Shown: positions 1-32,440 of the stretch, one piece after another
Numbering within the stretch: the first letter of the stretch is position 1
Layout of the letters: every line of letters starts with the position of its first letter
Source: Candidatus Levyibacteriota bacterium
GTDB taxonomy: Bacteria; Patescibacteria; Microgenomatia; Levybacterales; UBA12049
DNA: 32,440 bases
Direction of reading: 5' to 3'
Assembly (NCBI GenBank): GCA_003173915.1
Contig: PPGL01000095.1
Span: forward strand, 1-32,440
Notes under the pieces: model-generated
Databases searched by the model: none
The model's input: only the letters and a program-made list of their open reading frames with translations
Told to the model about the DNA's origin: nothing
Position numbers and translations under genes: made by a program

Positions 1-478
1 GAAGGTTTTTTTCTTTTAAAACTTGCTTTGCTTGCCTAACATGTGTAAGAATCCACCATATCTTTGATGCAGAAAAGTAGGGGAGAATAGTAAGCCCTGT
101 TGTTTGACGGATAAATCTATCATGTTTTTTTCTTAAAGTGGAACAAAATCTTTGCGTCCTTTCATCTTCCCATACAATTGCGTTATACACTGGTTTTCCT
201 GTCTCTCTATCCCACAGAATTGTTGTTTCTCTTTGATTTGTAATTCCCATTGATATAATATTTTGAGTGTTAACTTTTGTTTTTTTAACAACATCTTGCA
301 AAACAAAAATACTTGCTTTTATCAATTCTTGAGGATCTTGTTCAACAAAATTTTTTGATGGGAAAAATCTTTGAATTTCTTTATGGGATCTTCCTATACA
401 CACAAGATCTTGTGTAAAAAGAAGTGCTTTTATTCCCGATGTGCCTACGTCTAAAACAAGAAAATATTTTTTTCCCAT
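1..478 (-). CDS. glpK: Glycerol kinase-like FGGY carbohydrate kinase, N-terminal part (runs off the left edge)
   Basis: The N-terminal ~159 residues of an ATP-dependent FGGY-family kinase, which in glycerol kinase makes glycerol 3-phosphate in the cytoplasm. The ATG is at 478 and the protein opens MGKKYFLVLDVGTSGIKALL, the family phosphate-binding start. Further in are ITNQRETTILWD (the QRET pair contacts glycerol in GlpK), the NAIVWEDERT segment and PYFSASKMWWIL, matching the GlpK PYFS region whose Tyr binds substrate. These favour glycerol over xylulose or gluconate. The C-terminal ATPase half lies outside the window. A TATAAT box at 496-501 sits 17 nt before the ATG, so the mRNA leader would be about 10 nt; no Shine-Dalgarno is seen. 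Substrate identity is inferred from conserved residues only. Confidence 0.8.
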   Translation of the reverse strand, partial: MGKKYFLVLDVGTSGIKALLFTQDLVCIGRSHKEIQRFFPSKNFVEQDPQELIKASIFVLQDVVKKTKVNTQNIISMGITNQRETTILWDRETGKPVYNAIVWEDERTQRFCSTLRKKHDRFIRQTTGLTILPYFSASKIWWILTHVRQAKQVLKEKNL

Positions 479-529
479 GACTACTATGCAGCCAAATTAT
501 AGCAGACATGAAAAAAGAAGAAACAAGTA

Positions 530-901
530 TTATTTACCTGGTTCAAATGGGGTCATGAGCTGAAAATAGTTGCCATCTGGATCTGAGAATGTTGCAATCC
601 ACATATCAGGCATTTCTCCAGGATGATATGGCTCTTGCACAACATGTGTACCTAATTCTTTAATTCTCTCAAATTCTTTTTGTACGTCTTTTGTCTCAAA
701 ATTAAGCATCACTCGCTCTGGATGTGCATTTTTCCCTTTTACTTTATCATGAGGACCAATTGTAAAAAAACACGATCCAACCATAAATCCAGCATACCCT
801 TCTTCTGCCATATCTGGTTCTTTTTGAAATACTTTTTTATAAAATGCTGCAAGCTGCTTTGGATCTTCGGAGAAGAGAAGTATGGAATTAAAATTTAACA
901 T
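530..901 (-). CDS. VOC-superfamily protein (glyoxalase/bleomycin-resistance/dioxygenase fold)
   Basis: A 123-residue single-domain VOC protein, FNSILLFSEDPKQLAAFYKKVF at the start and FSDPDGNYFQLMTPFE at the end, the usual first and last strands of the fold. Members bind a metal and act as lyases, dioxygenases or drug-binding proteins; the substrate cannot be read from sequence. The open frame extends 31 codons further upstream, but I place the start at the ATG at 901. TATACT at 908-913 leaves 6 nt to this ATG, the leaderless arrangement seen repeatedly here, and VOC homology begins at once. It is divergent from the DUF3175 gene at 1017. Confidence 0.78.
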   Translation of the reverse strand: MLNFNSILLFSEDPKQLAAFYKKVFQKEPDMAEEGYAGFMVGSCFFTIGPHDKVKGKNAHPERVMLNFETKDVQKEFERIKELGTHVVQEPYHPGEMPDMWIATFSDPDGNYFQLMTPFEPGK

Positions 902-1016
902 ACAATTAGTATAACCTACCGTTCGTAAAGAATCAACATGAATTATTTGTTTTCTTGGTAAGAAATCTACGAAAAACTCACGCAAATTTCTCAAATATTA
1001 TTGTTAGAGTACGAGT

Positions 1017-1292
1017 ATGCTGACAAAAAGAAAATGGTCACAAAAAGTTACTGAAAAGAGTAATGCGCTTGATTTAGAAGAAGGAGTATTTACGTGGAAC
1101 AATCCTAAAAAAATAGCAGAGAGTCTTAAAAAACCAGCAGAGGAGAGTAATCGTAAAAAAACTACCTCTTATCAATCCGCAATGAGTATGCTCAATTTTT
1201 ATATTAATCGGGCAGGAAAAAATATTAATCCGGAGCAAAGAGAAATTCTTCAAAATGCAAAAATCGAACTTCGAAAAGTATTCAATCGCTAA
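1017..1292 (+). CDS. DUF3175 family protein
   Basis: A 91-residue basic protein that I recognise as DUF3175: KWSQKVTEKSNALDLEEGVF near the N terminus, then FTWNNPKKIAESLKK, then SAMSMLNFYINRAGKNI and a C-terminal helix. No biochemical function is known to me for this family. There is no signal peptide or membrane segment, so it is presumably cytoplasmic. A TAGAGT box at 1005-1010 lies 6 nt before the ATG, consistent with a leaderless transcript. It is convergent with the TPR gene only 11 bp downstream. Confidence is high for the family and nil for the function. Confidence 0.82.
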   Translation: MLTKRKWSQKVTEKSNALDLEEGVFTWNNPKKIAESLKKPAEESNRKKTTSYQSAMSMLNFYINRAGKNINPEQREILQNAKIELRKVFNR

Positions 1293-1303
1293 AGATACCT
1301 CAA

Positions 1304-1870
1304 TTATCTACTGCAATACCCTCTATTAAAAATAAATTTTAATATGGCAAGTGGAACAAGATTATTCGTCTGTGCCATTGCCAAATGTCCACAAACGCTT
1401 GTATTATGCACAGCTCCAAGGGAAATAGCTTTTTGATAATCTGCTATTGCTTTTTGTCTACTAGTAATAGGACCATAATAATTGTATAAATCTCCTCTAT
1501 TTAAATATGGCTCTGGATACTGAGAATTTAGTAAAATTGCTTTATCAAAATCTTTTAACGCGTTAGCGTATTTTCTCAAACGCATATTTGTGTATCCTCG
1601 ATTGTTGTACGCCTTAAAAAAGGCTGGATCAAGGCCTATCGCTTTTGTATAATCTACAACTGCTTCGTTACATTTCCCTCCGTCATATTGATAATTTCCA
1701 AGTGCAAAAAAATCCTGGGCAGTTTTTGGATTTTTTGGAGGGAGGGAAGTGCTTGTGTGAGAAAAAGAACACTGAGTATCAGGCCCAGAAACTATTCCGT
1801 ACACTTTTAGTAAAACAAACAACGTACAGACAATAATTACGCCTATTATAATGAAAATTTTTATTTTCAT
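1304..1870 (-). CDS. Membrane-anchored TPR-repeat protein
   Basis: 188 residues. Residues 4-26 are a hydrophobic segment, probably an uncleaved anchor, because the following region (VSGPDTQCSFSH) is not a convincing lipobox. About residues 53-160 hold tetratricopeptide repeats, seen as GNYQYDGGKCNEAVVDYTKA, then AYNNRGYTNMRLRKYANALK and LNRGDLYNYYG...KAIADYQKA, each with the A/G-Y-N-R-G pattern. TPRs mediate protein-protein contacts, here outside the membrane; the partner is unknown. The ATG abuts the TAA of the monooxygenase gene upstream with no gap, so the two are one transcript and probably translationally coupled. Confidence 0.72.
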   Translation of the reverse strand: MKIKIFIIIGVIIVCTLFVLLKVYGIVSGPDTQCSFSHTSTSLPPKNPKTAQDFFALGNYQYDGGKCNEAVVDYTKAIGLDPAFFKAYNNRGYTNMRLRKYANALKDFDKAILLNSQYPEPYLNRGDLYNYYGPITSRQKAIADYQKAISLGAVHNTSVCGHLAMAQTNNLVPLAILKFIFNRGYCSR

Positions 1871-2176
1871 TTACAGATTTGTTGCAACTTCAGAAAAATG
1901 AGTGAATTTTATCGGTCCATCAACAAGTTCGGACGAATAAACAGACTCAAATTTTTTCACAGCTTTCGAGTTGCTATGAATAATTTGTGCTTCCTGATCT
2001 TTGAAAATAAAAAAATGAATAAATTTTGTTGGGTCTGTTTCGTCCTGCCATGCAACATACATTTGTGTACCGGATTCGTGTTTTTTTACGTATGTTGTAA
2101 AGATTTCTATTGCTTTCTTAATCTTTTTCACAGAGTCAGGTTTTACCCGATATGTTGCTGTAATAAAGAGAGGCAT
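1871..2176 (-). CDS. ABM-domain (antibiotic biosynthesis monooxygenase / YgiN-like) protein
   Basis: 101 residues from MPLFITATYRVKPDSVKKIKK, a compact ferredoxin-like ABM domain. It shows the typical strand pattern, an alpha helix with FTTYVKKHESGT, then MYVAWQDETDPTKFIHFFIF and a C-terminal HFSEVA. Relatives include quinol monooxygenases and heme-degrading enzymes, but many ABM proteins are uncharacterised. Nine more codons are open upstream, but they contain the TATACT -10 box (2185-2190), so transcription would begin about at the chosen ATG (8 nt away). It is the first gene of a two-gene unit with the TPR protein. An 8-bp inverted repeat brackets the promoter. Confidence 0.7.
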   Translation of the reverse strand: MPLFITATYRVKPDSVKKIKKAIEIFTTYVKKHESGTQMYVAWQDETDPTKFIHFFIFKDQEAQIIHSNSKAVKKFESVYSSELVDGPIKFTHFSEVATNL

Positions 2177-2200
2177 ATATTCATAGTATACACCTCTCTT
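2166..2200. repeat. 8-bp inverted repeat bracketing the ABM-gene promoter
   Basis: AAGAGAGG (2166-2173) and CCTCTCTT (2193-2200) are perfect inverted copies separated by 19 bp. The gap holds the TATACT -10 box and the start codon of the ABM gene. It could be a repressor site or part of a terminator for the ArsR-AHSA1 operon upstream, although no clean T-tract follows. Confidence 0.35.
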
Positions 2201-2226
2201 CAATTTTAAACGAAATAAGCAATTAC

Positions 2227-2688
2227 TTATTTTACCATTGCTACTAGCTTATCTAGTTGCTGATTCCACCCTATTTCCATTCCAGAAAGCGGTCCTGCTG
2301 CTTCTGGTGTTGTCTTTGTGACAACAATATGGACTGTCATTTTTGTCTTGTTTTGAACTTCTTCGAGTGTTACTGTTGTTAGTGTTTCCAAAACTGGCTT
2401 GCCACCCATAATTGCATTAGATGTATAAACAAGCTTTTCCGGCTCCATAACTTCTGTAACCTCTCCTGTCATTGGCCATTCTTGACCTGCCATTGGACCC
2501 AATTCTTGTCCAGCAAGCATAACAATGTCAATTTTTCCGTTTGGTTTTGCTTCCCAGATACATGTTGGGTTGGTTACTCCATTTGGTCCCCACCATTGTT
2601 GTACCAACATTGGATCGGTCCAGTATTTCCACACAGTTTCTCGTGGTGCATCAAACATTCGTGTTAATGTAAGTTCTTTATTTTCCAT
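2227..2688 (-). CDS. AHSA1/SRPBCC (START-like) domain protein
   Basis: 153 residues of an activator-of-Hsp90-ATPase-1-like SRPBCC domain: LTRMFDAPRETVWKYWTDPM, QQWWGPNGVTNPTC, then a hydrophobic beta-rich middle and the C-terminal helix GMEIGWNQQLDKLVAMV. The fold forms a deep hydrophobic pocket for a small ligand; standalone bacterial members usually have no known substrate. The start overlaps the 3' end of the ArsR-type regulator by 11 nt and is preceded by a strong AAGGAGGTG Shine-Dalgarno inside that gene, so it is translated as the second gene of an operon. The ArsR plus AHSA1 pairing is common, and the regulator is thought to control its partner. Confidence 0.82.
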   Translation of the reverse strand: MENKELTLTRMFDAPRETVWKYWTDPMLVQQWWGPNGVTNPTCIWEAKPNGKIDIVMLAGQELGPMAGQEWPMTGEVTEVMEPEKLVYTSNAIMGGKPVLETLTTVTLEEVQNKTKMTVHIVVTKTTPEAAGPLSGMEIGWNQQLDKLVAMVK

Positions 2689-3004
2689 TTTCTTTTTTCA
2701 CCTCCTTTTTTAACAACTCATCTAATCTATTAAATCTTTGTTCCCATAAATATTTAAATTTTTGTAGCCACTGCTCGAGTTCTTGGAATTTTTGAGGCCT
2801 TAAGCTGTAGAAACGTTGATTTGCAACTGGCACAACATCCACAATTCCAGTATCCGAAAGTATCTTTAAGTGCTTTGAAACCTGCGGCTGATTTAGACTT
2901 AATCTATTTGTAATTTCGTTGACAGATCGCGGTCCATTTCGCAAAATTTCGACAATATAAAATCTGTTTGGTTCAAGAAGTGCAGAAAAAGTGTTTGGAT
3001 TCAT
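2678..3004 (-). CDS. ArsR-family winged-helix transcriptional regulator
   Basis: 108 residues with one winged helix-turn-helix at about 8-80: ALLEPNRFYIVEILRNGPRS, then LSLNQPQVSKHLKILSDTGIV, whose QPQVSKHLKIL is the recognition helix. The typical metal-site cysteine box is absent, so this belongs to the non-metal ArsR type that accompanies AHSA1 genes. The Lys/Glu-rich C-terminal helix may aid dimerisation. It is promoter-proximal in a two-gene operon. The promoter overlaps a perfect 12-bp palindrome that is a plausible autoregulatory operator. The -10 box lies 7 nt from the ATG, so the message is probably leaderless. Confidence 0.85.
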   Translation of the reverse strand: MNPNTFSALLEPNRFYIVEILRNGPRSVNEITNRLSLNQPQVSKHLKILSDTGIVDVVPVANQRFYSLRPQKFQELEQWLQKFKYLWEQRFNRLDELLKKEVKKENGK

Positions 3005-3011
3005 ACTCCCT

Positions 3012-3041
3012 AATATATCACTAAAGGAATATTCCTGTCAA
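3012..3041 (-). promoter_or_regulatory. Sigma70-type promoter of the arsR-AHSA1 operon with palindromic operator candidate
   Basis: Reading the minus strand, a TTGACA -35 (3036-3041) and TATATT -10 (3012-3017) are 18 bp apart. The spacer is largely filled by AGGAATATTCCT (3025-3036), a perfect 12-bp palindrome that overlaps the -35 by one base, well placed for a dimeric ArsR-type repressor to block RNA polymerase. The ATG starts 7 nt after the -10. Confidence 0.7.
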
Positions 3042-3048
3042 GGCATAT

Positions 3049-3714
3049 TTATTCAAAATCCTCAATATTTATTTCAGAAGAGGTTTTAAGAGGATTATCG
3101 ATTAAATCTTTTGCTATTCTAGATAATGTCGCTCCCGAAATCATCTTCCCTACTGGGGTATCAGATATCAAGAATTTTTGATTCTTTTGTTCTTTTTTCT
3201 TATATCGATCCATTATTGATTGATTTATACCATACTTATCTATCTCAATATATTCTCTGAGTTTTTTTGTAGATTCTATAAATGCTTCCGCTAATTTATC
3301 AGCATCTAGAATAAGCATCCCTGAATTTACAGTTAACAGTTCAAATCCCTTTCGAGAGACGCCTGCAGCTTTTGCAAAAAATTCATGAGAAAGGCCATTT
3401 CTAAAAATATCAACAAATTTATCTTTATGCGCCATTATGCTTTTAGAACTAGTCTCATCAAAAAAAACTTCAATATAAAGAAGAATTCTATCTTTTGAAT
3501 ATCCAGGCTGATCTTCTTTTACTTCATGTATTGAAGTTAAATAGCCTAAATACTCCATACAGCAAAGAACGTATAATGCAATTGGAAAATTACAATTTCC
3601 TCCTTTATTTGGAATAGGTACAATTTCTTTTGTAAGTCTTTTTAAATCATTTAACATATAGTTATTCACTATTTCATCAAAAAAAGTCAAAGCAAATTTT
3701 TTACTTTCACTCAT
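3049..3714 (-). CDS. Hypothetical protein with an RNGLSH (Rx4H) motif
   Basis: 221 residues, not recognised. It looks soluble and mostly helical, with Cys-containing segment NFPIALYVLCCMEYLGYL and a central IFRNGLSHEFFAKAAGV. The R-x4-H spacing in RNGLSH resembles the catalytic/binding motif of HEPN-domain proteins (often RNases or nucleotide-binding partners of toxins). A single short motif is weak evidence, so I do not name it HEPN. The start lies 7 nt after the stop of the MORN-like gene and no separate Shine-Dalgarno is visible, so it may be read from the same transcript. Confidence 0.6.
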   Translation of the reverse strand: MSESKKFALTFFDEIVNNYMLNDLKRLTKEIVPIPNKGGNCNFPIALYVLCCMEYLGYLTSIHEVKEDQPGYSKDRILLYIEVFFDETSSKSIMAHKDKFVDIFRNGLSHEFFAKAAGVSRKGFELLTVNSGMLILDADKLAEAFIESTKKLREYIEIDKYGINQSIMDRYKKKEQKNQKFLISDTPVGKMISGATLSRIAKDLIDNPLKTSSEINIEDFE

Positions 3715-3721
3715 ATTTTAT

Positions 3722-3943
3722 CTACTTATTTTTATCTATCGAGGTTTCTTTGAAGACTCTCCCCTTTTTATCATACGTTGTCCACTTCCCTATTTGTCTA
3801 CCCTGATCATCAAAGTATCCTGAACGCATTTTCGTACCATCTTTTCTGTACCATTCCCAATACCCAACACATCTTCCCTCCTCCATCTCTCCCTTAGCCC
3901 AAATACTTCCATCTTTGTGATATTCAATATGCTGCTTTTTCAC
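3722..3943 (-). CDS. Small MORN/YwqK-like repeat protein, GTG start
   Basis: 73 residues made of three MORN-like strands: EYHKDGSIWAKGEMEEGRCV, then GYWEWYRKDGTKMRSGYF and GKWTTYDKKGRVFKE, the G-x-W-x-x-Y-x-x-D/K-G pattern. Such repeats occur in YwqK-type antitoxin-like proteins and in surface-binding proteins; the role here is unknown. The frame is open ten codons further up to an ATG, but those codons contain the TATACT -10 box (3950-3955). The GTG at 3943 lies 6 nt downstream of it, so a leaderless GTG start is more likely. The gene begins right after a terminator. Confidence 0.65.
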   Translation of the reverse strand: MKKQHIEYHKDGSIWAKGEMEEGRCVGYWEWYRKDGTKMRSGYFDDQGRQIGKWTTYDKKGRVFKETSIDKNK

Positions 3944-3957
3944 GAGTTTAGTATACC

Positions 3958-3984
3958 AAAAAGGAGGTACCATACGGTACCTCC
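3958..3984 (-). terminator. Rho-independent terminator after the VOC/PhnB-like gene
   Basis: On the minus strand GGAGGTACC and GGTACCTCC form a perfect 9-bp stem with a 4-nt loop (3963-3984), followed by five T. It lies 30 bp after the stop codon at 4016 and just before the next gene's promoter. Confidence 0.85.
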
Positions 3985-4015
3985 CTACAATTTGATTTTT
4001 AATTAGGTTGGAACT

Positions 4016-4420
4016 TTACTTCTCATCAGACTGGAAAGCCCAAGTAATACCAAACTTGTCTACCAAATCTCCATATGTACCAAAAAATGTCGCCTGAAGT
4101 GGCTGTCGTACTTTTCCACCCTCTGACAATTTTTCAAAAAATCCTTTGAGCTCTGTAAGGCCTCCACCATTGATAGTAAGTGTAATATTATTCCCTTTTG
4201 TTATGATCCCTCCCATCATAAGATCTGCTGCCATGAGAATAATTGAATTAGATGTAAGCATTGAGTGCATTACCCAATTTTCTTTTCCTGGCATTTGCGC
4301 TTCTTTGGGAGCATCTTTTACGAGTTGAATATCTAACTTTCCACCAAAGCAAGAATTATAAAATTCCATTGCTTCTTTACAGTTTCCTTCAAATGAAAGG
4401 TATGGAGTAATTTGTGTCAT
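4016..4420 (-). CDS. PhnB-like VOC-family protein
   Basis: 134 residues beginning MTQITPYLSFEGNCKEAMEF, with YNSCFGGKLDIQL, a central WVMHSMLTSNSIILMAADLM and the C-terminal FGTYGDLVDKFGITWAFQSDE. This is the PhnB/YdcJ-type glyoxalase-fold family (3-demethylubiquinone-like). The family is widespread and mostly uncharacterised; these members usually lack a complete metal site. A textbook AAAGGAGGTGAT Shine-Dalgarno just upstream fixes this ATG and rules out the longer frame to 4522, which would run into the preceding gene. It is 13 nt after the DHFR-like gene, so the two form an operon closed by the terminator at 3958. Confidence 0.82.
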   Translation of the reverse strand: MTQITPYLSFEGNCKEAMEFYNSCFGGKLDIQLVKDAPKEAQMPGKENWVMHSMLTSNSIILMAADLMMGGIITKGNNITLTINGGGLTELKGFFEKLSEGGKVRQPLQATFFGTYGDLVDKFGITWAFQSDEK

Positions 4421-4433
4421 ATAATCACCTCCT

Positions 4434-4997
4434 TTACTTTGTGTACGTAAGTAATATATTTCCGTTTTTAAATTTTCTTGTATCAATAAGAGTAAAATTG
4501 TGTGGCTTTTTAATACCAGCAAAAAGTGGTGTTCCCTTCCCTATTACAACTGGATTCACCATAATACGAATCTCATCAAGTAACCCGTGTTCTAAAAGCG
4601 TCACACATAAGTTATTACTTCCTAAAACAGCAATTGACTTTTCCTCTCCATCTTTTATTTTATTAATTTCTTGTTCTATATTATTTTTGACTAATCGAAC
4701 ATTCTTCCACGTGTCTGTTTCTGCTACTTTATCTAGTGTTGTTGAGAATACAACTTTTGGCATTTCATTCATGAGTTTTGCGGTTTCCGGATCTTCTCTC
4801 AGTCCAACCTCTGTTGGCCAGAAACTTTCCATAAGTTGGTATGTTGTACGTCCGAAAATAATTGTAGATACTTCTTGTAATTGCTTTATAGCAAACTCGC
4901 TAAATTCTTCGTCAACATGATGCCAGGATAAATCATGATTTGGTCCTTCCATGTATCCATCTAAAGATACCATCATAAATAAAAACATTTTTTTCAT
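4434..4997 (-). CDS. Dihydrofolate reductase-like protein (RibD C-terminal domain family)
   Basis: 187 residues of the DHFR/RibD-C fold seen in YyaP/YwjB-type proteins: KKMFLFMMVSLDGYMEGPN, then TIIFGRTTYQLMESFWPT, then SIAVLGSNNLCVTLLEHGLL and DEIRIMVNPVVIGKGTPLF. The motifs are those of NADPH-dependent reductases related to pyrimidine reductase of riboflavin synthesis. Standalone members are of unknown substrate, so I do not claim folate reduction. TATACT at 5007-5012 lies 9 nt before the ATG. It is the first gene of the unit with the PhnB-like gene. Confidence 0.85.
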   Translation of the reverse strand: MKKMFLFMMVSLDGYMEGPNHDLSWHHVDEEFSEFAIKQLQEVSTIIFGRTTYQLMESFWPTEVGLREDPETAKLMNEMPKVVFSTTLDKVAETDTWKNVRLVKNNIEQEINKIKDGEEKSIAVLGSNNLCVTLLEHGLLDEIRIMVNPVVIGKGTPLFAGIKKPHNFTLIDTRKFKNGNILLTYTK

Positions 4998-5056
4998 ATC
5001 TAGATTAGTATACCAAATTTGTCTTATTTAAACCTAAACTTCTACAAACACTTTCA

Positions 5057-5683
5057 CTAATAACTTAGTGTAATTGTTTTCTGTATCATATTTTTATTTT
5101 GTATAGTATGCAAAATAAAATCAGCAACATCACTTCTTGTAATTTTTGACCATGGCCAAATTGGCAAATTTTCTTCTGCTTTGTACTTACCTGTTTTCTG
5201 TCCATCGACAAGGCGTGCTGGTCTAACAATAGTATACTCCAGCCCACTTTCTTTAATTAATTTTTCCTGAGTTGGCAAGTCTGCAAAAACGTTATGTAAG
5301 AATACATTAATAAGAATTTTTTCTGGAAGGAATATATTGTCACTTATTCCAAAAGATGTCACAAATAAAATCCTTTTGACTCGCCTGATGTGCATACCGT
5401 GAATAATATTTTTCAACCCTTCAGAAATAGTTGTATTTGACTTCCAAAAAACATTTGAAGTTTTATTTCCCAAAACACTTATTACAACTTCTTGTCCTTT
5501 CATTGCGTGCAAAATATCCGACTGATTGGAAATGTTTCCACTGAAAGAGATAAGATAATTCTTTCTCTGTTGCAGCTTCTTTGGATTTCGTACAAATGCT
5601 GTGATTGTATGTCCAGCGTGTAGGCCTTGCTCAATAAGATATTTTCCTGTTTTTCCAGTAGCTCCAAAAATAAGTAAACGCAT
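5057..5683 (-). CDS. NAD(P)-binding SDR/NmrA-like reductase
   Basis: 208 residues with an N-terminal Rossmann motif MRLLIFGATGKTGKYL (G7-x2-G10-x2-G13) and the tail of the family: FVRNPKKLQ, VVISVLGNKTSN, ILFVTSFGIS, YTIVRPARLVDG and SDVADFILHTI. This is the atypical SDR group of NAD(P)H-binding proteins (BVR-B / flavin reductase-like). It lacks an obvious catalytic YxxxK, as is normal for the group. The function could be flavin or biliverdin reduction or redox sensing; I cannot choose. An AT-rich -10-like TAGTAT sits about 5 nt before the ATG. Confidence 0.82.
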   Translation of the reverse strand: MRLLIFGATGKTGKYLIEQGLHAGHTITAFVRNPKKLQQRKNYLISFSGNISNQSDILHAMKGQEVVISVLGNKTSNVFWKSNTTISEGLKNIIHGMHIRRVKRILFVTSFGISDNIFLPEKILINVFLHNVFADLPTQEKLIKESGLEYTIVRPARLVDGQKTGKYKAEENLPIWPWSKITRSDVADFILHTIQNKNMIQKTITLSY

Positions 5684-5771
5684 ACATAATACTATTTTAC
5701 TTTACAGATAATAATTCAAAGACAAAAGTGAAAGATATGAATGAAAGAAGAAAAATAGACTAGAAAAACGA

Positions 5772-6254
5772 TTATGGTTTTACAATGTGCCACACGCCAC
5801 CGACACCATCACCAGTAATATCTCCTGCTTTTTGATCTGTTGCATAATAATATAATGGCATTCCCTTCCATGCAAATTGCTGTGATCCATCCGTCCTGGT
5901 AATAACGGTTATGTTTGCTGGAAATAGCTTTTGCGCTGTCGCACCCGAACTATATGGAGGCCAGGCTGATGCACAACCTCCATAACAACTACTTACTCCT
6001 GTTGTGTCTTTATCGTATGTATATAACGTCATTCCTTGAAAATCTGTAAGATATGCTCCCTTAGTTGCATCATTTTTTGTAAGATAAATATTATCTGAAG
6101 GAACAGCAGCAGCGGTAGTTGGCATTGCGGTCTGAGTTGCAGGAGTTGCTGACTGAGAGGACATACCAAGCATTGATTTTATGCTATGTCTTGCAAGATA
6201 TCCTACTGCTAAAATAACAATAAGAATAATAACAACGATCCAAACTTTCTTCAT
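5772..6254 (-). CDS. Secreted/anchored Yx(FWY)xxD-motif protein (PF03640 type)
   Basis: 160 residues: an N-terminal hydrophobic helix (residues 4-21), a Thr/Ala/Pro-rich linker to about 52, then two copies of the repeat with LYTYDKD (78-83) and LYYYATD (135-140), plus a conserved CYGGCASAWPPY with Cys90 and Cys94 likely in a disulfide. This is the extracytoplasmic COG4315 family of unknown function, usually attached to the membrane. There is no lipobox cysteine, so the helix itself probably anchors it. The start is the ATG at 6254; a sigma70 promoter ends 7 nt upstream. Confidence 0.85.
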   Translation of the reverse strand: MKKVWIVVIILIVILAVGYLARHSIKSMLGMSSQSATPATQTAMPTTAAAVPSDNIYLTKNDATKGAYLTDFQGMTLYTYDKDTTGVSSCYGGCASAWPPYSSGATAQKLFPANITVITRTDGSQQFAWKGMPLYYYATDQKAGDITGDGVGGVWHIVKP

Positions 6255-6261
6255 CCTTTTT

Positions 6262-6290
6262 AGGATAACGAAGAAAACCTTGCTTGTCAA
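6262..6290 (-). promoter_or_regulatory. Sigma70-type promoter of the Yx(FWY)xxD gene
   Basis: A consensus TTGACA (6285-6290) and TATCCT (6262-6267) lie 17 bp apart on the minus strand; the ATG follows the -10 after 7 nt. The whole promoter would be coding if the more upstream ATG were used, which is why that start is rejected. Confidence 0.75.
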
Positions 6291-6299
6291 TTATGTAAA

Positions 6300-6648
6300 T
6301 TGAGGATGTATTTTTTATTTTTCGCGTTGTTTTGAAAGAACTTACGTACAATAATCATATGAATCAATTGAAATCAGATGTAGAAATAGGCTTGTTTTTA
6401 TTGTTATTTTACTCTTTACAGCAAATAAAGGCCCCTTTTTTTTGTTGAAAAGATAACTGTTACTCTCATAGAGAATAAAAAGTAACAATAGAAACCATCT
6501 CGTTGGTCAAGCATTGTTCGTGATTATTCACTTCATCTCGCGGAAGTATTCAAAATTATTTTGTTTATTACACTTGAAAAACAGATATAATCTCATACTG
6601 TATTGACAGAATCTTCACTATTATGAATACTTAAATAAAGAGGACTTT
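6300..6648. other. Intergenic region upstream of the PhnD-like operon
   Basis: About 350 bp without a convincing gene. It holds a small hairpin (TGTTACT/AGTAACA near 6448-6484) and, for the plus strand, a TTGACA at 6603-6608 with AATACT at 6626-6631, spacing 17. This probably drives the downstream operon with a ~95-nt leader. Confidence 0.4.
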
Positions 6649-6738
6649 ATGCATACTGCCCTAACAACAACGTTATCTCCTTTTTTCCTTCTTATTTTTA
6701 GTAAAAACTGCTTTCTAAAAAATAAGGGAGGTGACTAG
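6649..6738 (+). CDS. Possible 29-aa leader peptide (uORF) overlapping the PhnD-like start
   Basis: ATG at 6649 with an AGAGGA Shine-Dalgarno 4 nt upstream opens a 29-codon frame (MHTALTTTLSPFF, then LLIFSKNCFLKNKGGD). Its TAG (6736-6738) lies inside the Shine-Dalgarno/start region of the next gene. The product is short and hydrophobic. Its placement between a promoter and a gene whose own start is odd suggests translational coupling, but coding is not proven. Confidence 0.35.
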   Translation: MHTALTTTLSPFFLLIFSKNCFLKNKGGD

Positions 6739-7729
6739 TACGAAGAATATAAAAATACAAGAAGGTTTTAGTTTTTTACTATTTATAATAATCATTGCAA
6801 CAATACTCGTTGGAGGATTGATATGGTATTTTGTTAAGGGAACTCTCAAAAATAACACAACACAACTTACTCAAACAAGCCAATCAGTAAATCAAAAGGG
6901 TGTTTTATATATTGGAGAAACAATTGATGAAAATGGATTACAAACTGACACACAAGAATTTCAACCTTTTATTAATTATCTCGTTAGTAAACTAAAAAAT
7001 CAGGGGATTACGAGTGGACAATTTGTTGGAACACATTCTGTATCAGAAATGGCAGAACTTGTTCTGGAAGGAAAAATTGATGTTGTTGTGGATAGTCCAT
7101 TTCCTGTTTATGTTGTAGATAAATTAGCAGGAGGACAAATACTTGCTGACAGATGGAAAGGCGGTGTGGAAAGCTACCATAGTGCTTTCTTTGTAAAAGA
7201 TACTAGCACAATTCAAACACTCGACGACTTAAAAGGAAAAATAATTGCTATGGATGGATCAACATCCACCGCAGGATATTTTTTACCAAAAGCATATTTG
7301 ATACAAAAAGGATATAAGATTAGCGAAAAAAATTCACCAACAGATCCTGTTAGTCCAGACGAGATTGGGTATGTTTTTGTCGGAGCAAAAGTTTATGACG
7401 ATGTTACTCATGGAATAACAGCAGCAGGAGTTGAAAATGATCAGGAAATACGCGATTATTTTGGATCTTCATTTAGTCAGTATCGCTACATTATAACAAC
7501 ACCAGATATTATGCGTTTTGCTGTAGCGACAAGAGGAGATATGGATCCAAATCTTCGCAATTCAATTGGTAATATATTATTTTCCATGGATCACACAGCA
7601 GAAGGAAAACATGTACTGAAAACATTTGCAAATACGACAAAGTTTACGCCAGTTACAAACACCGATTCATCCTATAACATATTGCAGGATTTATCGGATC
7701 TTGTTGAAAGTGAAATTGTAAAACAATAA
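6731..7729 (+). CDS. Membrane-anchored PhnD-like substrate-binding protein
   Basis: About 330 residues. A hydrophobic anchor (13-35) is followed by a PhnD-family periplasmic-binding-protein domain (about 55-310): GVLYIGETIDENG, VVVDSPFPVYVVDKLAGG, SAFFVKDTSTIQTLDDLKGK, IAMDGSTSTAGYFLPKAYLI and VATRGDMDPNLRNSI. The family binds phosphonate, phosphite or related oxyanions. No ABC permease or ATPase follows; a sensor kinase and response regulator do, so it probably senses rather than imports. The GTG at 6731 is the only standard start but lies within the Shine-Dalgarno GGAGGTGA; the ideally spaced in-frame codon is ACG at 6740. Confidence 0.8.
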   Translation: MTSTKNIKIQEGFSFLLFIIIIATILVGGLIWYFVKGTLKNNTTQLTQTSQSVNQKGVLYIGETIDENGLQTDTQEFQPFINYLVSKLKNQGITSGQFVGTHSVSEMAELVLEGKIDVVVDSPFPVYVVDKLAGGQILADRWKGGVESYHSAFFVKDTSTIQTLDDLKGKIIAMDGSTSTAGYFLPKAYLIQKGYKISEKNSPTDPVSPDEIGYVFVGAKVYDDVTHGITAAGVENDQEIRDYFGSSFSQYRYIITTPDIMRFAVATRGDMDPNLRNSIGNILFSMDHTAEGKHVLKTFANTTKFTPVTNTDSSYNILQDLSDLVESEIVKQ

Positions 7730-7743
7730 ACAGATTCTAGCCA

Positions 7744-7767
7744 AAGCCCTTCTCTTTTGGAAGGCTT
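7744..7767 (+). terminator. Intercistronic hairpin (partial terminator) between binding protein and kinase
   Basis: AAGCC-TTC and GAAGGCTT form an 8-bp stem with one bulged C and a 7-nt loop, followed only by TATTGG, not a strong T-tract. It may lower expression of the kinase relative to the binding protein. Confidence 0.45.
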
Positions 7768-7785
7768 ATTGGTAAATAAATAACC

Positions 7786-9792
7786 ATGAATTTTTTTTAT
7801 AATCTTTCTATTAGAGATAAATTACTCAGTGGATTTTTGTTCCTTTTTGTTATTTTAGCTTTATTTTCATTTTACCTACTTTCTGTATTTACTTCGCTTA
7901 ATAGATCAATGACTATTTTAAATGATTCATCTCAAAAACTATCCTTTTTTCAAAAACTGGATACTGATACCAACCAACTTTCTGATGCAGTGAAATCATA
8001 CATTATAAGTCGTGATCGAAAATGGCAAAAAATTTATGACACAACAAGTGTTGATTTTAGAAGCATTCTTACAAAAGTAGCACCCATTGCTATTGACCCA
8101 ATTGAAAGGGAAAATCTTACTATAATTGAATCATCTGCAGTAAAGCTAACAGGAGTGGAGTTATTAATTCTCTCAAAAACAAAAGACAATCAAATACCTG
8201 ATGCAATTAACTTATTTGATAATTATTATCAACAACAGCAACAAAAAATAGCTGATGCCGTTAAAAATTTAGTGGAAAATGAAAATAAGAATTTTTCTAT
8301 AAGCTTACAAAACAATATTACTTCTCTTTCTTATGCAAGAAATATTTTAGCATTTACACTTTTTCTTATTCTTATTTCAACAATAATTATTGCTACATTT
8401 CTCTATTCCCTTATTGCAACTTCATTGAAAAAACTTCTTGCCAGTGTCGCTAGAATTGCAAATGGTGATTTAACAACAAAAGCAGATATTGTTGCAAGTG
8501 ATGAAGTTGGAACATTGGCAAAAGCATTTAATGAAATGGCAGTACGATTAAAAAACTCTTATTCAGGACTTGAACAAAAAATTCAAGAAAAAACAATAGA
8601 ACTCTCCAATAAGGTTTCTGATCTGGAAAAAACAAAGAAAGCATTGATGAATGTTATGGAAGATATCCAAACTGAAAAAGACAAAGCAGAAAGAGAGCGC
8701 GCAAAAGATGATGCAATTTTAACAAGTATTGGTGATGGGGCAATTGCTGTTGATAAAGAGGCAAAAATATTGTTTGCTAACCCAATTGCAGAAGAAATAT
8801 TAGGATTAAAAGATAAGCTAATTCCAGGGAGTAATATCTTTGACGCATATCAATTATATGATGAAGCGGGAATGATTATTCCACAGGATAACCGTCCTCT
8901 TACCATAACACTCACTTCTGGAACTAAAGTTAATAAGACATATATCTATGTAAAACCTGATCAGACGAGAATAAGTATAAATCTTACTGCCACACCAATT
9001 CTACAAAAAGATATTGTTATTGGCGCTATTGAAGTAATTCGCGATATCACAAGAGAAAAAGAAGTTGATAGAATGAAAACGGAATTTATTTCTCTTGCTT
9101 CTCACCAACTGCGTACTCCCCTGTCAGCAATTAAGTGGTTTAGCGAGATGCTACTGGACGGAGATGCAGGAGTATTATCCACAGACCAACATGAGTTTGC
9201 AAAAAATATTAGTGAATCAACCAAACGAATGATTGATTTAGTGAATTCTTTACTTAATATTTCTCGTATTGAATCAGGAAGGATTATTATTGACCCTAAA
9301 CCAACAAATTTAAAAGAACTCGTTGAGAGCATTGTTAAAGAACTTCAGGTACAAATTATCCAAAAGCAACAAAATGTAATTTTAAGCGTTCACGAAGATT
9401 TACCCCTTATCAACGTTGATCCCAAATTAACAAGGCAAGTTTATATGAATTTGCTTACCAATGCAGTTAAATACACTCCAAAGGGCGGAGAAATTCATAT
9501 CTTTATTTCTCGAAAAGAAAATGAAATTATTTCCCAGGTTAGCGATAATGGCTACGGTATTCCAAAATCCCAACAAGCAAAAATTTTTCAAAAATTCTTT
9601 AGAGCTGAAAACGTGGCTAAAATTGAAACAGATGGAACAGGTCTTGGCCTTTATTTGATTAAAACAATCGTTGAATCTTCTCATGGAAAAATCTGGTTTA
9701 GCAGTGAAGAAAATAAAGGAACAAGCTTTTTCTTTTCCTTACCATTATCTGGAATGCAATCAAAAGTTGGTGAAGTAAGTCTTGATGGATAA
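7786..9792 (+). CDS. Sensor histidine kinase (sensor-HAMP-PAS-HisKA-HATPase)
   Basis: 668 residues. TM1 is at about 15-37, an extracytoplasmic helical sensor at 38-186, TM2 at 187-208, then HAMP (209-262), a coiled coil to about 310 and a PAS domain (310-425, GDGAIAVDKEAKILFANPIA). In the HisKA box FISLASHQLRTPLSAIKWFS, His440 is the phosphorylation site. The HATPase_c domain shows NLLTNAVKYTPKGG, DNGYGIP and GTGLGLYLIK. All catalytic boxes are intact. The extracytoplasmic domain would be the docking surface for the PhnD-like protein encoded just upstream; the cognate receiver is the next gene. There is no Shine-Dalgarno before the ATG, so expression likely depends on the upstream transcript. 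Confidence 0.9.
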   Translation: MNFFYNLSIRDKLLSGFLFLFVILALFSFYLLSVFTSLNRSMTILNDSSQKLSFFQKLDTDTNQLSDAVKSYIISRDRKWQKIYDTTSVDFRSILTKVAPIAIDPIERENLTIIESSAVKLTGVELLILSKTKDNQIPDAINLFDNYYQQQQQKIADAVKNLVENENKNFSISLQNNITSLSYARNILAFTLFLILISTIIIATFLYSLIATSLKKLLASVARIANGDLTTKADIVASDEVGTLAKAFNEMAVRLKNSYSGLEQKIQEKTIELSNKVSDLEKTKKALMNVMEDIQTEKDKAERERAKDDAILTSIGDGAIAVDKEAKILFANPIAEEILGLKDKLIPGSNIFDAYQLYDEAGMIIPQDNRPLTITLTSGTKVNKTYIYVKPDQTRISINLTATPILQKDIVIGAIEVIRDITREKEVDRMKTEFISLASHQLRTPLSAIKWFSEMLLDGDAGVLSTDQHEFAKNISESTKRMIDLVNSLLNISRIESGRIIIDPKPTNLKELVESIVKELQVQIIQKQQNVILSVHEDLPLINVDPKLTRQVYMNLLTNAVKYTPKGGEIHIFISRKENEIISQVSDNGYGIPKSQQAKIFQKFFRAENVAKIETDGTGLGLYLIKTIVESSHGKIWFSSEENKGTSFFFSLPLSGMQSKVGEVSLDG

Positions 9793-9818
9793 TGTCAATT
9801 GTCTAATATATATAAAAA

Positions 9819-10262
9819 ATGTATATGAACAAAGAATCATTAGTTATTATGGTTGTTGAAGATGAAACACTTCTTCTTCAAGCAATTACTAAAAAATTGA
9901 AACTTTCTCACATAGACGTTATATCTTGTGAACGTGGGCAGCAAGCAATTGATTATTTAAACACTATTGATCGACTCCCAGATGCGATATGGCTTGATTA
10001 CTATTTAAAAGATATGAATGGTCTTGCTTTTATGCAACAGCTAAAAGAAAACTCAAAATGGACAGATCTTCCTGTTATAGTTGTCAGTAATTCAGCAGGT
10101 CCTGAAAAAGTAAATAATATGTTAGCGCTCGGAGCTAAAAAGTATGTTTTAAAAGCTGAATATCGGCTGGACCAAATTATTGATATAATAAAAGAATTAA
10201 TTACAGATGATCAAAAACATGAAATAATGTCTTCCCTAAACAAACAGAAACAAGTACAATAA
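9819..10262 (+). CDS. Single-domain response regulator (CheY-like receiver)
   Basis: 147 residues, a receiver domain only: acidic pair E14-D15, phosphoacceptor D60 (AIWLDYYLKDMNG), switch Ser90 (VIVVSNSAG) and Lys112 (KYVLKAE). No DNA-binding or enzymatic output domain follows, only a ~25-residue polar tail. It probably passes phosphate on or acts by protein contact, as CheY and Spo0F-type proteins do. It sits 26 bp downstream of the histidine kinase and is the obvious partner. A second ATG two codons in is an alternative start. Confidence 0.9.
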   Translation: MYMNKESLVIMVVEDETLLLQAITKKLKLSHIDVISCERGQQAIDYLNTIDRLPDAIWLDYYLKDMNGLAFMQQLKENSKWTDLPVIVVSNSAGPEKVNNMLALGAKKYVLKAEYRLDQIIDIIKELITDDQKHEIMSSLNKQKQVQ

Positions 10263-10421
10263 TTCAACGAAAAACTCCAATCTCCGTAAATGATATGTTT
10301 CTGGCAAATGTATTCTTTGTAAAATGTATACATGATCTAGAAATAGCAATGCCAGCTTGCATAAATGACCCAAGATTGTAATTAAAACTCAAACGTGGCA
10401 GATCTCTGCTATAATATATTC

Positions 10422-10820
10422 ATGGTAAAAAAACAATCTTCATCTGAAGAAATAGATGCTATTATCAAGAAGCTTGCTGATTGGCGTGGAGAAAGGCTTT
10501 CACAGCTTCGTTCCTTAATAAAAAATGCTGATCCAGATGTTATTGAAGAAGTAAAATGGAAGAAAACCTCTAACCCTGATGGAGTCCCGGTTTGGTCTCA
10601 TGAGGGGATTATTTGTACAGGCGAATTCTACAAAGATCATCTTCGACTCACCTTTGCAAAAGGAACATCTCTTGAGGACCCGAAAGGACTTTTTAATGTA
10701 CACAGAGCAATTGTTATTTATGAAGGAGATAAAATTAATGAGTCTGATTTTAAAGATCTCATTTGCGCAGCAGTTGCACTCAATCATACTAGCAAAAGTA
10801 AGCCTTCTAGGAATAAATGA
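10422..10820 (+). CDS. DUF1801 (YdhG/YjhX-like) protein
   Basis: 132 residues recognised as DUF1801: LADWRGERLSQLRSLIKNAD, then VIEEVKWKKTSNPDGVPVWS and HEGIICTGEFYKDHLRLTFA, ending in a VALNHTSKSKPSRNK basic tail. It is a small soluble cytoplasmic protein related to iron-chaperone frataxin-like YdhG proteins; the function is not settled. The start at 10422 is chosen because TATAAT (10410-10415) ends 6 nt upstream, inside the longer possible frame. Confidence 0.82.
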   Translation: MVKKQSSSEEIDAIIKKLADWRGERLSQLRSLIKNADPDVIEEVKWKKTSNPDGVPVWSHEGIICTGEFYKDHLRLTFAKGTSLEDPKGLFNVHRAIVIYEGDKINESDFKDLICAAVALNHTSKSKPSRNK

Positions 10821-10860
10821 GATTTGAACCTCGGAACGAATCAGTAGAAAATATAAGAAA

Positions 10861-11043
10861 CTATTTCCAACTATAGATATGTACTGCAATATACATTGCA
10901 AGCATTCCAAGTAAAAATCCTAGTGAGTATTTTGCTACACCAAGAAACTTTTCTTTACCTAAAACAAAATAGATTGTGGTATTTAAAAGAATCAGCACTA
11001 CAATGACTGCAATTACATACTGACTGAGTGGATACTTGGTCAT
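10861..11043 (-). CDS. Small two-helix membrane protein
   Basis: 60 residues, not recognised. Two hydrophobic segments (about 9-29 and 37-57) are joined by the short basic loop LGKEKFLGVAK, with MTKYPLSQ at the N terminus. It is an inner-membrane hypothetical protein. TATAAT at 11053-11058 is 9 nt from the ATG. Confidence 0.6.
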   Translation of the reverse strand: MTKYPLSQYVIAVIVVLILLNTTIYFVLGKEKFLGVAKYSLGFLLGMLAMYIAVHIYSWK

Positions 11044-11058
11044 AAGACTCTTATTATA

Positions 11059-11091
11059 CTAGAAAACTCCTTCTCAAAAGGAGCCTTCTAG
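11059..11091 (-). terminator. Hairpin terminator after the secreted-protein gene
   Basis: CTAGAA/TTCTAG and CTCCTT/AAGGAG form a two-part stem with a 2x2 internal loop and a 5-nt apical loop. On the minus strand TTTTC follows the inner stem. It lies between the stop at 11108 and the next promoter. Confidence 0.6.
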
Positions 11092-11107
11092 TCTCAGCAA
11101 AAGATAA

Positions 11108-11407
11108 TTAATGGTTCGATGTGTATTGATAACACGCAATATCGTATTGTGATACTGCCTTAGTGCTACCATTTTGTGCTGATGGTGTACCTGGACTTCC
11201 TGCATACACTATTGTTGCATGAGCAAAACCAGCTGTCAGAAATCCATTTGGCTGATTTGCTGCATCTCCTACACCACAAGATACCGTTGGGGTTCCTGGT
11301 TGTCCTGTTCCCGCAGGATTACTAGCCGCCAAAGCTACTTCGGATAAGCTCCCAAAGAGCATTACTGTCCCAAGTGCAGCAAATAGTGTTTTTTTGAATC
11401 TATTCAT
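11108..11407 (-). CDS. Small secreted protein with Sec signal peptide
   Basis: 99 residues. A classical signal peptide (MNRFKKTLFAALGTVMLFGS, cleavage probably after ALA at 26-28) is followed by a Gly/Pro/Thr-rich region with GTGQPGTPTVSCG and a C-terminal KAVSQYDIACYQYTSNH. Two cysteines in the mature part could form a disulfide. I know similar small secreted proteins ending in SQYDVACYQ, but no function. A strong GAGGAGGTG Shine-Dalgarno lies 6 nt before the ATG, unlike the leaderless genes around it, consistent with a real 5' UTR and high expression. Confidence 0.72.
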   Translation of the reverse strand: MNRFKKTLFAALGTVMLFGSLSEVALAASNPAGTGQPGTPTVSCGVGDAANQPNGFLTAGFAHATIVYAGSPGTPSAQNGSTKAVSQYDIACYQYTSNH

Positions 11408-11492
11408 GTGTTCACCTCCTCTCGTCTTTTATCTAGCATTGATGTATAAAAACAATGTAAGAAAAATGTTGCATTTTTCTTGTATCTAGATA

Positions 11493-12209
11493 CTAGACTT
11501 TTGCTATGGTATTTATTGGAATAAATTCAGAATTATTTTGAAGAAGATTTTTTTTAATTATATCGGCATATTTACTCGGATTTTGTACGCAGTCAATATT
11601 AAGATTATTTGTCAAAGTTGGATCATATAGTTCAATTGACCCGAAGTTAAAAATTTTTCCAATAAATCCTTGCTTGCAGATTACTTCTTGTATATGTTTA
11701 CATAAATAAACTTTTTGACTATAGGCAATAAGTCCTTGTCTAAACTTTATTTCTCCCTCTCTAATTTCATATATCGTTGTTATCCACTTGACTGAAACAA
11801 AAATAATGAAGAACAGTTTTAATGTATTTATTGCGAGAAAGATAATAAAATACATTGAAACAAGGTGCGCTTGAATTATTGTCGGAAGATTTAAATAAAA
11901 TAAAGGAAGTCTAAGTAATATATACAACCCATCGAATAATATCTCAATATTTATAAATGTTAAAACAAGTATAAAAACACTTTTTCTTAAAATAATTTTG
12001 TTGTTTTTTGTGTCAAGACTATTCTGAGGCAAAGTTGGAGGGATATCTGTAATTACATTAGTTGAAGAGTCTGATTGTCCTCTTCTTGCCGTATGTTGTT
12101 TATATAATGAGTATAGCGCTCCCAGAGGTATTGTTCGAAGCCATATATAAAAATCCTGTTGGTGTTTGGGAATCGTTTTAGCTGATAATTCTTGCTTAAT
12201 ATCATCCAT
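11493..12209 (-). CDS. Membrane protein with bacterial PH-like domain (bPH2/DUF304-type)
   Basis: 238 residues. A polar N-terminal ~70 residues precede two transmembrane helices (about 76-100 and 110-140). A C-terminal bPH2-like segment follows: ITTIYEIREGEIKFRQGLIA, QKVYLCKHIQEVICKQGF and FGSIELYDP. The order of TM pair then PH-like domain is that of YdbS/YdbT-type proteins of unknown membrane function. It lies 30 bp downstream of the LapA-like gene on the same strand and may be cotranscribed with it. Confidence 0.7.
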   Translation of the reverse strand: MDDIKQELSAKTIPKHQQDFYIWLRTIPLGALYSLYKQHTARRGQSDSSTNVITDIPPTLPQNSLDTKNNKIILRKSVFILVLTFINIEILFDGLYILLRLPLFYLNLPTIIQAHLVSMYFIIFLAINTLKLFFIIFVSVKWITTIYEIREGEIKFRQGLIAYSQKVYLCKHIQEVICKQGFIGKIFNFGSIELYDPTLTNNLNIDCVQNPSKYADIIKKNLLQNNSEFIPINTIAKV

Positions 12210-12239
12210 TGTTTACATACTGCCACCTGCACATTCCTT

Positions 12240-12650
12240 TTAATGAAGACTTACACGCATACCATGTTTTAATTGATATAACAAAGGAGTCTTTTCTACT
12301 GACTCTTGTTTTTTTATGGAATCTTTTTCAAAAGCAGAATCATCCTCAACAAATTTTGATAATTTTTCTTCTAACTGGTTATTTCTTTCTTGTAAATCAT
12401 CTATCTTCTCTTGAAATGTTTTAAGTGCAACATCTTTTCCACGAAGCACAAACATAGTAGAGAAAGAATTTGCAATATTAATAAGCCAACTAATGAAAAC
12501 TCCCAAAAGGATAGATCCTATAACGACAATATATAGAGGAATACTACTTATCATAAACCCTCCAAGGAGAATATGAACATTACCTGTATTTTGTGTTGCA
12601 AAGTATGAGGCGCCAAGCCCAAAAATGATAAGAAGTATTAGTGCTTCCAT
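12240..12650 (-). CDS. LapA-domain (DUF1049-like) membrane protein
   Basis: 136 residues: two TM helices with FGLGASYFATQNTGNVHILLGG between them, the pattern of LapA/YciS proteins (short FxxxNxxxV loop), then a cytoplasmic coiled coil from about 73 to 105 (KTFQEKIDDLQERNNQLEEK). E. coli LapA works with LapB in lipopolysaccharide control; in an organism likely without LPS the role is unknown. The start is fixed by an AAAGGAGACAGAT Shine-Dalgarno just before the ATG at 12650; the frame is open 33 codons further but without a ribosome site. Confidence 0.75.
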   Translation of the reverse strand: MEALILLIIFGLGASYFATQNTGNVHILLGGFMISSIPLYIVVIGSILLGVFISWLINIANSFSTMFVLRGKDVALKTFQEKIDDLQERNNQLEEKLSKFVEDDSAFEKDSIKKQESVEKTPLLYQLKHGMRVSLH

Positions 12651-12828
12651 ATCTGTCTCCTTTCTATATATGAAACGTACAAAAAAATCTTTTGTGACGC
12701 ACCATTCCTTTTTTCTGTACAAATTGTCTGAGCATCCAATTAGAACCATTGACGTTTAGTTATTTCGAACATGTTTTTATACATAAACATATCTGTTAAA
12801 ATTTTTGTGGTATCTTTTACCATCTACA

Positions 12829-13407
12829 TCAGTCAATCCTTTTGAGGAAAAGTCCATCAAGAATATCTGGTAAATCATCTAATGAATATTTTCTTTCATA
12901 CGATATTTCTGATAGATTTTTAATTTCTATCTTCCCAATTTTTGTTTCCACATCATACTCTCCAATTAAACTATCAAGAAAAATAAATACTGCTATAATA
13001 TTTGCTTTGTGCTCTTTCCCCTTCTTTATATAGATAGTAATATCCATTTTGTTTTTGGTAAAAACATAGGAAAAGAAAATTTCTTTTGTTACAAACTCCT
13101 CCCCCTTCAAAGAAATAGCAAGTTCTTTTCCTTTTCGTTGGCGAAAGGCAATAATATGCCATCTATCAAAATGAGGAGCATGCTCTACTAACTTTAGCAC
13201 GACAGGAAATGCCTCTTTTATTCCATCTGCACTAATAATAAACTCACGTTTTTTTGCTTTTTGGCCAATTTCAAAATATAAATTTTTGTGGACTTCTTGT
13301 AAGCAGGTAAGAACACGTGAAATAAGTTTTTTTGAAGGAAATTTTTGTTTGTATAATTCTTCTGAAAAAAATGTGAATTTTTCCCAAAATTTAGAATATG
13401 TATTCAT
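12829..13407 (-). CDS. Hypothetical protein (DUF695-like features, weak)
   Basis: 192 residues, soluble, alternating helices and strands. The stretch LYFEIGQKAKKREFIISADG, then VLKLVEHAPHFDRWHIIAFR, resembles uncharacterised proteins with an ADG...LVE.AP...W.I.A pattern, sometimes linked with DUF695. I would not transfer a name. It has no signal peptide or membrane segment. It stands alone, and no clear promoter or Shine-Dalgarno is visible. Confidence 0.6.
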   Translation of the reverse strand: MNTYSKFWEKFTFFSEELYKQKFPSKKLISRVLTCLQEVHKNLYFEIGQKAKKREFIISADGIKEAFPVVLKLVEHAPHFDRWHIIAFRQRKGKELAISLKGEEFVTKEIFFSYVFTKNKMDITIYIKKGKEHKANIIAVFIFLDSLIGEYDVETKIGKIEIKNLSEISYERKYSLDDLPDILDGLFLKRID

Positions 13408-13684
13408 AGCAGGGTCTATGAAATGAAAGATAATTAATTATCTCCTATTAATAATATTCTTTCATACCACTTTTTTCAAGTGGAAAGATATCAATTTACT
13501 AAAGGGCTACGTTCTCGTAAAAACTGTATAAACCCGTTTACTACGGGTACTACTAACCACGTATTCATAACATATTTTCTTAGAATGGGACATTCTTTAT
13601 TGAGAAAACTCTGTTTAAGAAATCACATTTGTTTCTTACCAAATATCCTTTTTTTTATTATATTTAGTCACTATATATACCCTT

Positions 13685-14212
13685 ATGGCAGAGCAAAAAA
13701 AGCAGCAACAACCCCAGCAAAATCAACAGGGACCACAAAACCAACCACAACAACAAAATCAGCAAGAACAACAAGGACAAAAAGGTGGACAGTCTTCGGA
13801 GAAAGGAAACCAAATTGAACAGAAAGCTGCTCAGGGAAAAGACACAATTACCAAAGTTACACAAAATATTGCTACGCTTTTGGAAAGAGTTCTTAGTGAA
13901 GGACTTACTGTTAATGGTCTTATTGGTATTCAAGGTCTCACAATTACATCAGTAGATAAAGCAAAAGAACTCGGCATTCTTCCCGCAGGAAGTCAAGGGA
14001 ACCAGGTAATGGGACAAAAAGGTGGACAGGCAGGACAAGGATCCAAAGAAGAAATAGATAGTTTACGGCAAGAAGTTGAACAACTTAAAAACATGTTAGG
14101 ACAAAAAGGTGGACAGACAACTGGACAACAGCCGCAGCAGAATCAATCTTCACAGCAGGAAGGGCAACAAGAACAGCAACCTCAACAAAATCAACCCTCG
14201 CAAAATAAATAA
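13685..14212 (+). CDS. Gln/Gly-rich low-complexity protein with GQKGGQ repeats
   Basis: 175 residues. The ends (1-45 and about 143-175) are almost pure Gln/Asn/Pro/Gly/Glu. The centre has two ordered parts: KVTQNIATLLERVLSEGLTV to KELGILPAG (about 58-102), and the helix EEIDSLRQEVEQLKNMLGQ (about 120-138), a probable short coiled coil. The motif GQKGGQ occurs three times, encoded by exact 18-nt DNA repeats. It has no signal peptide. The layout of disordered arms around a small helical core suggests a scaffold or nucleoid-type protein, but this is speculation. A TATATA box 5 nt before the ATG suggests a leaderless mRNA. Confidence 0.65.
   Translation: MAEQKKQQQPQQNQQGPQNQPQQQNQQEQQGQKGGQSSEKGNQIEQKAAQGKDTITKVTQNIATLLERVLSEGLTVNGLIGIQGLTITSVDKAKELGILPAGSQGNQVMGQKGGQAGQGSKEEIDSLRQEVEQLKNMLGQKGGQTTGQQPQQNQSSQQEGQQEQQPQQNQPSQNK
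13775..14116 (+). repeat. Three exact 18-nt direct repeats inside the Gln-rich gene
   Basis: GGACAAAAAGGTGGACAG occurs at 13775-13792, 14012-14029 and 14099-14116. Each encodes the GQKGGQ motif in the same frame. DNA-level identity, including synonymous positions, points to recent duplication or conversion rather than protein-level selection alone. Confidence 0.85.
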
Positions 14213-14430
14213 AGTATAAGCGTTCTTCTCCAACCTGAAATATCTCTATCCCTCCTAAAGAAAGGTAGATGAACTTATAAGCAGCTATATTGGTCTTCTT
14301 ATAAATAAAATCGAGTCCAGCTCAATTTAAAAGGACCTACAGCTAAATTCAAGATGCTCCGAGGACTAGTGAAACTCAGAGAGATATAAATTTTAAATCA
14401 TAGTTTGGTTTAGAAAAGAGACTGATTTCA

Positions 14431-14460
14431 TTGACATTATGCTTTTTTGGCTACTATAAT
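14431..14460 (+). promoter_or_regulatory. Consensus sigma70 promoter of the PsiE-like gene
   Basis: TTGACA (14431-14436) and TATAAT (14455-14460) are both perfect consensus, with an 18-bp spacer; the ATG is 7 nt after the -10. This is the clearest leaderless start in the window. Confidence 0.85.
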
Positions 14461-14467
14461 TTGTGCA

Positions 14468-14887
14468 ATGAATAAAATTTATGGAGTGTTTGCCCAAATA
14501 GAAACATTTCTTACTTTTTTTGTTGGTGTTTTTATTGCTTTGTTTGTTATAATTGCCCTTTTTGGCGTAATTGCAAGCATGCAGATTCCTCTTTTTGTAA
14601 CCCATGATTTTACACAAGCTGCGATTAATGGCATAGATGCAGCTTTTTTGGCAATAATATTATTGGAACTTTTGCATACTATTAGATCTAGAGAAACACC
14701 GATTCAACAATTGGAAGAATTTTTGATAATAGGGGTTACGTCTGCTGTAAGACATGGACTAGAGATTGCCGCAACTAGTACAACTGCATCTAATGAAATG
14801 AATGTTGTTATTAATTTAGGAATTAATGCAGGAGCAGTTTTGATACTTGCTATTGCTTTTTGGCTAGTAAAAATGAATGGGAAATAG
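14468..14887 (+). CDS. PsiE-like (phosphate-starvation-inducible E) membrane protein
   Basis: 139 residues with four predicted TM helices (about 13-38, 54-74, 84-105 and 114-134) and the family-like core DAAFLAIILLELLHTIRSRE, then EEFLIIGVTSAVRHGLEI. PsiE in E. coli is induced by phosphate starvation; its biochemical role is unknown. The start at 14468 is set by the promoter, which overlaps the longer frame beginning at 14447. The PhnD-like/two-component operon 5 kb away could share a phosphate-stress theme, but that link is only suggestive. Confidence 0.78.
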   Translation: MNKIYGVFAQIETFLTFFVGVFIALFVIIALFGVIASMQIPLFVTHDFTQAAINGIDAAFLAIILLELLHTIRSRETPIQQLEEFLIIGVTSAVRHGLEIAATSTTASNEMNVVINLGINAGAVLILAIAFWLVKMNGK

Positions 14888-14990
14888 AATGATTTTATAG
14901 GCTAAATTTTGCTCCCACTGGTAAACGTTTAAAACAGAAAAATTGAATTTGACTATTTTCTGGATTACTTCAAAATTTTATATTCATCTC

Positions 14991-15542
14991 TCAATCTAGG
15001 ACCGCCTTCTTACCGAGCTTAACTCTTTTTGTAGACTTGTCTAAAATATCAAAGCGTACAATTCCAATGAGAACTGAAACCAAAATAAATACCTCTGCAG
15101 TCATTCCCGCATAAGACCCAACAATCATGTTATAAATAAACCACAGCGGTCTTGGGAGTAACATGATAAAGCGAATTGCTCTTGGATTTGTTTGCCAAAC
15201 TGCTATTGCTCCGAAGATCTGAGCAATAATTGGTAGATAATCTATGGTGTTTTTCGCTGTAGCGTATCCAGAAATTAGGTATAAGATTACAAAAACAGAT
15301 GGCCAGAACTTTTGCTTTGCCCAAGAACCTTTTTCCTTTTTATAGGCAATAAAAACTACTCCCGCTTCGATTAAGTTCATTAATGCACCTACCCATGCTT
15401 GAAGTAAGCTGTAATGAACTACAAAGAGTATTAAACCCGTTAGCATTAAAAGCAGAATGTTGATACGTTTGTTTTTTTGAAATGAGAGGAGAACGAAAAG
15501 AAGAGCTAAGTATCCTATTCCCTGAATAATAACCTGGTTCAC
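14991..15542 (-). CDS. YgjV-like inner membrane protein, GTG start
   Basis: 183 residues, five to six TM helices, with IQGIGYLALLFVLLSFQKNK, then AWVGALMNLIEAGVVFIAYK, IFGAIAVWQTNPRAIR and PRPLWFIYNMIVGSYAGM. These match the YgjV (Imp-YgjV) family of bacterial inner membrane proteins of unknown function. The start codon is GTG at 15542; TACAAT (15549-15554) ends 6 nt before it, again a leaderless arrangement. Confidence 0.78.
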   Translation of the reverse strand: MNQVIIQGIGYLALLFVLLSFQKNKRINILLLMLTGLILFVVHYSLLQAWVGALMNLIEAGVVFIAYKKEKGSWAKQKFWPSVFVILYLISGYATAKNTIDYLPIIAQIFGAIAVWQTNPRAIRFIMLLPRPLWFIYNMIVGSYAGMTAEVFILVSVLIGIVRFDILDKSTKRVKLGKKAVLD

Positions 15543-15719
15543 AAATTAATTGTATCAAAAGTTAGAAAATCATAGATAACATTATGCAGTTGGCTCTGTA
15601 GGTTAATTTATTCCAAGCTGTCATCTAATCGCTACAAGATCTCTATCTACCCAAGTATTCCTTTATCTATCTTGTAGAGTAACTACCGATTCATCTCTCA
15701 AATTTTTACTCTCTGCCTA

Positions 15720-16532
15720 TTAAGAAATTTTCTCTAGCTCTTCCAACATTCCTCCCAAGTGTGCAAGGTGAGCATACGCAAGAAACATGAGACTGATAGC
15801 TCCATAAAAGAGAAAGTGACTTGTGTACATGACTTGCATATACATAACTCCTATTTCCCCTAGTACATCATTACATACGTATAAAATCGCCGAACAAGCG
15901 ATAAGAATAAAAGCAATAGTAAAATAGTTAATAAATTGAGCAAGCATGGAAACGTGTTTTTTCAACAGGAACAATAAACCAATACCACAGGCCGTTACCA
16001 GCAATACTATCCCACCTTGAAGGTACATAAGCCATCCACTGGCATTTACTTCTACCATTTGTTGATTCATATAAAAAATACCTGCTGCCAAAAAACATGC
16101 AATGATAACAAATGGGGCAAGATAATTAAAAATAGCTAAGTTTTTTACCACTTTCTTAAGAAAATACGATACACCAAGAGAAATTGTTACTAAACCAGCT
16201 ATGTAAAAGTTAACAACATTAGCAGCAATCACTTCATAGGGTAATGAGAAGTACGCATAACTAACATACTCCACAATATGTGAAATAGTAAAAAGAATAA
16301 TAATAGCTATTCCACTAATGATGAATGGCTTGAGAAAACTGTCATACACATTATAATGAACAAAAATTCTGCTTCCTCCTAAGGCAAGGAAAATGATAGC
16401 AATTAAATGGATAAGACCTGTACTCATAAAAAACATTCCGGTTGTTTCAACAAATAGAATGATAACAATATTAATAGCAAGGATTACCCAATGGTTGAAA
16501 ATTTTTTCCAATAAACTTTCTGATTTAGTCAT
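15720..16532 (-). CDS. Multi-pass membrane protein of unknown function
   Basis: 270 residues with about eight hydrophobic helices evenly spaced from residue 15 to 260 and short polar loops, beginning MTKSESLLEKIFNHWVILAI and ending AHLGGMLEELEKIS. I do not recognise the family. The regular helix pairs and internal histidines (IHLIAIIF, HIVEYVSY, YTSHFLFYG, AHLAHLGG) could suit a cofactor-binding or sensor membrane domain, but no motif is diagnostic. Confidence 0.65.
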   Translation of the reverse strand: MTKSESLLEKIFNHWVILAINIVIILFVETTGMFFMSTGLIHLIAIIFLALGGSRIFVHYNVYDSFLKPFIISGIAIIILFTISHIVEYVSYAYFSLPYEVIAANVVNFYIAGLVTISLGVSYFLKKVVKNLAIFNYLAPFVIIACFLAAGIFYMNQQMVEVNASGWLMYLQGGIVLLVTACGIGLLFLLKKHVSMLAQFINYFTIAFILIACSAILYVCNDVLGEIGVMYMQVMYTSHFLFYGAISLMFLAYAHLAHLGGMLEELEKIS

Positions 16533-16613
16533 CTATTACAAAATACAATGAAATGAGTATGTATGTAAAGACATTGAAGTTACCACGAAATAGTAGATTA
16601 ATTTTTATAAATT

Positions 16614-16650
16614 TTTTGCTCCGCGGGTTAGCGAAAATTCGAAACATTTA
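16614..16650 (+). repeat. 37-bp direct repeat, copy 1
   Basis: Begins TTTTGCTCCGCGGGTTAG and ends AAAATTCGAAACATTTA. It matches copy 2 at 18161-18197 at 33 of 37 positions by direct comparison. The pair flanks the 475-aa gene. Confidence 0.8.
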
Positions 16651-16686
16651 TTTTCAACTAAAATAAGTTTCTTTGCTTATGGCATC

Positions 16687-18114
16687 TTAATTTAAGGCAG
16701 TGACATCTCTTCTAAAAACCAATAACCGTTGGGATATTGTTGGAGGTTCAACTTGGTTATTTACTTGATTATCCAACCCTAGTTGATATTTAGCAGTACC
16801 TGAAACATTTACTCTATCTAATATTACTTTTAAATCCTGTGTCGCTGCAGCAACCCCCGCTTGGAGAACCTGGTGTTCCCAAAGTAATCTTCCTAGTGCT
16901 ATTTTATGTTCGTCTGGTTTTCTGCTTTCACCCTGGGCTTGAATATACTCGAGCCCAGATACACCAATTAAAATTGCTTTCTGCATTGTTCTAAATACTT
17001 CACTTCCTAATTGCTCGTTTATAGCAGCTCCAGCTTGTTCATGACCGGGTTCGGAGGTAAAGAGCAATGAATGGATTCCTAGCATTGTTGGAGAACTGTC
17101 AAGTACTTTACACATTTGATCTAAACCATCAAGAGCAGTTGCAAGAGCCATTGCTTGTACGTTATTTCTAGCAGGCTTGGCTAAAATTCTTGGATCAGTC
17201 ACACCAGAATTACCAATAATCATAAACATTTGCGCCATTTGCTGTTGTTCTGGTAAATCATTTGCTGCGGCAACAATCATTTCATCCAAAAGTCTTTGTC
17301 CAATAAGAGTGTCTCTGTCTCCTTGTAATCTTCGTGCTACACTAACTCCAGCCTGCTCCATCTGTTCTTGAGCATATCCAATCAATTGAACAGTAACTGG
17401 ATGAAGATTTTTCCTCCATAAACCAAATTGTTTTTGATATTCTGTTTCTTGAGATTGAGATGTTCCAATTGCATTTACTGTTGGGTCATTCCCAATTATT
17501 GCATTAAACATAAAAAGAACTGGGTTTATTGCGGGAGAAGTTTGCCTTTCAACTGGTATAGGAGGTAACTCTGCAGCTGGAAGCAGTTTTCTATCTAATG
17601 CTCTTTCAATTACTGTCGAAAGAGATAATCTTTTTAAGTCCTTACTACTTGGTCGTTCTGTTCCACTTCCCAATGCAGTAAGCATACGAAGTGCTTCTAG
17701 TCCCATTGCCTCCTCAGTAGGTAATTCACGTAGTGTTCCTGTGATATCAAACACTAAATTTCTCAAAAATAAATGTGCTAATAATTCTCTTGTAGTTACA
17801 TCCGTAACTCCTGCAAATTGTCTTAAGCCTTCATTGTAAACAGCCCTGTATTTTGTTCTCATTTCTGCATCTGGCACTTCTGCAGGATCAAAACATCCCA
17901 TTGCTGTAGAAACGCTTGAACCCAAATCTGTAACATCGTCAGCTAGACCAGGAAATCTATTCGTAACCATTCCTAAATCTTGTCTAATAGATGCATATGG
18001 CTGCCTTTTTCTAGCAGCATCACTGGGAAAAAGCTTTCTAAAAGCTCCTGTTAATTGAGTTGCAGCTTGTTTTACCTCAAAACTTCTTTGCGGATATTCA
18101 TGACCTCTAGGCAT
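16687..18114 (-). CDS. Unknown 475-aa helical protein flanked by direct repeats
   Basis: 475 residues, soluble, Ala/Leu/Gln/Arg-rich and almost all helical; no signal peptide, TM helix or motif I recognise. Landmarks are MPRGHEYPQRSFEVKQ at the start, ELLAHLFLRNLVFDITG (about 115-131), a Pro-rich break PAAELPPIPVERQTSP (near 193-208) and VFRRDVTALN at the end. The longer frame begins with a TTG that is really the -35 box, so the ATG at 18114 is used. Codon content looks richer in G/C than the neighbouring membrane gene. It is divergent from the methyltransferase cassette and bracketed by two copies of a 37-bp repeat, which suggests it moves as a unit. Confidence 0.7.
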   Translation of the reverse strand: MPRGHEYPQRSFEVKQAATQLTGAFRKLFPSDAARKRQPYASIRQDLGMVTNRFPGLADDVTDLGSSVSTAMGCFDPAEVPDAEMRTKYRAVYNEGLRQFAGVTDVTTRELLAHLFLRNLVFDITGTLRELPTEEAMGLEALRMLTALGSGTERPSSKDLKRLSLSTVIERALDRKLLPAAELPPIPVERQTSPAINPVLFMFNAIIGNDPTVNAIGTSQSQETEYQKQFGLWRKNLHPVTVQLIGYAQEQMEQAGVSVARRLQGDRDTLIGQRLLDEMIVAAANDLPEQQQMAQMFMIIGNSGVTDPRILAKPARNNVQAMALATALDGLDQMCKVLDSSPTMLGIHSLLFTSEPGHEQAGAAINEQLGSEVFRTMQKAILIGVSGLEYIQAQGESRKPDEHKIALGRLLWEHQVLQAGVAAATQDLKVILDRVNVSGTAKYQLGLDNQVNNQVEPPTISQRLLVFRRDVTALN

Positions 18115-18121
18115 GGAAGAA

Positions 18122-18150
18122 ATTTTACCAAATGGAAGCTTATATGTCAA
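18122..18150 (-). promoter_or_regulatory. Sigma70 promoter of the 475-aa gene
   Basis: TTGACA (18145-18150), a 17-bp spacer and TAAAAT (18122-18127) on the minus strand; the ATG follows after 7 nt. This decides the start codon. Confidence 0.78.
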
Positions 18151-18160
18151 ACTACAGGAC

Positions 18161-18197
18161 TTTTGCTCCGAGGGTTAGATAAAATTCGAAACTTTTA
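18161..18197 (+). repeat. 37-bp direct repeat, copy 2
   Basis: Begins TTTTGCTCCGAGGGTTAG and ends AAAATTCGAAACTTTTA. Same orientation as copy 1, 1547 bp apart. It lies just upstream of the 475-aa gene's -35 box. Confidence 0.8.
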
Positions 18198-18333
18198 CGC
18201 ACATTCGTTACTCTCTTACTAGATTACCTTCGTTGGAATTTATAGTATAGGAAGAGATGTACAAAAGCTGAAAAGAAGATAGATGACCTAATTGATCTTC
18301 TTTTCGTAAATTGGCATACTATTATAGTAACTT

Positions 18334-19452
18334 ATGATAAAAAATAAACTCAATATAGTTGAACTTTATGCAGGGACAGCTCGGTCTGCAGAAGCTTTCA
18401 GAAAATGGAAGAAAAGTAAGATTGCTTTACTTATCGATAACAACGACTTTGCTGCAAAAACATATCAAGAGAACTATCCGAAAACTCCTTATATTGTTGG
18501 AGACTTAACAAAAATCACACCAAAAGAGATTGAAAGGCAAATTGGTGGGAAAGTAGACGTTTTACTCGGTTGTCCTCCCTGCCAAGGATTCAGTGCAGCA
18601 GGAAACAGAAATCCAAATGATCCTCGCAATAATCACTTAATTCTCTATGCCAATTTTATCGCTAAGCTAAAACCTTTGGCTGTATCAATGGAAAATGTTC
18701 CGTTAGCTGCTGACTCTCCTCTGTTCAAGGAGTTTATAAGAAAAATTGAAAAGGCTGGTTATTATTGGACTGCTGGAATATTAAATGCAGCACTCAGAGG
18801 GAGTACGCAATCTAGACAAAGGCTCTTGTTAATCGCTATCAGAAAAGACGTTGGAGCAACTCCAGTAATCCCAAAACCTTCACATGGAGGCAATAAAAAA
18901 TATTACAGTTATTCATATAAGAAAATGATGGCTCTGAAAGATGATGCGGTTGGTATTCTAGGCGAAGCACCCGCAACATCAAGGCTAAAGAAGCACTTGC
19001 CATATGTTGATGATACTTTTGGCAAAAAAAATATACCTACGATAGAAGAATTATTTAGCGATCTTCCTCCAATAGGATCAAAGGAAGCAGAGCAGCTCGT
19101 ACATAACAAATGGTCACATTCACCTGAGATGAAAAATAGAATGTCTGCAATTTCCGAGGGAGGACGTTGGGAGAGCGGAAAAGATTATTTCTCTAATGCT
19201 TATGGGAAATTACACCGAAAAGGTCTTGCTCGTACTCTCACCACATTTTTTTCTAACCCGGGGAGTGGCAGATATTGGCATCCAACAGAAGATAGAACAT
19301 TAAGTGTACGAGAAGCAGCACGAGTGCAGGGTTTTCCAGATTCATTCAAATTTTTACCACCCTACTCCAGATCTGCACGACTCATTGGAAATGCTCTAGA
19401 CGCCTCGATTGCCGAGGTTGCATACGAAGTGATACGAAAAAGTATAGAATGA
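18334..19452 (+). CDS. DNA (cytosine-5) methyltransferase
   Basis: 372 residues with the C5-methyltransferase motif series in order. Motif I is ELYAGTARSAEAF (variant of FxGxGG), motif IV is GCPPCQGFS with catalytic Cys83, motif VI is MENV (119-122), motif VIII is QSRQRLLLIAIR (159-170), and motif X is LIGNALDASIAEVAY near the C terminus. It transfers a methyl group from AdoMet to C5 of cytosine in DNA; the target recognition region (about 185-290) does not reveal the site. No restriction endonuclease of known type is beside it; instead HerA- and NurA-like genes follow 49 bp later. TATAGT ends 5 nt before the ATG. Confidence 0.92.
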   Translation: MIKNKLNIVELYAGTARSAEAFRKWKKSKIALLIDNNDFAAKTYQENYPKTPYIVGDLTKITPKEIERQIGGKVDVLLGCPPCQGFSAAGNRNPNDPRNNHLILYANFIAKLKPLAVSMENVPLAADSPLFKEFIRKIEKAGYYWTAGILNAALRGSTQSRQRLLLIAIRKDVGATPVIPKPSHGGNKKYYSYSYKKMMALKDDAVGILGEAPATSRLKKHLPYVDDTFGKKNIPTIEELFSDLPPIGSKEAEQLVHNKWSHSPEMKNRMSAISEGGRWESGKDYFSNAYGKLHRKGLARTLTTFFSNPGSGRYWHPTEDRTLSVREAARVQGFPDSFKFLPPYSRSARLIGNALDASIAEVAYEVIRKSIE

Positions 19453-19456
19453 TGCA

Positions 19457-19501
19457 TTGACTTATAACAACTAACAGTTTATCATAAGTGTTAGTAACAC
19501 T
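19457..19501 (+). promoter_or_regulatory. Promoter and dyad operator candidate before herA-like gene
   Basis: TTGACT (19457-19462) and TATCAT (19480-19485) with a 17-bp spacer. Directly after comes AGTGTTA-G-TAACACT (19487-19501), a perfect 7-bp dyad ending at the base before the ATG. The HerA-NurA pair may thus have its own regulated promoter, separate from the methyltransferase. Confidence 0.6.
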
Positions 19502-21118
19502 ATGACAGATACTGCTCAATCCAATCTTCCACAGTTAGTGACAGACGATGCTACCGCAAGCAACGAAATAACCCCCCCTTCCTCATTTAGTTCTCTCGGA
19601 AAAGTTGTTTATTGGAATCAGACACCAAATTTTAATACAGTAAATATTCATCTTGATCCCGATAAAGACGTAAAACCCGGGCAATTTCTTGGAGTGTGGC
19701 ATGGGAAAAGAGGTAAAAATACTATTACTATTCTTCGGGTAGCAAATACTTTTGAAACTAATCCCAACGAAAGCCCTGAATTGGCTGTAGCAAGAAAAGC
19801 ATTAGGACTAGGTCAAGGATATGCTGGTGAAGGTTTTTCAACACGTATTTATAGACAGGCAGAATGTTCGACCGTTGAAGAATTTGAGGTTATTTTAGAA
19901 GAAGGTCAAATTAGTATTGTTGGTGATGGTAAAGCTCCAGAGGAGTTATGTCGAGCCGGTGATATGGCAATCTCGCTCCCTGCAGAACTCGTACAAAAAT
20001 CTTTTGGCGGTTTAGAAAAGGAGGAAGATGGTATTTCATTGGGTACCACATATGGTTCGGATCACGTACCCGCAACATTATCTCCTCAAATGTTCCAATT
20101 ACACACAGGAATTTTTGGCAATCCTGGTAAAGGAAAATCATATGAATCAGGGGTAATTTTAGAGGAAGCAATGGCTTGGGATGTTCCATGTCTAGTATTG
20201 GATATTAATGGTGAGTTAGTGGATGCGGCAAAGGCATTGGGAGGATTAGTAATTACGCTTCCTGACCCAAAAGCATTTGGTATTTCATTAAACTTAATGA
20301 CTCCTCAAGAATTAATAGCTGTTACTCCCAATGTACAACCCAACACAATATATGCTGAACTCATCGAGCTTGCACATGATCAACTTCGAAACGAATCCAG
20401 AGGACAAGCTATTACTTTCCAGCAATTAAAGGAAAGAATTGAAAAAATAGGACAAATGACCGAGGCAAAAAAACCGAGTATCGGTGCAGCAATTGCCAGA
20501 GTAAGTACCCTAGAAAGAGATCCAATTATCGGTGGTAATTTTGATTTTATTGACCAAATGAAAAAGCATAAGCTAGTTGTCTTAGATTGCAGATATCTTT
20601 CATTACGACAAACACAGCTTATCGCTGCAGCAGGTGCAAGAGAGCTGCAGAAAATTGGGCGAGAAATGGCAAGAAAGGCTGACACTGGCGACAAAGAGGC
20701 ACAAAATTGGTTTGCTCTTTATTTTATTGACGAAGCACACATTGTAATACCCCAAGATGATAAAGTTGTTAGTACTCAGGTATTTTATGAGCTTGCACGT
20801 ATGGGACGCCATGTGCGAACAGGACTTATTGTTGCAAGCCAATCTCCTCAAGATCTAAATGCTAGTGTTTTGAAAAGACTTCAAACCAGATTCATCTTTG
20901 CTCTTGAAAAGGATCAACTCATGAGTATAAAAGCAGTGTTATCGGACTTTGATGATAATCTTTTGAATCAATTGCCTAAACTTCCACGAGGCGTATGTGC
21001 TGTATCAGGGACGGGTGAAGTTGTAAAACATGGCTTCTTACTAAAAGTTCGTCAACGTAAGACCCCTGTTAAGGGTGGTACACCTCCGGTATTTAGTGAT
21101 CGAAAAAAGAAAGAATGA
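19502..21118 (+). CDS. herA: HerA-type FtsK/HerA-family DNA-translocating ATPase
   Basis: 538 residues. An N-terminal beta-rich HAS-barrel-like region (about 30-165) precedes the RecA-like ATPase. Walker A is GNPGKGKSYESG with Lys212, Walker B is ALYFIDEAH with Asp410-Glu411, a RMGRHVRTG segment (433-441) carries likely arginine-finger residues, and VASQSP (444-449) is the sensor region. HerA hexamers pump double-stranded DNA and work with the NurA nuclease in end resection in archaea; bacterial HerA homologues are often paired with effectors in anti-phage systems. The stop overlaps the next start (ATGA), so translation is coupled to the NurA-like protein. Confidence 0.88.
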   Translation: MTDTAQSNLPQLVTDDATASNEITPPSSFSSLGKVVYWNQTPNFNTVNIHLDPDKDVKPGQFLGVWHGKRGKNTITILRVANTFETNPNESPELAVARKALGLGQGYAGEGFSTRIYRQAECSTVEEFEVILEEGQISIVGDGKAPEELCRAGDMAISLPAELVQKSFGGLEKEEDGISLGTTYGSDHVPATLSPQMFQLHTGIFGNPGKGKSYESGVILEEAMAWDVPCLVLDINGELVDAAKALGGLVITLPDPKAFGISLNLMTPQELIAVTPNVQPNTIYAELIELAHDQLRNESRGQAITFQQLKERIEKIGQMTEAKKPSIGAAIARVSTLERDPIIGGNFDFIDQMKKHKLVVLDCRYLSLRQTQLIAAAGARELQKIGREMARKADTGDKEAQNWFALYFIDEAHIVIPQDDKVVSTQVFYELARMGRHVRTGLIVASQSPQDLNASVLKRLQTRFIFALEKDQLMSIKAVLSDFDDNLLNQLPKLPRGVCAVSGTGEVVKHGFLLKVRQRKTPVKGGTPPVFSDRKKKE

Positions 21119-23289
21119 GCATAATAATATCTAGCAAAGATCGTCGAGATTTACTTTTAAGTTTGGCTGCCCGCCCAGAAGGTGTAGGAATCAATGAAGT
21201 TCATCAGGCAGCGAGAGAAAAAGGTGATCAAGCATCGATTGAAGCTTATCATAACCTTGCGCGTCGCCTACTTCATAGAGGCGTCTTAACTAAACATGAT
21301 TCTGAATCCGGAACAATCTACAAATCTATTCCTGAAACTTCAGGTAGCGAATGGCTTGAAGAAGATCAACTCGCTACTCTTATAGATCCTGATTACCCGC
21401 TCTTAGCTTTAACCATATGGAAAGAGTCACAGAGACAAATTAGCGAAATCCCTGATAGTTTGTGGATTGAATTACGAGAACGGTTGCGAGGAGAAAATGC
21501 TAGAGAGCTGGTTATTAAAGCTATAAAAAGCTATTGTGAAGACTATTATGCACAGATAGGTACTCTCATCGAAGAAACAAAAATACACGACTCGGAATAC
21601 ATGCAGCAACAGTCCCCAATAGAGATACAGCAACATACAAATGAATTAGCAAAACTCAAACGGGAGGCAGAAAATAGTCGGATATTGTTACAACGTTTAA
21701 CCAAATACGGTCTTGGACTTTCTTATGAAGCCGTAAAATTACCAACTAATATTACTGAAGCAATTGATTTTTATAATAGCGATGAAGGCAGCTTCTTTTA
21801 TAATGAAAAACTACTAACTCAAGAAGTTCACTCTCGTGTTTCCGAAGAAAATTTTATTTGTGACGTTGACAAAAAACAGGAGGACTCTAAATTATTAATA
21901 GCAGCAACTGATGGATCTACTCGTACTGGAGTCCTCAACCTCCTTGATGAATCAGGGGACTTTGTCGTAAGTCAAGCACCGACAATAACTGTAAATACTG
22001 CCATTGGACAAATCAATAGAAATGCTAAGCATAATGACAAACAAACCCCTGTATTCCTGCGACTACCCGAAAAACCAGAAGATATGCAGAGGCAAGATAA
22101 TAAGTATACAATTATGGCTAAACTTTTTTATCCTGATCTTAGTGATGCTGAATATATTCACTCTGTTACAAACGCAATGGATTTTTTGGAATCAAAAGCA
22201 GCACTGAGAATAATGAACCGCTGGTATTTGCAAAACAATAGTAATATTGAAATTCCGGCATGCGACATAGTACTACGTGATGGCACAATAACCCCCCAAG
22301 ATCGTGATTTTAATCATTATAGAACAATGAGCACATATGGACAGATTGTAAGGGATTTAGTCAGTACGAATTGGGAGATAACCAAGAAATGCAAAGAAGA
22401 TGGACAAACATTAGGCGGAGTTGTGAAGCATGCTCAATTGATGGTTTTTGCTCCAATAATAAACTGGTATGCTTGCCACTTAGCTAAGGAAAAGAAAGGG
22501 CAACTAGTCACTTGGCCTATGCATGCTATGAATACTATCTTTGATCAAGTTCTTCTAACTCGCCTACTAACAGCCGGGAGAAAAAATAATGAACCGTGGG
22601 CAAGAACGTGTATTGTTTTCCGACCCTATCACTCTACAACTAACTTTTCTAATGGATATAGTAGAACAAACACACCAGTAAAATTAATTATGAATCAATT
22701 GGCAGAGATAAATACCAGTGGCATTCCAGTTGATCCAGAGCAAGTTTTATTTTGGAAGGAAATATTCCGAGGAGAAAACGATCCCTATATTAAAATGTTG
22801 CAGAATGTACATTATGGAAGCTTTTTTGTTGGCGCCATTCCACGCATAGATAATGCTGGCAAAACACTACCAAGATTTGAATTTCTTGTTCCAGCTTCAA
22901 CGGTGGAAGGGGCAGAAGACATATGGACTGTAGCTCAACCCCATCTGCAGCGATTACTCACTGCGCTAAAGCAAAATGGATTCGAAGTGTCACTAGAACA
23001 TTCCATGTTTAACGATAAGGGAACAATGGATATACTCCCTGCAATCCTTATAAAAGCCCACGACACAGTGAAAATATGGGGACAAGACTTAATGTCAAGG
23101 GTACATGAATATATTGGTTATCATCTTGCGCGATATATTAGTACAAAAAAAATTAAAGGTGTGCAGATTAGACCTTTCAAAAAAGAAGAACTTGAGCTTC
23201 TTTATATGCAGTTGAAGAGAGAAAGAGATATTAAAGCAGGAAATCGAGAAAATGATACCTATTTACCCACTGAAAAGAACGAAAAATAA
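21115..23289 (+). CDS. nurA: NurA-like nuclease with N-terminal winged-helix region
   Basis: 724 residues. Residues 5-75 look like a winged helix (LLLSLAARPEGVGINEVHQA, then NLARRLLHRGVLTKHDSESG); a helical/coiled region runs to about 200. The rest carries NurA motifs: LLIAATDGSTRTG (Asp266 of the DGS motif), CDIVLRDGTI (Asp389), LGGVVKHAQLM (433-443, the G-x-x-K motif) and a C-terminal LPAILIKAHDTVKIW. NurA is a Mn-dependent 5'-3' exonuclease/endonuclease loaded by HerA. Typical NurA proteins are about 300-450 residues, so this is an enlarged form. It starts within the last codons of the herA-like gene. The winged helix could bind the dyad before herA or add DNA specificity. Confidence 0.78.
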   Translation: MSIIISSKDRRDLLLSLAARPEGVGINEVHQAAREKGDQASIEAYHNLARRLLHRGVLTKHDSESGTIYKSIPETSGSEWLEEDQLATLIDPDYPLLALTIWKESQRQISEIPDSLWIELRERLRGENARELVIKAIKSYCEDYYAQIGTLIEETKIHDSEYMQQQSPIEIQQHTNELAKLKREAENSRILLQRLTKYGLGLSYEAVKLPTNITEAIDFYNSDEGSFFYNEKLLTQEVHSRVSEENFICDVDKKQEDSKLLIAATDGSTRTGVLNLLDESGDFVVSQAPTITVNTAIGQINRNAKHNDKQTPVFLRLPEKPEDMQRQDNKYTIMAKLFYPDLSDAEYIHSVTNAMDFLESKAALRIMNRWYLQNNSNIEIPACDIVLRDGTITPQDRDFNHYRTMSTYGQIVRDLVSTNWEITKKCKEDGQTLGGVVKHAQLMVFAPIINWYACHLAKEKKGQLVTWPMHAMNTIFDQVLLTRLLTAGRKNNEPWARTCIVFRPYHSTTNFSNGYSRTNTPVKLIMNQLAEINTSGIPVDPEQVLFWKEIFRGENDPYIKMLQNVHYGSFFVGAIPRIDNAGKTLPRFEFLVPASTVEGAEDIWTVAQPHLQRLLTALKQNGFEVSLEHSMFNDKGTMDILPAILIKAHDTVKIWGQDLMSRVHEYIGYHLARYISTKKIKGVQIRPFKKEELELLYMQLKRERDIKAGNRENDTYLPTEKNEK

Positions 23290-23298
23290 GCTTTCATA

Positions 23299-23314
23299 AG
23301 CTTCCATAGAAGCT
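23299..23314. repeat. Small hairpin after the nurA-like gene
   Basis: AGCTTC and GAAGCT form a 6-bp stem with a CATA loop, 10 bp after the nurA stop. There is no T-tract on the plus strand, so it is not a good intrinsic terminator. Confidence 0.4.
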
Positions 23315-23456
23315 AATACCAAATATCTCCTTTTTCTGTATGCATCTTAACTGCATTGTCCTTTTTTTCTTTCTCAGTCATTGTTTTCTGCGCTTCCTCT
23401 GCCTGTCTTAAAGCCTCAACCAAATTTACTAAATTTTCTAGCTCTTCTTCTGTCAT
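23313..23456 (-). CDS. Small ORF, 47-aa acidic/basic helical peptide
   Basis: 47 codons from ATG at 23456: MTEEELENLVNLVEALRQAE, then a Lys/Glu-rich segment and HTEKGDIWY at the C terminus. The heptad-like N-terminal helix and the charged, non-random composition look like real protein. A TATAAA box sits 3-4 nt before the ATG, close to the leaderless pattern of the window. Not recognised. It is convergent with the nurA-like gene. Confidence 0.5.
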   Translation of the reverse strand: MTEEELENLVNLVEALRQAEEAQKTMTEKEKKDNAVKMHTEKGDIWY

Positions 23457-23469
23457 AGTTTTATACAAA

Positions 23470-23653
23470 CCGGACACTTAGTGTGCCTAAAAACCATAAA
23501 AATGTCCGGAAAGTTACAACTCTCATGCCTAAAAACCGCGATTTTGTAACTTGCTGCCTATTGTACAACTCATGAGGCTAAAAACCCAGATTTTGAGCAA
23601 TAAGTGTTTACAGACTTTTACACACTTTAGGCAACTCTGTAAAAGACTGTATA
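23470..23653 (+). repeat. Array of three 40-nt hairpins with a common loop plus one inverted hairpin
   Basis: Units H1 (23470-23509), H2 (23512-23551) and H3 (23561-23600) are each 40 nt: 14 nt, a 12-nt core TGCCTAAAAACC (AGGCTAAAAACC in H3), 14 nt. Their arms differ but self-pair: CCGGACA/TGTCCGG, AGTTACAA/TTGTAACT, TTGTACAA/TTGAGCAA. A fourth hairpin nearby has an 8-bp stem CTTTTACA/TGTAAAAG extended past an A-A mismatch, and its loop contains TTTAGGCA, the exact complement of TGCCTAAA. H2 and H3 are clearly related copies. It may be an RNA element with kissing loops or a protein-binding DNA array; no known family is recognised. Confidence 0.7.
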
Positions 23654-23670
23654 TGAAAACTGAATAAATA

Positions 23671-23910
23671 CTATTTTTTCACAGATCTTTCCATTGTTAC
23701 AAGAATAAGGTTTTTCTTCTTACCAAGTAAGGCTAATGGGAAAAATAAGCAACCAAGACAACAGGTTGTCCCAGCAGACCATCCCTGCGAAGAAACTTCC
23801 TTACTTTTCAGTACCCAGCCTTCTTCAGCAAGTTCATTTATGACTCTAGCCATCTTCCTTCTTCCACTCGCAGTATCTTCAAACGTAAGTGTTTTGTATT
23901 CTTTTGCCAT
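23671..23910 (-). CDS. Small hypothetical protein with one hydrophobic segment
   Basis: 79 residues: EYKTLTFEDTASGRRKMARV, INELAEEGWVLKSKEVSS, then a Cys/Gly/Leu-rich hydrophobic stretch TTCCLGCLFFPLALLGKKKN and VTMERSVKK. The E-Y-K-x-L ... GWxL pattern is like DUF4177-type proteins, and the hydrophobic Cys-containing stretch may be a membrane hairpin. A strong AAAGGAGGTGG Shine-Dalgarno precedes the ATG, which lies inside the 3' end of the YidD-like gene (32-nt overlap), so they share an operon. Confidence 0.62.
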   Translation of the reverse strand: MAKEYKTLTFEDTASGRRKMARVINELAEEGWVLKSKEVSSQGWSAGTTCCLGCLFFPLALLGKKKNLILVTMERSVKK

Positions 23911-24136
23911 AATCCACCTCCTTTCTCTTGTATTTGATGTAGGAATTTATTGGGTTGCACGACAATAACCGACAAGCGATTAAAACAAGAGCAACGGGTA
24001 AACTGTGCTTTTCGAGGCAAAAAACCGCGTGTGCGGAACACGTGGGCTTAAAAAGGCAATGTACACCGCGTTCAGCAAGATAAGGTGATACTTTCTTCTG
24101 GTATTTACGAATAGCTGCAATTAGCAATTTTTTCAT
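23879..24136 (-). CDS. yidD: YidD-like membrane protein insertion factor
   Basis: 85 residues from MKKLLIAAIRKYQKKVSPYL. It has the YidD layout: an N-terminal amphipathic helix, the conserved CLFKPTCSAHAVFCLEKH (family PTCS-x-Y/H-A) and RLLSCNPIN with the paired cysteine and proline. YidD proteins assist YidC-type insertion of membrane proteins at the cytoplasmic face. Here it is not beside rpmH/rnpA/yidC but in an accessory region, so it may be a second or element-borne copy. The start is the ATG at 24136 just after a GGGGG stretch; the upstream open frame is part of a structured leader, not protein. Confidence 0.75.
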   Translation of the reverse strand: MKKLLIAAIRKYQKKVSPYLAERGVHCLFKPTCSAHAVFCLEKHSLPVALVLIACRLLSCNPINSYIKYKRKEVDYGKRIQNTYV

Positions 24137-24300
24137 GCAAAAAGCCCCCGTCAGCGATGGCTTGCGCCACCTACCGCACTTTCGCACGATAACCGGTAAA
24201 GATGCTCTGACGAGAGCTTACAGCTCTTTACCGGTTTTTTATGCCATGCCCCCTGCATTACCAGAGGGTTGTAGGCAAATAAATTGTTATTCAAATTATA
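24137..24300 (-). ncRNA. Structured 5' leader / riboswitch candidate upstream of yidD
   Basis: TATAAT at 24295-24300 on the minus strand would start an RNA of about 150 nt before the yidD ATG. It folds into (a) a 12-bp stem from AACCGGTAAAGA and TCTTTACCGGTT (24191-24236), (b) CGTGC-GAAA-GTGCG, (c) GGTGGC-GCAA-GCCATC (24156-24171), and (d) a pseudoknot between CGTCAG in the loop of (a) (24207-24212) and CTGACG (24149-24154), directly before GGGGG and the start codon. GNRA loops and G-U pairs form only on the minus strand, so that is the functional RNA strand. No known riboswitch class is recognised. Confidence 0.55.
24191..24240 (+). terminator. Terminator-like hairpin on the plus strand
   Basis: The 12-bp stem AACCGGTAAAGA/TCTTTACCGGTT is followed by a run of six T (24235-24240) on the plus strand. 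It would stop plus-strand transcription coming from the nurA side before the 208-aa gene. The same sequence is the main stem of the minus-strand leader. Confidence 0.6.
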
Positions 24301-24319
24301 CCATGAAGCTAAATTGGTA

Positions 24320-24325
24320 TATACT
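24320..24325 (+). promoter_or_regulatory. -10 box of the 208-aa gene
   Basis: TATACT preceded by TTGGTA, with 6 nt to the ATG at 24332. It matches the TATACT-N6-start pattern seen at 908, 3950 and elsewhere, and lies inside the longer frame from 24284. Confidence 0.65.
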
Positions 24326-24331
24326 TGCAAT

Positions 24332-24958
24332 ATGGTTGGCACAAAAACTCCGGAAGGTTCAAAAAATCCAGCATGGTGGAAAAGTAATGTTAGTAAACAG
24401 GCAAAAGAAAACCATATCTACCTACAACTACTTTTTACTAAAAAACTGCCTCCAGAATTAAAAAGGCGGATTGCCTTACTAAGGAAAATTCTTTCACAAG
24501 GAAATTCAAAAGTTATAGAAGAAGACTTAGGCAAATTAGTCCATGAAATTAGTATTCTAGGAAACCTTCCCCTCGAACACTATTCTTATTCAATAGAGCA
24601 ATTTATTCTTTACGACATAATCAGACCGCCTGCTATAAATTTCTATATTACGGAGACCCGTGATATTGTTAGTGTAAATTTTGTAAAGAAACCTAAGAAA
24701 GAAGACTGGCATGTTGCTCAAACTATGGTTAGACAAACATATGACACCAGACCACAAACTCCCCGCTTTAATCCCATCCTCTATAAGACCCTACCAAGAC
24801 AGATAAAGCATTCAAAACGCAAATCCACCTGGGATAAAGTAGAAATTGATAGTAAAAATAAACAGGTTAAGATAGAAAACGACACAAAAAAAAGAAATGT
24901 GACAAAACAGGATAAACATAGATTTGGGCAATACCTCAAACGATTTGAAAAAGAGTAA
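24332..24958 (+). CDS. Hypothetical basic protein, 208 aa
   Basis: 208 residues, not recognised. The N-terminal half is helical (LPPELKRRIALLRKILSQGN, then VIEEDLGKLVHEISILGN), the middle has a strand-rich PPAINFYITETRDIVSVNF, and the last ~60 residues are very Lys/Arg-rich (KHSKRKSTWDKVEI to QYLKRFEKE), suggesting nucleic-acid binding. It is the first gene of the recombinase-side accessory region and is followed by overlapping hairpins that look like a conditional terminator. Start chosen by the -10 box 6 nt upstream. Confidence 0.62.
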   Translation: MVGTKTPEGSKNPAWWKSNVSKQAKENHIYLQLLFTKKLPPELKRRIALLRKILSQGNSKVIEEDLGKLVHEISILGNLPLEHYSYSIEQFILYDIIRPPAINFYITETRDIVSVNFVKKPKKEDWHVAQTMVRQTYDTRPQTPRFNPILYKTLPRQIKHSKRKSTWDKVEIDSKNKQVKIENDTKKRNVTKQDKHRFGQYLKRFEKE

Positions 24959-25035
24959 AAACAGGTACCTACTTCTGTCACCGCCCAGGTTGTTAACTGT
25001 GTGAAAATCTTCATAACACAAAACAAAATTTAATT

Positions 25036-25083
25036 GGTTGGCGACAGAAGCTCCGGTATCGCCAACCCCGGAGCTTTTGTTTT
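25036..25083 (+). terminator. Terminator with overlapping, mutually exclusive hairpin (attenuator-like)
   Basis: Hairpin A pairs GGTTGGCGA (25036-25044) with TCGCCAACC (25059-25067). Hairpin B, the terminator, pairs AAGCTCCGG (25048-25056) with CCGGAGCTT (25068-25076) and is followed by TTTTGTTTT. Their arms interleave with a zero-length third loop, so both cannot form at once. Upstream, CTTCTGTC (24972-24979) is complementary to GACAGAAG (25043-25050), which overlaps both 5' arms and could act as a third partner. Confidence 0.65.
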
Positions 25084-25091
25084 AGAAAGTT

Positions 25092-25277
25092 ATGTTATCA
25101 AAGCAAGCAATACTCGATTACCAACAAATATATAAAAAGACATATGGTAAGAATATTTCTTATGAGAAAGCGTCAGAAGGTGCAATAAAGCTCTTACGGC
25201 TTTTCAAACTTGTTTATATACCTCTACCAAAAGTCTGGGTTGAAAGGAATAAAAACAATGGCAAAAAACTTAAATGA
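25092..25277 (+). CDS. Small hypothetical protein of the recombinase cassette (61 aa)
   Basis: 61 residues: MLSKQAILDYQQIYKKTYGK, then ISYEKASEGAIKLLRLFKLV and PLPKVWVERNKNNGKKLK. I recall similar short proteins (…YKK.YGK.IS..EA...A..LL.LFKL.Y.P) near serine recombinases in CPR genomes; the role is unknown. A helical DNA-binding or excision-type factor would suit size and charge, but this is a guess. It begins 9 bp after the terminator T-tract and overlaps the next small gene by 20 bp in another frame. Confidence 0.6.
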   Translation: MLSKQAILDYQQIYKKTYGKNISYEKASEGAIKLLRLFKLVYIPLPKVWVERNKNNGKKLK

Positions 25278-25479
25278 TCCAATATATAAAAGGACCATCA
25301 CAATGCGAGAGTTTTTACTTACTTTCTTTGATAAAGAGAGTGGATATCAGGAGAAATTTGTAAATGGATTTTATTTAATAAAACAGTTTCAAAAACAGCT
25401 AAATATATGGGTTGTTGCAATATACAGCCGAGACGCTTATCGGAAAAAGAAAGATTATAAGAGAAAACAGAAAAGATAA
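25258..25479 (+). CDS. Small basic hypothetical protein (73 aa)
   Basis: 73 residues from MAKNLNDPIYKRTITMREFL, ending in a Lys/Arg tail (YRKKKDYKRKQKR). A GAAAGGAA Shine-Dalgarno within the previous gene is about 8 nt before the ATG. Not recognised; the basic tail suggests nucleic-acid contact. It is translationally coupled to the 61-aa gene by overlap. Confidence 0.5.
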   Translation: MAKNLNDPIYKRTITMREFLLTFFDKESGYQEKFVNGFYLIKQFQKQLNIWVVAIYSRDAYRKKKDYKRKQKR

Positions 25480-25799
25480 TTTCTCCCTCGTGGGAATGGC
25501 GCGCGCGAGGTAAAAAAAAGTTGGCGCAAGGATACTGCTTGCCTCTGGCTAAGGAAAAGAGGTCGAGTAACGAGCAGGCCTTGGGGAAAAATGGGATGAC
25601 GGATCGCTTCACGCACTAGGAGTCCGTCCCTTCTAAGCCGAAAGGTAAAGTTTGGGATAGTTAGTTTGCTTATAGCTACCGAGATACAACGGAAAATAGC
25701 TAGATATTGGAAAACCTTACGGAAAGGGAAGGCTATCTCGTACAAGCAGACTGTACATGTCTAAAAAAGTGAGCTAATAATGTTAGTTAACAAGAATAT
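25480..25799 (+). other. GC-richer non-coding stretch with many hairpins before the recombinase
   Basis: 320 bp without a convincing gene, visibly richer in G/C than its surroundings. Stems seen include CCTCG/CGAGG (25486-25490 with 25506-25510), CCTCT/AGAGG (near 25532-25562), GACGGA/TCCGTC (25598-25603 with 25623-25628) and AGCTA/TAGCT (25674-25678 with 25697-25701), the last with a nested CCG/CGG. A dyad GTACA-N7-TGTAC lies at 25740-25756. It could hold a structured RNA and/or the recombinase's attachment site. Confidence 0.5.
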
Positions 25800-26141
25800 A
25801 TGGATAACTTACTTCTACAATCTCTCAAGTTTTTTATCTACTGCCGTAAAAGCTCCGAACAAGAGGATAGGCAGATACTTTCCCTCCCTGCACAAGAAAA
25901 AGAACTAAGATCGCTCGCGGAAAGAGAAAAGCTCCGAGTAGTTGATGTTTATTTAGAATCCCGAAGCGCTCACACTGCCGGAAGACCTCAATTTAACGAT
26001 ATGATTAAAAGGATAGAAAACGGCGAAGCAAATGGCATAATTGTCTGGGATGAATCAAGAATAGCTCGCAACGCACTTGATAGCGGCAGGGTTATTTATA
26101 TGATCGACCTTGAACAAATTAAGGCTATTGTAAAACCATGA
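25800..26141 (+). CDS. Serine recombinase, N-terminal catalytic part (frame broken)
   Basis: 113 residues with the resolvase/invertase catalytic domain: FFIYCRKSSEQEDRQILSLP (nucleophile Ser18 in YCRKS), YLESRSAHTAGRPQFNDMI and IIVWDESRIARNALDSG. It ends in a stop at 26139-26141 just where the protein family normally continues. The rest is encoded in the -1 frame from 26138 (stop and start overlap as ATGA). Either one recombinase is split by a mutation, or two polypeptides assemble, or a -1 slip on the AAAA run (26132-26135) joins them as ...VKTMKVYKNTP. Confidence 0.85.
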   Translation: MDNLLLQSLKFFIYCRKSSEQEDRQILSLPAQEKELRSLAEREKLRVVDVYLESRSAHTAGRPQFNDMIKRIENGEANGIIVWDESRIARNALDSGRVIYMIDLEQIKAIVKP

Positions 26142-27526
26142 AAGTATATAAAAATACACCCGACGACAAATCCTGGCTTGCCATGTGTTTCATGATGAGC
26201 AAGAAAGAATCCGACGACAAAGGCGTCAACGTAAAACGAGGTCTACGTACTAAAGCAGAAAAAGGTTGGAACCCTTCTTCCTGGACAAAACCGGGCTATA
26301 TGTGGGATAGATTTGCCGAACGAGGAAACAAAACGTTATTGGACGATCCTGTTCGCTTCCCTCTTATCAAGAAGTGCTGGGAGCTAATGTTAACCGGTGC
26401 ATACACTGTTCCACAAATTCTGAGAAAGCTTAATAACGAATGGGGATATAGAAATCCTACCCGCAAAAGTATGGGAGGTACACCAATGGCACGAAGCCAA
26501 CTCTACAAATTATTTGGAGATCCGTTTTACTACGGCTGGTATGAATACAAAAATTCCAACGGAGAAAAACAATGGTACAAGGGTAACCATGAGCCAATGA
26601 TTACAAAAGAGGAATATAATAGAGTACAAATTCTTTTGGGACGAGGTTGTAGGCAACGAATGGCAAAACATGAATTTCCTTTAACCGGCATTATTCGGTG
26701 CGGCGAATGTAATGCTATGATAACTGCAGAAGAAAAATGGCAAGTCATTTGTGGCAATAAACAATGTAAGAATAAATTCAATGCAAACAATAGAGACTTT
26801 TGTCCAAAGTGCCAAATAAAAATACAAGATATGCAAAATCCTACTGTTCTCCACTACACTTATTATCACTGTACGAAACGCGCGAATCCTAATTGCAGCC
26901 AAAAAAGTATTAGGCACAATAAGCTTGAAGAGCAAGTTGATTCTGTCCTAAAGGATATAAGAATTTCGGAAAGGTTTAAAAACTGGGCAATTAAACACCT
27001 TAATGAACTAAACGATGAAGAAGTAAATATTCACACTGCTACAATTAGCTCTTTGCAACAAACTTACAATGATTGTATAAAACGATTGGACAATTTAGTT
27101 AAGTTGAAAATTTCTCCATCCAATTCCGATGGTTCACTCCTCTCTGACGATGAATTCAAAACGCAGAAAACAAAAATTGTAGAGGAGAAACAAAAACTAG
27201 AAGAGCATTTAGGTAATCAGGGGAAAAGAGTTGAGAATTGGCTAGATACAGTAGAGAAGAATTTTGATTTTGCAATTCACGCACGCTATAAATTTGAGAC
27301 AGGATCGCCGGAAGAAAAAAGAGAGATACTCGTTGCAATCGGTTCGAACATAAAATTATTTAATGATTTGCTATATCCAGACTTGAAAAACGATTATGGA
27401 TTCCTTGAAATGGCAAAAAAAGAAGAGCAAACAATTGCTTATGGGTTCGAAACCAACGAACGTGTTGATAAATCAATCCAATTAGAAGAATTGTGGAATA
27501 AAAATCTTACTCTGCTCCGCGACTAG
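26138..27526 (+). CDS. Large serine recombinase, C-terminal DNA-binding part
   Basis: 462 residues. It starts mid-protein with MKVYKNTPDDKSWLAMCFMM (the linker after the catalytic domain), then the recombinase domain (GINVKRGL-like GVNVKRGLRTKAEKGWNPSS, then LRKLNNEWGYRNPT) and the zinc ribbon GIIRCGECNAMITAEEKW. An inserted four-cysteine knuckle (CGNKQC to CPKC) and YTYYHCTKRANPNC follow. A long coiled coil (about 290-350) lies near the C terminus. Such enzymes integrate and excise mobile DNA at specific sites. The last codons (LLRD and stop) lie inside the 3' end of the tRNA-Asn gene on the other strand. Confidence 0.88.
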   Translation: MKVYKNTPDDKSWLAMCFMMSKKESDDKGVNVKRGLRTKAEKGWNPSSWTKPGYMWDRFAERGNKTLLDDPVRFPLIKKCWELMLTGAYTVPQILRKLNNEWGYRNPTRKSMGGTPMARSQLYKLFGDPFYYGWYEYKNSNGEKQWYKGNHEPMITKEEYNRVQILLGRGCRQRMAKHEFPLTGIIRCGECNAMITAEEKWQVICGNKQCKNKFNANNRDFCPKCQIKIQDMQNPTVLHYTYYHCTKRANPNCSQKSIRHNKLEEQVDSVLKDIRISERFKNWAIKHLNELNDEEVNIHTATISSLQQTYNDCIKRLDNLVKLKISPSNSDGSLLSDDEFKTQKTKIVEEKQKLEEHLGNQGKRVENWLDTVEKNFDFAIHARYKFETGSPEEKREILVAIGSNIKLFNDLLYPDLKNDYGFLEMAKKEEQTIAYGFETNERVDKSIQLEELWNKNLTLLRD

Positions 27527-27774
27527 GATTCGAACCTAGGACCTTGAAGTTACATATTTTGGACTATCTCTTTACCATGCTTTTCAGTTTAGGTAGTGGG
27601 CGCTTATTGGTGTACTCACCTAGTCTCTGCACCTTTCCACCTTTCGGAGGACTTGGCTCAGGATTATCTTTTAACACGTTCAAGACGTCTCCTGAATTCA
27701 CCCACTTTTCACTTTAAAGTTTCCCTTAAAGGCTGCTAACACAGCTTCCTGCTCTACCGCTGAGCTATCGCGGA
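27515..27774 (-). tRNA. tRNA-Asn(GUU) interrupted by a group I intron
   Basis: Exon 1 is 27741-27774 and exon 2 is 27515-27552, together 72 nt. The acceptor stem is TCCGCGA/TCGCGGA, the D arm is GCTC-AGCGGTA-GAGC, and the anticodon loop is CTGTTAA, giving anticodon GUU. The T arm is CTAGG-TTCGAAT-CCTAG, and discriminator G73 fits tRNA-Asn. CCA is not encoded. The intron lies between U35 and U36 of the anticodon. The 27-43 pair of the anticodon stem is a G-A mismatch, the one irregularity. It is downstream of rpoD and on the same strand. Confidence 0.85.
27553..27740 (-). other. Compact group I self-splicing intron (188 nt) in tRNA-Asn
   Basis: P1 pairs the exon end GCTGT with GCAGC in the intron across a GTTA loop, placing the required U-G wobble at the 5' splice site; the last intron base is G. 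P2-like CTTTAA/TTAAAG follows. P4 is TCAGGA/TCCTGA (27690-27695 with 27658-27663). The conserved R element GTGCAGAGACTA (27621-27632) and S element AAGAGATAGTCC (27561-27572) form P7 through GACTA/TAGTC. There is no room for a homing endonuclease. The exact subgroup needs modelling; the size and tRNA location suit IC3. Confidence 0.88.
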
Positions 27775-27829
27775 ATATAAAGTCTATTTTACCATTTCAA
27801 ATATGAGAATTCCACAAGAAAGAAGGATA

Positions 27830-28918
27830 TTATGCCGCTTCTAAGTAATCGCGGAGTTGATGGGCACGGGACGGATGTCGAAGTTTGCGAAGTGCTTTTG
27901 CCTCAATTTGTCGAATACGTTCGCGTGTAACAGCAAACAACTTTCCAACTTCTTCCAAAGTCTTTGATTTTCCATCTCGAAGCCCAAATCTTTCTTCCAA
28001 AACTCGTCGCTCACGATCAGATAATGACTCAAGAACTTTTTCTACTTGCTCTTTCAAAAGTTCGCGGGATGCTTCGTCAAAAAGCGTTGGCCGTGTGGTA
28101 TCGTGAATAAAGTCTCCAAGACGACTATCTTCTTCATCTCCAACAGGAGATTCAAGTGATGCTGGCTCTTGGGAAATCTTAATAATTTCTAAGGCTTTTT
28201 CTTCATCAATACCAAGTGCTTTTGCAACCTCTTCTGGAGATGGTTCACGACCAAGCTCTTGCATAAGCTTGCGTGATGCACGAAGGAAGCGGTTAATATT
28301 TTCAACCATATGGACTGGAATACGAATGGTACGCGCCTGATCTGCAATTGCGCGAGTAATACTTTGCCGAATCCACCAAGTTGCATACGTTGAGAATTTG
28401 TATCCCCTTCTCCAGTCATATTTTTCTACAGCACGAATAAGTCCTTGATTTCCTTCTTGAATTAAATCTAATAGAGTGAGCCCACGTCCAACATATTTTT
28501 TTGCAATAGATACAACCAAGCGAAGATTAGCGGTAATAAGTTTTTGTTTGGCTGCCCTTTCTCCTTTTTCTACTTTTTTTGCCAAATCAATTTCCTGATC
28601 GAAAGTAAGAAGTGGAATTCGTCCAATTTCCTTTAAGTACATGCGGACTGGGTCAGAAACTGTACCTTCTGTAAGTACTGTGAGAGCCTCAAGCTCTTTT
28701 TCCAAGTCTTCGATAGGCTTGGTTTGATCTTGCTCTTGATCCATTGTCTCAAACACATCAACATCATGGTCTAAAAGCTTCGCATAGAGGTCATCGAGTT
28801 CTTGAATATGCTCTTCAGGTTTAGTAAAAATACCTAGCACTTCTTCCTGCGTAATATAGCCCCGCTTTTTGGCATTTGTGACAATATCTGAAAGTAATGC
28901 TGTTGCTTTTTGTTTCAT
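27830..28918 (-). CDS. rpoD: Primary RNA polymerase sigma factor (sigma70/SigA)
   Basis: 362 residues. Region 1.2 is [17 protein letters not shown] (89-105), region 2 is [40 protein letters not shown] and [17 protein letters not shown] (132-191), region 3 is about 200-260, and region 4 is [20 protein letters not shown] plus the [19 protein letters not shown] helix-turn-helix. Conserved promoter-melting aromatics (Y173, F175, Y178, W181, W182) are intact, so it reads -10/-35 promoters like those found here. Region 1.1 is short, as in Firmicutes/CPR SigA. It lies downstream of dnaG, the conserved macromolecular-synthesis order. TACAAT (28928-28933) ends 9 nt before the ATG, so it also has its own promoter. 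Confidence 0.95.
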
Positions 28919-29050
28919 GGTTATAGTATTGTACCAAATTTAGACTCAAAAGAGAATCCCGCTTAACTTTTTCCCGATTTTTCATTCATGTGAGGTTTTT
29001 TTGCTAGGTATTCCTGTAATAAAATTCTTACGAAAGGCAACTCTACAAGC

Positions 29051-30832
29051 CTATTGCGTCACCTCTTTTTTTGACAACTGCTGTAACAGCGGGGAAAGTT
29101 TGGTTTGTAGCAGGAGTATTTTTTCTTCGTCTCCTTGTTTCTCACTTTGTGTAAGTTCCTGTGTTATATGCTTTATCTGTGTTTTTAAGCCCAACACAGA
29201 TAACTCTTCTGCGATTTTTTTTACTTCTTCACCATACTGATTGTCTGTGGAAAATATTGGTAGAGGAAGCAAAAAACATCTATCAAAAGCGTTTGTTAAT
29301 TCAGAAGGAAGTGTTTTTACAAAAAGAGCCATATCAGTTGTTTTTTTAGAATCTACAAATTTTCCCAGTGCCGTAAGAATTTTCCCAAACGCTGGGGTTT
29401 GCCAGAAATACTGCGCAAGCAAGTCAGAAAGAGTTGGCAAGAGAAGATCTGAGCGTGGGTATTGAACAACAAGTGCTGTGAGATACTCTTCTAAGATATC
29501 TTCACGCGGACGCTGGGTCTTATTTATCATCACAGGATCTGCTTTAATAATATCCCGCTTGGCAATTTTTTCAATTTCACGCGTAAGTGTCTCATAAGAT
29601 GTATTAAGCGTTTTGGAAAGAAGATGCAAGTAATGTTCTTTTACAATTTCATTTGAAATTTGTGCAATGTGTGGAAGGAGCTCTAGACCAATATGTTTTT
29701 TCCCCTCTGCACTATCTTTAGAGTATTTTTGCAGTGTTAGCTCAAGAATCACATCGTAAACAGGAATATCGTGTTTGACTGCTTTTTTAAATGCAATTGC
29801 ATCGGTTTTTATTGCTTCATCTGGATCTTTTCCTCCAGGAATAGCAATAACTGTAGTTGTCATCCCTTTTCTTTCTAAAATTGATAGACTTCTTTTTAGC
29901 GCTTCTTGACCAGCACTATCGCTATCAAGACACATAGTAATTTTATGGGCAAATCGAGAAATAAGGCTTACTTGCTCGTCAGTGAGTGCTGTTCCTTTAA
30001 TAGCAACAGTGTTTGTGATTCCTTCCTGAAAGGCTGCAATAACATCAAATTCTCCTTCCATAATAATAGCCTGATCTTCTTTTTTTATTGCCTCCTTACT
30101 ACTATTTAGGCCAAAAAATACACTTCCTTTATGATAAATAAGTGTTTCGCGCGTATTAATATATTTGGACCCATCATTAGTACTTGTCAGGACTCGGCCA
30201 GAAAAACCAATAATATTCCCTCGGTGATCATAGAGTGGAAACATAAGCCTGTCATAGAAAAAATCAACAAGTCTTCCATTTCTTCGCGTGACAAGTCCCG
30301 CTTCAAAAAGATCATCTGCTTTGTATCCTTTCTTTTCTAAAAGATAACGAGTCAGTGCATTTCCACTTCCTGGTGCGAATCCAAGCATGTAGGTTTTGAT
30401 TGTCTGTGGTTTTATTTTTCTATTTTCTAAATAGGCTAATGCTTGTTTGCCAACTGCATGCTTGGTAAGTAAAAAGTGATAAAATTCTGCCGAAATTGCA
30501 TTTATTGTATACAAGAGTTCTTTTTTTGTACTGGTTGCACTATCAAATCCTTTTTGTATAAGGGTAATTCCTGTTTTATCTGCCAAAAAACGCAGCGCTT
30601 CAGGAAATTCCATATGCTCATATTCCATAAGAAACGAAAAGCAATCCCCTCCTTTACTGCAGCCAAAGCAATGCCAAATTTGTCTTTCTGGAGATACAAC
30701 AAATGATGGAGTTTTTTCGCCGTGAAAGGGGCAATTTGCTTTAAAATTTTGCCCCATTTTTTTTAATGGGACGTATGACTGAATAAGTGCAACAATATCG
30801 GTCTTATTCCTAACTTCGCTAACTTGATCCAT
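29051..30832 (-). CDS. dnaG: DNA primase
   Basis: 593 residues. The N-terminal CHC2 zinc finger is C34-x2-H37 ... C55-x2-C58 (NCPFHGEKTPSFVVSPERQ, HCFGCSKGG). The core has YDRLMFPLYDHRGNIIGFSG (194-212), and the TOPRIM motifs are IIMEGEFDVI (Glu259) and CLDSDSAGQEA (Asp303, Asp305). A C-terminal helical region would bind replicative helicase. It synthesises RNA primers at replication forks. It sits directly upstream of rpoD, 132 bp away on the same strand. TACAAT near 30850-30855 lies 17 nt before the ATG, so a short leader is likely. Confidence 0.95.
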   Translation of the reverse strand: MDQVSEVRNKTDIVALIQSYVPLKKMGQNFKANCPFHGEKTPSFVVSPERQIWHCFGCSKGGDCFSFLMEYEHMEFPEALRFLADKTGITLIQKGFDSATSTKKELLYTINAISAEFYHFLLTKHAVGKQALAYLENRKIKPQTIKTYMLGFAPGSGNALTRYLLEKKGYKADDLFEAGLVTRRNGRLVDFFYDRLMFPLYDHRGNIIGFSGRVLTSTNDGSKYINTRETLIYHKGSVFFGLNSSKEAIKKEDQAIIMEGEFDVIAAFQEGITNTVAIKGTALTDEQVSLISRFAHKITMCLDSDSAGQEALKRSLSILERKGMTTTVIAIPGGKDPDEAIKTDAIAFKKAVKHDIPVYDVILELTLQKYSKDSAEGKKHIGLELLPHIAQISNEIVKEHYLHLLSKTLNTSYETLTREIEKIAKRDIIKADPVMINKTQRPREDILEEYLTALVVQYPRSDLLLPTLSDLLAQYFWQTPAFGKILTALGKFVDSKKTTDMALFVKTLPSELTNAFDRCFLLPLPIFSTDNQYGEEVKKIAEELSVLGLKTQIKHITQELTQSEKQGDEEKILLLQTKLSPLLQQLSKKEVTQ

Positions 30833-30910
30833 ATGATGTCTGGCCTTCTATTGTAGCACCACCAAGCAAAACCTGCAGCGGCAAGAAACCCAGATGTCAT
30901 AGCTATAGGC

Positions 30911-30939
30911 TTGATTTTTAACAATTCATGTGCTATTGT
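30911..30939 (+). promoter_or_regulatory. Promoter of the 354-aa gene
   Basis: TTGATT (30911-30916), a 17-bp spacer, TATTGT (30934-30939), then 7 nt to the ATG at 30947. It lies within the longer frame and so decides the start. It is divergent from dnaG. Confidence 0.65.
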
Positions 30940-30946
30940 ACAACCT

Positions 30947-32011
30947 ATGTCAGCACCAGGAGGAAAAGACCATCCGTTTGATCCTAGAAAACTTGCCGGA
31001 CTTAAATCCACAACAGAAAGGCAAAGTAATGGAGGTTTGCTTAGAAGATTTGGTAATCAACAAGAAACAGAACCAACATATACTCAGCTTCGCTTAACCC
31101 CCGAACCCAGACATAGTCAAATTCTTTATAATCTTTTTGCTCGAATAGAAAATACAGAAGGAAAAAGAGGAATTCCGAATCAATATGTAACTGATCAAGG
31201 CAAGCCCACAATGCAAATAAGTATTCCTGTCACCGAACTTTTCCAACTTATTAGAAATGCAAGAGCGCTTGATAATGATCAGTTTGTAGCACTTGTCGAG
31301 AGAGTTCGAGATGTTATAGGCAATACAGTAACTCAACTTAGTCTGCAAGAAAGTTATCAGACATACCTTTCTCTAAACGTCCATGAAGATAAATTAGCTG
31401 CTCGTGAAGAATGGAAAAAAGATGCAGAAAGACATATTAATAATATTTTCTTTGCTCTCGAGTTAGAAAGATTAGGACAACTAGATGGGCTTGATCTCGC
31501 AATCACTCCAGAACAAAAAGCACGATGCGGCATGGATAATGTCAAAGATCTTCGTGCTGCTGCAGAATTATTAAATATTTTATTTGTGTATGATTCATTA
31601 CAAGAAGCAACTGCATTACATCAAACATTTGATATGCTCCCTGATGAATCTATAATGGATGCTGTAACACAAAGGACAGGTCCTAAGGGAATGAGAGCAA
31701 TGACCTCTCAACAAGCAGAGGCAATTTTTGAAAGAGTTAGAGCAGGACTTAGAGAAGCCCTTTCTGACGAAGCGTTTAGAGGAGTCTATGGGAATGACGA
31801 GGCTCTTCAACAGCAAGGAGATACTTCAGCTTTAGAAACCCCAACTCTACCAAGAAAAGCTATTCTCCAACCCCTCCCTGATGAAACAGACGGCAAAGGA
31901 TATATTGCAGATCAACCAACAATAGTTCATGGAGAAACTCTTCGTACTCCTACATCACCTGAAGATACTACCCCAAGAAGAACGCCAAAACGTGATGATA
32001 GTGGAGAATAA
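30947..32011 (+). CDS. Unknown 354-aa protein with helical body and disordered C-tail
   Basis: 354 residues, not recognised. The basic/polar N terminus (MSAPGGKDHPFDPRKLAGLK) is followed by a helical middle (about 65-285), with FQLIRNARALDNDQFVALVE, then NNIFFALELERLGQLDGLDL and AAELLNILFVYDSLQEA. A Pro/Thr/Asp-rich tail (about 290-354) looks disordered. There is no signal peptide or TM helix. In size, composition and style it resembles the 475-aa gene at 16687, but I see no clear shared motif. It lies between dnaG and purA, in a core-gene setting, so it may be a lineage-specific core protein. Confidence 0.7.
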   Translation: MSAPGGKDHPFDPRKLAGLKSTTERQSNGGLLRRFGNQQETEPTYTQLRLTPEPRHSQILYNLFARIENTEGKRGIPNQYVTDQGKPTMQISIPVTELFQLIRNARALDNDQFVALVERVRDVIGNTVTQLSLQESYQTYLSLNVHEDKLAAREEWKKDAERHINNIFFALELERLGQLDGLDLAITPEQKARCGMDNVKDLRAAAELLNILFVYDSLQEATALHQTFDMLPDESIMDAVTQRTGPKGMRAMTSQQAEAIFERVRAGLREALSDEAFRGVYGNDEALQQQGDTSALETPTLPRKAILQPLPDETDGKGYIADQPTIVHGETLRTPTSPEDTTPRRTPKRDDSGE

Positions 32012-32069
32012 CAATAATCTTCCTTCGCCTTGCTTTTCTTTTCAATCCCACGTACAATAAACTCCGGTC

Positions 32070-32440
32070 ATGAGAAAGTCTACCCCTGGATTTGCAGACG
32101 TTTTAGTAGGGCTCCAATACGGTGACGAAGGAAAAGCCAAAGTCATTGATCTTATCGCACAAAATTATGACATTATTGCAAGATTTAATGGTGGAGCAAA
32201 TGCCGGACACACAATAGAGACAGACAAAGGTCGTGTGTCACTTCATCAAATTCCCTCTGGTATTTTTTATCAAGACAAACTTCTCTATGTTGGCTCTGGA
32301 TGCGTTGTTGACATGGAAAAAATGGTCAAAGAAATCCAAGAAATAAAAAATTTAGGAGTCGATATAAAAGATAGGCTTTTTATTTCAGACCAAGCATCTA
32401 TTGTTCAGCCGCATCATATTTTAGTTGATATCCATACAGG
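32070..32440 (+). CDS. purA: Adenylosuccinate synthetase, N-terminal part (runs off the right edge)
   Basis: The first ~123 residues of PurA, which joins IMP and aspartate with GTP in AMP synthesis. The phosphate-binding loop is GLQYGDEGKAKVIDLIA, followed by the IMP-binding FNGGANAGHTIETDKG, HQIPSGIFYQDK and GSGCVVDMEKM. The usual loop is GxQWGDEGKGK, so this one has Tyr for Trp and Ala for Gly but keeps Asp and Lys. TACAAT (near 32053-32058) precedes the ATG by 11 nt. The C-terminal two thirds lie outside the window. Confidence 0.92.
   Translation, partial: MRKSTPGFADVLVGLQYGDEGKAKVIDLIAQNYDIIARFNGGANAGHTIETDKGRVSLHQIPSGIFYQDKLLYVGSGCVVDMEKMVKEIQEIKNLGVDIKDRLFISDQASIVQPHHILVDIHT

Follow-up and report, generated by a model that had tools for sequence, protein, structure and literature searches.

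HerA translocases assemble into hexamers and form a 6:2 complex with NurA. In the Tdp system, said to have been described by An et al. in 2025, a HerA-NurA-like complex is paired with phosphorothioate self-marking, and TdpC is the component that marks self DNA. To our knowledge, the HerA-NurA pairs of archaea and Deinococcus have no C5 methyltransferase partner. In T. kodakarensis, HerA-NurA cleaves double-stranded DNA exonucleolytically on both strands whatever the end, and the authors of that study suggested an antiviral role (PMC12977600). In D. radiodurans it is the barrel side of HerA that binds NurA (PMC9960219).

In this work we analyzed a stretch of 32,440 nucleotides from a Candidatus Levyibacteriota bacterium (hereafter, the window) that contains a C5 methyltransferase gene followed by genes for HerA and a NurA-like nuclease (hereafter, the trio). 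The closest described gene set that we found is an operon of ICEth1, an excising element of Thermus thermophilus, which is needed for efficient DNA donation (PMC5365140). Compared with the trio by gene content, it likewise places a modification enzyme next to a NurA-like nuclease and a HerA/FtsK-type ATPase within a single operon, and a recombinase is located close by, but the gene order is different, a type IIG enzyme and an N4/N6 methylase are present instead of a C5 methyltransferase, and the operon is assigned to DNA donation (PMC5365140). Both partners of archaeal and Deinococcus HerA-NurA match those of the trio in fold, whereas the matched NurA chains have only about 300–430 residues and lack a winged helix in their aligned part. 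Dnd and HerA/FtsK capture systems share with the trio the idea of a translocase-fed nuclease, and in some Dnd-type systems cytosine methylases replace phosphorothioation; unlike the trio, they include DndD/DndE, DndFGH or Orc/Cdc6 parts, and NurA is mentioned 0 times in the paper that describes them (PMC10853773). In the searched literature (open-licence papers, mostly titles and beginnings of abstracts) we recognized no description of a C5 methylase-HerA-NurA trio. In its kind the trio appears to belong with the modification-coupled HerA-NurA systems rather than to form a category of its own.

Layout and identity of the three genes

An earlier note on this DNA had described three genes on one strand, the last two overlapping. 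Indeed, three uninterrupted open reading frames lie on the plus strand at the positions it gave, and the HerA and nuclease genes have four bases in common (Table 1). The methyltransferase gene is separated from that of HerA by 49 bp, and the 724-aa frame is open from the ATG at the HerA stop to the TAA at 23289. The same overlap was found in a Planctomycetia locus (L001), whose protein is 53% identical. The G+C content of the three genes (38–40%) is similar to that of rpoD (41%) and dnaG (37%). In the region 18000–23600 we counted 17 promoter-like sites against 15.8 expected and six terminator-like sites against 3.4 expected.

Table 1. Positions of the trio, its parts and the downstream recombinase frames in the window
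Feature	Positions	Strand	Basis or remark
C5 cytosine DNA methyltransferase, 372 aa, complete	18334..19452	+	PF00145, TIGR00675, PADLOC MTase_II
HerA-type hexameric DNA translocase, 538 aa	19502..21118	+	PF01935, structure model
NurA-like nuclease, 724 aa	21115..23289	+	
Winged helix at the N-terminus of the nuclease, residues ~1–82	21115..21360	+	PadR, Fur/Zur, BlaI/MecI and similar chains match
NurA-like core of the nuclease, residues ~107–686; D266, E319, E322, D323, D389, K438, H649	21433..23172	+	range of NurA structure rows; conservation, best 120 of 179 homologues
ATGA stop-start overlap of the HerA and nuclease genes	21115..21118	+	sequence; same in L001
Serine recombinase, Resolvase N-terminal domain, 113 aa	25800..26141	+	PF00239 E 2.7e-16; association with the trio uncertain
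Recombinase and zinc-ribbon domains, overlapping second frame, 462 aa	26138..27526	+	PF07508 E 7.6e-8, PF13408 E 2.8e-7; association with the trio uncertain

The first two proteins are what they had been taken for. The complete C5 methyltransferase matches PF00145 (E 2.6e-47), TIGR00675 above the cut-off and the PADLOC model MTase_II (E 5.3e-62), and its motifs are intact: among the best 120 of 4800 homologues the PPCQ-type motif is present in 114, ENVP and QxRxR in all 120 and GNA in 118, while C83 of the PCQ motif is invariant across 27 aligned sequences. A PADLOC scan of ten proteins of the window revealed no clear endonuclease, the frame at 24284–24958 matching REase_II at E 0.016 only. 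HerA matches PF01935 (E 1.9e-18) and has both the Walker A motif and DEAH, which agrees with the ATPase with intact Walker motifs that had been claimed; G206, G211, K212, S213, D410 and E411 are invariant in 32 aligned sequences. It is composed of a barrel-like region (~26–165) and an ATPase region (~173–525), and its model aligns with HerA structures across residues ~26–527, the barrel region included.

The third protein is less easily named. Scans of Pfam, NCBIfam, PADLOC and PHROGs gave no clear name for its family, which comprises proteins of about 700 aa in at least 179 clusters above the threshold. The motifs on which the NurA assignment had been based are present (DGS at 266–268, DG at 389–390, and G435 and K438 of G-x-x-K), and structure matches also support the claimed N-terminal winged helix as a winged-helix-like stretch. 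D266, E319, E322, D323 and D389 are found in 120 of 120, and K438 and H649 in 119 of 120, of the best 120 of 179 homologues; these candidate residues provide the conserved acidic catalytic positions and the basic or histidine helpers by which a NurA is recognized. Mutants have revealed the importance of D49 in NurA of T. kodakarensis (PMC12977600) and of D53, K201 and R309 in that of D. radiodurans (PMC9960219); judging from the order of the motifs, the nuclease may contain equivalents of D49, D53 and K201.

The assignment to NurA proposed in the earlier note was supported by structure and, in homologues of the protein, by weak profile matches. In structure comparison the core of the protein has the NurA fold (an RNase H-like core), the eleven best VIA rows of the search are all NurA or TdpAB chains, and the TdpAB structures 8wfd and 8wet, a HerA-NurA-like pair, are among the matches of both the nuclease and the HerA models. 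No other family was matched by as many homologues as PF09376, the matches being weak but repeated: it was found in 8 of 30 homologues at E <= 10 (best E 1.3e-4; the next families, two each) and in 17 of 58 at E <= 0.05 (best 9.9e-5; one other family with one member). It should be mentioned that these two sets have 15 proteins in common, the 58 being drawn from the 70 rows P0051–P0120. Homologue P0114 scores 15.6 bits against a cut-off of 21, and it starts at the same PF09376 position as an annotated haloarchaeal NurA, so that the Asp of DGS falls on the same profile position.

Other comparisons gave no clear match. The nuclease of the window itself matches no Pfam family, PF09376 included; Foldseek against the PDB gave no match at E <= 0.001, the best being D. 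radiodurans NurA (E 2.9e-3); and when its profile was compared by hhalign with three haloarchaeal NurA proteins, which were found via plasmid records, the result fell short of significance (probability 0.6%, E 0.1), but in this alignment the second DG motifs were in register. When PDB sequences were searched, neither the nuclease nor its alignments returned anything credible, and the haloarchaeal proteins found no NurA either. Three designed BCL-xL/MCL-1 binders that appeared in one of the searches with the nuclease or its alignments (E 0.06 or worse) were rejected as not credible. No PADLOC model covers the nuclease, and 30 homologues gave only PDC-S02 (two, best E 0.0012) and DpdC (one, E 0.044). 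In the same way, NCBIfam yielded scattered weak matches for 30 homologues, two of them to Fur-family regulators, PHROGs yielded phrog_20091 in two of 58 (best E 0.0071), and a viral fold library contained no match to the nuclease at E <= 0.001.

The three genes recur as a unit

To score linkage, two protein clusters were considered to be on the same contig if their longest contigs are equally long. We compared the best 120 of the 179 nuclease, 274 HerA and 4800 methyltransferase clusters above the threshold, taken from no more than 7998 scored candidates; P0221, a HerA row without a contig, was dropped, leaving 119. This method can miss links, while chance is covered by a control with shifted lengths.

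In these best-120 lists, with the window's own contig counted, the nuclease shares a contig with HerA in 36 of 120 cases and with the methyltransferase in 27 of 120, HerA and the methyltransferase are together in 40 of 119, and all three genes are found on 14 contigs. In the control, with shifts of 1 to 100, the three pairs (in the same order) averaged 0.64, 0.595 and 0.58 matches, with at most 3, 4 and 4, respectively. Thus, the trio is real and recurrent as a unit. For the 14 triple contigs, the distance matrices are correlated (r = 0.90 for nuclease-HerA, 0.87 for nuclease-methyltransferase and 0.85 for HerA-methyltransferase, values higher than in any of 5000 permutations), and r is 0.87, 0.86 and 0.83, respectively, when the two-member clade of the window is left out. 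The 36 nuclease-HerA contigs gave r = 0.861 (maximum of 2000 permutations, 0.259), with nearest neighbours in agreement in 23 of 36. A correlation of this kind looks the same for joint transfer and for shared host descent.

It can be asked whether HerA and the NurA-like nuclease defend alone, by an abortive or end-degrading action like other HerA-nuclease pairs, next to an independent methyltransferase gene. Sir2-HerA and DUF4297-HerA, which differ from the trio in their effector families and have no methyltransferase, are listed as methylase-free defence systems (PMC12948488, PMC10952713). Moreover, 22 of the 36 HerA-nuclease contigs have no match among the best 120 of 4800 methyltransferases, and none was detected in genome G001, a fragmented MAG in which the contig breaks off within HerA and which was searched without a positive control. 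Among the top 40 methyltransferases, five of 22 matches on contigs of 6 kb or more are without a HerA or nuclease partner among the matches listed. However, the unmatched contigs may be explained by the use of the best 120 of 4800 methyltransferases. Within that same best 120, there are 61 matches on contigs not shorter than 6 kb, of which 45 are linked with HerA or the nuclease, and the distances of methyltransferase and nuclease are correlated as given above. We consider defence by the pair alone quite unlikely.

The distribution of the trio nuclease is sporadic, and it is rare in the sampled genomes. With the entry genome G001 itself set aside, it was absent from all sampled genomes of the phylum (391), class (396) and order (101) to which G001 belongs (overlapping samples), and none of 149 genomes sampled from that phylum had PF09376. 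Among the HerA and nuclease matches listed, the named carriers are an Acidobacteria MAG, with HerA and the nuclease on the same contig by the linkage criterion, and a Planctomycetia MAG with the nuclease. When genome contigs were scanned with two peptide patterns, a single locus was obtained out of 65 pattern matches. Searches of viral contigs, once with the nuclease and once with its alignment, revealed no relative, nor did tblastn of the nuclease against plasmids and phages; for HerA, nine plasmid records were retrieved, each below 60% identity and none reaching 80% coverage.

The earlier note had named as a refuting case a methyltransferase that is separate in related genomes beside a universal HerA-NurA core. 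This was not seen, the nuclease being absent from the other sampled genomes and the methyltransferase being linked with both partners in the best-120 lists. The same data bear on a housekeeping role in the processing of DNA ends for repair, with the methyltransferase as a chance neighbour. Such a role would agree with the end-resection function of HerA-NurA in archaea and Deinococcus (PMC9960219), but the rarity in sampled genomes, the methyltransferase linkage and the additional winged helix all argue against it, and we regard it as very unlikely.

Proposed mechanism of the trio

The trio appears to be best explained as the equivalent, for base methylation, of what Tdp is for phosphorothioate, a function that we infer; the design proposed here is obtained by replacing the phosphorothioate mark of Tdp with 5-methylcytosine. 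We lean, with little more than an even chance, towards a restriction-modification-like three-gene defence system in which HerA would feed unmarked DNA to the nuclease. A restriction-like design of this sort had been suggested in the earlier note, whose interpretation our results support in part. The C5 methyltransferase would mark a cytosine motif in host DNA. The HerA hexamer would translocate along double-stranded DNA and dock via its N-terminal barrel onto a dimer of the NurA-like protein, and the latter would cut the strands fed into it at a putative metal-dependent RNase H-like site; unmarked DNA would be degraded and marked DNA spared. The winged helix is a likely sensor or loader and a candidate reader of the motif or of its methylation state. 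As the methyltransferase gene comes first and is followed by the translationally coupled HerA-nuclease pair, the mark may be set before the nuclease accumulates. Assembly of the complex, nuclease activity, defence and protection by methylation are all predicted properties.

In a type IV-like, modification-dependent system, 5-methylcytosine would attract the nuclease, and the methyltransferase would belong to a counteracting or regulatory circuit. The one observation in its favour is the DNA-binding winged helix, which would be able to read methylation either way. An active methyltransferase within the trio would, however, make the host a target, and its motifs are intact; we find this reading highly improbable.

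A separate class of restriction-modification can be tentatively envisaged, to which we give somewhat less than an even chance. In this class self would be defined by 5-methylcytosine, non-self DNA would be destroyed by a processive HerA-NurA pump-nuclease with a winged-helix DNA sensor rather than by a site-specific endonuclease, and the system would be scattered sporadically among distant bacteria. A family of ~700-aa proteins without a clear name in the libraries scanned is here assigned a fold, a candidate role and two partners that recur with it. Should the trio restrict, base methylation could gate a translocating NurA nuclease, as phosphorothioate does in Tdp. It would then also bear on whether HerA-NurA acts in repair or in defence, a question reopened recently (PMC12977600).

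Recombinase genes and other features around the trio

Downstream of the trio, a large serine recombinase (25800–27526, plus strand) is split over two overlapping frames of 113 and 462 aa, which may reflect a sequence error, decay or a programmed shift. Serine recombinase genes are located downstream in both the window and L001, and for this reason we keep open the main rival of a defence function, a module for DNA transfer within an integrative element similar to ICEth1. According to it, HerA would pump DNA from the donor, the NurA-like protein would trim it, the methylase would mark or protect it and the serine recombinase would move the element. In Thermus, an operon with Tth111II, a NurA-like nuclease, TdtA and an N4/N6 methylase is found, and deletion of the nuclease or of Tth111II cuts DNA donation (PMC5365140). 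Nevertheless, the recombinases of the window and L001 are distant (24% identity over one domain), that of the window is split between two frames, and the trio is separated from it by YidD, a DUF4177 protein and further sequence. Besides, of the 41 families of direct repeats in 15500–29500, the 20 largest include no convincing flanking repeats, and no tRNA gene was found in the window. DNA transfer appears unlikely to us.

Several other features of the window should be mentioned. A group I intron (RF00028, 27543–27754, minus strand, 78.7 bits, E 1.3e-18) is situated in the interval that separates the recombinase gene from the 3' end of rpoD, and a LOOT RNA (RF03000, 24156–24277, minus strand, 80.3 bits, E 8.3e-14) lies directly upstream of yidD (PF01809, E 1.4e-14). 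The RNA fold of 25480–25799 is not unusual (z -1.53). Scans of Pfam, PADLOC, NCBIfam and PHROGs gave nothing above the cut-off for two long frames, 16687–18150 (minus strand, 487 aa) and 30911–32011 (plus strand, 366 aa), which are not significantly similar to each other either. A direct repeat of 37 nt (16614–16650 and 18161–18197, 89% identical) is situated just upstream of two minus-strand frames of 270 and 487 aa, respectively, and is possibly a shared promoter or operator. Finally, in 1-kb windows the G+C content rises a little to the left of the trio, at about 17 kb, from ~31–37% (~1–17000) to ~36–40% (17000–32440), and the left half of the window may represent an island or a different context.
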